NCBI RefSeq assembly: GCF_000816105.1
Contig: NZ_CP007140.1
Coordinates: 496,001-560,000, forward strand
Length of the DNA stretch: 64,000 nt
Source: Thermococcus guaymasensis DSM 11113
GTDB taxonomy: Archaea > Methanobacteriota_B > Thermococci > Thermococcales > Thermococcaceae
Direction of reading: 5' to 3'
In this document: positions 1 through 64,000 of the stretch, piece after piece
Layout of the letters: each line of letters starts with the position of its first letter
How positions within the stretch are numbered: the stretch's first letter is position 1
The notes under the pieces: generated by a model
The model's database searches: none
Told to the model about the DNA's origin: nothing
What the model saw: only the letters and a program-made list of their open reading frames with translations
Translations under genes and position numbers: made by a program

Positions 1-769
1 CATTGAATACATTTAAATCAATAGTTAATATGTCAATATTTTCTTCATGTCTTATGACTGCAGAAGACTTTGGGAATACAAATCGTTTAATCATGGAGTA
101 AGATTTTACTTCTTTTCTGTTCTCGGGCAAAGTATAATCGATATAATCTCCATTGGCATCAATAATAATAACTGGAACAGCCGGGTATACTGAGGAATTT
201 AGTCTAGATAATTGTTCCAGCAAGTATCCAGTAGTGTTAGATTTTCCACTTCCAGTTATACCTAAGATAGCCATATGCATTGTGATATTGTTAATATTTA
301 AAACAGCAGGAAGGTCTTCATATCCATAGATAGTTCCAAAGGGAGTAGCAGTTGGCTTGAAGTTAAATTCTCTCAAGAGTTCTTCTGAACCTTGTCCATA
401 TATTTTTTCAATATCTTGTTGCGAAAGTGGATAAATAGGATCTCCCGGAAATGGAGGTTGGCTAATAGAAAAGATACTTCCTCCCTTAAGTTCACCCAAA
501 AGTTCTATATGGACTGTCGTGTATCTCCTGGCAACATTTAAGGGTATATCCTCCCCTTTTTGTCTGGCTTCGCTCCAGATATCGCCTTCCTCAAAAAACT
601 CATGATAGTGAACTATAGAAACGACACGTCCCAATAACTCTCTTCTGTCCTTAGTCTTTATTATCACAAACATTCCTTCCCTGACTCTTGAGCCAGAATC
701 CTCCAGTGGCTGTGCTTTAACAAGGGTAGTTGTACTTCCCGATAATACAATTCCAATTCTTTCAGACAT
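1..769 (-). CDS. HerA-like DNA translocase ATPase (partial, 3' end cut by window)
   Basis: Reading leftward from the ATG at 767-769 gives 256 codons with no stop before the window edge. It begins MSERIGIVLSG, followed by a beta-rich HAS-barrel-like N-terminal region. A Walker A loop (GITGSGKSNTT) lies near residues 170-180, then a VPVIIIDANGDY strand. This is the HerA/DUF87 layout: hexameric DNA translocases that thread DNA into NurA nuclease. The gene starts one base after the stop of the NurA-like gene, so the two are translationally coupled. The Walker B region is outside the window. The sequence is much more AT-rich than the ribosomal genes nearby, which suggests transfer. Confidence 0.8.
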   Translation of the reverse strand, partial: MSERIGIVLSGSTTTLVKAQPLEDSGSRVREGMFVIIKTKDRRELLGRVVSIVHYHEFFEEGDIWSEARQKGEDIPLNVARRYTTVHIELLGELKGGSIFSISQPPFPGDPIYPLSQQDIEKIYGQGSEELLREFNFKPTATPFGTIYGYEDLPAVLNINNITMHMAILGITGSGKSNTTGYLLEQLSRLNSSVYPAVPVIIIDANGDYIDYTLPENRKEVKSYSMIKRFVFPKSSAVIRHEENIDILTIDLNVFN

Positions 770-770
770 A

Positions 771-2030
771 TCATAATCCCCCCCTTTCCAGCAAATAGTG
801 CTTCAATAAACTATCACTGGAACCAGTTCTTAGGTTATTAGACACAAACTTAGTCAAAATTTCCCTTATGAGAACTTTAGCAACTGGTTTTTTGATCGTG
901 CATGTTTGATGTGCCAGAGAGATTGGAAGAGGATATTTCAATCCTGAAGGAGTCCACAAGTAAAGAAGCTTTATTGCCTCTTCAAATCGTCTCTGAACTT
1001 CTCTTGTAGAGGGTTTCCTCAAGAACGGGATTTCTATCCTATATACTGGTCGTTTGGGATATAATTTTCCAGACAGTTTTAAAATTGAATAATAGACATG
1101 AATACCTTTATCTTTGTAGTCTTTGTATGCTTTTATTATCTCCTCAGGAACTTCTTGTGGGACTGTGTACAAGATAAAATCAGAATTATTTTTTTCATTA
1201 AGAACCACGCGCTTGAATTCAAACAAGAGAGTAGCAAGAGTGTAGTCTCCGAGATCTGCCAAGGAAATTTCATTGTCGGATGTAGACGTTGTAATAGTAT
1301 ATTCTTTCAGCTTAGCTTGGTTTCCATATGAAAAAACATTTCCAATAACTCTCTTCACAAATCCAATAGGCAGAATATTGTTATCCATCAGATTCATAAT
1401 AGCAGATATCCTCTCATTGACAAAGTGTTCATATTTGTCATTTCTAATTGGCAAAGGCGGATCAATTAACGGACCATCTGTTATTAAAACTCCACGAGCA
1501 CCTTGAGATAATCTCTCCTGAGCTTTGAGCGATTTAAACTTTCTAATTGCGTTATTAATTGCTGCTGTTTCTGTTTTCATCATATCCAAACTTGCTTCCC
1601 GTTTGACAAGTGATATGTCTTGGTTTGAGGGATAACTTGCCAAATAGGCCTTTACTTCAACAAGAGGATTTTCGATATAATACTTTGAATACCTTGGAAA
1701 GATCACTAGTGCCGAGGAAATCACAACATAATATTTCATTGAAATAAAATCACCTGGAACCATACTTCCATCTTCAGAAATTACAACATGTTGATGGTAT
1801 TCTCTGAGTTCTTCTTGTTTAGGGTTTTCTGAGCTAAATTCTATGTATCTAATGTTTTCATGACCACTTTCAAGGTAGTACTTCTTTGTTGCTTCATATA
1901 TTTTCCTTAAGGTAATAGCCTCGGACTTTCCATGTTCATTGGCTTGTATTATTAGATTCTTCCAAGCTTGTGAGTTTGTTTTTTTCAGTAGTTCCCTTAT
2001 CTTCTCGTACCTTTCCTGAGATTTTCCCAT
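771..2030 (-). CDS. NurA-domain nuclease, partner of HerA
   Basis: This 419-residue protein shows a NurA signature. An acidic DGS motif (SEDGSMVPGDF, Asp87) is followed by a hydrophobic strand YYVVISSALVIFP, and a second acidic motif (VLITDGPLIDPP, Asp185) lies mid-protein. NurA enzymes are Mn-dependent nucleases that resect DNA ends as dimers docked on a HerA hexamer. The start is the ATG at 2028-2030 with GGTGAG upstream. It is the first gene of a two-gene unit with HerA. No Mre11 or Rad50 gene is visible, so it is not the standard Thermococcales repair operon; a second, mobile or defensive copy is my inference. Confidence 0.72.
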   Translation of the reverse strand: MGKSQERYEKIRELLKKTNSQAWKNLIIQANEHGKSEAITLRKIYEATKKYYLESGHENIRYIEFSSENPKQEELREYHQHVVISEDGSMVPGDFISMKYYVVISSALVIFPRYSKYYIENPLVEVKAYLASYPSNQDISLVKREASLDMMKTETAAINNAIRKFKSLKAQERLSQGARGVLITDGPLIDPPLPIRNDKYEHFVNERISAIMNLMDNNILPIGFVKRVIGNVFSYGNQAKLKEYTITTSTSDNEISLADLGDYTLATLLFEFKRVVLNEKNNSDFILYTVPQEVPEEIIKAYKDYKDKGIHVYYSILKLSGKLYPKRPVYRIEIPFLRKPSTREVQRRFEEAIKLLYLWTPSGLKYPLPISLAHQTCTIKKPVAKVLIREILTKFVSNNLRTGSSDSLLKHYLLERGGL

Positions 2031-2086
2031 AATTTACTCACCAAGAGAGGGTTTTCACTATACTAGTAGGCCATTGAGTATTGACT

Positions 2087-2095
2087 CTTTATACT
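2087..2095 (-). promoter_or_regulatory. Possible TATA box of the nurA-herA unit
   Basis: On the minus strand an AGTATAAAG-type sequence lies about 60 bases upstream of the NurA start in an AT-rich stretch. It is weak evidence because the whole region is AT-rich. Confidence 0.3.
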
Positions 2096-2173
2096 CTATT
2101 AAATCTTTTGGTCATTTATTTCTACACCACTCAACTCTTTGATAAAGTCCCATTATCGAGCTTGAGAGACCTT

Positions 2174-2501
2174 TCACGTATTCAATCTGGACGTTGTTAT
2201 TAAGGTTCGTTTTTTCATTAACTCTGGTATTTCATATATCTCCCTTTCTTTAACGAGCTTGACTGGGTATCTTTCTCGTTCTTTTCTAACTTCTTCAGAA
2301 TGACATCTTCCAAGTCAACTCGCAGTTCATTAGCAAGCAGAAAGTGTAAATCGCAACATCAGCAAGTTCATCTGCTGTTTGCTGCCGTTTTTCATGGTTT
2401 TTAGCATCTTGGAGGATTTGGCGTTGGTTTTCCACTGAAAAATGCTCGAAAAGTTCCCAGATTTCAATTATTAATGATGTAATCCCATTGATAGAGGTCA
2501 T
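2174..2501 (-). pseudogene. MazG-like nucleotide pyrophosphohydrolase, frameshifted
   Basis: An ATG at 2499-2501 with a good GGGAGG site begins a short frame containing ELFEHF and ADELADVAIYTF, the metal-binding helices of the MazG/dCTP-pyrophosphatase family. After IYTF the family-like sequence continues in another frame as LLANELRVDLEDVILKKLEK. A second shift then gives ERYPVKLVKEREIYEIPEL, ending at a TGA at 2174-2176. Two single-base losses explain the break. The N-terminus is also shorter than usual for the family. It is probably inactive house-cleaning NTPase debris in the accessory block. Confidence 0.65.
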
Positions 2502-2635
2502 TTTACCTCCCGATAATATCTGGGTGGCTTGCTAATGAGAATCACCTTGCCGTAATATCGGAGCTACCAGTTCAAAATAGAATGGGGTGGAGTATTTTGT
2601 GCATAACACATCTTAAGAATGGTGTTTTTGAAAGG

Positions 2636-2680
2636 TAAAAAGGTGTTAAAGGGTCGCCGGCTCTGTAAGCAACCCCCGCG
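2636..2680 (-). terminator. Hairpin and T-rich end after rpoD
   Basis: Just past the rpoD stop, on the minus strand, GGGTTGC (2675-2669) can pair with GCGACCC (2657-2651) across an 11-base loop, followed by a TTTAACACCTTTTT tract. It could end the S13-RpoD transcript. Confidence 0.4.
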
Positions 2681-3469
2681 TCAGTCGGCTAATTTATGGA
2701 GTTCGTTTATAAATCTATCGCTCTTCCTCATGAGTATCTTGAGCGCTATGCTCACTATTTCCTCAACGGGGAGCTCTCCGTTCGTTTCCACGGTAAAGAC
2801 GAACGCCCCGGGTATTATCTCTTCACGGATCTTGTCGCCTTCGTAGGCCTCAAACTTCCTCGGGAGGTAGAAGGCCTTGGTTGTGGTTATGACTATCTCG
2901 TCCTTCTTCTCCTCAACGGGTAAACCACGCCTCTCGGCGAGTTCCTTAAGCTCCTCCCAGTCCGGGACTTCTTTGCTGACGTGGATCTCGGTGAGGTACT
3001 TGTAATACACGAAACCCGGCTGCCACTTGGCGTGATCCTTGCCGCGACCGAGCCTAGCGTAGGCGTTAAGCGTAAGCTTCTGCCCCTCGGCGAGCTTGAC
3101 TATTGGAATGTTCGGGTTGGCAGGTTTGACCCCTTCATCATCGCTTTTAAGATCACCGGAGTAGATCATACCGGGCCCTTCCGCCTGAAGGGACAGGGTA
3201 ACAGTATAGTCGTCCAGCTCGAGTGAATCGAGAGAGAACCTCTCAACAGGGGTTGTGAGTGGGATCATAGCCAATCTGTGGGCGATTATCTCGTCGAAGA
3301 GCGCCGAGTCGTTTTCAAAGAACTCGACCTCATCGACGGCGAAGGTGGGAACCTCCGCGAGAATCGTTCTCCTCAGGGCGTTGGCGAAGGGAATGTCAAC
3401 TCCCCTTAGGATGAACTTGATGGCATCCTCACGCCTTTCAAGAATTTCAAACTTTGGCTCCATCGGCAT
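2681..3469 (-). CDS. rpoD: DNA-directed RNA polymerase subunit D
   Basis: RpoD is the archaeal counterpart of eukaryotic Rpb3 and bacterial alpha; it pairs with subunit L to seed core RNA polymerase assembly. The family's [14 protein letters not shown] motif is near the N-terminus, and the C-terminal half completes the dimerisation domain. The sequence contains no cysteine, so the ferredoxin-like Fe-S cluster found in some archaeal RpoD proteins is absent. I chose the ATG at 3467-3469 (MPMEPKF) because GGTG sits upstream; a GTG and a TTG lie just before it in frame. It is the last gene of the tRNA-Ser/S13/S4/S11 cluster. In related archaea L18e, L13, S9 and RpoN come next; here an AT-rich accessory block follows. 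Confidence 0.95.
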
Positions 3470-3492
3470 CACCAAAAAAGAAGTTGTAAAGG

Positions 3493-3915
3493 TCAGACGC
3501 GCCTTCCGCGCCTACCGCCCTTGGGCCTGGTTCCGTCGTGCGGTATGGGCGTGACGTCCTCGACGCGCCCGATCTTAAGGCCAGCCCTGGCGAGGGCCCT
3601 AATGGCGGCCTGGGCACCCGGACCGGGGCTCTTGCTCTTGCTTCCTCCGGGGGCGCGGACCTTGATGTGGACACCGACAAAGCCCTTCTCCATGGCCTCC
3701 TCGGCGGCCCTCCTGGCGGCAATCATAGCCGCGTAGGGAGAGGGCTCGTCCCTGTCGGCCTTGACGACCATACCACCGCTCCAGCGGGAGACGGTTTCCG
3801 CGCCGGTTATGTCGGTGATGTGGATGATGGTGTTGTTGTAAGAGGAGTAAATGTGGGCAACTCCCCACTTCTCCTTCTTCTTAAGGCTAACCTGCTGGGT
3901 CTGCTCCTCGCTCAT
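3493..3915 (-). CDS. rps11: 30S ribosomal protein S11
   Basis: This 140-residue archaeal uS11 of the 30S platform carries the family motifs [29 protein letters not shown] and the C-terminal [19 protein letters not shown] tail. Its ATG overlaps the stop of S4 by four bases, indicating translational coupling. The gene is in the expected S13-S4-S11-RpoD order. Confidence 0.96.
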
Positions 3916-4454
3916 GCCTCACCACCCTGCTTGGCCTGTTCAATAACCATCCTCTCCGGATGAGACTCCTTCGCAAAGGGAGAGTTCTTGGCGTAGGTTA
4001 TCGTGTCCTCCTCCTCGCGGAGGACGAGGTAACCAGGCGAGCGGATTATCTGGCCGTTAACCTCGATGTGGCCGTGGACTATGAGCTGCCTAGCCTGCCT
4101 GATGGTCCTCGCGAGACCCTTCTTGTAAACAAGGGTCTGTAACCTTCTCTCAAGGACGTCCTCAACAGTAAGAGAGAGAACGTCATCGAGAGCGGCGTCG
4201 GCTGGAAGAAGGCCGAGCCTGTGGAGCCTCTGGAGAAGCTGCTGCCTCTCAATCTCAGCCTGCTTACCGCGGGCAGCGAGGAGGCGCCTGGCCCTACGCC
4301 TGAACTCCTTGAGCTGGGTCTCGTGGCGCCAGAGCTCCTTCTTGTTCTTGAGGGCGTACTTCCTCTTCAGAACCCTCTCGCGGTCGAGTCTCTCCTTAAT
4401 CCAGGGGTGAGATGGAGTCTCATACTTCTTCCTCTGCCTCTTCGGGTCTCCCAT
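3912..4454 (-). CDS. rps4: 30S ribosomal protein S4
   Basis: This 180-residue archaeal uS4 is a primary 16S rRNA binder in 30S body assembly. An S4 RNA-binding fold is visible at [32 protein letters not shown], and the N-terminus ([18 protein letters not shown]) is typical of archaea. It follows S13 by ten bases and overlaps S11 by four. Confidence 0.96.
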
Positions 4455-4464
4455 TTACACCACC

Positions 4465-4914
4465 TCACTTCTTCCTCCTGCTAACCCCGACGGTGGTTCC
4501 ATGCCTGAAGTTCGACCTGGTTCTCTGGCCGCGGAGAGGCAGGCCGAGCTCGTGCCTTATACCGCGGTAAGCCCTGATTCTGCGGAGCCTGTTGATGTCC
4601 TCACGCCAGGCCATAACGAGCTTGGCGGTGATGAGGTGCATGTCCTTGCCGGTCTCGTAGTCCTTCGGCCTGTTGACGGCCCAGGCAGGGATTCCATGGG
4701 CGACTGGATCCTCGAGGATTTTCTCTATCAGCTTGACCTGCTCGTCGGTGAGGTAACCTGCCTTCATGTAGGGGTCGAGTCCTGCTACCCTGAGCACCAT
4801 CGTGGCGAAGTTTATCCCTATTCCCTTAATCCCTGTCAGTGCCCATCTCAACTGCTTGTGTCCATCCAAATCAACGCCCGCAACGCGGACTATGTGCCTG
4901 AAGTTCTCGGTCAT
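4465..4914 (-). CDS. rps13: 30S ribosomal protein S13
   Basis: This 149-residue uS13 of the 30S head contains the helix-two-turn-helix segment ([16 protein letters not shown]) and the basic C-terminal [22 protein letters not shown] tail. I placed the start at the ATG at 4912-4914 ([15 protein letters not shown]) because GGAGGTG lies just upstream. A longer open frame runs back through the tRNA-Ser gene but is not protein-like. It is the first protein gene after tRNA-Ser. Confidence 0.95.
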
Positions 4915-4957
4915 TATCAACACACCTCCCAATCCCTCTTGGGAATCAAAGGGATTT

Positions 4958-5044
4958 TGGCGCCGGGACGGGGATTTGAACCCCGGCGGGCAAACGCCCA
5001 CGGGCTCTCAAGGCCCGCGCCTTCCCAGGCTAGGCAATCCCGGC
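4958..5044 (-). tRNA. tRNA-Ser (anticodon UGA), CCA encoded
   Basis: On the minus strand GCCGGGA (5044-5038) pairs with TCCCGGC to form the acceptor stem, followed by discriminator G and an encoded CCA (4960-4958). The anticodon arm has the seven-base loop CTTGAGA, so the anticodon is TGA. A long variable arm (class II) and a GGTTCAAATC T-arm fit serine. The 5' end overlaps the last 15 bases of the upstream methyltransferase gene, and S13 follows, as in other archaea where tRNA-Ser precedes S13. Confidence 0.93.
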
Positions 5045-5617
5045 GTACACGCGGTAACCGCTCCCCTTGGCAAGCTCTCTCACTTCGGTGAAGGTCTCCT
5101 CCATGAGGGCCTTAATATACTTTGCCCCCTGCTTCGTCTTAATCACCAGCTGCAGGAGGCCACCATCGTTGAGATGCCGGGGAGCGTTTATAACTATTTC
5201 CCTCAGCACATCCTTTCCCGCGTGCACGGGGGGATTGGTGATGATTGCCTCAAATTTCTCGCCTTTAACGGGCTCGTAGAGGCTTCCCCACCTGACCTCG
5301 GCGTTTCTAACGCCGTTGATTTTTAAGTTTTTCCTCGCTATGCTGACCGCGCGTCTGTTCACGTCGGTCATCACAACGTAGTCCACGAAGCGGGAGGCGA
5401 CTATTCCGATTGCCCCGTAGCCACAGCCTAAATCGAGGACACGCCAGCCCCTGTCAAGCACCATGTTCTCTATGAGCAGTTCCGTGCCCCTGTCGAGCTT
5501 CCCGAAGGAAAAGACTCCACTGGCTGTTATGAACTTGAAACAGTGCCCTCTAAGGCAGACTTCGATGGTCTTTGTCTTTAACGGGACGCCCGGCTCCTCG
5601 GAGTAGTAGTGGCTCAT
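5030..5617 (-). CDS. RsmC-like class I SAM-dependent methyltransferase
   Basis: The protein has 195 residues. The SAM-binding motif VLDLGCGYGAIGI is central, and the catalytic motif NPPVHAG lies downstream; the NPP[FV]H form is typical of RsmC/MJ0882-type guanine-N2 RNA methyltransferases. An rRNA or tRNA target is likely, but the exact base cannot be read from sequence. A TATA box about 25 bases upstream of the ATG implies a nearly leaderless mRNA. The stop codon lies inside the tRNA-Ser gene, so this transcript may read into the tRNA and S13 cluster. Confidence 0.82.
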   Translation of the reverse strand: MSHYYSEEPGVPLKTKTIEVCLRGHCFKFITASGVFSFGKLDRGTELLIENMVLDRGWRVLDLGCGYGAIGIVASRFVDYVVMTDVNRRAVSIARKNLKINGVRNAEVRWGSLYEPVKGEKFEAIITNPPVHAGKDVLREIVINAPRHLNDGGLLQLVIKTKQGAKYIKALMEETFTEVRELAKGSGYRVYAGIA

Positions 5618-5636
5618 GTGCGGGAATAAGAAAAGG

Positions 5637-5646
5637 GGTTTATAAA
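5637..5646 (-). promoter_or_regulatory. TATA box of the methyltransferase gene
   Basis: TTTATAAAC on the minus strand sits about 25 bases before the ATG at 5617, the standard archaeal TATA-to-start distance, predicting a leaderless or near-leaderless transcript. Confidence 0.6.
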
Positions 5647-5706
5647 TGTGGGCTGTTTTCTTGATTAGAACAATCGAAACATTTGTTGGCTTTTGTTTTT
5701 CGTAAT

Positions 5707-5717
5707 TTTTATATATC
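5707..5717 (+). promoter_or_regulatory. TATA box for the candidate structured RNA
   Basis: TTTTATATATC precedes by about 25-30 bases the GC-rich, hairpin-forming stretch that starts near 5740. No open reading frame follows at that distance. Confidence 0.5.
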
Positions 5718-5739
5718 TTGTAGGGTGGTTTTCAGTGAT

Positions 5740-5935
5740 GTGGCAGTCCCCGGTATGTGGGGGTTTTTAAGCCCGAATGGAGACTGCTGAAACTCCCGAA
5801 GATGTGGGGAGTCCCCGTTCCCCCGAAAGCCCTCCAATGAAACCACGAGGAGGGAAGGTTATCCGCTACGATCGGTTCATAAGTTCCAAAAGTAGCGGAT
5901 AACCAGAACGGGCACCATTCATAGCACTTATTTAC
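5740..5935 (+). ncRNA. Candidate structured non-coding RNA
   Basis: A GC-rich block stands out in an AT-rich gap. Paired segments are: GCAGTC (5743-5748) with GACTGC (5782-5787); ACTCCC (5792-5797) with GGGAGT (5807-5812); CCCGTTC (5814-5820) with GAACGGG (5906-5912). The last pair encloses two hairpins: CCCTCC (5830-5835) with GGAGGG (5849-5854), and an 11-bp perfect stem 5859-5869/5892-5902. A T-rich tract follows. A TATA box lies upstream. It does not match RNase P, SRP or a tRNA as I know them; it could be one of the GC-rich Thermococcales small RNAs. Strand is inferred from the TATA box. Confidence 0.5.
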
Positions 5936-6081
5936 TTTTTCTTCTTCTCTGTGTTAATACCCCACTGGAACGTTTCGGGCATGCCCAATTTCTGCCGTTG
6001 TCCTATGTGCTTGTTTCACATTTCACAATAGTCCTAACGCCTCTGTCTGCGGACAATTTAGTGGTCAAAAGTAACACAAAA

Positions 6082-6094
6082 CGTATATATAAAC
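6082..6094 (+). promoter_or_regulatory. TATA box of the ABC export operon
   Basis: GTATATATAAAC lies about 80 bases upstream of the first gene start at 6168, implying a leader of roughly 50 bases. Confidence 0.55.
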
Positions 6095-6167
6095 AGTTGT
6101 AAAAATTCTCAGGGGGCTTTAGAAGTTAAGTACTAATGATTAATTGAATGGAGATGGGGGAGGAACG

Positions 6168-7238
6168 ATGATAAGGCGCGCTGTGTTTGTTGTAGTTTTC
6201 CTTTTGCTACTGTTGCTCCCATTAACCTCCGCTCAGCCCTACTGGCTCAAAGAGGGCGTTTATTTTAAGTATGTGGCTGAAGGGGAGGGTTCCGTGGTTA
6301 TAACCCAGGACTCATCCACTTACAGGGGCTCATACGGTGAGCTATTCTGGAGGGTGGTGAAAGTTGAAAATGGCCTTGTCACCGTTGAGGCTGTTTTAAA
6401 AGCGGAGAATCTGACTGAAGAGCGCTATACTGAGCTCCCATACGAAGATGCCCTCAAAAGATTAAATGAGCTAATCTCCCTTTACGAAGGAAAAGAGCCT
6501 TCGACAACTATGGGCTCCTGCAGGCTGTATCCCGTGGAGAACGAGACGTGGGGAAAGGGCATAGCAAGGATCTGCAACGAAACGGCTTCCATCGAATTCT
6601 CGAACTATACATATGCTGTTTTGGTTAAGCGAGATGGAGGTTCAGAGTTCATCCGAAGGGCCGTTCCAAAAATTATAAGAAGAACAGTCTTCGAGATTGA
6701 CCTGAGAGACAACGTCTTGATCTATAATGGAACTCCTCTGGGAAAAAACCCTCTTTTTATATTCCCCTACAAAATTCCACGTGAAGGGGAGGTTCTGTTT
6801 AATATTCTTGGCCAGGAAGTGAAAGTTGTGAAGAGCATAATCCTTAACGATACCGTAATTCACACGCCTTTCAGGACATTCAAACCTCCCATACTGTTTA
6901 TTCGGACAAATATGGTGGCCGGCAGTGGGTGGCAAGGTATGAGCGGCATCTACTATGATATGTCGAGTGGAATTCTGGTGACAGGTTTTATGCCAGTATC
7001 ACCGCTCTGGGAAGCTTTTGGGTTCTCATCGGTGGCCCTATTTGATGAAGACTCCAAAAGAAGCAGGGGAGAGATGGGAGGGTTTGGAATGGTTCTGGCA
7101 GACACAAACGCGGAGTTAGTCCTGATAAAACGTCTGACCGGGGTGGAAATCCCGAAGCTCTCTTTCATCGTCTTTATCCTTTCCGTGTTTCTGCTCGCCG
7201 TTTGTGGGGCGGTAAAAATCAGGAGGTGGGATGCATGA
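6168..7238 (+). CDS. Secreted/membrane-anchored protein of an ABC operon, unknown function
   Basis: The 356-residue product begins MIRRAVFVVVFLLLLLLPLTSAQ, a clear signal peptide, followed by a beta-rich outer region and one C-terminal membrane helix (LSFIVFILSVFLLAVCGAV) with a basic tail. I chose the ATG at 6168 because GGGGAGG lies six bases upstream; an earlier in-frame ATG at 6144 has no such site. It overlaps the permease gene by four bases (ATGA), so it is coupled to the transporter. No family was recognised; an accessory or substrate-handling role is inference. Confidence 0.75.
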   Translation: MIRRAVFVVVFLLLLLLPLTSAQPYWLKEGVYFKYVAEGEGSVVITQDSSTYRGSYGELFWRVVKVENGLVTVEAVLKAENLTEERYTELPYEDALKRLNELISLYEGKEPSTTMGSCRLYPVENETWGKGIARICNETASIEFSNYTYAVLVKRDGGSEFIRRAVPKIIRRTVFEIDLRDNVLIYNGTPLGKNPLFIFPYKIPREGEVLFNILGQEVKVVKSIILNDTVIHTPFRTFKPPILFIRTNMVAGSGWQGMSGIYYDMSSGILVTGFMPVSPLWEAFGFSSVALFDEDSKRSRGEMGGFGMVLADTNAELVLIKRLTGVEIPKLSFIVFILSVFLLAVCGAVKIRRWDA

Positions 7239-7948
7239 GAGCGCTCGTTAAGCATGAACTCCAGGAGCCCACTAAACTCTCAGTCCTCCTCCTTTTTAGC
7301 GTCCTTATTTCAGCCGCATATAAAGCATTTCTCATTGGTTACAGGAGTAGCTTCTCCTCCACTTATCCTCACTTCCACTTACACAGGGTTTTCGTGGAAA
7401 TGGGCCACTCTAATATGACCTTTTACCTTTTTGCAACTCTTATGGCCTCATTTATTGTAGGAATATCCACGAGAACTGAGAGGGACACTGGAGTTGCACT
7501 GAGCATCTATGCCCTCCCGTATTCAAGGAAGGCCATTTTGATGGCCAAGTTCTTTTCGAATTTCCTCCTACTTTTTGTGTATTCTCTGGCACTTCATATT
7601 ATCGTGTTTGTCCTCCACTTTTCCGGGACTGTTGAAGGCGTCTTGAAGGCCTTGAGTGAAGGTATTCCTTTTGTAATCATCTTCTACATCATCGTTACGT
7701 TCTATGTCGTGTCACTGTCATCTTTCGTCGCCATTTCATCTCCAAACACATACGTGGCGATCATGGTATCATTTTTGGCCCTGTATTTCCCTGTTCTGGC
7801 TAACATTAAATGGCTGATGCCAGCACTCACTGAATGGTGGGAAGCAGGGCTTAGCACCTATGCAACGTCCTTCAAGACCCTGATTTTTCTCTCCACCGTG
7901 CTTTTCATTGCCTATATCATCATAGGGGAGCGGAGGGATGTTAGATGA
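7235..7948 (+). CDS. ABC-2-type transporter permease
   Basis: The 237-residue protein has about six hydrophobic helices, with a first helix near residues 13-35 and others at FYLFATLMASFIVGIS, LLLFVYSLALHIIVFVL, IIFYIIVTFYVVSLSS, YVAIMVSFLALYFPVLAN and LIFLSTVLFIAYIII. The pattern SRKAILMAKFFSNFLLLFVY after the second helix is typical of ABC-2 membrane subunits, where an amphipathic segment contacts the ATPase. Start ATG at 7235 overlaps the preceding stop, and the next gene starts at 7945 with another four-base overlap. Substrate unknown. Confidence 0.75.
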   Translation: MRALVKHELQEPTKLSVLLLFSVLISAAYKAFLIGYRSSFSSTYPHFHLHRVFVEMGHSNMTFYLFATLMASFIVGISTRTERDTGVALSIYALPYSRKAILMAKFFSNFLLLFVYSLALHIIVFVLHFSGTVEGVLKALSEGIPFVIIFYIIVTFYVVSLSSFVAISSPNTYVAIMVSFLALYFPVLANIKWLMPALTEWWEAGLSTYATSFKTLIFLSTVLFIAYIIIGERRDVR

Positions 7949-8388
7949 GGACTCTGAAATTCTTCCTTTCGTCAGTCTTAATCCTGATTTTTGTCTCCCT
8001 GCTATTCCAAGTGAGGTTTTCCACCGATGACCCCGTGTATCACCCAATCGGCATAGGGGGAAGTGAATACGGGGGCGTTTACTCCCCCTCCGCAGCCTCG
8101 GTTGAGGTGTCTCTGTCCTGCTCCAATAAAACTCAGGTATTTGTCAGGGACGTAGAAGAGAACACCACCCTCTATACCATAACAGTTTATGGGAGCGATT
8201 TAGTCCCCATGATTTTTCCACATCCCGGTCACTATGAGTTTTCTTTGAATTCCACCGAGGCACACTGCTCAATAATTATAAAACCCATAGAGGTCGGGTT
8301 CCCCACTGAAAACTGGAACGCTCACTTTATTTTGGGCTCGCTAACTGCCCTTTCGCTGGCCTTCCTGATCTGGAGGGATGGACGATGA
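7945..8388 (+). CDS. Small two-helix membrane protein of the ABC operon
   Basis: The 147-residue product has an N-terminal hydrophobic helix (FLSSVLILIFVSLLF), an outer loop of about 95 residues with two cysteines (SCSN and AHCS), and a C-terminal helix (FILGSLTALSLAFLIW). It overlaps both neighbours by four bases. I recognise no family. Its position between permease and ATPase suggests a structural or substrate-binding part of the transporter. Confidence 0.65.
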   Translation: MRTLKFFLSSVLILIFVSLLFQVRFSTDDPVYHPIGIGGSEYGGVYSPSAASVEVSLSCSNKTQVFVRDVEENTTLYTITVYGSDLVPMIFPHPGHYEFSLNSTEAHCSIIIKPIEVGFPTENWNAHFILGSLTALSLAFLIWRDGR

Positions 8389-9185
8389 TAATTGAAGCAA
8401 AAAACCTCCAGAAAAGGTTCGGCCCAATCGTAGCTCTCGATGATGTGAATATTAAAGTCCCCAAGGGCCTAACCCTGCTCTTGGGGCCCAATGGGGGAGG
8501 GAAATCAACGTTCATGAAGCTTGCCCTTGGTCTTTACAGGCCGACTAAAGGAGAGATAAAGCTCCTAGGAAGGAACCCGTGGAAAGACGCGAACGTACGA
8601 AAAAATGTGGGCGCCTCTTTTGATCCCCCTGCACTCCCAAAGTTTGTGAGCGGCAGGGAGTGGTTGTCTTTTCTTGCGGAGGGCAAAGGGGTTGATGCCG
8701 AAGAAGAGATAGCCAAAGTCTCTGAAATGTTCAATCTGGAAGCCTTCCTGAACAGGAGGATAGATAGGTACTCCTCAGGGATGCTCAAGCGTCTGAGCAT
8801 AGCCCAAGCCTTTATCGGAGATCCCAAGGTGATTTTTCTCGACGAACCTCTGGCCAATATAGACTTTGACAGTGTTGCGCAGATTGTCTCAGTTATCGCC
8901 CAAGAAAAGGAAAAAGGGACGAGCTTCGTGGTAATTTCCCATATATGGGAGCCCCTGCTGCCACTGGCGGATTACGCGGTGGTGCTAAGCGCGGGCAGGG
9001 TTTATCTAGCAGGAAGGGCGGGGGATGTGAAAGAAGGCCTAGAAAATCTATTCAGGTCCGACAAACTATCTCATCAGCACACACGAGTAACCAACGAGGA
9101 AAAACAAGATAAAGAACCCTCAGCCTCTAATGAATCTTTGTTTAACAAAGTTCCCAGAAGGAAGGGAGAAAAGAGCAGAGTCTAA
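8385..9185 (+). CDS. ABC transporter ATP-binding protein
   Basis: This 266-residue ATPase has Walker A GPNGGGKST near residues 34-42, signature YSSGMLKRLSIAQA near residue 128, Walker B VIFLDEPL and switch histidine VISHIWE. This is the ABC-2 exporter class (CcmA-like). The last 40-45 residues form a charged, low-complexity tail that is not part of the ATPase fold. It is the last gene of the four-gene operon and is convergent with cbf5, nine bases away. Confidence 0.85.
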   Translation: MIIEAKNLQKRFGPIVALDDVNIKVPKGLTLLLGPNGGGKSTFMKLALGLYRPTKGEIKLLGRNPWKDANVRKNVGASFDPPALPKFVSGREWLSFLAEGKGVDAEEEIAKVSEMFNLEAFLNRRIDRYSSGMLKRLSIAQAFIGDPKVIFLDEPLANIDFDSVAQIVSVIAQEKEKGTSFVVISHIWEPLLPLADYAVVLSAGRVYLAGRAGDVKEGLENLFRSDKLSHQHTRVTNEEKQDKEPSASNESLFNKVPRRKGEKSRV

Positions 9186-9194
9186 TGTCTATCG

Positions 9195-10199
9195 TCACCA
9201 CATCTTGGGGTACCAGTCCCTCGGCATGAAGACCTTGTCAACATCAACCGCTATTCCTTTGCTCCTCTGGAGCATCTCGCCGCTCGTCATCATAGCCTTT
9301 CCGAGGGCAACCAGCTCGTCCTTGAGCGTCATTATCGCAACGAGGTCGCCCTTCTTTATCCCCTTGTGGAGCTTGACTATTCCTGGGACTGCCAAGTCCG
9401 CACCGTGGGTGACTGCCGCTACTGCTGAGTCCCTTATCCACACCTTGGGCAGGTGCTCAACCGCTTTCTCCATCGGCTGTATCGCCTTCCTGAAGTACTC
9501 CTCGATGCCGTCCTCCTTCCAGAAGTGGTAGTAGTCCACCAGATCGTGAAGCGTCACCAGCGTCTCGTCCTCCTTGAACGGGCCGCTTCTGGTACGGCGC
9601 AACTCGGCCATGTGCGCACCGACGCCGAGGGCAAGGCCGATGTGGTGGATGAGCGAACGGATGTAGGTTCCGGCCTCGACACCAACGCGGAAGAGGACGT
9701 CCCTTCCATCTATTTCGAGCACCTCTATGTAGTAGACCTTCCTCGTCCTCAGGCGCCTCTTGACGGCACTCCTCAGGGGCGGCCTCTGGATTATCTCCCC
9801 CTGAAACTCCTTCATGACGGCCAGGATTTTGTCCTCCGAAACGTCGCCGTGGAGGTGCATCAGGGCAACGTACTCCTTTCCAGCGGGCAGGAGCGCCTGG
9901 ACGACCCTCGTGGCCCTCTCGAGGGCAACCGGTAAAACACCGCTGACCTTGGGGTCGAGGGTTCCGCCGTGACCGGCCTTGCTGAGGTTGAAGAGCTTCT
10001 TAATCCAGGCAACGACCTCATGGCTCGTCGGTCCGGGGGGCTTGTCGAGGTTTATTATTCCGAACTGTATGTGCATCTCAATGGGCCTCTTCTCAGGGGG
10101 AAAGCCCCACTTCGGGTTCGTCTCGGCCTTCTCGTCCTTAATCAGTACCTCTCGCTTTATGTCAGCCGGAAGGATTCTCCTCACTTCGTCCCTCGCCAT
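9195..10199 (-). CDS. cbf5: tRNA/rRNA pseudouridine synthase Cbf5 (H/ACA RNP catalytic subunit)
   Basis: This 334-residue TruB-family enzyme is the catalytic core of H/ACA guide RNPs (with Gar1, Nop10 and L7Ae); it also makes U55 in tRNA. The catalytic motif GHGGTLDPKVSGVLPVAL contains the conserved Asp. A C-terminal PUA domain begins near AVEHLPKVWIRDSAVAAVTHGADLAVPGI. The ATG at 10197-10199 (MARDEVRR) has GGTGAT upstream; ATG 10205 and GTG 10208 are in-frame alternatives. In other Thermococcales I recall cbf5 beside L14e; here about 19 kb separates them. Confidence 0.95.
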   Translation of the reverse strand: MARDEVRRILPADIKREVLIKDEKAETNPKWGFPPEKRPIEMHIQFGIINLDKPPGPTSHEVVAWIKKLFNLSKAGHGGTLDPKVSGVLPVALERATRVVQALLPAGKEYVALMHLHGDVSEDKILAVMKEFQGEIIQRPPLRSAVKRRLRTRKVYYIEVLEIDGRDVLFRVGVEAGTYIRSLIHHIGLALGVGAHMAELRRTRSGPFKEDETLVTLHDLVDYYHFWKEDGIEEYFRKAIQPMEKAVEHLPKVWIRDSAVAAVTHGADLAVPGIVKLHKGIKKGDLVAIMTLKDELVALGKAMMTSGEMLQRSKGIAVDVDKVFMPRDWYPKMW

Positions 10200-10242
10200 G
10201 AGCATCACCGATGAGCGTTATCGCCCCAAGTTGGAGACACGA

Positions 10243-10252
10243 CCTTATAAAC
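10243..10252 (-). promoter_or_regulatory. TATA box of cbf5
   Basis: GGTTTATAAGG on the minus strand lies about 45 bases upstream of the cbf5 ATG. A dedicated promoter fits a gene cut off from its usual operon. Confidence 0.5.
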
Positions 10253-10350
10253 CTGCCCCGGAATTTAACGTCTGCAAACCCATTGACCGTCGACATAGAT
10301 AGGAAAACCCTAAAAAACCTTAACCCTGCTGAGAATCTGGAGGGACAAAA

Positions 10351-10557
10351 ATGGAGAGACATTACCGTTATAGGGGAATTCTCTTTTTCATGGTCTGGTT
10401 TTTCCTGCTGGGGCTCTACGCACTCATAATGCTCAGGAACGAAACGGACACGCCCACGTTCAAGGCGGCCCTTTTTACGGTGTTCATCGCATTCGCCGGG
10501 ATAGTGGCCCTGGCAGCGAAGATAAGGGCAGAGATAAAAAGAGAGATGGGACAGTAA
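10351..10557 (+). CDS. Small two-helix membrane protein, unknown function
   Basis: This 68-residue protein has two membrane helices (ILFFMVWFFLLGLYALIM and ALFTVFIAFAGIVALAAKI) and a basic C-terminus. A GGAGGG site sits seven bases upstream of the ATG. Its stop codon abuts the last base of celB on the other strand with no gap. No family recognised. Confidence 0.6.
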   Translation: MERHYRYRGILFFMVWFFLLGLYALIMLRNETDTPTFKAALFTVFIAFAGIVALAAKIRAEIKREMGQ

Positions 10558-12018
10558 TCAATCCCTCATCAGCGGAGTCAGGTCTGCCAGGTGGCTCAGC
10601 TCTTCTGGTATCTCTTTGCGCGTCGCTATCTCCCTGAAGGCGAGGGCGCTCGGCCTCAGGTACCTCTTCTTGGTCTCGAAGTCAACGTGGACGAGTCCAA
10701 AGCGCATCCTGAATCCCTGGGCCCACTCGTAGTTGTCTGTCAGCGACCAGTGCAGGTAGCCCCTCACGTCAGCCCCGGCCTCCATGGCGCTGTGGACTGC
10801 TTTGAGGTGGCTCACGAGGTAGTAGGGCCTGTACCTGTCGGCCGCATCGGCGATGCCGTTCTCTGTAATCATCATCGGCAGTCCGTAAATCCTGTGGAGG
10901 TCTCTGAGGATGTTTTCAAGACCCTCAGGGTAAATCTCCCATCCAAAGTCGCTCGCTGGCCGTCCTGACTTCGCAAAGCCGCCCCTCTCACACATGTAGC
11001 CGTATCCTGGAGGCACCTCTATGGAGCCGTTGTTCATTCTGTACGCAACCCTCGTGTAGTAGTTGACCCCTATCCAGTCGAGTTTGCCCTTCATGTCTGG
11101 TCTCTCACCAAGCAAACCGGAAGAGCCGGAGTGAACTGCGGTCACAAACTCGTAGTGACGTTTCCTTATCTCCTTCACGATATCCTCGGCTTCCTCGTTG
11201 AGGGCATCGTGCCACACGAACGAGTAGATTAACCCAACAGGGGCCTTGGAGTGCTCCTTTATGACGTCATACGCTCTTGCGTGGGCCTGCGCCATGTTCC
11301 TGGCTGCCTTCGTCGAGCTCTCAAAGCTCAGGTAGCCCGGAGGGAAGCCGGAGTTCGGCCTCGTGTAGCCCTGCTCATAGACGACGTTCGGCTCGTTCAT
11401 GGTGCTCCACATGTCAACGAGGTCGTTGAGGTGGTATGCTACAAAGGCCGCGAACTTCACGAACTCGACGACGCTCCTCTCGTCGAGCCACCCGCTGGGA
11501 GCCCTGTCAGGGCCGAGCCTCCTCACGGCTATCGGGTCGTGGAGCCAGAGCGGGAGGGGCCAGTGGTAGAGGTTGAGGATGAAAACCTTTCCCCTCCCCT
11601 TCCAGTCCGAGTAGATTTCCCTGTAGTGCTCAAGCGCCTTCATGTCGGCCAGCTTTTCCATCTCCTCGATGGCCCTCTCAGGAACGTCAACAGCGACTAT
11701 GTTGCCGTCCTCGTCCTTCTCAATGTCCACCTTGACGTCAAAGGTGGGCTTGGGGAAGAGCCTCGCCCACTCTATGCCTCCCCTTATTGCTTCCATCCCA
11801 AGTCCTTCAGCGATGTCGTGGTCTTGCTTGTATAAATGCCAGTAGGCAGGGCCGTTCTCGGGCAGGTGACCGCTGACCAGGCCTGAGAATATGTTCTCAG
11901 TATCGTGAACCCAGACCCACCAGTCGCTGTTGGGAACCTCGCTTCCTTCAAGCCCCATCTCAAACTGGAACCCTGACCATGAATAGCCAAAAAGAAAGTC
12001 CTTGGGAAACTTCCACAA
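10558..12018 (-). CDS. celB: Beta-glucosidase, glycoside hydrolase family 1
   Basis: This 486-residue intracellular GH1 enzyme opens MWKFPKDFLFGYSWSGFQFEMG, very close to P. furiosus CelB as I remember it. Acid/base Glu209 lies in STMNEPN and nucleophile Glu386 in ITENGIA. It should release glucose from imported beta-1,3 and beta-1,4 gluco-oligosaccharides. The start is a TTG at 12016-12018 with GGAGGTG six bases upstream, just after the cbtF stop. Compared with the remembered P. furiosus protein there is an extra loop of about 14 residues (SGSSGLLGERPDMKG) before KLDWIGVNYYTR; Sulfolobus homologues are also longer there. It is the last gene of the cbt operon. Confidence 0.9.
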   Translation of the reverse strand: MWKFPKDFLFGYSWSGFQFEMGLEGSEVPNSDWWVWVHDTENIFSGLVSGHLPENGPAYWHLYKQDHDIAEGLGMEAIRGGIEWARLFPKPTFDVKVDIEKDEDGNIVAVDVPERAIEEMEKLADMKALEHYREIYSDWKGRGKVFILNLYHWPLPLWLHDPIAVRRLGPDRAPSGWLDERSVVEFVKFAAFVAYHLNDLVDMWSTMNEPNVVYEQGYTRPNSGFPPGYLSFESSTKAARNMAQAHARAYDVIKEHSKAPVGLIYSFVWHDALNEEAEDIVKEIRKRHYEFVTAVHSGSSGLLGERPDMKGKLDWIGVNYYTRVAYRMNNGSIEVPPGYGYMCERGGFAKSGRPASDFGWEIYPEGLENILRDLHRIYGLPMMITENGIADAADRYRPYYLVSHLKAVHSAMEAGADVRGYLHWSLTDNYEWAQGFRMRFGLVHVDFETKKRYLRPSALAFREIATRKEIPEELSHLADLTPLMRD

Positions 12019-12021
12019 CGC

Positions 12022-12840
12022 TCACACCTCCTCAAAGTCCTCCCATCTACGGTATATCGTCGGAACGCTCGCGATCAGCGTCTTGGTGTACTCATCCTTC
12101 GGGTTGTCTATGACCTCCTCCGGGGTTCCCTCCTCGACTATCCTGCCCCTGTGCATGATGAATATCCTGTCAGAGATGAAGTAGGACAGGCCTATGTCGT
12201 GGGAGATAAAGATTATCGAGCTCCCTATCTCCTTCCTGAGCTTGTCAAAGAGCTCCATTATCTTTCCGCGTGTTGAAACGTCGAGCATCGAGACGGCCTC
12301 GTCAGCTATGAGGAGCTTCGGCTTGAGTATCCAGTTCCTCGATATCATAACCCTCTGCAGCTGTCCGCCGCTGAGCTGGTGGGGGTACTTGCCGAGAATT
12401 TCTCCCGGGTTAAGTCCAACCGCCCTGAGAGACTCCTCCTTCAGCTTAATGCCCTCTTCGGAGTTAGGGTCAATTCCCCTGAGCTCAAGGGCCTGGTTCA
12501 GGACTCTATCGACCTTATAGAAGGCGTTGAAGCTCCCCATCGGGTTCTGGAAGATGGCGTGGACGTTCCTCCAGTACTCCTTAAGGTCTTCCTTGCTCTT
12601 CAGCTCGTTCCAGATGTCCTTTCCGTTGAAGATCACATTTCCAGATGTCGGGGGTAGGAGTCTCAGGATTATCTTGCCCAAGGTGGTCTTTCCGGAACCG
12701 CTCTGGCCGATGAGGGATATTATCTCACCCTCCTTTACGGTGAACGAGACGTCATCTACCGCCCGCACTTCGATTTTGTGAAGGAACCCTGAGGTAAAAA
12801 CCTTAGTCACGTGGTCGCACACGAGTATTTCCCTGCTCAT
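12022..12840 (-). CDS. cbtF: Oligosaccharide/oligopeptide-type ABC transporter ATPase (CbtF-like)
   Basis: The 272-residue ATPase has Walker A GQSGSGKTT, signature LSGGQLQRVMISR, Walker B LLIADEAVSMLD and the switch FISHDIG. It belongs to the Opp/Dpp class that in Thermococcales imports beta-gluco-oligosaccharides as well as peptides. Unlike CbtD it lacks the C-terminal cysteine-containing oligo_HPY segment. ATG at 12838-12840 overlaps the cbtD stop (ATGA). Upstream in-frame alternatives lie inside cbtD and lack a clear ribosome site. Confidence 0.85.
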   Translation of the reverse strand: MSREILVCDHVTKVFTSGFLHKIEVRAVDDVSFTVKEGEIISLIGQSGSGKTTLGKIILRLLPPTSGNVIFNGKDIWNELKSKEDLKEYWRNVHAIFQNPMGSFNAFYKVDRVLNQALELRGIDPNSEEGIKLKEESLRAVGLNPGEILGKYPHQLSGGQLQRVMISRNWILKPKLLIADEAVSMLDVSTRGKIMELFDKLRKEIGSSIIFISHDIGLSYFISDRIFIMHRGRIVEEGTPEEVIDNPKDEYTKTLIASVPTIYRRWEDFEEV

Positions 12841-13859
12841 TGACCTCCCCTCCCTTGGTGGAGCCAGCACGCAACCTGTCTGCCCGGCTTGACCTCAACA
12901 AAGGCCGGCTCTTTCTCCCCGCAGACGTCCATGGCATATGGACACCTTGGATGGAAGCGGCACCCCTTCGGCGGGTCGATGAGGTTCGGCGGCTGTCCAG
13001 GGATGTATGATATGCCCTTCTCTCTCCCCTCTGGCTCAATAGAAGCCACGGACTTTATCAGGCCGTCAGTGTACGGGTGGAGCGGCTCCCAGATTATCGA
13101 GTCGGTGTCCCCGACCTCCACTATCTTGCCCGCGTACATGACGGCGATCCTGTTGGCGATCTGCCTGACGGTCGAGATGTCGTGGGTGATGAAGATTATA
13201 CTGTCAACGAAGCCGAGCTTCCTGAGCTGGAGCAGGGACTTGAGGACTATCTTCTGCGTCGTGACGTCGAGGGCTGAAGTCGGCTCGTCAACCACAAGAA
13301 CCTCAGGGCTTAACAGTGTGGCCATTGCCAGAACGGCCCTCTGCCTCATTCCACCGCTGAGCTGGAAGGGGTAGAGGTCAACTACGTAGTCGGGAAGGTC
13401 AAGTTCCTTTAGCCTCTCCTTCGCTATCTCAACTGCCCTGCTCATCGTTACGTCCTTTTTATGGGAGCGGAGAACGTCGTAGGCGATTTTCTTGATCTTT
13501 ATCGTCGGCATGAGTGCGTTTAGAGCGTCCTGCGGGACGTACGCTATGTGCTTACCCCAGATGGTGCTCTTAACCTCATCCTTGCTCTTGAACTGGGTTA
13601 TCCGGAACTTCCGGCCATCTCTAGACACGAGCTCAACTTCCCCGCCGATGTATTCAAGTGGGGGGACTATGTTCATCATCATTACCTTAGCGAGGGTTGA
13701 CTTCCCGCAGCCGCTCTCGCCCACGAGACCTACTATGTCACCTTTGTACACCTCAAGGCTCACGCCGTCAACCGCCTTCACCTGGTATTCAGTGGTGCCT
13801 TTAAGCTGTCTGTAGTAGGCCCTCACATCCTTCAGGATAAGCCTTGGTTCGTTGGCCAT
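12837..13859 (-). CDS. cbtD: Oligosaccharide/oligopeptide-type ABC transporter ATPase (CbtD-like)
   Basis: The 340-residue ATPase has Walker A GESGCGKST, signature LSGGMRQRAVLA, Walker B VLVVDEPTSALD, and the oligo_HPY C-terminal extension with GCRFHPRCPYAMDVCGEKEP. It pairs with CbtF to power import through CbtB and CbtC. I chose ATG 13859 (MANEPRL) because GAGGTG lies six bases upstream; a GTG at 13868 overlaps that site. It follows cbtC by ten bases. Confidence 0.85.
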   Translation of the reverse strand: MANEPRLILKDVRAYYRQLKGTTEYQVKAVDGVSLEVYKGDIVGLVGESGCGKSTLAKVMMMNIVPPLEYIGGEVELVSRDGRKFRITQFKSKDEVKSTIWGKHIAYVPQDALNALMPTIKIKKIAYDVLRSHKKDVTMSRAVEIAKERLKELDLPDYVVDLYPFQLSGGMRQRAVLAMATLLSPEVLVVDEPTSALDVTTQKIVLKSLLQLRKLGFVDSIIFITHDISTVRQIANRIAVMYAGKIVEVGDTDSIIWEPLHPYTDGLIKSVASIEPEGREKGISYIPGQPPNLIDPPKGCRFHPRCPYAMDVCGEKEPAFVEVKPGRQVACWLHQGRGGQ

Positions 13860-13869
13860 CGCGCTCACC

Positions 13870-14718
13870 TCACATCTCCCTCAGCCTTGGATTGAAGACC
13901 TGCTCTATTCCAGTAGCTATGAAGAGCAGCGACGTTGACAAGGCCACGAGGAGGATTCCCGGCGGTATGAAGACCCACCACTCGCCGAGGAAGTACGCCT
14001 GCGTCACTGCCGCGAAATAGAGCATCTTTCCGAGGGTCATTATCTTGAGCGGTGTGAGTCCGAGGATGCTCAGGCCGACCTCTGCATTGATGCCTATGTT
14101 CATGAAGTTCACGAAGGAGACGAGGGTGTAGGTCGTGACGTACGGCAGGAGGTCAAAGAAGGCTATCTTCAGATCACCGTAGCCGCTCATCCTTGAGAAG
14201 TACACGAACTCTCTTTCTCTGAGGCTGAGGAACTGCGCCCTTATTGCCCTCGCGAACGATGGCCAGGCTGTGAGCGAGATGATAGCCGCCACGAGAGTCA
14301 AGCCACTGTTCTCAAGGCCGAGGTACGTGGCTATGATTATTGCCAGCAGGACGTTCGGGATCGTTATGACAACGTTGGTGAACGCCATAAGACTCTCGTC
14401 TATAAGGCCACCCTTTATGCCCGCTATCATGCCTATAGTCAACCCTATCAGCACGGAGAATATTCCTGTAAGGGCACCAACGTAGAGGGAGTTTCTTATT
14501 CCAACCATAACTTCAGCGAGAATGTCCCTTCCGAACCTGTCGGTTCCCAGGAGGTACTCCATGCTCGGGGGGGTTGAGGGCGGCCCTGCGGGCTTAAATG
14601 GATCAACGGGATAAATATAAGCTCCAAAGAGAGCAAGGAGTAGTTCAAAGGTGAGTATGCTGAAGCCGATAACGAACCTCTTGTTCCTGAAGAGAAGGTA
14701 AAACACTTCCTTGTTCAT
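13870..14718 (-). CDS. cbtC: ABC transporter permease (CbtC-like, DppC family)
   Basis: The 282-residue permease has six hydrophobic helices, with the first at residues 15-35. The DppC-type start YLLGTDRFGRDILAEVMVGIRNSLYVGALTG is diagnostic, and the EAA-type cytoplasmic loop is at SFARAIRAQFLSLREREFVYFSRMSG. It forms a heterodimeric channel with CbtB. Nine bases separate it from cbtB. Confidence 0.85.
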   Translation of the reverse strand: MNKEVFYLLFRNKRFVIGFSILTFELLLALFGAYIYPVDPFKPAGPPSTPPSMEYLLGTDRFGRDILAEVMVGIRNSLYVGALTGIFSVLIGLTIGMIAGIKGGLIDESLMAFTNVVITIPNVLLAIIIATYLGLENSGLTLVAAIISLTAWPSFARAIRAQFLSLREREFVYFSRMSGYGDLKIAFFDLLPYVTTYTLVSFVNFMNIGINAEVGLSILGLTPLKIMTLGKMLYFAAVTQAYFLGEWWVFIPPGILLVALSTSLLFIATGIEQVFNPRLREM

Positions 14719-14727
14719 GCTACCACC

Positions 14728-15738
14728 TCATTCACTCCGCTGTCCAAGCCTTATCCTCGGGTCTATGAGCACGTAGATGAACTCCACAATGAAGTTGGCC
14801 AGGAGCAGGGTGCCTATGAGTATCAGAAAGATTCCCTGTATCATGGGATAGTCCCTGGAACCGAGTGCCCTCGCGAGGAGTATTCCCATTCCCTGGTAGT
14901 TGAAGAGCTGTTCGGTGATTATCTGGCCCGCCATGACCGTACCGAGCTGGATTGCTATCCCAGTAACCTGCGGAAGAAGGGAGTTCCTGAGGACGTAGCG
15001 GAATATGATCTCGTTGTCAACGTTGAGCATCTCTGAGAAGGTAACGTATGTGGATCCAAGCTCCATCGCGGCCAAGACCCTCATTCCAATTATCCAACCC
15101 CCAGTACTGGTAATCGCTATTGAGAGGAATGGGAGAATGTAGTGGTGCAGATAGCTCTTTATGAACGTCCAGCTGAGTGATGGAGTGAGTGTTGGGTCGT
15201 AGGCTGAACCTGAGGGGAACCAGCCAAGCTTGATTGCGAAGACGTAGATGAGCACCATTGCCATCCAGTAGTAGGGAATCTGGGACACTATTATTCCAGT
15301 TGATACAGTGACCTTCTCGAAGAGAGTGCCCCTTCTGTATGCGGCCCTTGCACCGAGGTAGTTGCCTATGGCCCAGGACACGAGCGTCGCGGGGACGAGG
15401 AGTAGGAGCGTCCAGGGCAGGTGCCACGATATCAACTTCGTAACTGACTGTCCATAAGACGTGATGGAAGTCCCAAGATTCCCGCTGAAAGCGTTCTTGA
15501 GGAAGTCGATGTACTGCTGCCAGAGCGGCTTATTAAGCCCAAACTCCTCTACGAGCCTCCTCTGATAGTCATTGAGAAGCTCAGGCGAGAGCGAACCCTG
15601 AGACATTCCGGCGATTATCTGCTGCACAGGGTTTCCTGGCGCAATTCTCGGGAGGAAAAACGCTATGCTCACAGCTACGAAGTACGTGACAAGTAAAAAA
15701 GAAAGTTTGATGAGGAAGTACCTGTATATCGGCCTCAT
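14728..15738 (-). CDS. cbtB: ABC transporter permease (CbtB-like, DppB family)
   Basis: The 336-residue DppB-family permease opens with a membrane helix (LSFLLVTYFVAVSIAFFLPRIAPGNPV). The usual large outer loop follows, with NKPLWQQYIDFLKNAFSGNLGTSI, and then five more helices. The coupling loop is at STYVTFSEMLNVDNEIIFRYVLRNSLLPQVTGIAI. It lies 12 bases after cbtA and partners CbtC. Confidence 0.85.
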   Translation of the reverse strand: MRPIYRYFLIKLSFLLVTYFVAVSIAFFLPRIAPGNPVQQIIAGMSQGSLSPELLNDYQRRLVEEFGLNKPLWQQYIDFLKNAFSGNLGTSITSYGQSVTKLISWHLPWTLLLLVPATLVSWAIGNYLGARAAYRRGTLFEKVTVSTGIIVSQIPYYWMAMVLIYVFAIKLGWFPSGSAYDPTLTPSLSWTFIKSYLHHYILPFLSIAITSTGGWIIGMRVLAAMELGSTYVTFSEMLNVDNEIIFRYVLRNSLLPQVTGIAIQLGTVMAGQIITEQLFNYQGMGILLARALGSRDYPMIQGIFLILIGTLLLANFIVEFIYVLIDPRIRLGQRSE

Positions 15739-15750
15739 TGCACCTCACCA

Positions 15751-17805
15751 TTACCCCGAAAACTTCCTTGCCCCGATGATGATCACTACCACTAGAGCAA
15801 TTATCCCAACCAAACCAACAATGAATCTTGAGCTCTTTGAAGGAGTCCCTGATTCTGGAGTCGTTGTAGTGGTAATCTCAGTTCCTGTAAGGGACGTCGA
15901 AGCGGTTTCGGTAGTGGTCGTCACTTCAGGCACCTCGATCTCGCCACCGATCTGCTTCATGAGTTCTTCGTTTGGTATGAGAATACCGCCCTCGCTCTTG
16001 GGCTTGGCCCACTCAGGCGCCTTCACAGGCTCCCCAGCCTTTGAAAGACCAAAGAGAACCCAGAGCGGCAGAGAATACTCCCTGTACGGCGCAACCTCAG
16101 TCCACCACGGATTATCCTCATTCGGCCATCCATGCCAGTACTTCTCACTGTAAGCATACCACTGGACCGAATACGCTATAGGAATAGCAGGCATTTCCTC
16201 GTAAAGGAGCTTCTGAATCTCCGTGTAGTACTTCATTCTCTCCTCATAGGTCGTGGCGTTGGCAGCCTTTATGAGGAGATCCAGCGCCTCAGAATTGTTG
16301 TAGAAGCCCCAGTTGCCGGTTGGAGGGGTAAGCCTCGGGTCAAGAACGTACCTGTAAACATCCCACGGATGGTAGAACGAGGGTGAGCTGGTCCACCCAA
16401 GGGCAAGGGTGTAGCTTCCACCGTTTATCATTCCCCAGTAGGCACCATAGTCGACGGGATAAGCCGCGGCGTTTATTCCTATCTCCTGGAGATCGGTCGC
16501 TATGAGGTCGGCGGCTATCATCCAGTCAGTCCACCCACTCGGGACAATAATTTGAAGCTCAACTTTCTCCCCGTTTGGAGCCTCCAGGAAACCGTCTCCA
16601 TCAACGTCCTTGTAACCAGCCCCAGCAAGTATCTGCTTCGCCTTCTCCTTGTCAGTTGGGATTCTACCGAGTTCATTGCCCCAATACTCCTTCGCTAGAG
16701 TCGTGTTAAGCCAAACGCGGTAGTGGGGGAGAACCTCAAAGACGAGAGAGGCTGAGGGCTGTGGCGAATAGTCGTAGAAAGCCTTGTGGAGAACTTCATT
16801 GTAATCTATGGCATAAGCAATGGCCTTCCTCAGGTTTGGATCCTGCAGGACTTTCTCCTTGTGATTGAAGTACAACATGACAAAGGTTCCTGGCCTGAAG
16901 TAAGGCTTGTCCTTGTAGAAGGTGCCTATCCCCTTGAAGTTGCCAACGTTCGGGATGAATATTCCCGACCAGTCAACGTTGCCCTGCCTGAGGTCAAGGA
17001 GAGCCTGCTCGTTGCTCAGGTAAATCCTGTGAACCACGTACTTCGGTGCAGGGAGACCGAATATGTCCTTGCCCCACCAGTCGTCTATGCGCTTGTAGAC
17101 AATCCTCAGTTCATCAAAGTAGTCGAGCTCGTACGGGCCCGAAACGACCTGCGGGAGGTCTATCTTCACGTCTCCACTGTCGGTAGAAACGATGTCGTCG
17201 CACGCTCCGCCACAGTTCCTCCAGTTGACTATGGCGTCACCGACCTTCTCATAGACCTGCTCGATTATGTGCTTGGGGGCCGGAGCAAACTGGAGGGCAT
17301 AGAGGAGGAACATCGGGAGGTTCTTTTCCTTCCCGATAGTGAACTGGACGGTGTGCTCATCGATTGCCTTAACGTCTCCAATATAGGGTTCAGAACCGGC
17401 CGCGGGGCCCGTCCCAACTTTGAGGGAGAGCTTGTAGGTGTACTCAACGTCATAAGCGGTTATTGGCTGTCCATCACTCCACTTTGCCTCTGGCCTGAGG
17501 TGAACGATGAGGGTCGTGTCGTTCACAAGCTCAAAGCTTTCGCCTATAATAGGAACCCACGAGTCAAGACCTGCTATGTACTGGAACAGCGGGAGGTACA
17601 TGAATCCACCCGTAGTGTACGTTCCCCACGTCTGGGACGGGGAGAACAGGTTCCACGTGGATGCGGGGCTCCACTGCGCTCCGGTGACAAAAACAGTGTC
17701 TTCCCTTGGAAGGGACCCCTGGGCACTTACGGGAGACAGTATTGTAGTGAAAACTAAAAGAGCCACAAAACCTGCAATTATCCACTTACTTTTTGACGTC
17801 TCCAT
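15751..17805 (-). CDS. cbtA: Beta-gluco-oligosaccharide-binding protein of ABC importer (CbtA-like)
   Basis: The 684-residue protein starts with a signal peptide (WIIAGFVALLVFTTILSPVSA). A family 5 (Opp/Dpp) substrate-binding domain follows, with VNDTTLIVHLRPEAKWSDGQPITAYDVEYTY and YNEVLHKAFYDYSPQPSASLVFEVLPHY. Near residues 630-660 a Thr-rich linker leads to a C-terminal membrane anchor (FIVGLVGIIALVVVIIIGARKF). This matches P. furiosus CbtA, which binds cellobiose and related beta-glucans. ATG 17805 (METSKSKW) is preceded by GGGGGT; in-frame ATGs at 17820 and 17823 are alternatives. It heads the cbtABCDF-celB operon. Confidence 0.85.
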   Translation of the reverse strand: METSKSKWIIAGFVALLVFTTILSPVSAQGSLPREDTVFVTGAQWSPASTWNLFSPSQTWGTYTTGGFMYLPLFQYIAGLDSWVPIIGESFELVNDTTLIVHLRPEAKWSDGQPITAYDVEYTYKLSLKVGTGPAAGSEPYIGDVKAIDEHTVQFTIGKEKNLPMFLLYALQFAPAPKHIIEQVYEKVGDAIVNWRNCGGACDDIVSTDSGDVKIDLPQVVSGPYELDYFDELRIVYKRIDDWWGKDIFGLPAPKYVVHRIYLSNEQALLDLRQGNVDWSGIFIPNVGNFKGIGTFYKDKPYFRPGTFVMLYFNHKEKVLQDPNLRKAIAYAIDYNEVLHKAFYDYSPQPSASLVFEVLPHYRVWLNTTLAKEYWGNELGRIPTDKEKAKQILAGAGYKDVDGDGFLEAPNGEKVELQIIVPSGWTDWMIAADLIATDLQEIGINAAAYPVDYGAYWGMINGGSYTLALGWTSSPSFYHPWDVYRYVLDPRLTPPTGNWGFYNNSEALDLLIKAANATTYEERMKYYTEIQKLLYEEMPAIPIAYSVQWYAYSEKYWHGWPNEDNPWWTEVAPYREYSLPLWVLFGLSKAGEPVKAPEWAKPKSEGGILIPNEELMKQIGGEIEVPEVTTTTETASTSLTGTEITTTTTPESGTPSKSSRFIVGLVGIIALVVVIIIGARKFSG

Positions 17806-17858
17806 TGTGCTTACCCCCATCATATTAACAGGTTCAATCTAGGTATGGGGGCTAACAA

Positions 17859-17883
17859 CTTATAAATCTTTTCAAAAATTATA
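17859..17883 (-). promoter_or_regulatory. Promoter of cbtA operon with shared upstream element
   Basis: On the minus strand TTTATAAG (17866-17859) is the TATA box, about 55 bases before the cbtA ATG. Immediately upstream is TATAATTTTTGAAAAG (17883-17868). Almost the same element precedes the opposite promoter at 18053-18069, so both may bind one regulator. Part of it (GAAAA) may serve as the BRE. Confidence 0.55.
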
Positions 17884-18052
17884 ATTTTGGACCCCAAATT
17901 ATAGCTCAGAACAGATCTTATATATGAGGCTATAGCGGAAATCATTATTTAAGGGGAAGAAATTCCATATTATTTATGCCCTCCTGTCTATGTTGAGCTT
18001 TATTGTTTTCACGGAGACAATTGTTTTCAGAATTATAACCAGCAGAACATTC

Positions 18053-18080
18053 TATAATTTTGAAAAAAGCTTATATATAA
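18053..18080 (+). promoter_or_regulatory. Promoter of the rightward beta-glucan operon with shared element
   Basis: CTTATATATAA (18070-18080) is a strong TATA box directly preceded by TATAATTTTGAAAAAAG (18053-18069), the mirror of the element before cbtA. It places the transcript start near 18100, only about 10 bases before the GTG at 18110, and rules out in-frame starts upstream. The rest of the 304-base gap has one more TATA-like sequence near 17928 and no other clear feature. Confidence 0.6.
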
Positions 18081-18109
18081 TGGCACAGATTTATAAGTCG
18101 GTGGTACTC

Positions 18110-20158
18110 GTGACCGGCCCCTGGAAAAAGTTGGTGGGAATCTTCGTAGTGCTGGCAGTTTTTAGCGGCATGGTGGCTGCCGCCAGCCTGCAGGAAATAA
18201 GGGACTTGGCCTCAACGGCGCAGGAGGGCGACGTTCAGTTTACTTGGTGGGACAACGAAACACTGGTAAACCTTAGCGACGGAAGAACCGCCTGGATGCA
18301 GACCAACTTCTGGAACATCAAGAATGGAACCGGCGAAGTCTTCATGAGATACATAAAGCAGAGCGATGAATTCGCCTTCTACACCAATCTCACCAACGTC
18401 CAGACAAAGTATGGTGGAATAGCTTGGGCGACGCCAAACGTTATCTTCGCGGGAAGGCTACCCAAAGCGTGGTGGGGGAACAAGCCGCCCGTTGGAGGAT
18501 ACGGCTTCTTCGACCTCCCGATACCCGCCGGTGACATCAAGAACTACAGCACCATACTAGCCAAGGCCGACTTTGAACTCGCCAAGGGAGAAAACACCCT
18601 CGTTAGGCCGGGCTTCATGATGTGGTTTGAGAACTCAGCCGGCCAGCCGCTCGCAGAAGTTTACGTCCCGTTCTTTGACGACTACAACGGAATCGTTGGT
18701 GCCCAGTATCCTCCCGCCGAGGTTGGAAACATAACTGCCACCGTACACATAAATGGAGAAGCCAAGAACGTTACTTTCAGAGTTCAGAAGGCCTGGAACT
18801 GGAACAACTTTGCCTTTGACTTCATACCTGAGGAGCCACTTGCTACAACCTCAGGCGAGGTTATCGTTGATTTAAGGCCGATCGTTGACAAAGTGGTCGA
18901 GGAGATAATCGCCGATGAGTACTCTGACTACACTGAAGATGATATAACCTGGACATCCCTGTCGTTTGCAACCTACGCCGGAAGCGAAGGAGACAGCTTC
19001 GAGCTTGGGTGGATACTCCACGACGCCAGAATCGTCCAGCCCCTCCCTCCAGAGCTTGAGAAGATAAAGGAGTTTGCCTCAAAGGCTGAGGAAGGTGATA
19101 TCCAGTTCACCTGGTGGGACCAGTTCCTTGAGGAGGCGATCCAGCTGAGCGATGGAAGAACCGTCTGGATGCAGACCAACTTCTGGAACATCGTGGATGG
19201 ACAGGGAGAAGTCTTTATGAGGTTCGCCAAATCAACCGAGGAGTTCGGCTTCTATGTTGACCTCGACAACGTCCAGACCCAGTGGGGCGGAAAAGGCTGG
19301 GCAACACCAGAGGTAATCTTCGCCGGAAGGGCACCCGCCAGCTGGTGGGGGAACAAGTCACCCGTCGGAGGATACGGCTTCTTCGACCTCCCGATACCCG
19401 CCGGTGACATCTCCAAGTACGAGCACATCTGGGTGAAGGCCAACTATGAGGTTGCAAAAACCAAAGGACTGGTAAGGTTCGGTATAAACCTCTGGGTTGA
19501 GGACACCAGCGGCAACCCAATAGGAGAAATCTACGTCCCGTTCTTCGATGACTTCGGCGGCATCCTAGGAGACAGAAAGGAGATAGGAACCGTAACATCC
19601 ACTGTCATTGTCAATGGCGAGGAGAAGACAATGGACTTCACCGTCCAGAGGGCCCTCTCCGGAGGCGGATGGGCGGTTCTCCTCTTCATGCCTCAGGAGC
19701 CTCTCCCTGAGAGTGCGGAAGTCAAGATTGATGTTAAGCCCTTTATGGACAAGGTTGTTGAACAGCTTTCAGACTACTTTGGAATGCCTGTTGACCAGCA
19801 GGTCTGGTGCTCAATGTCCATCGGCTCTTACAGCGGTGGAGAGGATCCAGCTCAGGGGTTTGAATACGGCTGGATAGTCCATGATGTCAGGATAGACTCT
19901 GTAGAAGCCGCACCGGTCACAGAGACCACTACGACGACCACCACGACAACCACTACCAAGACAAGTACCACGTCCTCAAGCACAACCACAACAACCACTA
20001 CTACCACAACAACCACAAAGACAACAACCACTACGACAACCACCACAAGCTCAGAGCAAACCACAACAACCAGCGAGAAAGAGGAGGGCGGTATCTGCGG
20101 CCCAGGAATCATCATAGGGCTTGCAGCACTCCCGCTTATCCTCAGAAGGAAACGCTGA
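18110..20158 (+). CDS. Surface-anchored protein with two GH12-like beta-sandwich domains and CGP-CTERM tail
   Basis: The 682-residue protein has a signal peptide (residues 1-25), two homologous domains (about 26-318 and 319-607) sharing QFTWWD, DGRT-WMQTNFWNI, WWGNK-PVGGYGFFDLPIPAGDI and a -YGWI-HD-RI end, a Thr-rich linker (about 610-655), and a CGP-CTERM sorting tail with Cys663, a hydrophobic stretch and RRKR. The C-terminal part of each domain resembles family 12 glucanases, but where GH12 has the nucleophile Glu in EIMIW these have Gly (168 and 458). The acid/base Glu position is also changed. A surface glucan-binding role is inferred. GTG 18110 is chosen because GGTGGT precedes it and the TATA box overlaps earlier starts. 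Confidence 0.7.
   Translation: MTGPWKKLVGIFVVLAVFSGMVAAASLQEIRDLASTAQEGDVQFTWWDNETLVNLSDGRTAWMQTNFWNIKNGTGEVFMRYIKQSDEFAFYTNLTNVQTKYGGIAWATPNVIFAGRLPKAWWGNKPPVGGYGFFDLPIPAGDIKNYSTILAKADFELAKGENTLVRPGFMMWFENSAGQPLAEVYVPFFDDYNGIVGAQYPPAEVGNITATVHINGEAKNVTFRVQKAWNWNNFAFDFIPEEPLATTSGEVIVDLRPIVDKVVEEIIADEYSDYTEDDITWTSLSFATYAGSEGDSFELGWILHDARIVQPLPPELEKIKEFASKAEEGDIQFTWWDQFLEEAIQLSDGRTVWMQTNFWNIVDGQGEVFMRFAKSTEEFGFYVDLDNVQTQWGGKGWATPEVIFAGRAPASWWGNKSPVGGYGFFDLPIPAGDISKYEHIWVKANYEVAKTKGLVRFGINLWVEDTSGNPIGEIYVPFFDDFGGILGDRKEIGTVTSTVIVNGEEKTMDFTVQRALSGGGWAVLLFMPQEPLPESAEVKIDVKPFMDKVVEQLSDYFGMPVDQQVWCSMSIGSYSGGEDPAQGFEYGWIVHDVRIDSVEAAPVTETTTTTTTTTTTKTSTTSSSTTTTTTTTTTTTKTTTTTTTTTSSEQTTTTSEKEEGGICGPGIIIGLAALPLILRRKR
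19922..20065 (+). repeat. ACN-codon low-complexity tract (Thr linker)
   Basis: About 48 mostly threonine codons (ACA/ACC/ACG mixed) encode the flexible, probably glycosylated linker before the sorting tail. Similar shorter tracts occur in the two downstream lipoproteins and in CbtA. It is coding low complexity, not a CRISPR or satellite. Confidence 0.85.
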
Positions 20159-20205
20159 ACTTTCCTTTTTTAATATTTCATGCCTCATGTGTGGAGGGAT
20201 TAAAC

Positions 20206-21708
20206 GTGAAGAATAAACTTGGAGCCTCTTTAACGCTCATACTCATCATCCTTATCGCGAGCACCCTTGGTTGTGTAGATGAGAAAAGTGCTGAACAAAC
20301 TGGAAACACGACAATTCAATCCCCAGTTTCCACCACGTCTACTACCTCCTCTCCCACTACAACAACGTCCACCACATCCACTGCAGAAACAGCTACCTCC
20401 GCGATGAAGAAGCCAAAAATGACGTTTCCTAAGGGTTATTCTGAGTTTGGAGGCTGGAAAGATATGAAAGTTGAAGGTACGGGTTACTTTAGGATTGAAA
20501 AGATAAACGGGGTTTTCTGGCTGGTTGACCCGGAGGGCTACATCTTCATCTCCAAGGGCGTGAACGCGGTAAACTACCTCGGAGACCACTCACCGAAGCT
20601 CGGCTATTCGCCATACTACATAAACGTCATTAAAAAATACGGGGGCGCCGAGGGCTGGATAAACGTTACCACCCAAAGGTTCGTCGAATGGGGTTTCAAC
20701 ACCATAGGCGCGTGGTCTTCGCCGGAGCTCCACGAGTACCTGCCCTACACGCTCCTCCTCGACATAGGCTCCCAGTACGGCTTCAACTGGGAGCACGGGA
20801 CGATACCGGACATATTCAGCCCCAACTTTGAGGAGTACGTGGAAAAGGCGGTCTCGTTCAAGGTCAAGCCCGTTAAGGACGACCCCCTCTTAATCGGCTA
20901 CTTCACGGACAACGAGCTCCGCTGGGGCCCGGACTGGAGATCCAGCAACCACCTCCTCGACGATTTCATCAAACTGCCCGCCGATGCCCCGGGCAAGAAG
21001 GTGGCGGTGGATGTTTTAAAGGAAGTCTTCAACGGGAGTATAGAGACCATAAACGAAGTACTCGGAACGAACTATACATCCTTTGATGAGCTCCTCGGTT
21101 ACACTGGTGACCTACCCTCAACCGGGCCGTTCAACGAGGCGCGGAGGGAGTTCGTGAGGAGATACGCGGAGAGGTACTTCAGTGTGGTCGTTGGCGCGAT
21201 AAGGAAGGTGGACCCTAACCACCTGATCCTCGGGCCGAGATTCGCGGTCTCACCGTTCATAAGGCCGCCAGAGATCGTGTTTGAGGTAGCTGGAAAGTAC
21301 GTTGACGTGATTTCGCTCAACCTTTACAACTTCCAGATAGCTCCGAAAGAGTACCTCAACAGGATATACGAGCTCAGCGGAAAGCCAATAATGATAACGG
21401 AGTTCTCGTTCAGGGCAAGGGATTCGGGCCTTCCAAACACCGTCGGGGCAGGTATCACCGTCGACACGCAGAAAGAACGCGCCAAATACACCCGCAGGTT
21501 CATAACGAGCTTCATGGAGCTTCCATATGCCGTCGGCTACCACTGGTTCAAGTGGTCCGACGAGCCCAAGGAGGGCCGCTTCGATGGGGAGAACAGCAAC
21601 TACGGGCTGGTCAACAACGAGGACGAGCCCTATACAGAGATGGTTGAGATGTTCAAATCTTTAAACAGAGAAATAGAAGTCATCCATATGAAAGGGGGCG
21701 AAAGCTGA
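20206..21708 (+). CDS. Secreted lipoprotein glycoside hydrolase, clan GH-A (agarase/GH50-like)
   Basis: The 500-residue protein has a lipoprotein signal (LILIILIASTLGC, Cys23), a Ser/Thr-rich linker to about residue 65, and a TIM-barrel-like catalytic region. FRIEKINGVFWLVDPEGYIFISKGVN resembles the start of agarase-like GH50 proteins. Candidate catalytic residues are Glu237 (YFTDNELRWG) and Glu399 (IMITEFSF), with WFKWSD near the end. The exact family and substrate are uncertain; context suggests beta-glucans rather than agar. GTG 20206 follows GGAGGGA by six bases; an in-frame GTG at 20191 has no such site. The stop overlaps the next ATG by one base (TGATG). Confidence 0.72.
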   Translation: MKNKLGASLTLILIILIASTLGCVDEKSAEQTGNTTIQSPVSTTSTTSSPTTTTSTTSTAETATSAMKKPKMTFPKGYSEFGGWKDMKVEGTGYFRIEKINGVFWLVDPEGYIFISKGVNAVNYLGDHSPKLGYSPYYINVIKKYGGAEGWINVTTQRFVEWGFNTIGAWSSPELHEYLPYTLLLDIGSQYGFNWEHGTIPDIFSPNFEEYVEKAVSFKVKPVKDDPLLIGYFTDNELRWGPDWRSSNHLLDDFIKLPADAPGKKVAVDVLKEVFNGSIETINEVLGTNYTSFDELLGYTGDLPSTGPFNEARREFVRRYAERYFSVVVGAIRKVDPNHLILGPRFAVSPFIRPPEIVFEVAGKYVDVISLNLYNFQIAPKEYLNRIYELSGKPIMITEFSFRARDSGLPNTVGAGITVDTQKERAKYTRRFITSFMELPYAVGYHWFKWSDEPKEGRFDGENSNYGLVNNEDEPYTEMVEMFKSLNREIEVIHMKGGES

Positions 21709-23237
21709 TGCTTCCTGAAGGATTTTTGTGGGGTGTCTCTGAATCAGGCTTTCAGTTTGAAATGGGAGACAGGCTGAGGAGGAACATAGACACGAATACT
21801 GACTGGTGGCACTGGGTCAGGGACAAGTCCAACATAGAGAAAGAGCTCGTGAGCGGAGACCTGCCAGAGGAGGGCATCAACTACTACGAGCTCTACAGCA
21901 AAGACCACGAGCTCGCCGCTTCCATCGGCCTGAACGCCTACCGCATCGGGGTCGAGTGGAGCAGGATTTTCCCGTGGCCTACAACACACGTGGACGTCAG
22001 CTACACCGTTGACGAGTCCTATGGTCTCATAAAGGAGGTAAAGATTAAGAAAAGCACTATAGAGGAGCTCGACGAGCTGGCCAACCAGAAAGCGGTTCTC
22101 CACTATAGGAGGATTATCTCAGACCTCCGGGGGAAGGGCCTCAAGGTAATCCTCAACCTAAACCACTTCACCCTCCCCTACTGGCTCCACGACCCGATTG
22201 AGTCGAGGGAGAGAGCCCTCTCCAACCGGCGCAACGGATGGATAAACCCGATGACAGTGGTAGAGTTCACGAAGTTCGCCGCGTACATAGCCCACCGCTT
22301 CGGCGATTTGGTTGACATGTGGAGCACCTTCAACGAGCCCATGGTCGTGGCCGAGCTCGGATACCTCGCCCCGTACTCTGGCTTCCCGCCGGGAGTCCTC
22401 AGCCCCGAGGGCGCGAAGCTCGCGATAATCCATCAGCTCAACGCCCACGCCATGGCCTATCGGGCAATCAAAAAGTTCGACAGAGAAAAGGCCGACCCTG
22501 ATTCCAAGGAGAACGCGAGCGTCGGAATAATATACAACAACATCGGCGTCGCCCAGCCTCTCGACCCGAATGACCCCCAGGACGTGAAGGCCGCAGAAAA
22601 CGACAACTTCTTCCACACGGGACTGTTCTTCGAGGCAATCCACCGCGGAAAGCTCAACGTAGACTTTGACGGAGAGAACTTCGTGAAGGTAAAGTGCCTT
22701 AAAGGGAACGACTGGATAGGACTTAACTACTACACCAGAGAGGTCGTCACATACAGGGAGCCGCCCTACCCGAGCATCCCGCTCATAACGTTCAAAGGCG
22801 TCCCCGGCTACGGCTACGCCTGCAGGCCAGGCTTCACGTCAAAGGCTGGAAACCCAGTTAGCGATATGGGATGGGAGGTCTATCCAGAGGGGCTTTACGA
22901 CTCAATAAAGGCCGCCTCGGAGTATGGAGTCCCAATATACGTCACGGAAAACGGTCTGGCCGATTCAAAGGACGTCCTGAGGCCGAACTACATAGCGAGT
23001 CACGTGGCCGTCATTGAGAGAGCGATTGAAGATGGCCACGACATCAGAGGCTACTTCTACTGGGCCCTGACGGACAACTACGAGTGGTCCCTTGGATTCA
23101 GGATGAGGTTCGGCCTCTATGAGGTCAACCTCCTCACGAAGGAGAGAAAACCGCGGAGGAAGAGCCTAGACGTTTACACGTCAATAGTGAAAAACAACGG
23201 GCTTCCCGAAAGCCTGAAGAGAGACCTGGGGGTGTGA
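21708..23237 (+). CDS. bmn: Family 1 glycosidase, beta-mannosidase-like
   Basis: The 509-residue GH1 enzyme has acid/base Glu210 (STFNEPM) and nucleophile Glu414 (VTENGLA). The N-terminus (GFLWGVSESGFQFEMGDRLRRNIDTNTDWWHWVRDKSNIEKELVSGDLPEEGIN, with breaks for other residues elsewhere) is nearly the P. furiosus beta-mannosidase PF1208 as I remember it; in that species the gene also lies beside cbtA. There is no signal peptide, so it acts inside the cell on imported beta-linked disaccharides. It differs clearly from CelB of the same island, so the two are paralogues with different specificity. Coupled to the upstream lipoprotein gene; four bases before the antitoxin gene. Confidence 0.85.
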   Translation: MLPEGFLWGVSESGFQFEMGDRLRRNIDTNTDWWHWVRDKSNIEKELVSGDLPEEGINYYELYSKDHELAASIGLNAYRIGVEWSRIFPWPTTHVDVSYTVDESYGLIKEVKIKKSTIEELDELANQKAVLHYRRIISDLRGKGLKVILNLNHFTLPYWLHDPIESRERALSNRRNGWINPMTVVEFTKFAAYIAHRFGDLVDMWSTFNEPMVVAELGYLAPYSGFPPGVLSPEGAKLAIIHQLNAHAMAYRAIKKFDREKADPDSKENASVGIIYNNIGVAQPLDPNDPQDVKAAENDNFFHTGLFFEAIHRGKLNVDFDGENFVKVKCLKGNDWIGLNYYTREVVTYREPPYPSIPLITFKGVPGYGYACRPGFTSKAGNPVSDMGWEVYPEGLYDSIKAASEYGVPIYVTENGLADSKDVLRPNYIASHVAVIERAIEDGHDIRGYFYWALTDNYEWSLGFRMRFGLYEVNLLTKERKPRRKSLDVYTSIVKNNGLPESLKRDLGV

Positions 23238-23241
23238 AGTT

Positions 23242-23448
23242 ATGAAGACGATAGCCGTTGATGAGGAGACCTGGAAGTCCATAAAGGAGCTGAAGGAGAA
23301 GCTCGACGCACGCTCCTACGACGAAGTCCTTAGGAGGCTCATCCAGGTCTGGCACCTGACAGAGCTCGAAGAGAAGGTAGAGAAGGCAACGGTCGAGGAG
23401 GAAGAAGCCGAGCTGGCGCTTTCAATATTAAAACAGAAGAAAGGGTGA
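23242..23448 (+). CDS. VapB-like antitoxin
   Basis: The 68-residue protein has an N-terminal MKTIAVDEETWKSIKELKEKLDARSYDEVLRRLI segment typical of small ribbon-helix-helix or VapB antitoxins, and an acidic coiled-coil C-terminus suited to wrapping a toxin. It sits four bases after the GH1 stop and 15 before the PIN-domain gene, inside the beta-glucan operon. Confidence 0.65.
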   Translation: MKTIAVDEETWKSIKELKEKLDARSYDEVLRRLIQVWHLTELEEKVEKATVEEEEAELALSILKQKKG

Positions 23449-23463
23449 GGAGGAAACTGAAAA

Positions 23464-23979
23464 ATGCTGCCAAAGAAAATTTCCCTTGACCCGTACTCGC
23501 TGATAGTGCTCACAAAAAAGAGGAACAAAGACGCCCTTGAATTCATACTTGCTGAATTCGAGATTTACGTGTCGTTACCTGCCCTCCACGCCTACCTCCT
23601 CGCAAAGACCCTCGGCAATCGGGATCCAAGGGAAGAGGCCACACTTGCCAGAGAAATCTTCAACGTCGTTGAGCCCAGCGACGAGCTCCTTGCAGAGGTG
23701 GCCAGAATAGACGCCGCACTCTCGAAGCAGGGAATTTTCCTCGACTACAGCTCCCTAATGGTAGCAGTCTCCGCAATCATGACAGACTCGCTCCTCGTTG
23801 TCTACGACGACGATGAAATCGAGAAGTACAAAACGCTCTCAAAATACGGCCTGGACGTCATACCATTCAGCACCTTCATGGAAGAGGTTATGGAGCTCGT
23901 TAGAGAGGAGGCGAGAAAGGAAAAGCTCAACGGAGCGAAGGCCACAAACTACGGGAAATTACAGGAATATTTGGGGTGA
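23464..23979 (+). CDS. PIN-domain VapC-like ribonuclease toxin
   Basis: The 171-residue protein is probably a PIN-domain nuclease. An N-terminal acidic residue in ISLDPYSLIVLTKKR, a mid-helix Glu region (EEATLAREIFNVVEP), and a C-terminal acidic cluster (FLDYSSLMVAVSA, VVYDDDEIEKY) supply the expected metal ligands. It is longer than the usual 130-140 residue VapC and ends in a basic tail. GGAGGAAA precedes the ATG. It overlaps nothing and ends five bases before the lamA start. If active it would cleave tRNA or rRNA when its antitoxin is lost. Confidence 0.62.
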   Translation: MLPKKISLDPYSLIVLTKKRNKDALEFILAEFEIYVSLPALHAYLLAKTLGNRDPREEATLAREIFNVVEPSDELLAEVARIDAALSKQGIFLDYSSLMVAVSAIMTDSLLVVYDDDEIEKYKTLSKYGLDVIPFSTFMEEVMELVREEARKEKLNGAKATNYGKLQEYLG

Positions 23980-23983
23980 GAAC

Positions 23984-24994
23984 ATGAAGAATGGACATAT
24001 GCTTATTGCGCTTATGTTAGTGGGGATTATTTTCGTGAGCGGATGCATTGGAGGGAACACGGCCAATACCGCAACAACTTCCAGTAGCGGAGAAAGCACG
24101 CCCGCTATGACCACTACTCCAACAACCACGACAACCACAACGACGACCACCGCTGAAAAAACAACAACCTCATCCACTACCACCACAACATCAGCCACGC
24201 AAGTTCCAGAGCTCATAGAGACCCCTGGAGGGAAATGGAAGCTCCTGTGGCACGACGAGTTCGATGGGCCCGAAGTGAACGAGGACTACTGGACCTTTGA
24301 GAAGGGCAACGGAATTGCCTACGGGGTTCCTGGGTGGGGCAACGGCGAGCTTGAATACTACACCAAAAACAACACGAGGATAGAGAACGGAACTCTTATT
24401 ATTGAGGCAAAGAAAGAAACCATCACCGACATGAACGAGGGGACTTTCCTCTATACCTCCTCAAGGCTCAAAACAGAGGGGAAGGTGGAGTTTGAACCGC
24501 CCGTCAGGGTGGAAGCAAGGATAAAGCTCCCTAAGGGCAAGGGGCTCTGGCCCGCGTTCTGGATGCTTGGAAGCAACATCCGCGAGATCGGCTGGCCTCA
24601 GTGCGGTGAGATAGACATAATGGAGTTCATTGGCCACGAGCTGAGAACCGTGCACGGCACAGTCCACGGGCCGGGCTACTCTGGCTCCAAGGGCATAACC
24701 GAGGCCTACACCCTACAGGAGGGCGTTCCGGACTTCACGGAGGACTTCCATGTCTTTGCCATAGAGTGGTTCCCCGATAAGATAGTCTGGTACGTGGACG
24801 GGGAGCAGTACCATACTGTTACCAAGAAGCAGGTAGAGGCAATGGGCAAGGACTGGGTGTTTGACAAGCCCTTCTACATAATCCTCAACCTCGCGGTGGG
24901 CGGCTACTGGCCGGGCCGTCCCGATGCGACCACGAAGTTCCCTGCCCAGATGTACGTGGACTACGTCAGGGTTTACAGGCTCGTTGAGGGTTAA
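23984..24994 (+). CDS. lamA: Laminarinase, endo-beta-1,3-glucanase family 16, lipoprotein
   Basis: The 336-residue protein has a lipobox (LVGIIFVSGC, Cys21), a Thr-rich linker (about residues 30-72) and a complete GH16 domain. Catalytic Glu209 and Glu214 lie in CGEIDIMEF; Trp-rich substrate-cleft motifs include GLWPAFWMLG and FYIILNLAVGGYWPG. It should cut laminarin-type beta-1,3-glucans at the cell surface, releasing oligosaccharides for the Cbt importer. ATG 23984 is chosen because GGGGTGA precedes it and a lipoprotein signal starts there; the open frame extends upstream inside the toxin gene. Confidence 0.93.
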   Translation: MKNGHMLIALMLVGIIFVSGCIGGNTANTATTSSSGESTPAMTTTPTTTTTTTTTTAEKTTTSSTTTTTSATQVPELIETPGGKWKLLWHDEFDGPEVNEDYWTFEKGNGIAYGVPGWGNGELEYYTKNNTRIENGTLIIEAKKETITDMNEGTFLYTSSRLKTEGKVEFEPPVRVEARIKLPKGKGLWPAFWMLGSNIREIGWPQCGEIDIMEFIGHELRTVHGTVHGPGYSGSKGITEAYTLQEGVPDFTEDFHVFAIEWFPDKIVWYVDGEQYHTVTKKQVEAMGKDWVFDKPFYIILNLAVGGYWPGRPDATTKFPAQMYVDYVRVYRLVEG

Positions 24995-24996
24995 TT

Positions 24997-25050
24997 TTCC
25001 TGTTTTCCCTTCCTATTCCTGTTTTATTCCTGATCCAAACCTGATCCAAA
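24997..25050 (+). repeat. Short direct repeats in the lamA-phosphorylase gap
   Basis: The 68-base gap holds two copies of TTCCTGTTTT (24997-25006 and 25016-25025), then a perfect tandem pair of CCTGATCCAAA (25029-25039 and 25040-25050) just before the GAGGGG ribosome site. There is no TATA box. A partial terminator or RNA-level control is possible. Confidence 0.45.
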
Positions 25051-25062
25051 GAGGGGATGTAG

Positions 25063-28000
25063 ATGAAGGCATACGGCTTCGATAGGAAAGGTAGGTTTTT
25101 CATAGAGGACTACAACCGCTCCAAGCCTTTCGCAAGCTTCCTGCCCGGCATAGCTGGGAAAAAGGGCATACCAATGTGGGTGTTCTACGTCAACAGGGCA
25201 CAGTGCATAAGCTCCTTCGGCGTGCAGGACAAAGACCACCCGATAATGGAGTTCGACTCCGCCCTCAGGGCATACCAGAGAGTAAGGACACAGGGCTTCA
25301 GGACTTTCATAAAACTGCCCGATGAGGGAGTCTTTTACGAGCCATTCGCCCCCAATGAAAACGTCACCCAGAGGATGTACATAGGCAGGAACGAGCTTGA
25401 GATTGAGGAGCTCAACGAGGAGCTCGGCCTTAAGATAAACGTCCTCTACTACACCATCCCGGGGGAGAGAATCCCCGCACTCGTCAGGAAGGTCACGATA
25501 AAGAACGTCTCGTCAGCCCCCAAGAAGCTTGAAGTGCTCGACGGCATGCCCGCCGTTGTCCCCTACGGCGTTAACGACTACGTCTTGAAGCACATGCTGA
25601 CGACGATAAAGGCCTGGATGGAAGTGCACAACCTCGAAAAGGGGATGCCATTCTTCAAGCTCAAGTCCTCAACGGAGGACGTCCCCAAGGTGGAGGAGCT
25701 GGCCGAGGGTACCTTCTACATCTCCCTCGTGAACAGGGGCGGAAAGAGCGAGCTCGTGAAGCCTATAGTCGACCCAGACCTCGTCTTCGGCACTGACACA
25801 TCCATGCTCAGGCCAGAAAACTTCATGGGCAAACCTTTGAGCGAGCTTACCGGGGCAAAACAGGTAACCTTCAACAAGCTCCCCTCTGCCTTCACGCCCC
25901 TTGAGCTCATCCTTGAGCCCGGCGAGGAAGTCAAGATTTACTCCGTAATCGGCTATGTGCCACACATAGCGATGCTTGAGGGCTACGCGGAGAAGTTCGC
26001 CAATGAGAAATACCTTGAGGGGAAATACACCGAGGGCAACGCCATTATCGAGGAGATTGTCAAGGACATATCCACCAAGACTTCATCGAAGCTTTTCGAC
26101 GAGTACGCCAAGCAGTGCTACCTCGACAACGTGTTGAGGGGAGGCTACCCGCTCGTCCTTGAGGACGAAAAGCCCTTCGTCTACTATCTCTACCTGAGGA
26201 AGCACGGCGACCAGGAGAGGGACTACAACTACTTCGTCATCACGCCGGAGTACTATTCCACCGGAAACGGCAACTACAGGGACGTTAACCAGAACAGGAG
26301 GGATAACGTCTTCTTCCACCCTGAGATAGGGAGCTACGACATAAAGTTCTTTGTGAACCTCATCCAGGCCGACGGCTACAACCCGCTCGTCATCAACGGC
26401 GTGAAGTACCACTTCAAGGCCAGCGATACGAGCTTTCTCGGAGAGCTCGTTGACAAGCCCGAGCCACTCATCGAGTTCCTCAAGGAGCCATTCACGCCGG
26501 GAAGGCTGATAATGTTCCTCGAAGATCAGGAAATCAAGCTAAAAGTGCCTGAAGAGGAGTTCCTCAGAGGGGTTCTCAAGCACTCCGAGGAGGAAATAGA
26601 TGCAGTCCACGGCGAGGGCTACTGGTGCGACCACTGGACATACAACCTCGACCTGATAGAGAGCTACCTCGGAATATACCCCGACAGAAAGAAGGAGCTC
26701 CTCTTTGAGGACTACGGCTACACTTACTACGACAACGCTATGGTCGTGCTCCCGAGAAGCAAGAGGTACGTGCTCGACAAGGGCAGGGTGAGACAGTACA
26801 ACTCCCTCGTGGAGGACGAGGAGAAGAAGGCGCTGATAGAGTCAAGGAAGGAATACAAGCACGTTATGAGGGCAGGTAAAGGAAGGGGCGAGATATACAG
26901 GACGAACCTCGCCACCAAGCTCCTCAATTTAGCTCTCGTCAAGTTCGCGACGCTCGACCCGGAGGGAATTGGAATAGAGATGGAGGCAGGCAAGCCGGGG
27001 TGGTACGACGCGCTCAACGGGCTTCCCGGCCTCTTCGGCTCCTCCGTGGGAGAAAGCGCCGAGCTTGTTAGGCTCTTTGACTTCCTAATCGGAGCCTTTG
27101 AGGAGTTCCCGGAGAAGGAGCTGAGGGTTCCGGTCGAGGTCTGGGAACTTTACAGTGAGGAGCTCAGGCTCGTGAAGGAATACCTCCAGAGGGACGACGG
27201 GGACAGAGACCACTGGCTCTGGGACAAACTCTCAGCACTCCGCGAGGAGTACAGGGAGAAAGTGAAGCTCGGCTTTAACGGAGAGGAAGTGAAGGTAAAA
27301 GCTGGAGAGCTCGTTGAGGGTCTGAGAGTGCTCCGCGACAAGCTGTGGGCCGGCCTCAGGAAGGCGGCGGAAGAAAACAACGGCTTACTGCCAATGTACT
27401 TCTACTATGAGCCCGTTGAATACGAAGTCGTGGAAAACGGCGAGGTAAGGGTTCTGAAGTTCGAGAGGAAGAGAATGCCACTCTTCCTTGAGGGCGTCGT
27501 CAAGCAGTTCAAGGTCTTCAAGGACAGGGAGCTCTTGAGGGAAGTCTACCGGAAGGTCAAGGAGAGCGACCTCTACGACAGGAAGCTGGGGATGTACAAG
27601 CTCAACGCCTCCCTGAAAGACCAGCCGATAGAAATCGGCAGGGCGAGGGCCTTCACACCGGGCTGGCTTGAAAACGAGTCAATCTGGCTCCACATGGAGT
27701 ACAAGTACATGCTCGAACTCATAAGGAGAGGGCTTTACGATGAGTTCTACTCGGACTTCAAGAACGTCATCGTTGCATTCCTCGACCCAGAGGTCTATGG
27801 AAGGAGCCCCCTCGAAAACTCCTCCTTTATAGTCAGCAGTGCCTATCCGGACGAGTCCCTGCACGGCACGGGCTTCGTTACGAGGCTAACTGGAGCAAAC
27901 GCAGAGTTCCTCAGCATATGGAAGAACATGTTCGCAGGAGAAAAGCCGTTCAGCACGGAAAACGGGGAACTCGTGCTCACGCTCAGCCCGGCCCTCCCAG

Positions 28001-28242
28001 GATGGCTGTTTGACGATGAAGGAAAGGTGAGCTTCAATTTCCTCGGAAGGTGCAGGGTCACCTACCACAACCCAGGCAAAAAGGACACGTGGAAGCTCGA
28101 CATGAGGGGGGCAAGGACAGTCCTTCACCTGAAGGGCAGAGAAACCATCGAGGTCGAGGGGAATAGGGTCAGGGGAGAGCTCGCCCAGATGGTCAGGGAA
28201 GGTAAGGTCGAGGCGATAGACGTTTACTTCCCTGCCAACTGA
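25063..28242 (+). CDS. Beta-glucan phosphorylase, GH94/GH149/GH161-like
   Basis: This 1059-residue protein without a signal peptide has the clan GH-Q phosphorylase layout: an N-terminal beta-sandwich, then an (alpha/alpha)6 catalytic region, then a small C-terminal beta domain. GNYRDVNQNRR (Asp407) corresponds to the YRDxxQ substrate motif of cellobiose phosphorylases, and KPGWYDALNGLPGLFGSS holds Asp649 as the probable general acid. The great length and the asparagine-rich motif point to the GH161/GH149 beta-1,3-oligoglucan phosphorylases rather than classic GH94. Location after laminarinase supports beta-1,3-glucan plus phosphate giving glucose-1-phosphate in the cytosol. GAGGGG precedes the ATG. 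Confidence 0.75.
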   Translation: MKAYGFDRKGRFFIEDYNRSKPFASFLPGIAGKKGIPMWVFYVNRAQCISSFGVQDKDHPIMEFDSALRAYQRVRTQGFRTFIKLPDEGVFYEPFAPNENVTQRMYIGRNELEIEELNEELGLKINVLYYTIPGERIPALVRKVTIKNVSSAPKKLEVLDGMPAVVPYGVNDYVLKHMLTTIKAWMEVHNLEKGMPFFKLKSSTEDVPKVEELAEGTFYISLVNRGGKSELVKPIVDPDLVFGTDTSMLRPENFMGKPLSELTGAKQVTFNKLPSAFTPLELILEPGEEVKIYSVIGYVPHIAMLEGYAEKFANEKYLEGKYTEGNAIIEEIVKDISTKTSSKLFDEYAKQCYLDNVLRGGYPLVLEDEKPFVYYLYLRKHGDQERDYNYFVITPEYYSTGNGNYRDVNQNRRDNVFFHPEIGSYDIKFFVNLIQADGYNPLVINGVKYHFKASDTSFLGELVDKPEPLIEFLKEPFTPGRLIMFLEDQEIKLKVPEEEFLRGVLKHSEEEIDAVHGEGYWCDHWTYNLDLIESYLGIYPDRKKELLFEDYGYTYYDNAMVVLPRSKRYVLDKGRVRQYNSLVEDEEKKALIESRKEYKHVMRAGKGRGEIYRTNLATKLLNLALVKFATLDPEGIGIEMEAGKPGWYDALNGLPGLFGSSVGESAELVRLFDFLIGAFEEFPEKELRVPVEVWELYSEELRLVKEYLQRDDGDRDHWLWDKLSALREEYREKVKLGFNGEEVKVKAGELVEGLRVLRDKLWAGLRKAAEENNGLLPMYFYYEPVEYEVVENGEVRVLKFERKRMPLFLEGVVKQFKVFKDRELLREVYRKVKESDLYDRKLGMYKLNASLKDQPIEIGRARAFTPGWLENESIWLHMEYKYMLELIRRGLYDEFYSDFKNVIVAFLDPEVYGRSPLENSSFIVSSAYPDESLHGTGFVTRLTGANAEFLSIWKNMFAGEKPFSTENGELVLTLSPALPGWLFDDEGKVSFNFLGRCRVTYHNPGKKDTWKLDMRGARTVLHLKGRETIEVEGNRVRGELAQMVREGKVEAIDVYFPAN

Positions 28243-28285
28243 ACCTTTTGTTTTTTAATTTGACCATTTTGAGGAGGTGCCGATT

Positions 28286-28990
28286 ATGAAGGTCGCCGTG
28301 ATAACCGGGGCATCCCGCGGTATAGGAGAGAGCATTGCGAGGGCCCTTGCCAAGGACGGCTATGCCCTTGCACTCGGTGCAAGGAGCGTTGACAGGTTGA
28401 AAAAAATCGCCCAAGAGCTTGCTCAGGAACACGGTGTTGAGGTGTTCTACCACCACCTCGACGTCTCAAAGCCTGAGAGCGTTGAAGAGTTCTCTAAGAA
28501 AGTCCTCGACCGCTTCGGGGACGTTGATGTCGTTGTCGCCAACGCCGGCCTGGGGCACTTTGGACGGCTTGAGGGGCTGACCGAAGAGCAGTTCCACGAG
28601 ATGATAGAGGTCAACATCCTCGGCGTCTGGAGGACGATAAAGGCCTTCCTCCAGAGCCTGAAGAGAACCGGCGGTGTGGCGCTCGTTGTGACCTCCGATG
28701 TATCGGCGAGGTTCATCCCCTACGGTGGGGGTTACGTCTCCACCAAGTGGGCGGCCAGGGCGCTAGTTAGGACTTTCCAGATTGAGAACCCTGATGTAAG
28801 GTTCTTTGAACTCAGGCCTGGTGCAGTTGACACCTACTTCGCGGGAAGTAAGCCAGGAAAGCCCAAGGAGCAGGGCTACCTGAAGCCGGAGGAGATAGCT
28901 GAAGCAGTCAGGTGCCTGCTTAGGCTCCCCAAGGACGTGAGGGTTGAGGAGTTTATGCTCCGCTCCATCTACCAGAAACCCGAATACTGA
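28286..28990 (+). CDS. adhA: Short-chain alcohol dehydrogenase AdhA
   Basis: This 234-residue SDR has the NAD(P)-binding glycine motif TGASRGIG, NAG (VANAGLG) and the catalytic Ser-Tyr-Lys set in TSDVSARFIPYGGGYVSTK. It is nearly the P. furiosus AdhA (PF0074) as I remember it; in that species adhA is co-transcribed in the celB-lamA locus. Its metabolic role there is unclear; reduction of carbonyls to dispose of reductant is a reasonable guess. ATG 28286 is used because GAGGAGGTG precedes it. It is the last gene of the rightward unit. Confidence 0.88.
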   Translation: MKVAVITGASRGIGESIARALAKDGYALALGARSVDRLKKIAQELAQEHGVEVFYHHLDVSKPESVEEFSKKVLDRFGDVDVVVANAGLGHFGRLEGLTEEQFHEMIEVNILGVWRTIKAFLQSLKRTGGVALVVTSDVSARFIPYGGGYVSTKWAARALVRTFQIENPDVRFFELRPGAVDTYFAGSKPGKPKEQGYLKPEEIAEAVRCLLRLPKDVRVEEFMLRSIYQKPEY

Positions 28991-29090
28991 CGTGAGGCTC
29001 TATGCTGACATACAACCTTAAGGGGATATACGTTGATTGAACTCCTTTCTTTTCTCCCCAATTTTTGTGCTTTTTACATTTTTCTTTTGA

Positions 29091-29122
29091 AAGCCTCGCC
29101 CTTCAGGGCGAGGAGGAGGTCA
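29091..29122 (+). mobile_element. Hairpin resembling the right end of an IS200/IS605-type element (remnant)
   Basis: CCTCGCCC (29094-29101) and GGGCGAGG (29106-29113) form a perfect 8-bp stem with a TTCA loop, followed by AGGAGGTCAG. Thermococcales IS605-family ends and TnpB guide-RNA tails often look like this. No transposase or tnpB frame is nearby, so only an end remains. It lies at the right edge of the beta-glucan island. A simple terminator between convergent genes is the alternative; strand is uncertain. Confidence 0.4.
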
Positions 29123-29193
29123 GAGAACAGGAAGGTCAAGAATTCCAAGAAAGAAAAGCTCGGAACAGAAAGGTTGGGGGAGGCTCCCCCAGA

Positions 29194-29445
29194 TCAATCA
29201 AGGCTTATGCCGGCCTCTTCGAGGGCCTTCTTTATCTCCTCGTCGGAGGCGCCGCGCTCGATGTTGACCTTCTCCGGAAGGGGCTCAAGGTGCTTGACGT
29301 TCATCCTCCTGCGCTTGACCTTGTTGAGGCCAGCACCGGTAACGAGGACGAAGTTCTTGTCGATTATGTCGGCAACGACGACCTTCTGTCCGGCCCTCCT
29401 TCCGGCTATAATTACGGCAATCCTTCCGACCTCAATAGCTGGCAT
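29194..29445 (-). CDS. rpl14e: 50S ribosomal protein L14e
   Basis: This 83-residue L14e/KOW-type protein starts [24 protein letters not shown], the KOW motif typical of the family, and has [17 protein letters not shown]. It is the last gene of the leftward superoperon in this window; cbf5, its remembered neighbour, is now about 19 kb further left. Confidence 0.94.
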
Positions 29446-29458
29446 TCATCCCACCTCC

Positions 29459-30025
29459 TCAACTTTTTTCAGACCCCGCGTCGCCGTCGGGGTAAAGGTG
29501 GTCGATGGCGGCCTTCACAATCGCGAAGACCCCATCGGGACCCCATTTGGCGGTGTTTATAATCAAGTCGTAAATTGACTTGTCCTCGATGTCGATACCG
29601 TAGAGGTTTAAATACCTTTTCCTGTTCCCCTTCTCCCTCTCGGCGATCTGGACGAAGGCCTCCTCAACGGAGATGCCCTCTCTCCGGGCAACCCTCTTGG
29701 CGCGCTCCATAATCGGAGCGTCGAGCCATATTTTAAGGTCAGCGTTTTTGACCATCCATCCGGCAAGGCGGCCTTCAATGACAACATTACACTCCTTGGC
29801 CGCCTCGATCTGCCTTCTGTCAACCTCGCGGTCTATCTCAGGGTGAAGCTCCGCATACTCCTGGAACTCCTGGAGAGTCATCCCCATTTCCTTGGCCATC
29901 TGCCGGAATATTAGTCCGGCGTAGATATGCTTGAAGCCGTAGTGCTTGGCCAGGTTCCTGCAGAGCGTTGTAGTTCCGGAACCGGCCAGACCGCTGACGG
30001 TTATGACGAGGCAGCCCTTGGGCAT
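29459..30025 (-). CDS. cmk: Cytidylate kinase
   Basis: This 188-residue archaeal CMP kinase (CMP + ATP to CDP + ADP) has P-loop VSGLAGSGTTTL, a LID-like VVIEGRLAGWMV segment and KRYLNLYGIDIEDKSIYDLIINT. The gene sits between L34e and L14e, the usual archaeal arrangement. Confidence 0.93.
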   Translation of the reverse strand: MPKGCLVITVSGLAGSGTTTLCRNLAKHYGFKHIYAGLIFRQMAKEMGMTLQEFQEYAELHPEIDREVDRRQIEAAKECNVVIEGRLAGWMVKNADLKIWLDAPIMERAKRVARREGISVEEAFVQIAEREKGNRKRYLNLYGIDIEDKSIYDLIINTAKWGPDGVFAIVKAAIDHLYPDGDAGSEKS

Positions 30026-30040
30026 ACCAGCACCTCGACT

Positions 30041-30313
30041 TCAGAGGGCTATACCAGCTCTTACCTGAGCCTTCATGACCTTCCTCATGCAGCTCGGGCA
30101 GAGGTGCGGCATCGGCCTCTCGGGTCTCTTTGCCGTCTTCGGAAGCTTCCTGAGCTCGCTCGGCCTTCCGCGCGGAACGCCGTTGAGGGGCCTTCCGCAC
30201 ATAGCGCAGTGGGCAACCTTGGGCTTCCTCCTCTCAAAGTGGATTACGGTTCTTCCGCCGGGAGTCCTAACGTACTTCCTCCTCCATGACCTTGAGCGGT
30301 ACATCGGCTTCAT
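30041..30313 (-). CDS. rpl34e: 50S ribosomal protein L34e
   Basis: This 90-residue L34e has two CxxC zinc-ribbon pairs (CAMCGRP and CPSCMRK). I chose the ATG at 30313 ([14 protein letters not shown]) since GGTGAG lies upstream; an ATG-like codon at 30322 overlaps the ribosome site. Confidence 0.93.
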
Positions 30314-30355
30314 ATCTCTCACCTCGGAACCCTTTTTAGCGGAGCGTTTTTAAAT

Positions 30356-30877
30356 TTATCCCATGTCGAGGAACTTCCTGAGCACCATACCGATTATATA
30401 GCTCGAAAGAATGTACCATCCGAGATAGCCGAGCTCATCCGGCCCGAGCGCCGAGTGATACATGCTGTGGAACCAGTCAAACAGGAAGAAGTTGAACGGT
30501 GCCTTGACTATCGCAACCTCAACGTACCATCTTCTGAGCCAGCCGAAGAATATCCAGAATATTGGCATTGTAAGCAACATGGGCACCATCTGCTGTTGCA
30601 TTATCTCGCTCTGCATTTTCATGAGTTCCATCTGCTTCTGCTGAACTTTCCGGAGCTTCTTCTCATCCCCCTTCTCCTGAGCCTCTTTCAGTTCCATTTG
30701 AAGCTCTTTGGCCATTTTCTGCATCTTCCTCGTCTTCTCAATGTCCGTGAAAAAGTAATAAATCAAGGTGTATGAGCCACCTATAATGAACCCAGCTATC
30801 GTTATCGCCAGCAAGGGGTGCTGAGCGATGTAACCGCCAAAGAGGTTATCAAGGAACTGGTATATACCTTCAATCAT
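30356..30877 (-). CDS. DUF106/EMC3-like membrane protein insertase
   Basis: This 173-residue archaeal DUF106 protein is distantly related to YidC/Oxa1 and eukaryotic EMC3/TMCO1. Helices lie near residues 20-42 ([22 protein letters not shown]), 105-120 ([18 protein letters not shown]) and at the C-terminus, with a long lysine-rich coiled coil between the first two ([19 protein letters not shown]). It likely helps insert proteins next to SecY, encoded just upstream. It overlaps adk by eight bases. Confidence 0.85.
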
Positions 30878-31460
30878 ATTCCCCCACCGCCAGATTAAGT
30901 ACTTGAACGAGTTCGTTCACAGCCTCCTCAAGACCTTTGTCCTCGTGGTTCTCGATTATCTTTATAAGGGCATCGGAGTGCATGGCGTAGGTTATAGCCG
31001 CGGCCCTGTTGAGATCCTGATGCCTCTGGATCTGCTCTTCAGTCTCAACGTCCCTGTCCCTCTTGAGGTCGCGCAGACGCCTTCCGAGGATCTCGCTGGG
31101 GGCAGCCTCTATTATGACTATGAAGTTGGGCCGAAGGATCTCTATAACTTCTTTTGGAAAGCCAAGAAGGTATCCCATTGGAGTCTTAATGGTAGCGTGG
31201 GTATCAAGAAGAATGGGTTCTTCTCGGGCCATTTCAACTACTCTCTGAGCGGCGCTCAACTGAAGCTGCTTCTGTATAGTTGGATCAAGTCTCCTCATCT
31301 CGTCTCTGTGTTTCACAAGACCCTGCCTAACCGCCTCCTCAAACATCAGGTCTCCAAAGTTAACGAGCCGAAACTTGATTGCAGTTCTTTTTAGTGCGAG
31401 TCGAGTTATTGTGCTCTTACCCACGCCCGGGATACCCGTTATCATGACCACAAACGGCAT
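30870..31460 (-). CDS. adkA: Adenylate kinase, archaeal type
   Basis: This 196-residue archaeal adenylate kinase (2 ADP to ATP + AMP) has P-loop [11 protein letters not shown] and the segment [22 protein letters not shown] 31460 is chosen because GGTGAT lies upstream; ATG 31466 overlaps it. It follows secY by 91 bases and has its own TATA box. Confidence 0.93.
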
Positions 31461-31504
31461 CAGCATCACCTGTCTAAACAGTCCCGGTAAAAATTAGGAA
31501 GTCA

Positions 31505-31513
31505 CTTTAAAAG
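31505..31513 (-). promoter_or_regulatory. TATA box of the adk-L14e transcription unit
   Basis: CTTTTAAAG on the minus strand, about 50 bases before the adk ATG, suggests that the last five genes of the superoperon can be transcribed separately. Confidence 0.5.
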
Positions 31514-31550
31514 ATTTGGGAGGGAAAAAGAAATTCAAGATACTCAGTGA

Positions 31551-32933
31551 CTAGCTACCAAAGAACCTTCTCAAAGCCGGGAACATTTCAGTTGCCTGCT
31601 CCCTAGCTACCTCTTCGTAGAACCTGTAGAGTATGCCGACCGTCAGCAGTATTCCTGTTCCAGTACCGAGGGCACCGAGGAAGCTGGCCAGCACCGCAAC
31701 TATCGCCAGGGTGAACGAGCCCCAGAATGTAACGTACGGTATGTAGCGCTGAAGGACCCTCTCAAGGATTCTCGGGTCACGCCTGAAGCCAGGGATCTGA
31801 AGTCCTGCACGCTGGAGCTGTCTTGCGATACTCTTGGCGTCGAGGCCCGTGAGCTCCACCCAGAGGAAACCGAACACTACTGACCAAAATATCGTCTGAA
31901 TCGCGTAGATGAGCGCGTGACCCGGGTGGTGCACCAACTGGAATACATCATATGGCGGAACTGTGTACTTGGCGAGGCCCGAGACAGGGTAGCCGTTCTC
32001 GTTGAAGGTGCCGAGGAAGGTGTAGCCCCTGGAGGCAAGCAGTCTGGCCCAGAGCTGGATGTTGGAATAGAGCGCCATGGTAAGGATTATCGGGATGTTG
32101 CTGACGTACATGAACCTTATCGGGTACCTTCCGCGGACTGTAACACGGCCGTAGCTGAGCGGTATCTCGACGCGCATGCTCTCCAGGTAGACTACGATCA
32201 GGAAGATCACTATGGTAGCCAGTAGTTGGGTAATGTCAGGCAATCCCGGCCTGTAAATAGCACCACTTATGTCACCGTTGAGGAGGTGCTTGATAAAAGC
32301 AGGGATAGCACCGCTTAGCTCATCCGGGTTCTGCGGAAGGGGCAGTGGATTGAGTGACTTCACCATAACCTGCTGGGACACACCCGCAGCGATGAAGAGG
32401 CTTATACCACTCCCTATTCCCCACTTACTGACGAGCTCATCCAGCATTATCAAGATCGTCGAGCCGAGACCGAGCTGGAGGATGAGCAGGATTGCTATGG
32501 TAACGGTTATGTCAGCACCAACCTTTCCAAATGCGCCCGCTACGACATAGATCGTCGCCTCAAAGAAGCTCATGAAGACTGAGAACAACCTCTGCAGGGC
32601 CTGGTAAAACCTCCTGTCCTCGGGATCGGAGAGATCAAGCCTCAGTATCTCGGAACCAACAAGAAGCTGGAGGATGATTCCAGCGGTAACGATTGGACCG
32701 ATACCAAGGGTTAGGAGTGAACCATTCCTACCAGCAAGCACGAAACGAAGCGTGGAAAAGTAATCGAATATTCTTGACGGAAGGCCATATAGCGGGATTT
32801 CAGCAAGGGTATAGTATAACAGCAGGGCAATGCCCGTCCATATGAACTTCTCCTTAAGAGGAACCCTCCTCTTGGGGCGCTCTACCTCTGGAAACCACCG
32901 TTCGATGGCATAGATCACTTCGCGGACGCCCAT
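31551..32933 (-). CDS. secY: Preprotein translocase subunit SecY
   Basis: The 460-residue SecY (Sec61 alpha) forms the protein-conducting channel with SecE and SecbG. About ten membrane helices are visible. The plug and pore region is near [20 protein letters not shown] and the C-terminal cytosolic loop contains [12 protein letters not shown] 32933 (MGVREVI) has GGTG six bases upstream; a TTG at 32942 overlaps that site. Confidence 0.96.
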
Positions 32934-32984
32934 TTTCAACACCTTTTTAGCTTTAACTGTAGAGTGGGATAATGAGAAAGGGGA

Positions 32985-33431
32985 TCAGGCGAGGATGACC
33001 TCGCCGCCCGCTTCCTTAATCTTTTCCTCGGCCTTGGGAGTCACGTAGTGGGCCCTGACGACTATCGCCCTGGTGAGCTTTCCTGTACCGAGAACCTTGT
33101 CCACACCGAGCTGGGTGGCGTCGAAGACCAGCTTCCCTTCCTCCTCGTAGATGACGCCCATGTCCTTGAAGAGCTCGAAGTTCTCGTCGATGTCGCTCAG
33201 GTTGATGACATTGGGGATGTACTGAACGGCCTTGGGCCTGTGGAAGCCGCGCTTGCCGAGGTGGTCGGGGGCGTACTTGATGGTCCAGGTGAACTTCTGG
33301 TCCTTCCTCTTACCGGTACCCGCCATACCGCGGCCACCTTTGCTTCCGCCGCCGCGGTGCTTCTTCTTGCATCCCCATCCGTGAGTGTGACTTCCGCGGA
33401 GCTTTCTAACCTTCTTCCTTCTCCTAATCAT
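32985..33431 (-). CDS. rpl15: 50S ribosomal protein L15
   Basis: The 148-residue archaeal uL15 begins [20 protein letters not shown] with the glycine/basic [16 protein letters not shown] segment that threads into 23S rRNA. It is next to secY as in nearly all genomes. Confidence 0.95.
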
Positions 33432-33442
33432 CTCTCGCCACC

Positions 33443-33910
33443 TCAGAGCATTCTCTCAATGAGGTCGTTAATCTTCTCGCCCCTGTAACCGAGGGCTCCA
33501 CCCTCTTTGAAGGAGCGCTTCTTGCTTCCCTTGAGGCCACCCCTCGGCGGGTGGAGCCTGAAGACAGGCTTGATGTTTGGCAGATCCCTGAGCTTCATCT
33601 CGCCGTTGATGACCTTCTCTGCGAACTCCTCGATGCTCATTCCGAGCTTCTCCTTGACGTATTCGTCGGTTATCGGCTTGTTGCCGACGAGCCTGCCCCT
33701 CTTCCTGAGGAGCTTGACGAGGGTGTCTTTGTCTATCTCGCCCCAGGTGATGTAGTCCTTGACCTTCTGTATCATTCCGCGGTAACTCGGGGTGTCGTCC
33801 ACTATGACGAGGTGGTTAATCCTGTGAAGGCGGAGCATGGCGAGGGTGTCCCTAACCTCGCCCCTCGCCCTAATCCCGCTCCTAAGCCTTATGAGTGCGA
33901 GCTTTGCCAT
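33443..33910 (-). CDS. rpl30: 50S ribosomal protein L30
   Basis: The 155-residue protein is the long archaeal uL30: [28 protein letters not shown] is the conserved ferredoxin-like N-terminal fold, followed by the archaeal extension. Between S5 and L15 in standard order. Confidence 0.95.
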
Positions 33911-33921
33911 CTTCTCTCACC

Positions 33922-34629
33922 TCACTCAAGGGTGAAGCTCTGGGGCATCGCCCTGCCAACGACGATACCGTACTTCTCCTCCATACCCGGCTGTATGGCG
34001 ACGCGGTTGGTGTTGTAGAGCGCGTTGAAAACTGCCTTGGCGAAGTTGACGGTGGTTCTCGTCTCACCGAGGGTCTGGGACCAGACGTCCTGGACTCCCG
34101 CCAAGCTGAGTATCTTTTTGCCGACGTCACCTATGACAAGTCCAAGACCACGCGGTCCGGGCATGAGCTTGACGCGGACGCTTCCTTCCTTGCCCTCGAC
34201 GGCGAAGGGAATCGAGTGGGGCCTCCTGCACCTGCACTCCCAGGAGCCACAACCGCGCTTGATCTCGATGATGTTCATCTTGGCGTAGTTGATGGCCTTC
34301 CTGATGGCTATACCGACTTCCCTTCCATGGCCGATTCCAAGGCCGACGTAGCCGTCCCTGTTGCCCACAGCGGCCAAAACGCGGAAGCGAATCCTCCTAC
34401 CGCTGTCGGTCATCCTGACGGTGAGGGCTATGTCAAGCACTTCCTGGTTCTCCCTCAGGCTGACCTCGGGAAGGAGGACGTCGACTATCTCCGGCTCCTT
34501 TATCTGGTAGCCCTTCCTAAATATCTCGTGAATGTCAGTTATCTGGCCCTCCTTAACGAGCCTGCCGAGCTTGGTTCTCGGCTCCCACTCCTCAAGAACC
34601 CTCTGGGCAATCTCTCTCGGGTCGCTCAT
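33922..34629 (-). CDS. rps5: 30S ribosomal protein S5
   Basis: The 235-residue archaeal uS5 has the double-stranded-RNA-like S5 domain ([29 protein letters not shown]) and the C-terminal GKTRTT-type segment ([18 protein letters not shown]). S5 helps decoding accuracy at the mRNA entry. Its ATG overlaps the L18 stop. Confidence 0.95.
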
Positions 34630-35231
34630 TCTCTCGCCCCCTCAAACTTCTCGATTATCTTGGCCTTAACCTCTTCAAAGTGTTCCGGCAGTTTCTCGGG
34701 CTCAAGGCCCCTGACGAGGTAGCCACCAAACTGCTTCCTATAGAGCGTCTCGTCCTCCTCCTTGAGAGCCTTGGCGTACTCAGCAACGTGCTCGCCCCTT
34801 ATCCTGTAGTCCTCGGGGAATATCTCCTCGCTGTGCGGGACGTTAAGTCCGGCATCCACCGCTCCCTTGAGGACTGCGAAAACGCTCGAACCCTTGGTCG
34901 GCGGGTGGAGGCCTATGTCGAGGATGGCCTCCTCGATGCCGGCCTGCTTGGCCTTGTAACCGATGAGCAAGCCAAGGAGGTAAGCGCTTGGGGTGTTTCC
35001 GGTGTGGCCCTTCCAGCCGAAGTCCCTGATGAGCTCCCTGGTGTGGGCGGAAACTATCGTCCTGTCGCCCTTCGGGTCGTAGACGATGATCTGGGCGATG
35101 TGGTGGTTGAGGGTCTTCCTCACGACAAGCCTCGGCTTCTTGCTCTTGAGGAGCTTGAGCCTCTTGTGGTAGTTGGTCTTACCCTCTCTCCTCCTCCTGA
35201 AGGGAACCCTATACCTTGGTCCTCTCGCCAT
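34626..35231 (-). CDS. rpl18: 50S ribosomal protein L18
   Basis: The 201-residue archaeal uL18 (5S rRNA binder) starts [30 protein letters not shown] and contains [31 protein letters not shown]. It overlaps S5 by four bases. Confidence 0.95.
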
Positions 35232-35241
35232 TTATCTCACC

Positions 35242-35688
35242 TCACTCCTTCAAGATGCCGTGCTCCTGCATGAACAGGTAGAGCTGTCTCTTGTTCTTGA
35301 ACTGGCCACCCTTGGCCCTGATGTAGAGCCTCCTGTAGGTGTGGGCGTCGAGCTTGCCCTCGGCCTTGAGCTTCCTAAGTTCTTTCCTGAGGGCCCTTAT
35401 GGTCATCATCCAGCGCTCCTTCTTGCCCATTCTTGCAGTCTTCTTGCCCTTCCTGCTTCCGGGGCCCCTGTGGCGCCCCTTCTTCCTCGCCTCGTGGAAG
35501 GCCCTGGCCCTCGCCCTGCTCTGGCCCTTGATGGGCTTCTTCTTGATGACGCCGTCGTGGATGAGCCTCTTTACGTCCTCCCTGGTGATAGCGGCAGCAA
35601 CATCGTCAATCCTCTCGGGATCAATCCAGACCCTGTTCTCACCGCACTTCAAAATCTCAGCGGCAATCCTTCTCTGCATCTTAAGCAT
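35242..35688 (-). CDS. rpl19e: 50S ribosomal protein L19e
   Basis: The 148-residue eL19 has [19 protein letters not shown] and the very basic [28 protein letters not shown]-type middle. ATG 35688 (MLKMQRR) follows GAGGTG by six bases; an ATG at 35694 overlaps that site. Confidence 0.94.
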
Positions 35689-35693
35689 GATCA

Positions 35694-36077
35694 TCACCTC
35701 GCGTTGAGGATCTTAATTCCGAGCTCCTTTGCCCTCGCGATTATGGCCTCTCTCTTCCTCGCGCCGACGGTTCTCGCTATCCTCGCGGCCTGCCTGGTCG
35801 GGTCGATTGCCTCAAGCTCCTTGACGTTGTGGACAAGGACCTCCTCGTACCCGCTCGGGTGGAGCCCTCTAACGAGCTTCGGTGAGCTCCATCCGATGCT
35901 CGGTGAGCGCGGCTTGCCCTTCTTCTTGAGCCTCATCTTGCTGTCTATTCCCTTCGGCCTGCGCCACTTCGGGTCGTTCTTGAACTTCGGATACCTCCAC
36001 CACTCCTGGCGGAGGAACTTGGGCTTCTTCCTCTTGAGCCTGGCCCTCACCCTAAGGAGTCTCGCCTTCTCGTCCAT
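35694..36077 (-). CDS. rpl32e: 50S ribosomal protein L32e
   Basis: The 127-residue eL32 contains [32 protein letters not shown] and [16 protein letters not shown], both diagnostic. It lies between L6 and L19e in the usual archaeal order. Confidence 0.95.
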
Positions 36078-36087
36078 TTCTCACACC

Positions 36088-36642
36088 TCAGAACTTTATC
36101 GGCTTGCCAGCCTTCTCAACTATGTAAATACCATCCTGGAAGACACGCCTGTCCCACTTCGTTATCCTCGTGGCCTGCTCGATGTTGGCCGCGGTCTGGC
36201 CAACGGCCTCCTTGTCTATGCCCTCGACGAGAATTTCCTGCCCCATAACCTTCACGGTAACGCCGGGCAGTATCTTGGCCCTCCTCGGGTTCTTCTCACC
36301 GATGAAGTTCTCGATAACGACCTCGTCGCCCTGAACCTTAACGGTGACCGGGAAGTGGCTGTAGACGACCTTGAGCTTGTAGGTGAAGCCCTCAGTGACA
36401 CCCTTGATCATGTTGTTGATGTGGGCCTTGAACGTCCTGGCTATAGCGATGTCCTTCCTCCTCGGGAACTCCTTGTAGATGACGACCTTACCGTCGTCGG
36501 TAAAGATCTGAACGCCGGGGTACTTGAACTCCCTCTCAAGCTCGCCCTTGGGGCCCTTGACCTTAACGGTGTTCCCCTCAACGGTGACCTCGACTCCCTC
36601 TGGAATCTCAACCTCTTCCCTTACCCACGCGTCTATCGGCAT
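36088..36642 (-). CDS. rpl6: 50S ribosomal protein L6
   Basis: The 184-residue uL6 has two L6 domains ([22 protein letters not shown] and [27 protein letters not shown]). ATG 36642 ([10 protein letters not shown]) is preceded by GAGGTG; the GTG at 36651 overlaps it. Confidence 0.95.
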
Positions 36643-36652
36643 CGTTCTCACC

Positions 36653-37045
36653 TCAGTAGACGTAGGCTATCAGCCTTCCGCCGATTCCCTTTTCAATGGC
36701 CTCTTTGTGAGTCATGACGCCCTGGGAGGTCGAGACGATAAGGATTCCGAACTCGAATGCTGGAAGGAACCTCTTCTCCCAGTACTCGTAGTCCCTAGCC
36801 TTGACCGGGAACCTTGGCTTAATAGCTCCAGCCTTGTTGATCTTTCCGATGAGCTGGACACGGTAGATGCCTGCCCTTCCGTCGTCTATGAACTCAAATT
36901 CGCCGATGTAGCCGTTCTCCTGCATAACCCTGAGCACTTCACCGATGAGCTTTGAGGCCGGCTTTATGTAGACCTCCTTCTTTCCAACCCTCTCGCTGTT
37001 GGTTATGTGGGAGAGAGCGTTCGCAAGCGGGTCAAGCAGAGTCAT
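36653..37045 (-). CDS. rps8: 30S ribosomal protein S8
   Basis: The 130-residue archaeal uS8 starts [25 protein letters not shown] and ends [30 protein letters not shown], the standard S8 C-terminal motif for 16S helix 21 binding. Confidence 0.95.
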
Positions 37046-37056
37046 TTCCTCTCACC

Positions 37057-37227
37057 TCACTCATACTTCTTGAAGCCGAGTTTTGGAGCGACCTCGCGGA
37101 AGCAGTGCCTGCAGAGCATAAGGCCGTGCACCCTGATTATCGGGCCATACTGGCCGCATCTCATGCACCTTCTCGCGCCCTTACCAAACTTCCTTGGCTT
37201 CCTCTTGTTGTAATCAGCCTTCGCCAT
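37057..37227 (-). CDS. rps14: 30S ribosomal protein S14 (zinc-binding form)
   Basis: The 56-residue archaeal uS14 has the CxxC...CxxC zinc knuckle (CMRCGQYG and LCRHCFRE). ATG 37227 ([11 protein letters not shown]) is chosen; longer frames overlap L5. It lies between L5 and S8. Confidence 0.94.
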
Positions 37228-37228
37228 C

Positions 37229-37780
37229 TCACAATCCCTCCACGTTGACCTTGAACTCCTCAATAGCGAAGACTATACCCTCCTCCTTCGTCAGCTTGTG
37301 CCTGGTCGGTATCTTCCTCCTCTGCCTCTTCCTCTTGGCGACGCGGAACCCGGGCCTCTCAAGGGTGACGCAGACGTCCATACCGAAGATACCTATCTCG
37401 GGGTCATACTCGACGCCCGGTATGTTGATGTGCTCTTGGATTCCAAAGCAGAAGTTCCCGTGCTCGTCGAAGTTGCCGACGCTGAGCTTCCTGTCAACGG
37501 CCTCTAAAAGTCTGTCGAGTATCTCGTAGGCCTTCTTTCCGCGGAGGGTGACCTTAACCGCTATCGGCTCGCCGCGCCTGATTCCAAAGTCCCTGTTGGT
37601 CTGCTTTGCGCGCCTCCTTATCGGCTTCTGGCCGACGAGCTGCTCAAGCATCGTCTCGGCCTTGGTAAGCCTCTCACCGCTCTCGCCAACACCGATGTTT
37701 ATGGTGACCTTCGCAATCCTGGGCCTCCTCATCGGGTGAGCTTCCCAGTCTGCAAGGATAGCCTCTCTGTTAATCTGCAT
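37229..37780 (-). CDS. rpl5: 50S ribosomal protein L5
   Basis: The 183-residue archaeal uL5 (5S rRNA and P-site tRNA contact) has [30 protein letters not shown] and the [24 protein letters not shown] region. One base separates its stop from the S14 ATG. Confidence 0.95.
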
Positions 37781-37791
37781 CTCATCTCACC

Positions 37792-38523
37792 TCACGGAAG
37801 GGAAATCTCCGGCTTATCCTTACCAATCACGAACGCGTACTCCTTCAGGGTGTCGAAGAGCTCGCCGTTCTCGTCCTCGATGGTAACGACGTCGGGCCAG
37901 CCCATCGGGAAGTGCCTGACCTCGACGATCTTGCCCTTCCTGGCGACGTTCTTACCCTGGGTAACGAAGACGTAGGCGCCGACCTCGAAGGGCAGTACCT
38001 TGACTATCTGCCTCTCGGGAACCTGCATGATAACGGTGTAGGATGTCTTGTAAGCGTCCTTCTCGGCGAGGCTGACGAGGTGGTTGCTTCCGTCGTGGAG
38101 GTTGAGCTGGACCTTAGCTCCCTTGACCATCCTCTTGTTGTCAATCCTGAAGGGCTTGATCTTGGCCTCTTCCTCGCTTATCGGGTGGAGGATGAGCTTG
38201 CCAATCCTGTTCGGAAGGACCCTGTAGTGCTCTCCGGTGTCCGGGATGGAGATAACGTCCATGATTCCGACCGGGAACTTGTAGTCCTTCCTAACGCGGC
38301 CGTCAACGAGGATCTTGCCCTCGTTGAGTATCTTCCTAGCTTCCCTAGCGGTTTTAGCGTAGCCAAGGTAGTCCCTGACTATGTAAAGGAGCGGTATGGA
38401 AGTCTGCATGCTGTGCGGGCCCGGGCTCGGACGAACGGCCCACTTGTACTCCTTCCTGTGTATATACCAGGAAGTTGGGGCGGCAAGCCTCTTAAGGTGC
38501 CTCTTCGCGCCTTTTCTCGCCAT
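37792..38523 (-). CDS. rps4e: 30S ribosomal protein S4e
   Basis: The 243-residue eS4 starts [19 protein letters not shown], followed by an S4-type RNA-binding domain ([25 protein letters not shown]) and a KOW segment. Its ATG overlaps the L24 stop by one base. Confidence 0.95.
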
Positions 38524-38888
38524 CAGCCAGCCCTCCTCTCGATTATTTTCTTCCTCTCTTCATCGTCGAGGTTAAGGTCAATTATCATAACGTTCGACGG
38601 GTGGAGCGGGTAGAATACCTCGGTTCCGTCAGTCTTTGTCATAGTGACTCCCTCAACGTGTATCCTGTACCTCTTGAGGTCAACTTCAACGACCTTACCC
38701 TCTGTACCCTTGAAGTCTCCGCGCATGACCTTGACCTTGTCCCCCTCCCTAATCGGGAGGTTCCTGACGCCGTACTTCTCTCTCAGCTCCTTGCTCAGGG
38801 GTGCGCTCATAATCTTGCCCCTGAGGTGAAGGGGAGCGTTGTAGAGGAACTTCCTCTGCTTCCTCGGCTGCTTCACATCAAGCTTCAT
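38523..38888 (-). CDS. rpl24: 50S ribosomal protein L24
   Basis: The 121-residue uL24 carries a KOW motif ([24 protein letters not shown]). ATG 38888 ([13 protein letters not shown]) is chosen because a GGTGAG lies upstream. Confidence 0.95.
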
Positions 38889-38898
38889 TACTCTCACC

Positions 38899-39324
38899 TC
38901 ACAACACTATGCTCGCTATGCTACCGAGCCTTACCCAACGCTCGGCGGCCTCCCTGGCTATGGCACCTCTAATCTCGGTTCCCCTCGGGACGCCTTCGGG
39001 GGTGACTATAGCTGCAGCGTTGTCCTCGAACTTGACGCGCATGCCGTCGAGCCTTCTGTACTCCTTCCTCTGCCTGACGACGACGGCCCTGACAACCTGG
39101 TGCCTCATATCCGGCCTTCCCTTCTTGACAGTGGCGACGACCATGTCGCCAACGCCAGCGGAGGCAAGCCTCCTCCTGGTCCCCTTGTAGCCGACGACAC
39201 CAATTATCTGGATGACCTTGGCACCGCTGTTGTCCGCGACCTTGAGGTAGGCACCGACCGGAAGCGCGCGGGTGGGTCTGACCGGGCTTATACCCCTGGT
39301 CGCACCGGCACCCTTCTTGGCCAT
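38899..39324 (-). CDS. rpl14: 50S ribosomal protein L14
   Basis: The 141-residue archaeal uL14 has [20 protein letters not shown] and the [14 protein letters not shown] loop. ATG 39324 ([11 protein letters not shown]) is preceded by GGAGGTG; the longer frame runs into S17 and is not conserved-looking. Confidence 0.95.
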
Positions 39325-39328
39325 TGCA

Positions 39329-39673
39329 TCACACCTCCTCCTTCTTCTCTGCCCTTTCGAGGACGGCAACGACAACGAAGCTCTTCGTCTTGCTTATCGG
39401 CCTGGTCTCAGCTATGAGAACCCTGTCACCGATCCTCGCGTTGACGCACTCGGGGTTGTGGGCGTGGATCTTGCTCCTTCTGAGTTCATAACGCTCGTAT
39501 TTCTTCAGGTACCTGTAGTGCTTCCTCTCAACGACGACGGTCTTCTTGCCCTTGTCGCTGACGACTATACCTTCAAAGTATCTCCCATGTATCTTGAGGT
39601 TTCCGTGCCAGGGGCACTTGGGATCGTTACACACCTCAGCGGGAGGCTGAACCCTCAATCCGATCTCTCTCAT
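39329..39673 (-). CDS. rps17: 30S ribosomal protein S17
   Basis: The 114-residue archaeal uS17 contains [44 protein letters not shown] and a C-terminal [25 protein letters not shown] 39673 follows AGAGGTG by six bases; the GTG at 39682 overlaps it. Confidence 0.94.
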
Positions 39674-40050
39674 TTCCGCCACCTCTTCTTCAATCTCATC
39701 TCAGGTCTTCCCACTAAGCTCTTTCCATCAACCCTAATCTTTTCGCCGGCGGCCGTTTCAAACTCGACCTCGACCACGTCCTTAGGAACGGTCCAGACCC
39801 TATCACCAACTATTGTGAGAGTGTTACGGGTTTCATCAAGGACGTAGCCCTCGATGCCGACCAGCTCTGGATGAGATGCCCTTATAATCTTTGCTTTGAG
39901 GCCTATGAGCTCGTGCCAGATTATGTTCTTCCGCGTCACTCGACCTCTATGAGCTCCTCTGAAAATCCAAGTTCTGCCAGCAACTGTTTGATACGGTCTC
40001 TGTGATCTCCCTGGAGCTCGATCCTTCCCTTTTTCACGGTTCCACCGCAT
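39670..40050 (-). CDS. rnp1: RNase P protein component 1 (Rpp29/Pop4)
   Basis: Archaeal Rpp29 pairs with Rpp21 to support RNase P RNA in tRNA 5' maturation. The Sm-like fold is at [53 protein letters not shown], with a basic C-terminus. The 126-residue frame matches the remembered 127-residue P. furiosus protein, including [25 protein letters not shown] at the N-terminus. That start makes the gene overlap aIF1 by 115 bases. A GTG at 39937-39939 overlapping the aIF1 stop (GTGA) with GAGGT before it would give an 89-residue core protein; the true start is unsettled. Confidence 0.88.
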
Positions 40051-40232
40051 GCCAGCTTCGCCTTCAGTTTTTTTGCTATGCTTTCAAGGTCAAACTCCTT
40101 CTCGTCTATGCCCTCGATTATGGTCTTGAGCTTTCCATAGCGGGCCCTCTCAATGTAGACCTTTATCCTCTGCTGCTCCTTCAGGACCTCCTTAAAGAGC
40201 ATCTCATCCAGAGGGTTTACAATCCTCGGCAC
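39936..40232 (-). CDS. Translation initiation factor aIF1 (SUI1 family)
   Basis: The 98-residue SUI1/eIF1 homologue promotes accurate start-codon choice on the 30S subunit. [21 protein letters not shown] and [31 protein letters not shown] are the SUI1 core. It stands between L29 and rnp1 as in other Thermococcales; its 3' third is also open in the rnp1 frame. Confidence 0.93.
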
Positions 40233-40238
40233 CTAACC

Positions 40239-40439
40239 TCACCTTTTCTCCCTAAGCTTCTCCCTCTTTATGGTGAGCAGGCGCGCGATGTCGCGCCTGA
40301 TGTTGCGGATGACCATGGGGTTCTCAGTAGAGGTCCCCATGGTGAGCATACCCTTCTCCTTGGCGAGCTCGAGGCGGAGCTGTTTTATCTTCTCGTCAAT
40401 CTCCTCGATCGTCATCTCTCTAATCTCACTGGGCTTCAT
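40239..40439 (-). CDS. rpl29: 50S ribosomal protein L29
   Basis: The 66-residue helical uL29 ([31 protein letters not shown] and [16 protein letters not shown]) lies at the exit tunnel. Its ATG overlaps the end of S3 by 14 bases. Confidence 0.94.
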
Positions 40440-41055
40440 TGGCGCTCACCTCTTCCTCAACGATGTCCTTAATCTCGATCTCGTCAGGCAACCTTGCATC
40501 GGGCGGCATGATTGAGACCTTAACACCTATGACACCGAGCTTGAGGAGCGCCTGAGCGTATCCTCTGCTAACGAGGGTCTCGGCAGGGTTTCCGACCTTG
40601 GCAAGGTAGCCCTGATAAAACCTGACGCTTTTAGCTCTTTCACCGGTGAGCTTTCCACTGAGCCTGATCTCAACGCCCCTCGCTCCGTTCATCATAATTG
40701 CCCTGATTGCAGAGTACGCTGCCCTCCTGAAGTGAATTCCCCTCTCCAGGGCCTGGGCAAGCCTGACCGCCTGAACCTTGGCGTTGAGGTAGGGGTTCTT
40801 GATCTCCTCGACCTCAACCTGGGGATTCTCAAGGCCGAACTGCCTCTCAAGGATTCTGGTGAGCTCCCTTATCTTCCTGCCGCCCCTTCCGATGACGTAG
40901 CCGGGCCTTGCCGCGAAGATTATGACCTTGGTTCCAAGGGGGGTCTTCTTTATGTCAAGGCCGCCGTAACCGGCCCTCCTAAGTTCCTTCTCAAGGTACT
41001 CGTCGATGAGCATCTCCTTAACGCCTTCCTTGATGAAATACCTCTCGATCGCCAA
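40426..41055 (-). CDS. rps3: 30S ribosomal protein S3
   Basis: The 209-residue archaeal uS3 has a KH domain with [12 protein letters not shown] and a C-terminal S3 domain ([28 protein letters not shown]). The likely start is a TTG at 41053-41055 (read as MAIERYFI), because AGGAGGTGA lies just upstream; a GTG at 41064 overlaps that site. TTG starts also occur at celB and at the hydrogenase-like gene. Confidence 0.92.
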
Positions 41056-41060
41056 AGGTC

Positions 41061-41531
41061 TCACCTCCTAATCTCCTCGACGACTATCTCTATGTGGGTG
41101 GTCTGCTCGTTGAACGGTGTGGCCCTTCCGAAGGCCCTCGGGATATAGCCCCTGAGGACTGGACCCCTGTGAGCGGCGGCGTGGATTATCCTGAGCCTAT
41201 CCACGTCAAGGCCCTTCTGCTCGGCGTTGTTCTTGGCGTTGAGAAGTATCTTCTTGACGGCCTTGGCGACCTTGACCGGGTAGCGTCCTGGGCCGAAGCC
41301 CCTACCCGGCTTGTGGCCCTGGCTGTCGTTGAAACGCCTCATTGGAACCGGCCTCTTCTTGGCTATGACGTCGTCGAGGTAGCGGAGGGCGTCGTTGAGC
41401 ATCATGCCCCTTATCTCCCTGAGGAGCTCGACGCTGTGCTTGGGGGAAATCCTAAGGTCCCTTCCGCTCGCGCGAGCCATCTTCTCGGGGTCAAAATTTT
41501 GGAATGAGTAGGAAAACCTGCCCCTGCTCAT
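41061..41531 (-). CDS. rpl22: 50S ribosomal protein L22
   Basis: The 156-residue archaeal uL22 of the exit tunnel has [26 protein letters not shown] and a beta-hairpin end [39 protein letters not shown]. Confidence 0.95.
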
Positions 41532-41541
41532 CTAAACCACC

Positions 41542-41943
41542 TCACTTGACTGCCACGAACATCGAGGATCTGGTAGCTCCGACACCAGGTGAGCCGTGCT
41601 GGACGACCTTCCTAGTCATAGCAAACTCACCGAGGTAGTGGCCGATCATCTCCTCCTTTATCTCAACCGGGACGAACTCCTTGCCGTTGTGGACGTGGAT
41701 TGTCATACCAACCATCTCGGGAAGGATGACCATGTCCCTGCTGTGGGTCCTTATGGGCTTGTTGTACTTACCCTTCTTGGCAAGCCTTATCTTCCTCAGG
41801 AGCTTCTTCTGCTCCGGGCTAAGACCGCGCTTGAGGCTCCTCCTCTGCCTGGCAGGGAGGAGCTTGGCGAACTCCTCAAGGGACATGTTGAGCAGCTCGT
41901 CGAGCGTGTAACCCCTGTACCTAAACTCCTTCTTTCTCGCCAT
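41542..41943 (-). CDS. rps19: 30S ribosomal protein S19
   Basis: The 133-residue archaeal uS19 carries [30 protein letters not shown] and [22 protein letters not shown] 41943 ([11 protein letters not shown]) chosen; an earlier in-frame ATG at 41949 lies inside the ribosome site. Confidence 0.95.
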
Positions 41944-41945
41944 CT

Positions 41946-42665
41946 TCACTTCCTCCTACCAGTTCTTCTCGCGGCTATGTGACCAACCTTCCTTCCGGGC
42001 GGGGCGCGCCTCGAAACGGTTGAAGGCCTGCCGATGTGGTGCTCCTTACCACCGTGCGGGTGGTTGACGGCGTTCATCTTGACACCCCTCGGCTTGGGCC
42101 AGAACCTGTTCCTGGCCTTGGCGATGTAGTAGGCCTTACCAGCCTTGACTATCGGCTTCTCGAGCCTTCCACCACCGGCAACGACACCGATAGTAGCTCT
42201 GCACTCGGGCTTGAACTGCTTGAGCTCACCGCTCGGAAGCTGGACGATGACCTTGTCCCTCTCCCTGCTGACGACGAGGGCGTAGGTTCCTCCGGCGCGG
42301 ACGTACTTACCGCCGTCGCCCGGAACGCCCTCGATGTTGTAGACGTAGGTTCCCTCCGGTATCTTGGCAAGCGGGAGGGTGTTGCCTATCGCCACCGGAG
42401 CCTCGGGTCCAATGTAGACCTCCTGACCGACGAGGACTCCTTCCGGAGCGAGGATAAGCTTCTTGGTTCCGTCCTCGAACTTGACCCTAGCGACCGGAGC
42501 GGTTCTTCCGGGGTCGTGGAGGATTTCCTCGACGACTCCCCTCAGGGTCTTCTCCTTCACGACGTTGAGAGGAACGTACTTAACGGCGCCCCTGTACCTG
42601 TGGGAGGGAGCGCGGAAGGTCGTGGTCCCCTTACCTCTCCTCTGCTGTATGAGACTCTTTCCCAT
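41946..42665 (-). CDS. rpl2: 50S ribosomal protein L2
   Basis: The 239-residue uL2 is near the peptidyl transferase centre. [11 protein letters not shown] contains the conserved histidine. The N-terminus [26 protein letters not shown] is archaeal. Confidence 0.96.
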
Positions 42666-42676
42666 CTCACATCACC

Positions 42677-42937
42677 TCAGAACAATCCCAACCTTGCGGC
42701 AACCTCACTCGCATTGTACTCCGGCTTGAGCTTGACGTAGGCCTTCTTTTCGCCCTTCATGGTTATGAGGGTGTTGACCTTCTCGACCTTGACGTTGAAC
42801 ATCTCTTCCACGGCCCTCTTGATGTCCTGCTTGGTGGCCCTTCTGTCCACTATAAAGGTGAGCTTGTTCTCCTTCTCAACGAGCGAAACGGCCTTTTCGG
42901 TAACGAGCGGCCTTATGATAACCTTATAGGGATCCAT
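42677..42937 (-). CDS. rpl23: 50S ribosomal protein L23
   Basis: The 86-residue uL23 at the tunnel exit (SRP and trigger docking site) reads [58 protein letters not shown] in its conserved part. Confidence 0.95.
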
Positions 42938-42943
42938 CTCTCA

Positions 42944-43711
42944 TCACCCGTAGATTTCCCTAAGCCTCTCTATAGCGCCCTTCGTCCAGATGGTAAGCCT
43001 TCCAGGGTGGGTACCCGGAGCGAGGAGCTCAACGCCGAGGTTGTCAACGGTAACGACGTCGACACCCGGATGGTTCCTGGCACCCTGGACGATTCCTTCG
43101 TTCTTGGCAACGACGATGAGCGGGCCCTTAGCCTTCTTGTAACGCCTTCCGCGCATCTTACCCTTACCGGCCCTTATCTTGGTGTTCCTCTTGGCCCTCT
43201 CAATGTCGTCCCATATTCCAAGCTTCTTGAATATCTCCCTGGTCTGGGCGGTCTTGAAGACCTTCTCGAGATCGTCAACAACCACTAACGGAAAGGCCGG
43301 GACGTTGTCAACCACGTGGCCCCTGGCCCTGACGAGGTCGGGGTTGGCGGTTGCCGCTATGGCGCTCATTATTGCAAGCCTGCGCTCCTTCTTGTTGATG
43401 TCCTCCCAGATTATCTTCTCGACCTTCGGCGGGTGGGTTCTCCTTCCGCCCCTCGCGAACGGGACAAAAGCGGCAAACCTCGGCGGGGTCTTTATCCTCT
43501 CGACCCTCGCCATTCCGTGGCCCTTACCGATGTTTTCGGTAACGCGTCTCTTTCCAGCGAGCGGGTCCCTTCCCTGTGGCTGTATCCTGTGTGTCCAGGA
43601 AGCGATGACAGCTCTCCTGATGAGGTCGGGCCTGAAGGGAGTGCTGAACACCTTGGGGAGCTCTATCTCCTCAACGGGCTCGCCTTCGAGGTTGAAGACC
43701 TTAACCTTCAT
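42944..43711 (-). CDS. rpl4: 50S ribosomal protein L4
   Basis: The 255-residue archaeal uL4 has the basic tunnel loop ([33 protein letters not shown]) and core [31 protein letters not shown]. Confidence 0.95.
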
Positions 43712-43721
43712 CTATCTCACC

Positions 43722-44762
43722 TCACTGTTTGGACTCCCTACTGACGTAGGTTATCTGGGGCCTCTCAACGGGCGGCTTCTTCTTGGGCGGCCTTATAGCG
43801 GGCCTAACGCGGATTATCCTCTTGAACGAACCTGGAACGCTACCCTCAATCATGAGGAAGTCGCTCCTGACGATTCCGTAGTGCGGGAAGCCGCCCTTCG
43901 GGGTTATCTCGATCTCTTCGCCGTTAAGAACGAGCTTGCCGTTCTCACCGATAGCGATGAGCCTCTTGTTGAACTCAGTCCTGTGGTGGAAGCCCATCTG
44001 ACCGGCCTGCGGAACGGTCCACATGACGCGGGCCGGGTGCCATGGACCGAGGTTTCCAACGTGCCTGCCCTTTCCAGCCCTCTGGGCCTTGTGGAACTGA
44101 ACCTTGATTCCCCAGCGCTTGACCGGGCCCTGAGTGCCCTTACCCTTGGTGACCGCTATGACGTCGAGAAGCTCTCCCTCGTGGAGAACCTCGCTAGCGC
44201 GGAGCTCCTTGCCTATCCTCTCCTTGGCGTAGTCGAACTTGGCCTTGACGTCGTCGCCGCCGATGGCGTACTCCATAACCTCCGGCTTCTTCTTGAGCTT
44301 GATGAGCCAGGGCTGGGTGTGGATGAGAAGCCTGACGTCGACGATCTCGCCGTCGTTGACGAGGTCCTCAAGCTGGCCGAGCTTGGCCTGGAATGCCTCC
44401 TCGTCGTAGTTCTTCGGCAGGGTCTTTATGCGCCTCTTGACGTGGTCGTTGAGCTCGTGGAACCAGACCTCAGTGGCGGTCTCAAGGCCGAGGTAGCCCT
44501 GTTTGTAGGCCCTAATTCCGTAGACGAAGAGCGGTGGAACCTCAACTATGGTCACGGGCACGAATATCTCCTTGCCCTTGGTGAGCCCGGGGCTGTCGTC
44601 TATCATGAGGATGTGGGTCATTCCGGCCTTGTAACCAGCGAATCCCAGCATCCTGACCTCGCTGTCCTTTGGCCACTTCCTGATCCTCGGGACTATACTC
44701 TTAGCCCTTTTTCTCGGGCTGAAGGCGAGTGAACCTCTCCTTGGTCTGTGAACCTTTCCCAT
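43722..44762 (-). CDS. rpl3: 50S ribosomal protein L3
   Basis: The 346-residue archaeal uL3 begins [31 protein letters not shown] and contains [64 protein letters not shown], the signature of the family. First ribosomal gene of the superoperon. Confidence 0.96.
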
Positions 44763-44763
44763 C

Positions 44764-45531
44764 TCAATCCCTCCTCATGAGATTGAATATCGCCAGCGTG
44801 GCGAGGAGCGCCTCCTCGGTGCGGACGGTTTTAGTTTTTTGATTTGGAATCGTGTTGAGCACGAAATCAAACTCGTACTCGCCGCCGAGGAGCTCCATAA
44901 CGCCCTTCCTCGGCGAGCCAAAGGCAATACCAACCTCCCCCTCCAGCGGGGGAAGGCTGACCTCTCTCACGTCGCGACCCTTCCGCGAGGTCGCGATTGC
45001 CAAATCCAGGTGAGCCTTTTTAAGTGTTTTTGCCAAGGGCTTTCTGCTCAGGTGAACCCTGTATCCCCAGTACTCTTCTGGCTTCGCTGGAACGACTTTG
45101 AGAGGCCTCGTCGAGACAATTCTGAACGTTGCGCGCCCTTCAACGCCCCCCTCAACCAGGGCCAGCTCGTCGAGCCCGATGTCCGCGTACACTCTTTTTC
45201 CCTTCCTGAAGGCATAACCCTCGCGGATTTCGCCGACTTTTGGTTTCCCTTTGAGCTTGTGGTGGGGCGTCCTGAGCGGGGGAACGACACCAACGTGGCG
45301 GAGCTCTGGCATTATAGGAAACAGCCTCTTCCTGAGGTACTGCGGGGTTTCCATGTACTCAAGGACCGTTTTGATGAACTTCCCGTCCCTTCCGCCTGCC
45401 CTGTAAATCCAGATGTGCTCGACGCCAAAGATTGCGCAGGCCCTCGCGACCTGCCCAACCTTGTACGTCCGGATTTTGGGGTCATCGGTTTCCTCAAGGA
45501 GGGAATCGGGAATGAAGACATGCCAAGCCAT
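44764..45531 (-). CDS. SPOUT-family RNA methyltransferase (COG2106 / SPOUT1-like)
   Basis: The 255-residue protein belongs to the archaeal SPOUT group related to human C9orf114. [43 protein letters not shown] opens the fold, and [16 protein letters not shown] and [27 protein letters not shown] form the SAM-binding trefoil knot. A middle OB-like insert is present. Its RNA target is not known from sequence; linkage to L3 suggests ribosome assembly. It heads the superoperon, one base before L3. Confidence 0.85.
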
Positions 45532-45586
45532 TTTCCCTCATCCTGCCCCCACTGTCTCCCCTAAGCTGAAGGGAGCTTATGGAGAC

Positions 45587-45595
45587 TATTTAAAA
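45587..45595 (-). promoter_or_regulatory. TATA box of the main ribosomal superoperon
   Basis: CCTTTTAAATAG on the minus strand lies about 60 bases before the SPOUT methyltransferase start, with a purine-rich BRE-like CGAAAG just upstream. Confidence 0.55.
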
Positions 45596-45655
45596 GGCTT
45601 TCGAACCCTTCCACCTTTTTTTGGGTTGGGGAGTATACAAATTTTTTGCAATCAG

Positions 45656-45838
45656 CCCTTTGCTTCGCAAAGCGCTGGCGGAATGTTTTTGAGCGTGAGA
45701 CTTGGAATTTGGTATGTTGCATGCACTTTTAATGTATTTCCTAGGAAGGGGTTTATCTCCAACTTGCTGTTTTTAATCGTGTTTTCTTATTGTTAGCGCC
45801 CTTCGGGCGCTGAGTTGGAGTAAAACACACGCTCAAAT
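45656..45838. repeat. Nested inverted repeats in a non-coding gap
   Basis: No gene is visible in 45532-45965. TTTGAGCGTG (45688-45697) is the complement of CACGCTCAAA (45828-45837). Inside lie CTCCAACT (45757-45764) with AGTTGGAG (45813-45820), and inside that a tight hairpin AGCGCCC-TTC-GGGCGCT (near 45795-45811). A separate CTTTGC-TTC-GCAAAG hairpin lies just left. The nesting suggests a folded RNA or a non-autonomous mobile element. Confidence 0.5.
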
Positions 45839-45929
45839 TGATGAAATTTGGTGCAAACCCATTAAAACGCACCTCATTAAAATGGCATGCAAACATTTCC
45901 ATGTCCTTCTAACGGTGAAGACTTTTTGA

Positions 45930-45955
45930 TCAACCTTTGCGCAAGCAAAGGTTGA
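45930..45955. repeat. Perfect 11-bp hairpin with GCAA loop
   Basis: TCAACCTTTGC and GCAAAGGTTGA flank a GCAA tetraloop. It may be a terminator or RNA structure directly upstream of the ATPase gene's flanking repeat. Confidence 0.5.
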
Positions 45956-45965
45956 GGGAAAGCCT

Positions 45966-46007
45966 TTTAACTTGCAGGGGTGCAAGTAACTTGTGGGGGT
46001 GCAAGTT
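45966..46007 (+). repeat. Left 42-bp direct repeat flanking the ATPase gene, with two palindromes
   Basis: It matches 47087-47128 at 41 of 42 positions by eye. Each copy holds ACTTGCA-GGGG-TGCAAGT (perfect in this copy) and ACTTGTG-GGGG-TGCAAGT, in tandem. The GGGGG of the second unit acts as the ribosome site for the ATG at 46009, so a protein bound here could block expression. Confidence 0.85.
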
Positions 46008-46008
46008 A

Positions 46009-47091
46009 ATGCTGTTTTCCCCTTACCCAAAGACTAAGAGGGAAGAACTCTTTGACAGGGAGAGGGAACTCAAAGAGCTTGAGGAGGCCGTGAAGAGAGG
46101 GGAAAGGCTAATCCTCCTTCTTGGCCTAAGGAGGCTCGGAAAGAGCTCACTCCTTAACGTTGCACTCAACGAGCTCACCTATCCCTCAATAAAAGTCGAC
46201 GTGAGAAAAACCTACTCCGAGTTCTCATCCGTCAACAGGTACGTAATCGGGAAGATGCTCCTCTCAGGGATGAGCGGAAGAAAAAAACTAGTTGAGGAGG
46301 CAAAACTTTTCCTTGAGAGGGTCAAGGGAGTAAGCGTTTCCGGGCTCAAGCTGGAGATAACCTCAAAAGACTTCTCAATAACCGAACTCTTAGAAGCGCT
46401 CAACGAATACGGAGAAAAAGCCGGAAGAGTCATCATAGCCTTCGATGAAGCCCAATACCTTCGCTTTGGAGGGGCAACAAGGTATGACGGGATTCTCGCA
46501 TACGCCATCGACAACCTCGAAAACCTAACCTTTATCCTCACTGGCTCCGAAGTTGGCCTTCTCTTCGACTTTCTTAAGTTTGATAACCCGGAAGCGCCAC
46601 TCTTTGGCAGATACCACCACGATGTAATCTTAGATAGATTCAGCCCAGAGATTAGCACTGAGTTTTTGAGAAAGGGCTTTGAGGAAGCCAACTTCAAAGT
46701 GAGCAGACGGGAGATCGAAGGTGCCGTGGGAGAACTCGACGGGATTCCCGGTTGGTTGGCCCTCTACGGATATATGCGGGTCACAAGGGATCTTGGACAC
46801 GAAGAGGCCATGAACGAAGTCCTGAGAGAGGCAAAGAGCTTAGTCCAGACAGAACTGTCAAGGCTCTTCGCATACAGTCCAAGGTACAGAGTCATCCTGA
46901 AGGCGGTAGCCCTCGGATATTCGCGGTGGAAAGACATCAAGGACTACCTGACGCTCAAGCTTGGCTACATCAACGACTCTAACTTTTCAAAGCTCCTCGA
47001 AAACCTCGTAAAGTCTGGCTACGTGGAGAAAAAGGAGGGGAAATACACGATTCCAGACCCCGTGCTTCAGAAAGTCTTCAGGGAGCTTTAA
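46009..47091 (+). CDS. Archaeal STAND-type ATPase (PF01637 family)
   Basis: The 360-residue protein starts MLFSPYPKTKREELFDRERELKELEEAV; Walker A is LLLGLRRLGKSSLLN, Walker B IIAFDEAQYL, and a sensor motif FILTGSEVG follows. The C-terminal third is a winged-helix-like region (YRVILKAVALGYSRWKDIKDYL). These ATPases are abundant in archaea; roles are mostly unknown, with nuclease or regulator partners proposed. ATG 46009 is chosen because the frame upstream runs through repeats and hairpins and GGGGGTG precedes this codon. The stop TAA lies in the right 42-bp repeat, so the gene fills exactly the space between repeats. Confidence 0.8.
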   Translation: MLFSPYPKTKREELFDRERELKELEEAVKRGERLILLLGLRRLGKSSLLNVALNELTYPSIKVDVRKTYSEFSSVNRYVIGKMLLSGMSGRKKLVEEAKLFLERVKGVSVSGLKLEITSKDFSITELLEALNEYGEKAGRVIIAFDEAQYLRFGGATRYDGILAYAIDNLENLTFILTGSEVGLLFDFLKFDNPEAPLFGRYHHDVILDRFSPEISTEFLRKGFEEANFKVSRREIEGAVGELDGIPGWLALYGYMRVTRDLGHEEAMNEVLREAKSLVQTELSRLFAYSPRYRVILKAVALGYSRWKDIKDYLTLKLGYINDSNFSKLLENLVKSGYVEKKEGKYTIPDPVLQKVFREL

Positions 47092-47128
47092 CTTGCAGGG
47101 GTACAAGTAACTTGTGGGGGTGCAAGTT
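47087..47128 (+). repeat. Right 42-bp direct repeat, followed by a start-like ATPase remnant
   Basis: It is the second copy of the repeat at 45966-46007, with one difference (TACAAG for TGCAAG). The next bases can be read as LELFNPLHPFE, similar to the start of the ATPase upstream (MLFSPYPKT), then degrade. This suggests a tandem ATPase array reduced to one gene. Confidence 0.7.
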
Positions 47129-47208
47129 GGAGCTCTTCAACCCCCTTCACCCTTTCGAAGCTACATCTCTTGATGGCTCGTTAGGAATGTTAAAGACCGG
47201 AATGAACC

Positions 47209-48351
47209 TCAATCCACAAAGGCCAGCCCATTCCACAGCTCCCTTATCTCGCGCCTCGCGTCCGGATAGACCCTCTTGAAGGTCACCCTCCAGTAGCCGT
47301 TTTTCAGGTCTTCTATATCCTCGATATGTATTTTCACGCCGAGCCTTTCGAAGTGGCCCACCATCTTGTGGGCAGTGCTTATGTTCTTCACCCTCACTGT
47401 AAAGGACTCTTCAACCTCATGGCCCTGCGACACCTCTTCGATGCTCTCAACGAGGGGCTTCAGGAGAGCCTCACCTAGGGCTTTGGTGTACTCATCGAAC
47501 TCCTCTCCCCTTATCTTCCGCTCTGCGATGTAGAAGGCGAGCCTGCTTATCCTACCCATGAAGTAGCCGTGAGGAAGGTCAAAGAATATGTGTGAGCCGA
47601 TTTTGATATCGTTGATGTTCGCGTAGGGCGTTACGTACTTAGCAACTTTCCTCATGTCGGGGGTCTTCATAACAATGCCCTCTCTCCCCTCCCTGCTGAG
47701 CCTTTCGATCAGGTCGTACAGCTCCTCAATCCTCGACCGGTCGTAGAGGCCGAAGACCTCGACCTGGGGAATTCCGTACTCCTCAGCCAGTCTATAGCGC
47801 TCTCCTGCAGGGAGACTCCTTCCAGTACCCTTTTCTTGAATGTCAAAGAGAAAGAACTCGATGTCTTCCTCCACATAGGGCGGCCCCTCGACGAGGTAGG
47901 GACTCTCAGGCCCGGCCATCTCGCCGACGAGGACTAGGTTGGGGTAGTCTTTGAAGAACCCCTCGTTGACAAAGTCAAGTATCCTTTCGGTTGTAAATGG
48001 ACAGACAAAGCCGCCCCGCGTGAGGGCGAGAACCCTGCCCTTAACCTTAACGACACGGACGTTGTAGCCGTCCACCTTCTCCTCGACGTAGAAGGGTCTT
48101 CCCTTAAAGATCCTCTTTACACCGTTTTCGAGCTGGACAACCCTCTTTATGTGCGGAAACCCCGAAACAACGGTTCCGTCCTCAAATACGACAGTCCCCC
48201 TCCTGAAGCCTTTGGCCGAGTCCCTAAAGCGGACGTAGCGGATCCCCTCAAAGGTGTCTTCCTCTATCCTGCCCTTTCCTTCGAGGACGTGGAGCCTCCC
48301 CTCTGGAAGGCCGAGCTTCAGGAGGAGGTCTCGAAAGCCAGAGCTGACCAT
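47209..48351 (-). CDS. ATP-dependent RNA ligase (Rnl3/Pab1020 family)
   Basis: The 380-residue nucleotidyltransferase has the adenylated lysine Lys92 in VEEKVDGYNVR, with downstream ligase motifs VGEMAG, FFLFDI, EGIVMKT and KYVTPYANINDIKIG. It matches the homodimeric Pyrococcus Pab1020 RNA ligase type, which can circularise RNA in vitro. The C-terminal helical domain supports dimerisation. It is a lone gene whose start region overlaps nothing, ending 80 bases from the ATPase repeat. Confidence 0.9.
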   Translation of the reverse strand: MVSSGFRDLLLKLGLPEGRLHVLEGKGRIEEDTFEGIRYVRFRDSAKGFRRGTVVFEDGTVVSGFPHIKRVVQLENGVKRIFKGRPFYVEEKVDGYNVRVVKVKGRVLALTRGGFVCPFTTERILDFVNEGFFKDYPNLVLVGEMAGPESPYLVEGPPYVEEDIEFFLFDIQEKGTGRSLPAGERYRLAEEYGIPQVEVFGLYDRSRIEELYDLIERLSREGREGIVMKTPDMRKVAKYVTPYANINDIKIGSHIFFDLPHGYFMGRISRLAFYIAERKIRGEEFDEYTKALGEALLKPLVESIEEVSQGHEVEESFTVRVKNISTAHKMVGHFERLGVKIHIEDIEDLKNGYWRVTFKRVYPDARREIRELWNGLAFVD

Positions 48352-48445
48352 CTTCTCACCACCAAAAAGTACGCGGGCATCGTTAATAATGGTTGTGAAA
48401 ACAGGTACACAAGCACACGAAAAGAGAGAAGGAGCGGGGCGTAGT

Positions 48446-48994
48446 TCAGAGCTTTATGGTAGAGAGAACCTTAGTAGTGACGTCGTTGCCATCCTTGTCG
48501 TAAATCCTGTAATAGGCGCTGTAGGGGAGCTTCATTTTGGCCCTGTGCATGGCGCCGAGGGCGAACTTAAGGTGCTGCTCGTTCACCCAGACGGTGAGTA
48601 TCTTCTGATCCTTCCTGACACGGGCGGCGAGTCCTATCGGCTTTCCGAAGGGCCTGCGCATACCGTTTCCGTAACGGTCGGCCTTCCTTCCGGTAGCCAT
48701 CGGGTTCTCACGGAGAACCTGGAATGGGTAAACGCGAATCTTGAAGTGGTAGTTGCTCCTACCGACGTTCTTCTGAAGGTACCTGTTGACCTGGATACGG
48801 ATGGCCTCAAGGGCGTTCTGCCTTATCTGCATGGCCTGCTCCGCGTGAAGGCTGACCTCGTACTGGAATTCAGCCGAAAGGTTGCCCATGTCAAATATCG
48901 TTATCTTCGGACCCGGGGCACCGCGTATGTATTCCCTCCTCGTGTAAGCGGGCTTGTCAACGTCCCTATCAATCTTGGCTGGTCTCAGTCCCAT
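48446..48994 (-). CDS. rpl10e: 50S ribosomal protein L10e (uL16)
   Basis: The 182-residue archaeal L10e/uL16 near the A-site starts [45 protein letters not shown] and the [25 protein letters not shown] block are the family core. Confidence 0.95.
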
Positions 48995-49047
48995 ACTCTC
49001 ACCTCCAAATGAGCGTAAGTTAAAGCCTAACCTTAGCTTGACATCGC

Positions 49048-49058
49048 TTTTATAAAAG
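49048..49058 (-). promoter_or_regulatory. TATA box of the L10e gene
   Basis: CTTTTATAAAAG on the minus strand lies about 55 bases before the L10e ATG. Confidence 0.55.
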
Positions 49059-49231
49059 TTTTGGACTGTCCACCCCTCAATCCCCCCTCACCAGCGACCA
49101 GCCATCACAAAAAGTACAGGAATCCCTGTCAACATACGTTTAAAAATTGGCACAATTAGAACGTAGTGCAAACCTAAATAGAACAAAGCCTTAAATAAGA
49201 AGAGATAGTAAGAACCCGCGAGGGGGAGAGT

Positions 49232-49936
49232 ATGAGCAGAATATCCACGGGGGTACCCGGCCTTGATGAAATGCTCAACGGAGGTCTCCTCCCGGGAAGG
49301 GCTTACTTGATAAAAGGCGGACCTGGATCAGGCAAGACCACCCTGGCAATACACTTCTTGATGGAAGGGGTCAAGAATGGGGAAAAATGTTTGTACATTA
49401 CCCTTGAAGAGCCCATTACAACGCTCAAAGAGGACATGGGCAACTTTGGTTTTGACTTAGAGAACCCCAACTTAAGGCTCATAGACGCTACCCCCATTGG
49501 GGAAAAGAGGAGCATCTTTGATGGCGTCCTCTACCAGGAGTTTGCGGCCAGCTTTGAGAAGCTTACTGGGGCAATAAATGAAGAACTTAAGGGCAGAGAG
49601 TACTCCAGAGTTGTCATAGATCCCATAACGATGATGAAGCTCACGATCAAAGATGAGCTTGAGTACAGGAGGGCCGTCATAGGCCTCCTAAAGACGATAG
49701 CCAATTACAACGCCACCGTTCTTTTGACATCGGAGGTTGGGCAGACCGACATTGAAGAATACCTCGTTAGCGGTGTCATCGAGTTGGTAACAATTAGAGA
49801 GCGGGGAAAACCCCTCAGGGGCATCGCGATAACAAAGTTCAGGGGAAGCCCCTTTGATGAAGAGCTGAGGCCCTACAAAATAACCGATAGGGGTATTGAA
49901 GTCTATTCCAAAGAGGTTCTGTTCCACGGGGTATGA
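49232..49936 (+). CDS. KaiC/RadA-like RecA-superfamily ATPase
   Basis: The 234-residue single-domain KaiC-like ATPase opens STGVPGLDEMLNGGLLPGRAYLIKGGPGSGKTTLAIHFL (Walker A GGPGSGKTT). The catalytic Glu pair is in YITLEEP, and Walker B in SRVVIDPITMM. Such proteins in archaea are signalling or scaffold ATPases. GAGGGGGAG precedes the ATG. It heads a four-gene unit whose later members overlap, so it is probably coupled to a degenerate homologue and two membrane proteins. Confidence 0.85.
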   Translation: MSRISTGVPGLDEMLNGGLLPGRAYLIKGGPGSGKTTLAIHFLMEGVKNGEKCLYITLEEPITTLKEDMGNFGFDLENPNLRLIDATPIGEKRSIFDGVLYQEFAASFEKLTGAINEELKGREYSRVVIDPITMMKLTIKDELEYRRAVIGLLKTIANYNATVLLTSEVGQTDIEEYLVSGVIELVTIRERGKPLRGIAITKFRGSPFDEELRPYKITDRGIEVYSKEVLFHGV

Positions 49937-50541
49937 GCATGAAGCTCGGCGTCCCGGTACTCGACGGGCTCCTCGGGGAAATTGAACTGGGGAGCACCAT
50001 CCTGATATCCACCATCGGAGAGCTGGGGTTAGAGATAATCACAACTGCCCTAAAGAGGAACGAGGAGAAAGCCGTCGTCCTCGTTAATCCTGGTCTCAAA
50101 AAGAGGCTCAAGGAGATGGAGAGGATTGAGAAAGCCGTTTACCTTACCTTGGGAGAGGACTTCGGCCCCCAAGAGCTTTTCAAGGTAACCCACATGGTCA
50201 GGGAAATTCCTGAAGACCGCTTTGTCGGCGTGTTCTTCCTCCAGCCCCTCCTCATTTTTCACCCTCCCGAGACGGTGCACCGCCTGTTTTCTGAGCTGAC
50301 TACCATAGCCGCAGAACGCAACTTCATAATGACGGCGGTAGTGGACAAAAGACTGCTTGACGAGAGAAGCCTTGCCCTCTTCGAGAACTCCGCAACGCAC
50401 GTTATAGACGTAGTCGAGGTGGTAGAGGGATTCAAAATAACGAGAGGAATACGCATGAAGAAGTCTCCTCACGGAGTTACCGGCTTCTACAAGCTTGATT
50501 TAAGTAAAGGGGAAGTCATCGTAGGTGATGCCCTTGGATGA
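49933..50541 (+). CDS. Degenerate KaiC-like protein lacking Walker A
   Basis: The 202-residue protein starts KLGVPVLDGLLGEIELGSTILISTIGELGLEIITTALK, a KaiC-like lead where the Gly-Lys-Thr P-loop is replaced by STIGELGLE. Strands VFFLQPLLIFHPP and ITTIAAERNFIMTAVVD-like segments follow the RecA fold order. It overlaps the KaiC-like ATPase by four bases. It probably binds the active ATPase as a partner; inactive ATP binding is inferred. Confidence 0.65.
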   Translation: MSMKLGVPVLDGLLGEIELGSTILISTIGELGLEIITTALKRNEEKAVVLVNPGLKKRLKEMERIEKAVYLTLGEDFGPQELFKVTHMVREIPEDRFVGVFFLQPLLIFHPPETVHRLFSELTTIAAERNFIMTAVVDKRLLDERSLALFENSATHVIDVVEVVEGFKITRGIRMKKSPHGVTGFYKLDLSKGEVIVGDALG

Positions 50542-51172
50542 GTACGCACTGCTGAGCCTCGTTGTTGAGGGCACGCTCCTGCTCGGAGTTTTAGTTGTCA
50601 TCTCGATATTCCGCACTCTCAACAGGTATGTCAAACGGGGCAGGCTCATTGAGGCCCTCCAGATGGCTGGGGGCTTCATTATGGCCCTTGGGATGACATA
50701 CCTAAGGGCGACATATGTGGCCCCAAACCCCATAGGCACTAACCTTATCATTGCCACTCTCTTCACGCTCGCAGGGAGTTTTCTCGTAATCCTGCCTTTC
50801 TTCCTCCTACAGTTCATTAAACTCAAGATGAAGGCGCAGGTTTTTGCCCTCCTACTGTCTTCCCTTATCTATCTGGTTCTTCCGCTTCCCACTCTGGAAA
50901 AGATTGGGATGATATTACTCCTTTTTAATCTTCTTATCCCCCTCTTTCTTATGGACGTTGTCTCCTCCCTGACGACCTGTTCACTGTTTAACAGAAAACT
51001 CCTGCGGGTTGCGTCGTGGCTCCTCGTCCTCCACGCGTGGCTTCGCTATTATGCCATCAAAAACCCCAGAACGTGCATCCACTATGCGATTCTGATGATA
51101 TATTTCGCGGTGCTGGTCATCTGGGTTTACTCCACGCTCAAAACTTACTCAGTACTGAGGAGGTGGCTCTAA
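50528..51172 (+). CDS. Polytopic membrane protein of the KaiC-like operon
   Basis: The 214-residue protein has six or seven hydrophobic helices (for example LLSLVVEGTLLLGVLVVISIF, LIIATLFTLAGSFLVILPFFLL, IGMILLLFNLLIPLFLMDVV and YAILMIYFAVLVIWVY). ATG 50528 is used; it overlaps the previous gene by 14 bases. No family recognised. It may be the membrane sensor for the cytoplasmic KaiC-like pair. Confidence 0.6.
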   Translation: MPLDEYALLSLVVEGTLLLGVLVVISIFRTLNRYVKRGRLIEALQMAGGFIMALGMTYLRATYVAPNPIGTNLIIATLFTLAGSFLVILPFFLLQFIKLKMKAQVFALLLSSLIYLVLPLPTLEKIGMILLLFNLLIPLFLMDVVSSLTTCSLFNRKLLRVASWLLVLHAWLRYYAIKNPRTCIHYAILMIYFAVLVIWVYSTLKTYSVLRRWL

Positions 51173-51729
51173 TGAAGTGTGTCCTAGTTTCTGAGCTGCC
51201 CGATATGCTGCTCGGCATCCTCATACTCATCAATTTTTTCGCGAAGAGAAATAACCCTATTCTGTACCGAAAACCTTACGCCCTTACCCTCGGCCTGTTC
51301 TTCCTTACGGCTTCAGTCTTAGAAGCTGTTTTAGATATTGCCCTAGATCCACTTGAGTTTCTCGGGTTTCTGGGGATTATGCTACTGGTAGAAAAGTTCA
51401 TCTCAGCCAACACAGACGAGAGAATTCACTACGGGCACTTTGTCCTGACTGTTGTCTTGACGCTCCTCACCGTGTTTGCCTCCCGCGACCCCAAATGCTT
51501 CCGCGCTGGCATACTCCTTGCCCTCGCTATTATAACCCTAAACCTCCGGAAAAACGCCTTTCTCCTAGGGGAAGACAACAAAGACACTCTCCTACTTTCG
51601 AGCGTATTTGCACTGCTGGGTATCGGCGCAGTTTTAGGGAGGTTTGAAATCCTCAGTGCGTTTCTCTACCTTGGGGCCGTTCTGCTCCTATTCCTCACAA
51701 TCGCGGAAAGGGTCTGGGGAAGATGCTGA
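51172..51729 (+). CDS. Second polytopic membrane protein of the KaiC-like operon
   Basis: The 185-residue protein has about six helices (ELPDMLLGILILINFF, ALTLGLFFLTASVLEAVLDIAL, FVLTVVLTLLTVFA and others). ATG 51172 follows GAGGAGGTG and overlaps the preceding stop by one base. It resembles its neighbour in size and character but shows no obvious sequence identity. Function unknown. Confidence 0.6.
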   Translation: MKCVLVSELPDMLLGILILINFFAKRNNPILYRKPYALTLGLFFLTASVLEAVLDIALDPLEFLGFLGIMLLVEKFISANTDERIHYGHFVLTVVLTLLTVFASRDPKCFRAGILLALAIITLNLRKNAFLLGEDNKDTLLLSSVFALLGIGAVLGRFEILSAFLYLGAVLLLFLTIAERVWGRC

Positions 51730-51748
51730 TCTGGGGAGCAGGGGGCCA

Positions 51749-52909
51749 TTATTCCCTCTCCACTCCAAGGGCTTCCACTACTAAGCCGAGCGAAAATGGC
51801 AGGAACGCCAGAAGGGCAAGGTTAAACGTCAAACCTATGCTCACCTCACCCAGTGAGTACGCAACGCCGAACAGCATCCCACCGAGGAAAGTTGAGAGGT
51901 TCTGCACCGCGTTCACGCCACCTATCGCAAGCGAGGAGCGGTGGTAGCTCGCCAGAACCTTTCTGGAAATCGGACGAAAGCTCTGGAAGGCGAAGAGTGC
52001 CAGGAAAATCCCGAGGAAAACCGTCGGGGCAGTCTTTATTGCGGCGAGGAGGGGAGAAACTGCTGCCATCAGGGAGGTCAGTTTAACCATCTTGGCCTCG
52101 CTTCTAACGTCCGCCGCCCACGAGACGAAGTAGCTCAGCAGTGAGGAAAGGAAGCCCGTCCAGCCGAGGAGAACCGCAGTCCTTTCCTTGCTCATCCTCA
52201 GGACCTCGGAGACGTAGACGTATGTTATCTCTCCGGAGGTGAAGGCAACTATTACTGCCATCAGCGAGGCTATTGCCAGGACCTTCCGCGGGTCAAGACT
52301 CGGCTTTTCTCCTCCGGGCGTTTTCTTCCTCTTCGGTGTTATTTCGTCGTAGAGTAGGTAGTAACTGAGGAGCATTATGAGGCCGGTCAGAACGAAGAAC
52401 GCAGATGCAATCCACATCTGGCCGGCGAGGCCGAGTTTAACCGTGAAGGCATAGACGTAGTTTCCAAGAAGGGATGCGATGCTGCCGAAGAAGAAGTACA
52501 CCGCCGTAACCCTCGCCCTTATTTCCCTCGGCGTCGCCACCGCGATGACGAACTGGGCCATCGGCCAGCTCAGGCCGTTAAGGAAGCCGTTGAGGAGCTT
52601 TATCCCGACTACCTGGAGCCAGCTAGATGTTAGCGGATAGAGATGAACCGCTAAGGCGTTTCCCATCATCGCAAGGGCGCCGAGGTAGACGAGCTTCTTT
52701 CCCCTCTCAAGGACTAAACCGCCGAGGACTGAGGAGAACGCCCTTGCAAGGACAAACGACATCGAGACGAGGGAGACCGCGAACATGCTCGCCTTGAGCA
52801 CGTCCCTCGTGTAGAAAGCTATGGCAGGAGTCGCGAGGCGGAAGGCTATCGTTCCCGTGAATGCTGAGATGATGAGGAGCACAATTCCAATGAGCCTTCT
52901 TCGTTCCAT
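51749..52909 (-). CDS. Major facilitator superfamily transporter
   Basis: The 386-residue MFS protein has about 12 helices. A GLVLERGKKLVYLGAL loop after helix 2 is in the place of the MFS A-motif, and a second-half symmetry is visible around AVLLGWTGFLSSLLSYFVSWAADVRSEAKMVKL. Substrate cannot be named. A TATA-like AGTC-CTTTTAAGT lies just upstream at 52939-52948. It is convergent with the KaiC operon. Confidence 0.82.
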   Translation of the reverse strand: MERRRLIGIVLLIISAFTGTIAFRLATPAIAFYTRDVLKASMFAVSLVSMSFVLARAFSSVLGGLVLERGKKLVYLGALAMMGNALAVHLYPLTSSWLQVVGIKLLNGFLNGLSWPMAQFVIAVATPREIRARVTAVYFFFGSIASLLGNYVYAFTVKLGLAGQMWIASAFFVLTGLIMLLSYYLLYDEITPKRKKTPGGEKPSLDPRKVLAIASLMAVIVAFTSGEITYVYVSEVLRMSKERTAVLLGWTGFLSSLLSYFVSWAADVRSEAKMVKLTSLMAAVSPLLAAIKTAPTVFLGIFLALFAFQSFRPISRKVLASYHRSSLAIGGVNAVQNLSTFLGGMLFGVAYSLGEVSIGLTFNLALLAFLPFSLGLVVEALGVERE

Positions 52910-53029
52910 TAGACCACCTTCTGAACGCTATGCGATTGACTTAAAAGGTTTGACCCCTGAAAGTTTTTCGAAAATCGAACCGATAGATGCATTTAGTTTC
53001 AAATTTTTTCATAGATTTCCGAGCGAAGG

Positions 53030-53038
53030 CTTTATTAC
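53030..53038 (+). promoter_or_regulatory. TATA box of the aminotransferase gene
   Basis: CTTTATTAC lies about 37 bases before the ATG at 53071, with GAGGTGATT in between as ribosome site. Confidence 0.5.
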
Positions 53039-53070
53039 CTCCCACATCAACCCGCTTCGAGGTGATTGGA

Positions 53071-54225
53071 ATGGAGCTCCACTTCGACATGCAGTACGAG
53101 GATGCTTATAGGGAAGTCTACGAGATGGTGAAGCCGAAGTACAAGCTCTTCACTGCCGGCCCCGTCGCCTGCTTCCCGGAAGTCCTCGCGATAATGAGCG
53201 TCCAGATGTTCAGCCACCGCTCGGCCGAGGCAAAGGAGGTTCACGTTGACACCCTCAACAGGCTCAAGGCCTTCCTTGAGGCCGACAAAGGCGAGATAAT
53301 ACTCTTCCCAAGTTCAGGAACAGGATTCATGGAGGCCGCTGTGAGAAACGCCGTCCCGCACGGTGGAAAGGTTCTTGTAACCGTTATCGGCGCCTTCGGA
53401 GAGCGCTTCGCGGACGTTGTTAATGCCAACGGAAGGAAGGCCGTCATCTTGAGGAAGGAGCCCGGCTATGCCGTAAAGCCCGAGGAGCTCGACGATGCCC
53501 TCAGGAAGAACCCCGACGTCCACGCCGTCACGATAACCTACAACGAGACCTCGACCGGTGTCCTCAACCCGCTTCCCGAGCTGGCCAAGGTCGTCCACGA
53601 GCACGACAAGCTCCTCTTCGTTGATGCTGTTTCTGCGATGGGCGGTGCGGACATCAAGTTCGACAAGTGGGGTCTCGACCTCGTCTTTGCAAGCAGTCAG
53701 AAGGCCTTCGGCGTCCCGCCGGGGCTGGCAATGGCAGCCGTGAGCGAGCGCGTCTTTGAGATAGCCGAGAAGATGCCGGAGCGCGGCTGGTACTTCGACT
53801 TACCCCTCTACAGGAAGTTCAATGCGAAGAAGAAGGGAACGCCCTCAACGCCTCCACTTCCGCAGATATTCGGCCTCAACGTCGTCCTAAGGATCATCGA
53901 GAAGATGGGCGGCAAAGAGGCCTGGCTTGACATGTACAGGAAGAGGAGCGAGATGATACGCGAGGGCGTCAGGGAGATGGGCCTTGGAATCCTTGCGGAG
54001 CCCGGCTACGAGAGCCCGACAATCACCGCGGTCGTCGTCCCCGAGGGAATGAAGGGCGTCGACGTATACAACGCCATGCGCGAGCGCGGCTTCGAGCTTG
54101 CCAAGGGCTACGGAAGCGTCGCCGAGAAGACCTTCAGGATTGGAAACATGGGCTACATGACCTTCGACGACATCCGCGAGATGCTCGACAACCTCAGGGA
54201 AGTCATAGAAAAGCTTAAGGCCTGA
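53071..54225 (+). CDS. Class V aminotransferase (alanine/serine-glyoxylate type)
   Basis: The 384-residue PLP enzyme has FTAGPVACFPEVLAIMSVQMFSHRSAEAKEV at the N-terminus, typical of alanine-glyoxylate/serine-pyruvate aminotransferases. The PLP phosphate-binding SSGTGFMEAAVRNA, cofactor Asp in LLFVDAVSAMGG, and the Schiff-base Lys in FASSQKAFGVPPG are all present. Amino-donor preference cannot be decided. ATG 53071 (MELHFDMQYED) is chosen on the GAGGTGAT site; the frame is open further upstream across the promoter. Confidence 0.9.
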   Translation: MELHFDMQYEDAYREVYEMVKPKYKLFTAGPVACFPEVLAIMSVQMFSHRSAEAKEVHVDTLNRLKAFLEADKGEIILFPSSGTGFMEAAVRNAVPHGGKVLVTVIGAFGERFADVVNANGRKAVILRKEPGYAVKPEELDDALRKNPDVHAVTITYNETSTGVLNPLPELAKVVHEHDKLLFVDAVSAMGGADIKFDKWGLDLVFASSQKAFGVPPGLAMAAVSERVFEIAEKMPERGWYFDLPLYRKFNAKKKGTPSTPPLPQIFGLNVVLRIIEKMGGKEAWLDMYRKRSEMIREGVREMGLGILAEPGYESPTITAVVVPEGMKGVDVYNAMRERGFELAKGYGSVAEKTFRIGNMGYMTFDDIREMLDNLREVIEKLKA

Positions 54226-54244
54226 TTTCTCTTTCTTTTTAACT

Positions 54245-54982
54245 ATGCGGAGGAGAACGGTTCTAGTAGTCCTGTGGCTTATCGGAAACGTCTTCGTCTT
54301 CTGGGCGATTGCTTTAACCGCGAGCGGTTACTCCCTGGAGGGCTATCTCCCCTGGGAAAGCTCCAAGGTTTTTACCTATTCTCCGGTTCTTCACTCCAAA
54401 CCCGGCGACGAGCCGACTGAAATCCTCTACATGGTCGGGCGGAACGGCGAGCTGTACTATTACATCGTCTGGCGTGACGAGTACTTCAGCAACTACCTGA
54501 TAGACAAGCTCTACCGCCTCATGAGGGGCTTAATCTACGGCACCAGCGAGGACGTTGAGGTCTTTGAGGTGGTTCCCGAGAACGGCTCGTTTTACTTTCA
54601 GACTTACGATCACTCATCCGTTCACGGGAAGATACTTCCAGACGGCTCGTGTCTGTGGCCCGAACGCGGGCTGACGGTTCCTAACTGCACCGTTAACGGA
54701 ACCCATGTGAAGCTCTACGTGGTCACCTGGAATCACATGCTCTCGCTCTTTCCCGAGAACGACACCGTGCAGGTTTTCCCAGAGATGAGACACATGACTC
54801 CTGAGGACTATGTAGCGCTTGGCATGGTCAAGCGAACGAAGTACAGCATCGCGGGCATAGCCTTCGACTCGCTAACAGCATCTCTTGTAGTCACGGTTCT
54901 CCTGAACCTCATTCTCCTTGTCCTCTTGAAGCGGAAGCTCCTCTTAAGGGGAAGAAGAAAAAACGTGAGAAACCGCCTGTGA
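54245..54982 (+). CDS. Two-helix membrane protein with outer domain, unknown function
   Basis: The 245-residue protein has an N-terminal helix (VLVVLWLIGNVFVFWAIALTASG), a large probably outside domain rich in aromatic residues, and a C-terminal helix (SLTASLVVTVLLNLILLVLL) with a long basic tail. It begins 19 bases after the aminotransferase without a clear ribosome site. Its stop abuts the next gene's stop on the opposite strand. Confidence 0.6.
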   Translation: MRRRTVLVVLWLIGNVFVFWAIALTASGYSLEGYLPWESSKVFTYSPVLHSKPGDEPTEILYMVGRNGELYYYIVWRDEYFSNYLIDKLYRLMRGLIYGTSEDVEVFEVVPENGSFYFQTYDHSSVHGKILPDGSCLWPERGLTVPNCTVNGTHVKLYVVTWNHMLSLFPENDTVQVFPEMRHMTPEDYVALGMVKRTKYSIAGIAFDSLTASLVVTVLLNLILLVLLKRKLLLRGRRKNVRNRL

Positions 54983-55564
54983 TTAAACGAGAGGTTTGAG
55001 CTCCCCGTTCTCTATTTTGTAAATCTTGTTTATCTTTTTCATCCCAGTTCTCCAGTCCCTGCTCAGCTCCACGAGGACGTCAAAGCGGTCGAAGGTCTTC
55101 TCATCTATTCTGAGCCAGTGCATGACTTCCCCCTTCAGGTCGTTGGTCATCGCCAGGGAAGTGATGATAAATGCGTAGTCGTCTATCAGTCTATCCAGAA
55201 TCCTCGGGACGCTCACGGTGTGGAGGGTGTCTATCACGATGTAGTCAGGGTCAATTTTTCTGAGCTTCTCGATGACTTCTTCCGTTCGCTCATCGGTCGA
55301 ACGCCGGTCGAAGGCCGTATCGATGACCTCGATGTTCGGCTTAAACGGCTTGAACTCACCGTATGCAGTTACTACCGCTATCTTCCAGTCGTCCGGGACG
55401 TAGTGGAGTAAAGCCTCCACCAGCTTCGTCTTTCCGCTCCTGCTCGTGCCGACTACGAGGATGTCCTTCTTTTCAAGGACTGCTTCCCTCAACAGCTCCA
55501 TCTGCTCGGGCCTCGCCGAGCCGTACCGTATCAAGTCCTCGGGCTTGAAGATGTAGACGCCCAT
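54983..55564 (-). CDS. VirB11/PilT-like P-loop ATPase, short form
   Basis: The 193-residue ATPase begins with a region typical of secretion NTPases (IFKPEDLIRYGSARPEQMELLREAVLEKKDILVVGTSRSGKTKLVEALL, Walker A GTSRSGKT). IDPDYIVIDTLHTVSVPRILDRLI carries Walker B, and ITSLAMTNDLKGEVMHWL follows, as in type II/IV secretion ATPases. It lacks their N-terminal domain, so it may be a lone regulator. ATG 55564 (MGVYIFK) is chosen with GGTGAA upstream; an ATG at 55576 is possible. Confidence 0.75.
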   Translation of the reverse strand: MGVYIFKPEDLIRYGSARPEQMELLREAVLEKKDILVVGTSRSGKTKLVEALLHYVPDDWKIAVVTAYGEFKPFKPNIEVIDTAFDRRSTDERTEEVIEKLRKIDPDYIVIDTLHTVSVPRILDRLIDDYAFIITSLAMTNDLKGEVMHWLRIDEKTFDRFDVLVELSRDWRTGMKKINKIYKIENGELKPLV

Positions 55565-55784
55565 TCGGTTCACCATAGGTAGTTCTCGCCAGAGGTTATA
55601 ATTCTGCCGTTTGAGCGGTTGTGCCTTTGAAATTCTTCTTTGATGTTATGACACCATATTTGGTATTTTCTTGTCATTTTCTCGTGAATTCTCTGAAAAT
55701 TTCATCATTTTTGGCGAAAATTCAAAATTTTCTGCACAAATGCAATAAACCCGAAGGCACTCTGACGAAAATTGGGTGGTCGGT

Positions 55785-56696
55785 ATGAACGCTCTCCAAA
55801 TCGTAAGCAGGAAAATTGACCCGATTGTCGAGGTTCAGACGAGGGCCATAGCGTATCTCACCGGTGAGCTGTCAAGGAAGGGCTTCAGGTGGCTCCTCCC
55901 CGTCATGCTCAGCACCGTCACCGACCCACTCTGGCCCGACCCCTCGGCGGAGAGCGCAATAAGACCTCCAGAGATCGAAGCCTACGGCTCAAGGCTCCGC
56001 CTCATGCACAGCATGATACTACACAAGCAAATGGCAGTGGCGATGGGAATAGACAAGCTCTTCATCCTCTCTCCAAACGTGAGGCTTGAGAGCCGTTCGG
56101 CTGACGACGGAAGGCACGCCTACGAGTTCACCCAGCTCGACTTCGAGATTGCCCACGCGAGCATGGACGACGTTATGGGCCTGATAGAGGAGCTCATCGT
56201 CGGCCTGTTCCGCGAGCTGAGACCTTTCGTCTGGGAGTCCTTCGAGAGGGAGCTTCCGAAGCCGAGGAGGCCATTCAAGCGCTTCACCCTTGAGGAAATC
56301 CGCGAGGAGTTCGGAAGCGAGGAGGAGGCGAGTAGAGAGCTTGAAGAGCCCTTCTGGATAATAGACATAGAGAGGGAGTTTTACGACAGGGAAGACCCTG
56401 AGAGACCCGGCCACTTCAGGAACTACGACCTCTACCTACCTGAAGGCTACGGCGAGGTTTCCAGTGGCGGCGAGAGGGAGTGGGAGTATGAAGTCATCGT
56501 CAGGAAGATGAAGAGGGCAGGGATAAGCCTTGAGGCCTTCAGACCGTACCTTGAGGTCGCAAAGGCCGGCCTCCTTAAGCCCAGCGCCGGTGCGGGAATC
56601 GGCGTCGAGAGGCTAATCCGCTACATAGTTGGTGCAAAGCACATCGCCGAGGTTCAGCCCTTCCCGAGGATTCCGGGTGTTCCTGCGGTCATCTAA
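55785..56696 (+). CDS. Archaeal asparagine synthetase (AsnRS-like, AS-AR)
   Basis: The 303-residue protein is a class II tRNA-synthetase core without the anticodon-binding domain. PEIEAYGSRLRLMHSMILHKQMAVAMGIDKLFILSPNVR and the motif-3-like GAGIGVERLIRYIVGAKHIAEVQPFPR are present. It matches the Pyrococcus abyssi archaeal asparagine synthetase that makes Asn from Asp, ammonia and ATP. ATG 55785 (MNALQIVSRKI) follows GGTGGTCGG. The 200 bases upstream are very AT-rich and hold no gene. Confidence 0.88.
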   Translation: MNALQIVSRKIDPIVEVQTRAIAYLTGELSRKGFRWLLPVMLSTVTDPLWPDPSAESAIRPPEIEAYGSRLRLMHSMILHKQMAVAMGIDKLFILSPNVRLESRSADDGRHAYEFTQLDFEIAHASMDDVMGLIEELIVGLFRELRPFVWESFERELPKPRRPFKRFTLEEIREEFGSEEEASRELEEPFWIIDIEREFYDREDPERPGHFRNYDLYLPEGYGEVSSGGEREWEYEVIVRKMKRAGISLEAFRPYLEVAKAGLLKPSAGAGIGVERLIRYIVGAKHIAEVQPFPRIPGVPAVI

Positions 56697-56710
56697 TAAA
56701 TAAGTGAAGG

Positions 56711-57079
56711 TTAAAGCCCCTGCAAAAATTCCTCAGCTTTTTCGATTTCCCCCTTCTCTGCGAGCTTCAGGACGGCAGTGTAGAGACCTATGAGTTCGAG
56801 GTTTTCTCCGGGGTTCTCGATTAGCCCATCGATGCGCTTCTCAAGCTCCCGCCTGAGGTTTTCAAGGGCGCCCTCGGAGTAACCGGCTAAGATTGCAAAT
56901 TTATCCTCACGCAGTATGGGTGTGTTAGTTGGTGGGTGTTCCCCGCCAAGTATTGAAGAGATCACAGCCTTTGTGTCTTCGTATACGTGGTAGTAATCTA
57001 CTGGCACCTCTTTCTCTCGCAGTAACCCCTTTTCTTTTATTTTTCCCTTCTTCTTAGGCAACGTTTTAGGGATGACCAC
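56711..57079 (-). CDS. Hypothetical protein, unknown function
   Basis: The 122-residue protein has a lysine-rich N-terminus (KTLPKKKGKIKEKGLLREKE) and a helical C-terminal half (EGALENLRRELEKRIDGLIENPG and LAEKGEIEKAEEFLQGL). The start is a GTG at 57077-57079 with GGAGG upstream. It lies 36 bases after the DUF234 ATPase and may share its transcript. I do not recognise the family. Confidence 0.55.
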   Translation of the reverse strand: MVIPKTLPKKKGKIKEKGLLREKEVPVDYYHVYEDTKAVISSILGGEHPPTNTPILREDKFAILAGYSEGALENLRRELEKRIDGLIENPGENLELIGLYTAVLKLAEKGEIEKAEEFLQGL

Positions 57080-57114
57080 CGCTACTCGCCTCCAATGTTC
57101 TTAGGTTCAAATCT

Positions 57115-58485
57115 TCAGATAAGCCTTTCGAACTCCGCCAAATCCCAAACCAAAAATCCCTCTTCCTTCAGCTCTTCCTTCCCTTCAACACCCTTAGCCA
57201 CCACTCCGTAGCTCTTCTCCCAGCCTTCCAGACCCACCAACTCAGCCTTCCTCTCCAAGTCCTTCAAAATCCCTCTTGCTTCCCTTTCACTCAGCTCCTT
57301 CCACTTCACCTCGACAAGCAAAGCCTTCCTCTCCCGCTCGTTCAAAGCGACTAAATCAATCTCCTCTCCCCTTCTCCACCACCTTCCGATTTTCGTGAAC
57401 TTAAATGGCAACTGTCCAGCCCTGTTCAGCTCGATTAAGAACTGCTTTGCGACCTCCTCGAAAACAGGACCAAGGTATTGGTTAAACTCCTCTTTTATCT
57501 CATCGACAACGTCAAAGCCCATCTCAATCTCGCTCTTCCTCGGGTAGACGAAGCGGAACCAGAAGGCAAAGAGGTTGTCGCTTATCCGGTAGATGCCCCT
57601 CCTCCCACCAGTGACCGGGAATTCCTCCCTTACGTAGCCCATCTCCTGAAGGACGCCGAGGTACTTCCCGAGGGAGTTCTTCTCAATCCTCGCCCCCTCG
57701 GCTATCTGGCCGAATCGGTTGTAGCCGAGTGCTATCGCCCGAAGGATGGAGAAGTAACGCGAAACATCGCGGAGCTCCTCGCGCAGGAGATACTTTGGCT
57801 CATCGTAGTATTTGGCCCCCTTGGACAGCAGCAGACGCCTCAGATTTTCCCAGAAGTCAATGTTAGGGTTGTAGTCGGCCCAGTACTGTGGAACACCGCC
57901 GAATACCCCGTAAACCCTCACGGCATCTTCGAGACTCAGGGGATGGAACTTCCTCACGCTGAAAAAGCCCATCTCCTCAACCTTCCACGCGCCTGTCCTC
58001 CTGCCGTAGAGGGGCGACTTTGCCGAGAGAACCCCTTCCATGAAGGAGACGAGGGAACCGCAGAGAATCAGCATTATCTTCGTCCCAGACAGGCTTGTAT
58101 CCCAGTACTTCTGAAGAACGCTGAGAAATTCCCTGTGAGCCTTGGCTATGTACTGAACCTCATCTATCACAACGACCAGTCTCTTCCGGCTCTTCTCTGC
58201 GAGGTACGCGAAGAAGGCCCTCCAGTTCCGCAGGGGGTTCTCCCTCAGCACAGGGTCATCGAAATAATCCGCCAGCCTCTCCGAAAAGTCCTCAAGAATT
58301 GTCTCACTCTCCTCCGCAAGAAGATAAAGCCCGTTGACCTCAGAGAGAAACCTCTGAAGAAGGTAGGTCTTCCCTACCCTCCTCCGACCGTAGAGTATTA
58401 TCAGCTCCGCGGCCCCTGAATCATACTTCTCCTTCAGGAACTCAAGCTCCCGCTCCCGGTCTATAAACTTACTCGCGAGTATCAT
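57115..58485 (-). CDS. Archaeal ATPase with DUF234 nuclease-like domain
   Basis: The 456-residue protein has an N-terminal PF01637 ATPase (FIDRERELEFLKEKYDSG, Walker A YGRRRVGKTYLLQRF, Walker B VVVIDEVQYI, LCGSLVSFME). A winged-helix region around residues 260-290 follows, then a C-terminal DUF234 segment with GEEIDLVALNERERKALLVEVKWKEL, a PD-(D/E)XK-like nuclease signature (Asp, Glu-x-Lys). Function is unproven; a toxin or selfish-gene role has been suspected for the family. A TATA box 25 bases upstream predicts a leaderless mRNA. Confidence 0.82.
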   Translation of the reverse strand: MILASKFIDRERELEFLKEKYDSGAAELIILYGRRRVGKTYLLQRFLSEVNGLYLLAEESETILEDFSERLADYFDDPVLRENPLRNWRAFFAYLAEKSRKRLVVVIDEVQYIAKAHREFLSVLQKYWDTSLSGTKIMLILCGSLVSFMEGVLSAKSPLYGRRTGAWKVEEMGFFSVRKFHPLSLEDAVRVYGVFGGVPQYWADYNPNIDFWENLRRLLLSKGAKYYDEPKYLLREELRDVSRYFSILRAIALGYNRFGQIAEGARIEKNSLGKYLGVLQEMGYVREEFPVTGGRRGIYRISDNLFAFWFRFVYPRKSEIEMGFDVVDEIKEEFNQYLGPVFEEVAKQFLIELNRAGQLPFKFTKIGRWWRRGEEIDLVALNERERKALLVEVKWKELSEREARGILKDLERKAELVGLEGWEKSYGVVAKGVEGKEELKEEGFLVWDLAEFERLI

Positions 58486-58496
58486 ACTCTAGAGTA
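58485..58496. promoter_or_regulatory. Perfect 12-bp palindrome at the ATPase start
   Basis: TACTCTAGAGTA overlaps the first base of the start codon, immediately downstream of the TATA box (58507-58515, CTTTATAAG on minus). A repressor here would block both initiation and start-codon access. Confidence 0.45.
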
Positions 58497-58531
58497 CGAA
58501 TCATGACTTATAAAGGTTTTGGAAAAGAAAA

Positions 58532-61387
58532 TCACGAGAAAAGCTCCAGCGGTGAGTAGCCTTCCCTCGCCCTCTCCATTTTCAGCTCCATTCCGAAGGC
58601 GTTGGTGACGGTTCCGCTTTTCTCGGCCCAGAGGCCGGCAGGGACTACCAGCACGTCCCTGTTAAGTTTTAGCTCCGCCCTTCCCACCACGACGTAGGCC
58701 TTGCTCTCCGGGATCCTCGTTACTCCTGCCTTTAGAAGTCCGACAGCATTGACGCCCTCGTGGAGAATCAGTGTCGGAACATCGAGGGGCTGGGCCGGCC
58801 CTTCGAGTATCGCAACCTCGTAGTCCTCTTCAACGATTTCCTTGCCCTTCAGGAGTATCTTGAGGAGCGGGAACTTCTCCGGGTTTGCCCTGAGGAGGAC
58901 GCGCTTCGCCTTTCTGATGTCTTCAAGCGTGGCCGTGGAGACACCACCGCTCACGGTCGAGCCTATGGGAATGCCCCTCTCCTCCGCAAAGGCCTTGAGC
59001 CGGGCGATTTCCTCGTTCGTCAGCTCTGGTGTCAGGATTAGGGCGTAGCTCCTCTCAGCTATAAAGCGCTTGGCCTCCTCCCAGCTTACGGGCTCGCCGT
59101 TGAGGAGCGGGCCGGCAAGGTCTTCTGCCCACGGCCTCTCAAAGCGGCAGTGATCGCAGAGGTGGCCGTTCCACGAGCCTTCCACCCTCGAAGCCCTCAC
59201 GAGCATGCCGTCGTAGACCTCCACGTTCATCTCGCAGGCGAAGGAGCAGCCGTTGCAGACGGTTTTTATTTTCTTCGTCTTCCACGGGCCGGGCTTGACG
59301 AAGGGGAGCTTCTCGGTTATTGCCCCGACCGGACAGATGTCAGTGAGCTCGCCGATGAACCTGCCCTCCACCTCTCCGAGGCTCTCCCCTAGCGGCGGCG
59401 AGACCCTCGTCCTGAACCCGCGGTAGAGGTAGTCGAGGACTCCCTCCCCAGCTATTTCGTGAGTGAAGCGGACGCACTGGCCGCAGAGGACGCACTTGTT
59501 GTTGTCGAGGGTGACGAACGGATGACTCTCGTCTATCTCGAACCTGTTCTGCTCGCCCTCGAAGGCGTCCTGCCTGGCGTTGTAGAGCGTCGCGTACTCC
59601 CTCAGCTTGCAGCGGAAGACCTCCATACAGCCGCAGCTCATACAGCGCTTCGCTTCTTCAAGAACCTGCTCCTCGGTTAGGGCCGGTTCAACCTCCTCGA
59701 AGGTTCTCTTCCTCTTTTCCGGATCGAGGAGCTTCACCTTCGCCCTCGGCTTTCTTTCGACATGCTCATAGTCCTTCTCGGTTACTTTCTTCCAGTGGTT
59801 GTAGGGTCTGAGGTCGAAGAGAACGTTATAGAGGTCGTCGTCGCTTAATACTTCCTCGATGTGCTTCTCGGGCTCGGTGAGAACTGCTTTGGCCTTTTCC
59901 AGCTTGCCCTTGAGGTAGAGGTCTATCATTATCGCGGCCCTTCTTCCGGTGGCTATGCTCTCGATAACCGTTGAGGGCCCGAGGACGAGGTCGCCGCCGG
60001 CGAAGACACCGGGAACGCTCGTCTGGAGCGTCACCTCATCAACGAGGGCCTTTCCGCGCCTCGCCTCGATGCCGAGGCTCTTCAGGAACTCCTCGTCGCA
60101 GTACTGGCCTATCGCCAGGATGACGTTGTCGGCCTTGACCCTGAACTCCGAGCCCTCAATCGGTATCGGCCTCCTCCTTCCGCTTGAATCTGGCTCGCCG
60201 AGGCGCATCTTGATGAGCTCTACCTCCTCAACCTTCCCGTCTCCAATAATCCTCACCGGGTTTGTCAGGAAGAGGAACTCAACGCCTTCCTCCATGGCCT
60301 CTTCGACTTCGCGTTCGTTGGCGGGCATCTCTGCCTTCGAACGGCGGTAAACGACGGTAACCTTTGCGCCGAGCCTCAGGGCGGTCCTGGCGACGTCCAT
60401 GGCAGTGTTTCCGCCGCCGACGACTATGACGCGCTCCCCAAGCTCGACCTTTTCGCCCGTGTTGACCTTCCTGAGGAACTCTATGCCGTGCATAACTCCC
60501 TCCAGCTCCTCTCCAGGGATGCCCATCTTCCTGCTCTTCCAGGCACCGACGCCGAGGAAGACCGCATCGTACTTCTCGCGGAGCTCCTCAAGGGTCACGT
60601 CCCTTCCGAGGGCGGTGTTGGTCTTCACCTCAATGCCCGTGTTGATGACCGTCGCTATGTCCTTGTCGAGGACGTCCTTCGGGAGCCTGTAGGGCGGTAT
60701 GCCATAGCGCATCATTCCACCGAGTTCAGGCATCGCCTCAATTATCGTTACCTCATGACCCTTGAGGCGGAGGTAGTAGGCGCAGGCAAGGCCAGCTGGC
60801 CCACCGCCGACGACGGCTATCCTCTTTCCGGTTGAGGGCGGAATCTCGGGCATCCACGGGCCGTGCTCGAGGTCGTAGTCCGCGGCAAAGCGCTTGAGCT
60901 GCCTTATCGCGAGGGGCTCATCGACGAGGTTCCTTCGGCAGGCCTCCTCACAGAAGGCCGGGCAGACCCTTCCGAGGACAGCCGGTAGGATGTACTTCTC
61001 CTTCATCAGCTTGACCGCTTCGTGGTACTTGCCCATCGCTATCAGCGCGAGGTATCCCTGAACGTCGCTGTGGGCTGGGCAGGCGTTCTGACAGGGGCCG
61101 ATACAGTCACCGTAGTGGTTGGATAAGATGAGTTCAAGCGCGGTCTTCCTCATCGAGACGACTTCATCGGTGAGTGTCTCTACCTCAAGCCCCTCCACCG
61201 GCTTGAGGGTGCACGAGGTTGTGACGCCCCTCTTTGTGGAGACGAGGCAGAGCCTGCAGGAGCCGTAGGGGTCAAGCTCTTCATTGTAGCAGAAGCCGGG
61301 CACGTGGCCCATCTCGCGGAGGAGCTCTATGAGCGGCCTCCCTTCAGGAGCCTCGACTTCCTTTCCGTTGACCTTGATTTTGACCAT
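58532..61387 (-). CDS. NuoG-type iron-sulfur protein fused to GltD-type NAD(P)H oxidoreductase
   Basis: The 951-residue redox protein has, in order: a 2Fe-2S ferredoxin domain (CYNEELDPYGSCRLC...C); a GltD-like Fe-S and flavin module (CIGPCQNACPAHSDVQGY; FAD motif VVGGGPAGLACAYYL; NAD(P) motif VVGGGNTAMDVARTAL); a CMSCGCMEVFRCKL cluster; a 4Fe-4S segment (CVLCGQCVRF, CPVGAI); and a NuoG/FdhA-like CNGCSFAC...HLCDHCRF cluster with a short molybdopterin-like tail. It likely passes electrons between NAD(P)H, the NuoF-like subunit and a hydrogenase or ferredoxin. ATG 61387 (MVKIKVNG) follows GGGGGTGAG and starts one base after the NuoF-like stop. Confidence 0.82.
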   Translation of the reverse strand: MVKIKVNGKEVEAPEGRPLIELLREMGHVPGFCYNEELDPYGSCRLCLVSTKRGVTTSCTLKPVEGLEVETLTDEVVSMRKTALELILSNHYGDCIGPCQNACPAHSDVQGYLALIAMGKYHEAVKLMKEKYILPAVLGRVCPAFCEEACRRNLVDEPLAIRQLKRFAADYDLEHGPWMPEIPPSTGKRIAVVGGGPAGLACAYYLRLKGHEVTIIEAMPELGGMMRYGIPPYRLPKDVLDKDIATVINTGIEVKTNTALGRDVTLEELREKYDAVFLGVGAWKSRKMGIPGEELEGVMHGIEFLRKVNTGEKVELGERVIVVGGGNTAMDVARTALRLGAKVTVVYRRSKAEMPANEREVEEAMEEGVEFLFLTNPVRIIGDGKVEEVELIKMRLGEPDSSGRRRPIPIEGSEFRVKADNVILAIGQYCDEEFLKSLGIEARRGKALVDEVTLQTSVPGVFAGGDLVLGPSTVIESIATGRRAAIMIDLYLKGKLEKAKAVLTEPEKHIEEVLSDDDLYNVLFDLRPYNHWKKVTEKDYEHVERKPRAKVKLLDPEKRKRTFEEVEPALTEEQVLEEAKRCMSCGCMEVFRCKLREYATLYNARQDAFEGEQNRFEIDESHPFVTLDNNKCVLCGQCVRFTHEIAGEGVLDYLYRGFRTRVSPPLGESLGEVEGRFIGELTDICPVGAITEKLPFVKPGPWKTKKIKTVCNGCSFACEMNVEVYDGMLVRASRVEGSWNGHLCDHCRFERPWAEDLAGPLLNGEPVSWEEAKRFIAERSYALILTPELTNEEIARLKAFAEERGIPIGSTVSGGVSTATLEDIRKAKRVLLRANPEKFPLLKILLKGKEIVEEDYEVAILEGPAQPLDVPTLILHEGVNAVGLLKAGVTRIPESKAYVVVGRAELKLNRDVLVVPAGLWAEKSGTVTNAFGMELKMERAREGYSPLELFS

Positions 61388-61388
61388 C

Positions 61389-63191
61389 TCACTCACCCCC
61401 TGCATCGACTATCTCTATGGCGTTGAACCGGCACACCTCGTAGCACGTCCCGCACTTGATGCACTTCTCCTGGTCAATGACGTGGGGCTTGAGCTTCTCG
61501 CCGCTTATCGCCTTGACCGGGCAGAATATGGCACATGCAGTACAGCCGGTGCACTTGTCGGGGATTATGACGTATCTGATGAGCGGCTTACAGACCTTGG
61601 CCGGGCACTTCCCTTCGATGTGCGCCAGGTATTCGTCCCTGAAGTAGCGGAGCGTCGTGAGGACGGGGTTTGGAGCAGTCTGTCCGAGACCGCAGAGAGA
61701 GCCGGCTTTGACCTGGTAGGCGAGCCTTTCAAGCTTCTCAAGATCTTCCTCAGTTGCCTCGCCCCTCGTGAACTTGTCGAGGATTTCCCACATCCTCTTG
61801 GTGCCAAGACGGCAGAAGGTGCACTTTCCGCAGGATTCCTTCACCGTGAAGTCGAGGAAGAACTTGGCGACGTCCACCATACAGGTGTCCTCGTCCATGA
61901 CGACCATTCCACCGCTCCCCATTATCGCACCTGTCGCCGTAACGCTCTCGTAGTCAACGGGCGTGTCGAAGAGGTACTCAGGGATACAGCCTCCTGAGGG
62001 GCCGCCGAGCTGGACGGCCTTGATTTTCTTGCCGGTCTTCGTTCCCCCGCCTATCTCGTAGAGTATTTCCCTCAGCGTGATTCCCATGGGCACCTCGACG
62101 TTTCCACCGTGCTTTATCTTACCAGAGAGGGCAAAGACCTTTGTTCCCTTGCTCTTCTCGGTTCCTATCGAGGCGTAGGCTTCCCATCCGTGTTTGATTA
62201 TCCACGGCACGTTCGCCCACGTTTCCACGTTGTTGATGTTGGTGGGCTTGCCCCAGAGACCCTTCTGGGCCGGATAGGGCGGCCTCGGCCTTGGCATTCC
62301 ACGCTTGCCCTCTATGGAAGCTATCAAAGCGGTTTCCTCTCCGCAGACGAACGCTCCGGCGCCTTCCTTGATGACGATGTCGAAGGAGAACCCGCTTCCA
62401 AGGATGTTCTCACCGAGGAAGCCCCTCTCGCGCGCCTGCTTCAGCGCTATCTTCAGCCTCCTTATGGCCAGCGGGTACTCGGCACGGACGTAGATAAAGC
62501 CTTTCGTCGCTCCAATCGCGTATGCACCGATTATCATGCCCTCGATAACGCGGTGTGGGTCTCCCTCAAGGACGTTCCTGTCCATGAACGCTCCCGGGTC
62601 GCCCTCGTCGGCGTTGCAGATGACGTACTTCTCGTCTCCTGGAGCTTCCCTCGTGAACTTCCACTTCAGCCCCGTTGGGAATCCTGCACCGCCCCTTCCC
62701 CTGAGGCCGGACTTCATGATGACGTCTATTATCTCCTCCGGCTTCATCTTGAGGGCCTTTTTGAGGGCTTCATAGCCTCCAACAGCGATGTACTCGTCTA
62801 TGTTCTCGGGGTCGATGTAACCGGAGTTTTCGAGCACTATCTTTTTCTGCTTGGCGAAGTATCCATCAACGTCCCACGTCTTCCTCTCGCCGTTCTCCCA
62901 CCAGTCCCTCTTGACAATCCACTCTTCTATGGGCTTTCCGTTGATAACGTGCTCCTCTATGATCCTCGGAACCTTCTTGGGGTCAACGTGGCCGTAGGTG
63001 ATTATCTCGTCCTCGGTAATTATGTCAACCAGCGGCTCGTGGTAGCACATGCCGACGCAGCCGACTATCTTGAGCTTAACGTCGAGACCTCTCTTCTCAA
63101 GCTCGGCTTTAATGGCCTCGTAGGTCTCTCTCGCCCCAGCCGCTATTCCGCAGGAGTTCATGCCGACTGCAATGGCCTTAATCTCAGACAT
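61389..63191 (-). CDS. NuoF/HydB-like NADH-binding iron-sulfur flavoprotein
   Basis: The 600-residue protein has a thioredoxin-like 2Fe-2S N-terminus (NSCGIAAGARETYEAI, CVGMCYHEP), then the NADH and FMN sites (GLRGRGGAGFPTGLKW, ICNADEGDPGAFMDRN, EGAGAFVCGEETALIASIEG), the NuoF 4Fe-4S motif (ESCGKCTFCRLGTKRM), and two C-terminal 4Fe-4S repeats (CTGCTACAIFCPV and CIKCGTCYEVCRF). This is the diaphorase subunit of bifurcating hydrogenases and related complexes. It overlaps the NuoE-like gene by eight bases. Confidence 0.88.
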   Translation of the reverse strand: MSEIKAIAVGMNSCGIAAGARETYEAIKAELEKRGLDVKLKIVGCVGMCYHEPLVDIITEDEIITYGHVDPKKVPRIIEEHVINGKPIEEWIVKRDWWENGERKTWDVDGYFAKQKKIVLENSGYIDPENIDEYIAVGGYEALKKALKMKPEEIIDVIMKSGLRGRGGAGFPTGLKWKFTREAPGDEKYVICNADEGDPGAFMDRNVLEGDPHRVIEGMIIGAYAIGATKGFIYVRAEYPLAIRRLKIALKQARERGFLGENILGSGFSFDIVIKEGAGAFVCGEETALIASIEGKRGMPRPRPPYPAQKGLWGKPTNINNVETWANVPWIIKHGWEAYASIGTEKSKGTKVFALSGKIKHGGNVEVPMGITLREILYEIGGGTKTGKKIKAVQLGGPSGGCIPEYLFDTPVDYESVTATGAIMGSGGMVVMDEDTCMVDVAKFFLDFTVKESCGKCTFCRLGTKRMWEILDKFTRGEATEEDLEKLERLAYQVKAGSLCGLGQTAPNPVLTTLRYFRDEYLAHIEGKCPAKVCKPLIRYVIIPDKCTGCTACAIFCPVKAISGEKLKPHVIDQEKCIKCGTCYEVCRFNAIEIVDAGGE

Positions 63192-63648
63192 CGAGCTTCC
63201 CCTCCTTCAGTTTTCTTATGAGCTTCCTGACCTTGTCGGGCGTGAGCTTGCCGAAGACCTTGTCGTTTATCATTATGACCGGCGCTAAACTGCAGCACCC
63301 GAGACAGGCCACGCGCTCAAGGGTAACAAGCCCGTCCTCCGTTGTCTGACCTTCTTCAATCCCAAGCTCCTCGGTTAAGGCCTGAGAGATGTTCACGGCG
63401 CCGTTGACGTGGCAAGCCGTGCCGTGGCAGACCTTGATGACATACTTCCCAAGGGGCTCGAAGCGGAACTGGGCGTAGAAGGTGGCGACACCGTACACCC
63501 TGCTGAGGGGCACGCCCACGTACTTTGCAATCTCCTCAAGGACCTCCCGGGGGAGGTAGCCGAAGCGCTCCTGGGTTCGCTGGAGAAGAGGGATGAGGGA
63601 GCTTGGTTCTGGAGGGTACTCACTCAGGTAATCAAGTTCTGTTCCCAT
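63184..63648 (-). CDS. NuoE/HydC-like 2Fe-2S thioredoxin-fold subunit
   Basis: The 154-residue protein carries the NuoE cysteine pattern CHGTACHVNG...CLGCCSLAP and an N-terminal helical region (LLQRTQERFGYLPREVLEEIAKYVGVPLSRVYGVATFYAQF). It hands electrons to or from the NuoF-like subunit. ATG 63648 (MGTELDYL) has GGTGGTG upstream. It heads a three-gene unit under the divergent SurR-type control region. Confidence 0.9.
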   Translation of the reverse strand: MGTELDYLSEYPPEPSSLIPLLQRTQERFGYLPREVLEEIAKYVGVPLSRVYGVATFYAQFRFEPLGKYVIKVCHGTACHVNGAVNISQALTEELGIEEGQTTEDGLVTLERVACLGCCSLAPVIMINDKVFGKLTPDKVRKLIRKLKEGKLDV

Positions 63649-63685
63649 AGACACCACCGCATACAAGCAATTATTGGTCTTTCAT

Positions 63686-63695
63686 GCTTATAAAC
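63686..63695 (-). promoter_or_regulatory. TATA box of the NuoE-like operon
   Basis: GTTTATAAGC on the minus strand lies about 40 bases before the NuoE-like ATG and 17 bases from the SurR-type site. Confidence 0.55.
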
Positions 63696-63711
63696 GTGCA
63701 TTGAAGTACAA

Positions 63712-63742
63712 GTTTACAACCAATGGTTTCCAACCTCCAGTT
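63712..63742. promoter_or_regulatory. SurR-type operator between divergent redox operons
   Basis: The sequence reads GTT-N3-AAC-N5-GTT-N3-AAC-N5-GTT from 63712 to 63742. The published consensus of SurR, the sulfur-responsive redox regulator of Thermococcales hydrogenases, is GTT-N3-AAC-N5-GTT, so this is a full site plus an extra half. It lies between the TATA boxes of both operons. Confidence 0.75.
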
Positions 63743-63772
63743 TGAAAAATGCTTAAGAGATTCCTTTACAAA

Positions 63773-63781
63773 CTTAAAATT
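63773..63781 (+). promoter_or_regulatory. TATA box of the sulfhydrogenase beta-like gene
   Basis: CTTAAAATT lies about 35 bases before the TTG start at 63808, about 30 bases downstream of the SurR-type site. Confidence 0.4.
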
Positions 63782-63807
63782 ACAGCCCTAAAAGAGGCGT
63801 GGTCAAT

Positions 63808-64000
63808 TTGAGATACGTAAAGCTTCCTTCCGAAAACTTTGGGGAGTTCTTCAACTTCCTCCAGAGACTTGGCCCCACCTATGGGCCTGTCAAGGAGGGA
63901 AAGACCCACCACTTCAGAGAAGTCAAAGGGGTCAGCGAGATGGATCTCAACTACACAAGGACGATGCTGCCGCCGAAGAAGTTCTTCGTGAGGCCAAGAG
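63808..64000 (+). CDS. Sulfhydrogenase beta subunit-like protein (partial, 3' end cut by window)
   Basis: The frame starts with a TTG at 63808-63810, reads as MRYVKLPSENFGEFFNFLQRLG, then YTRTMLPPKKFFVRPR, and runs off the edge (64 codons). This matches the start of the Fe-S beta subunit (HydB/HyhB) of Thermococcales cytosolic hydrogenases, which carries electrons between the hydrogenase and a flavin subunit. The rest of the hydrogenase operon should follow outside the window. GAGGCGTGG lies upstream. Confidence 0.8.
   Translation, partial: MRYVKLPSENFGEFFNFLQRLGPTYGPVKEGKTHHFREVKGVSEMDLNYTRTMLPPKKFFVRPR

Follow-up and report, generated by a model that had tools for sequence, protein, structure and literature searches.

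A hyperthermophilic archaeal member of the GH161 beta-1,3-glucan phosphorylase family in a beta-glucan island of Thermococcus guaymasensis

The open reading frame at 25063..28242 (+) of the window, as we call the whole stretch of 64,000 nucleotides of Thermococcus guaymasensis DSM 11113 analysed here, codes for a 1059-residue protein that is a member of glycoside hydrolase family GH161 and not of GH149 or GH94, as the sequence, profile and fold evidence agree. The product is very probably an inverting beta-1,3-glucan phosphorylase that operates in the cytosol and in the catabolic direction. The frame had been proposed in the initial annotation of this DNA and is a real one: it is preceded by a ribosome-binding-like sequence (GAGGGG), starts with ATG and runs intact through 1059 codons with no internal stop. 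No signal peptide was seen in the protein, in agreement with a cytosolic location. Its description as a giant was overstated, since about 1040-1100 amino acids is the usual size for GH161.

Among solved structures, the near-identical GH161 chains 9h8v/9qqk were the top matches (phmmer, 951 bits, residues 12-1054 aligned; identity to solved GH161 enzymes about 47%), while laminaribiose phosphorylase barely aligned with the window protein. The initial annotation had proposed GH161/GH149 and had named a cellobiose or cellodextrin phosphorylase subfamily as the best match that would contradict it; no such match came first, and sequence, profile and fold all chose GH161. In the NCBIfam search only the GH149 model NF058639 matched, and its 98 bits against a cut-off of 1150 bits led us to reject GH149 membership. 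Membership in GH94 was likewise rejected, as Pfam (GH94 included) gave no match to the protein up to E 10 and the GH94 profile PF17167 found none in the whole genome. A profile built from 37 homologues scored 1344 bits with GH161, 132 with GH149 and 33 with the GH94 laminaribiose phosphorylase. The AlphaFold model of the protein (mean pLDDT 89.2, the only low-confidence stretch being residues 645-650 around Asp649, with pLDDT <50) was placed by Foldseek closest to GH161 cryo-EM structures, with TM-scores of 0.93 (9gy9) and 0.91. GH149 came next (0.74), laminaribiose phosphorylase reached 0.69, and the phosphorylases of cellobiose and cellodextrin scored about 0.57 and about 0.55.

Both aspartates singled out in the initial annotation, Asp407 in GNYRDVNQ and Asp649 in GWYDALNGLPG, are present and correctly numbered, and together with H877 and other residues they are invariant in 37 of 37 diverse GH161 homologues. 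Profile alignment pairs GNYRDVNQ with the GH149 donor-site motif GNWRDIFQN, placing the Asp407 codon (26281..26283, +) in a predicted donor (-1) subsite motif. The segment GWYDALNG is paired with PEWNDA of GH149 and ADWNDG of GH94, and because of this alignment Asp649 (codon 27007..27009, +) is assigned as the catalytic general acid of clan GH-Q. The same catalytic aspartate is thus shared, by alignment, with the clan members Pro_7066 (GH149, 6hq6) and laminaribiose phosphorylase (GH94, 6ggy), whereas the overall identity to 6hq6 and 6ggy in the fold comparison is 16%.

The gene belongs to a beta-glucan island (10558-28990) in which the usual companions of GH161, beta-glucosidase and ABC transporter genes, are present. 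Its minus strand carries a CelB-like GH1 beta-glucosidase (10558..12018; NF041004, 835 bits; 3apg, 864 bits), an Opp-type ABC transporter of two ATPases and two permeases (12022..15738; Pfam ABC_tran and BPD_transp_1) and a solute-binding protein of the SBP_bac_5 type, the presumed binder of beta-gluco-oligosaccharides (15751..17823; PF00496, E 6.6e-61). On the plus strand follow a protein with two GH12-like domains and a CGP-CTERM surface anchor (17990..20158; weak match to endoglucanase 3o7o; TIGR04288), a GH50 agarase-like lipoprotein (20191..21708; 6xj9, 187 bits), a second GH1 beta-glycosidase with NEP and TENG motifs, putatively a cytosolic finishing enzyme (21708..23237; Pfam GH1), and a LamA orthologue, a lipoprotein-like GH16 endo-beta-1,3-glucanase predicted at the surface (23984..24994; EIDIME motif), whose true ATG is probably at 23984. 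Downstream of the GH161 gene, a short-chain alcohol dehydrogenase (SDR; 28286..28990, +; 3l77/3tn7, 460 bits) closes the island. The identity of LamA, proposed earlier, is confirmed by its best match to the solved endo-beta-1,3-glucanase 2vy0 (520 bits), and the CelB invoked with it does have a homologue here, the minus-strand GH1 gene, the LamA neighbour being the second GH1. The GH12-like anchored protein has three homologous copies in genomes G094 and G008 and fewer elsewhere. A small PIN-like open reading frame at 23464-23979 (PF01850, 18 bits, below cut-off) keeps its position across islands, yet is only 31-37% identical. No Thermococcales glycolytic motif (TGM) was found in the window, and alignment of the divergent promoter region showed no clear shared operator. 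The SDR is 89% identical to the one at the same position in G094, which is itself identical to PDB 3l77; we take 3l77 to be the SDR of T. sibiricus, and G094 to be T. sibiricus.

The linkage, chain-length limit and direction proposed for the window enzyme follow its characterised relatives. In phosphorolysis, the Paenibacillus polymyxa enzyme PapP accepts beta-1,3-gluco-oligosaccharides from three units upward and is inactive on laminaribiose and cellotriose, and TaCDP of the thermophile Thermosipho africanus, first reported as a cellodextrin phosphorylase, was shown to be of the same kind (PMC6484121). Given laminaritriose and cellotriose, both enzymes cleaved the beta-1,3 substrate alone, and laminaribiose was not phosphorolysed by the two GH161 enzymes assayed for it (PMC6484121). 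In the literature we found no GH161 of a hyperthermophilic archaeon that had been assayed.

By analogy, surface-anchored LamA would cut laminarin-type glucans into oligosaccharides, which the Opp-type transporter would import and from whose non-reducing ends the GH161 enzyme would, with phosphate, remove glucose units as alpha-glucose-1-phosphate. Because the assayed GH161 enzymes need at least three sugars, phosphorolysis should stop at laminaribiose, and the dimer would be left to hydrolysis by a GH1 enzyme; the earlier suggestion that laminari-oligosaccharides are partly phosphorolysed is in this way both supported and refined. Phosphoglucomutase would then convert glucose-1-phosphate to glucose-6-phosphate, and each phosphorolysed bond would spare one ADP-dependent glucokinase reaction. 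The genome contains two genes of the ADP-PFK/GK family and several of the phosphoglucomutase/phosphomannomutase family, and about 2 kb separates one of the latter from a gene of the former; therefore, glucose-1-phosphate can plausibly enter glycolysis without glucokinase. As the island also has GH12-like and GH50-like enzymes, beta-1,4 or agar-derived oligosaccharides may share its transporter.

Comparative genomics revealed GH161 in 4 of the 61 genomes of the genus, and a catalytic GH16 (E below 1e-150, the remaining matches being threonine-rich linkers) in all four of these and in none of the other 57. The naive probability of this coincidence among the 61 genomes is 1.9e-6, a value that ignores relatedness and stems from counts that are not phylogenetically independent. 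Across the family, GH161 was matched in 7 of 94 genomes, all within two genera, which agrees with the statement in the initial annotation that P. furiosus lacks a counterpart in its lam locus. P. furiosus LamA (2vy0) and CelB (3apg) are homologous to the GH16 and GH1 enzymes of the window; the difference is the GH161, found in no family genome outside the two genera. Two family copies are partial, that of G092 being N-terminally truncated and that of G097 cut by a contig end. The gene set and order of the island are conserved in the congeners G007, G008 and G043 and in G094, with the two island halves of G043 arranged differently relative to each other. In G092 (L119/L120, G092:C5 about 1148186) the island is decayed: 177 residues are missing from the N-terminus of the binding protein and 398 from that of GH161, and only a few bases separate the two shortened genes, which suggests either a faulty assembly or the loss of roughly 10 kb. 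In a Thermotogales relative (57%), a GH16 gene is found close upstream of GH161.

These data make it improbable that the protein works for the island's GH12-like cellulases, as a phosphorylase of cellodextrins or of mixed-linkage beta-glucans. The double-domain GH12-like protein is indeed encoded in the same island, the PDB labels 9h8v as 'Cellobiose phosphorylase', and TaCDP was initially classed as a cellodextrin phosphorylase (PMC6484121). However, 9h8v is almost identical in sequence to the GH161 entry 9qqk, beta-1,3 enzymes rank first by both fold and sequence, TaCDP and PapP are inactive on cellotriose (PMC6484121), LamA is the immediate neighbour, and GH161 and GH16 occur in the very same genomes of the genus. 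Still less likely is a mainly synthetic enzyme that would extend beta-1,3-glucan from glucose-1-phosphate to form a reserve or a solute. Catalysis by GH161 runs in both directions, and in vitro PapP and TaCDP build long beta-1,3-glucans (PMC6484121), but the genes grouped with it encode an importer, beta-glucosidases and a secreted endoglucanase, which is a catabolic layout. A GH149-type or GH94-type enzyme that also accepts disaccharides, to which the weak but significant GH149 profile match and the weak activity of TaCDP with glucose as acceptor (PMC6484121) could point, is the least credible, as the GH149 score is far below its cut-off and the whole genome yielded neither a GH94 nor a GH149 above cut-off.

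The catabolic beta-1,3-glucan phosphorylase preferred here shares full-length homology, fold and catalytic residues with PapP, TaCDP and the entries 9gy9, 9h8v and 9qqk, and shares with PapP and TaCDP the nearby GH1, GH16 and ABC transporter genes. It differs from them in its hyperthermophilic archaeal host, in its identity of about 47% to the PDB enzymes, in the Opp type of its transporter and in its downstream SDR partner. A 'saccharolytic gene island' of T. sibiricus for cellulose, laminarin and agar (Mardanov et al. 2009) is cited in PMC6981617 and PMC4574382. The G094 island has the same genes, order and chromosomal site between cbf5 and rpl14e; it carries three GH12-like genes where the window has a single one, and the GH161 proteins are 82% identical. 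The novelty is further limited because an archaeal GH161 was already reported in 2022 in the haloarchaeon Halapricum hydrolyticum HArc-curdl7 (PMC9726719). Haloarchaeal GH161 (locus L063) is likewise linked to growth on beta-1,3-glucan, but it is 44% identical and lies in another branch with Chloroflexota, which points to an independent acquisition. No description of a GH161 in Thermococcales was found in the literature searched, outside of which most subscription journals lie. The window enzyme thus adds a hyperthermophilic archaeal member to an established family, and the island around it has been reported before from T. sibiricus.

The island interrupts the cbf5-rpl14e interval in the window and in G094; in relatives with both genes in view, the two are about 0.2-1.3 kb apart, and in G007 and G008 they are close together and the island is elsewhere. 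In the GH161 tree the archaeal hyperthermophile copies adjoin those of Caloramator and a Thermotogales bacterium, and the haloarchaeal and Heimdallarchaeal copies fall elsewhere. Three Desulfurococcaceae-type copies (contigs L004-L006, 72-81% identical to the window protein) are nested within the Thermococcales copies, beside G094, and a single Thermococcales clade was rejected (p-AU 0.015), indicating from the sequences that GH161 has passed between archaeal phyla. Misbinned Thermococcus contigs are an unlikely source of the crenarchaeal copies, because the contigs and the genes have a GC content of 36-42%, where the window gene has 55%, and because the only neighbours matching Thermococcus island genes are the SDR of L004 and, in L005, a short piece of a GH1 gene. 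The L004 SDR, downstream of GH161, is frame-disrupted. In a tentative history, which we consider possible though somewhat doubtful, a hyperthermophilic archaeal branch of GH161 would have begun with a transfer from thermophilic bacteria, spread through the Thermococcales within a relocating laminarin island and from there reached Desulfurococcaceae. In an Omnitrophota contig (L040, 1-21192), GH161 lies within an open frame that spans 7064 residues or more, is free of stops and of N, and also carries HMGL-like, APH and VWA domains.

Because glycolysis in Thermococcales relies on ADP-dependent kinases and has a low ATP yield, breaking down beta-glucans by phosphorolysis would spare one phosphoryl transfer for each bond. 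The window gene may also offer a highly heat-stable catalyst for the synthesis or cleavage of beta-1,3-glucans, and its assignment to GH161 corrects the naming of a family often labelled cellobiose phosphorylase. Pdsh_03720 of Pyrodictium delaneyi, annotated as a 'cellobiose phosphorylase' (PMC5556600), and an Aeropyrum relative (BAN90220.1) may belong to GH161 and not to GH94. If the tentative history outlined above holds, several archaeal 'cellobiose phosphorylase' genes, Pdsh_03720 among them, would really encode beta-1,3-glucan phosphorylases.
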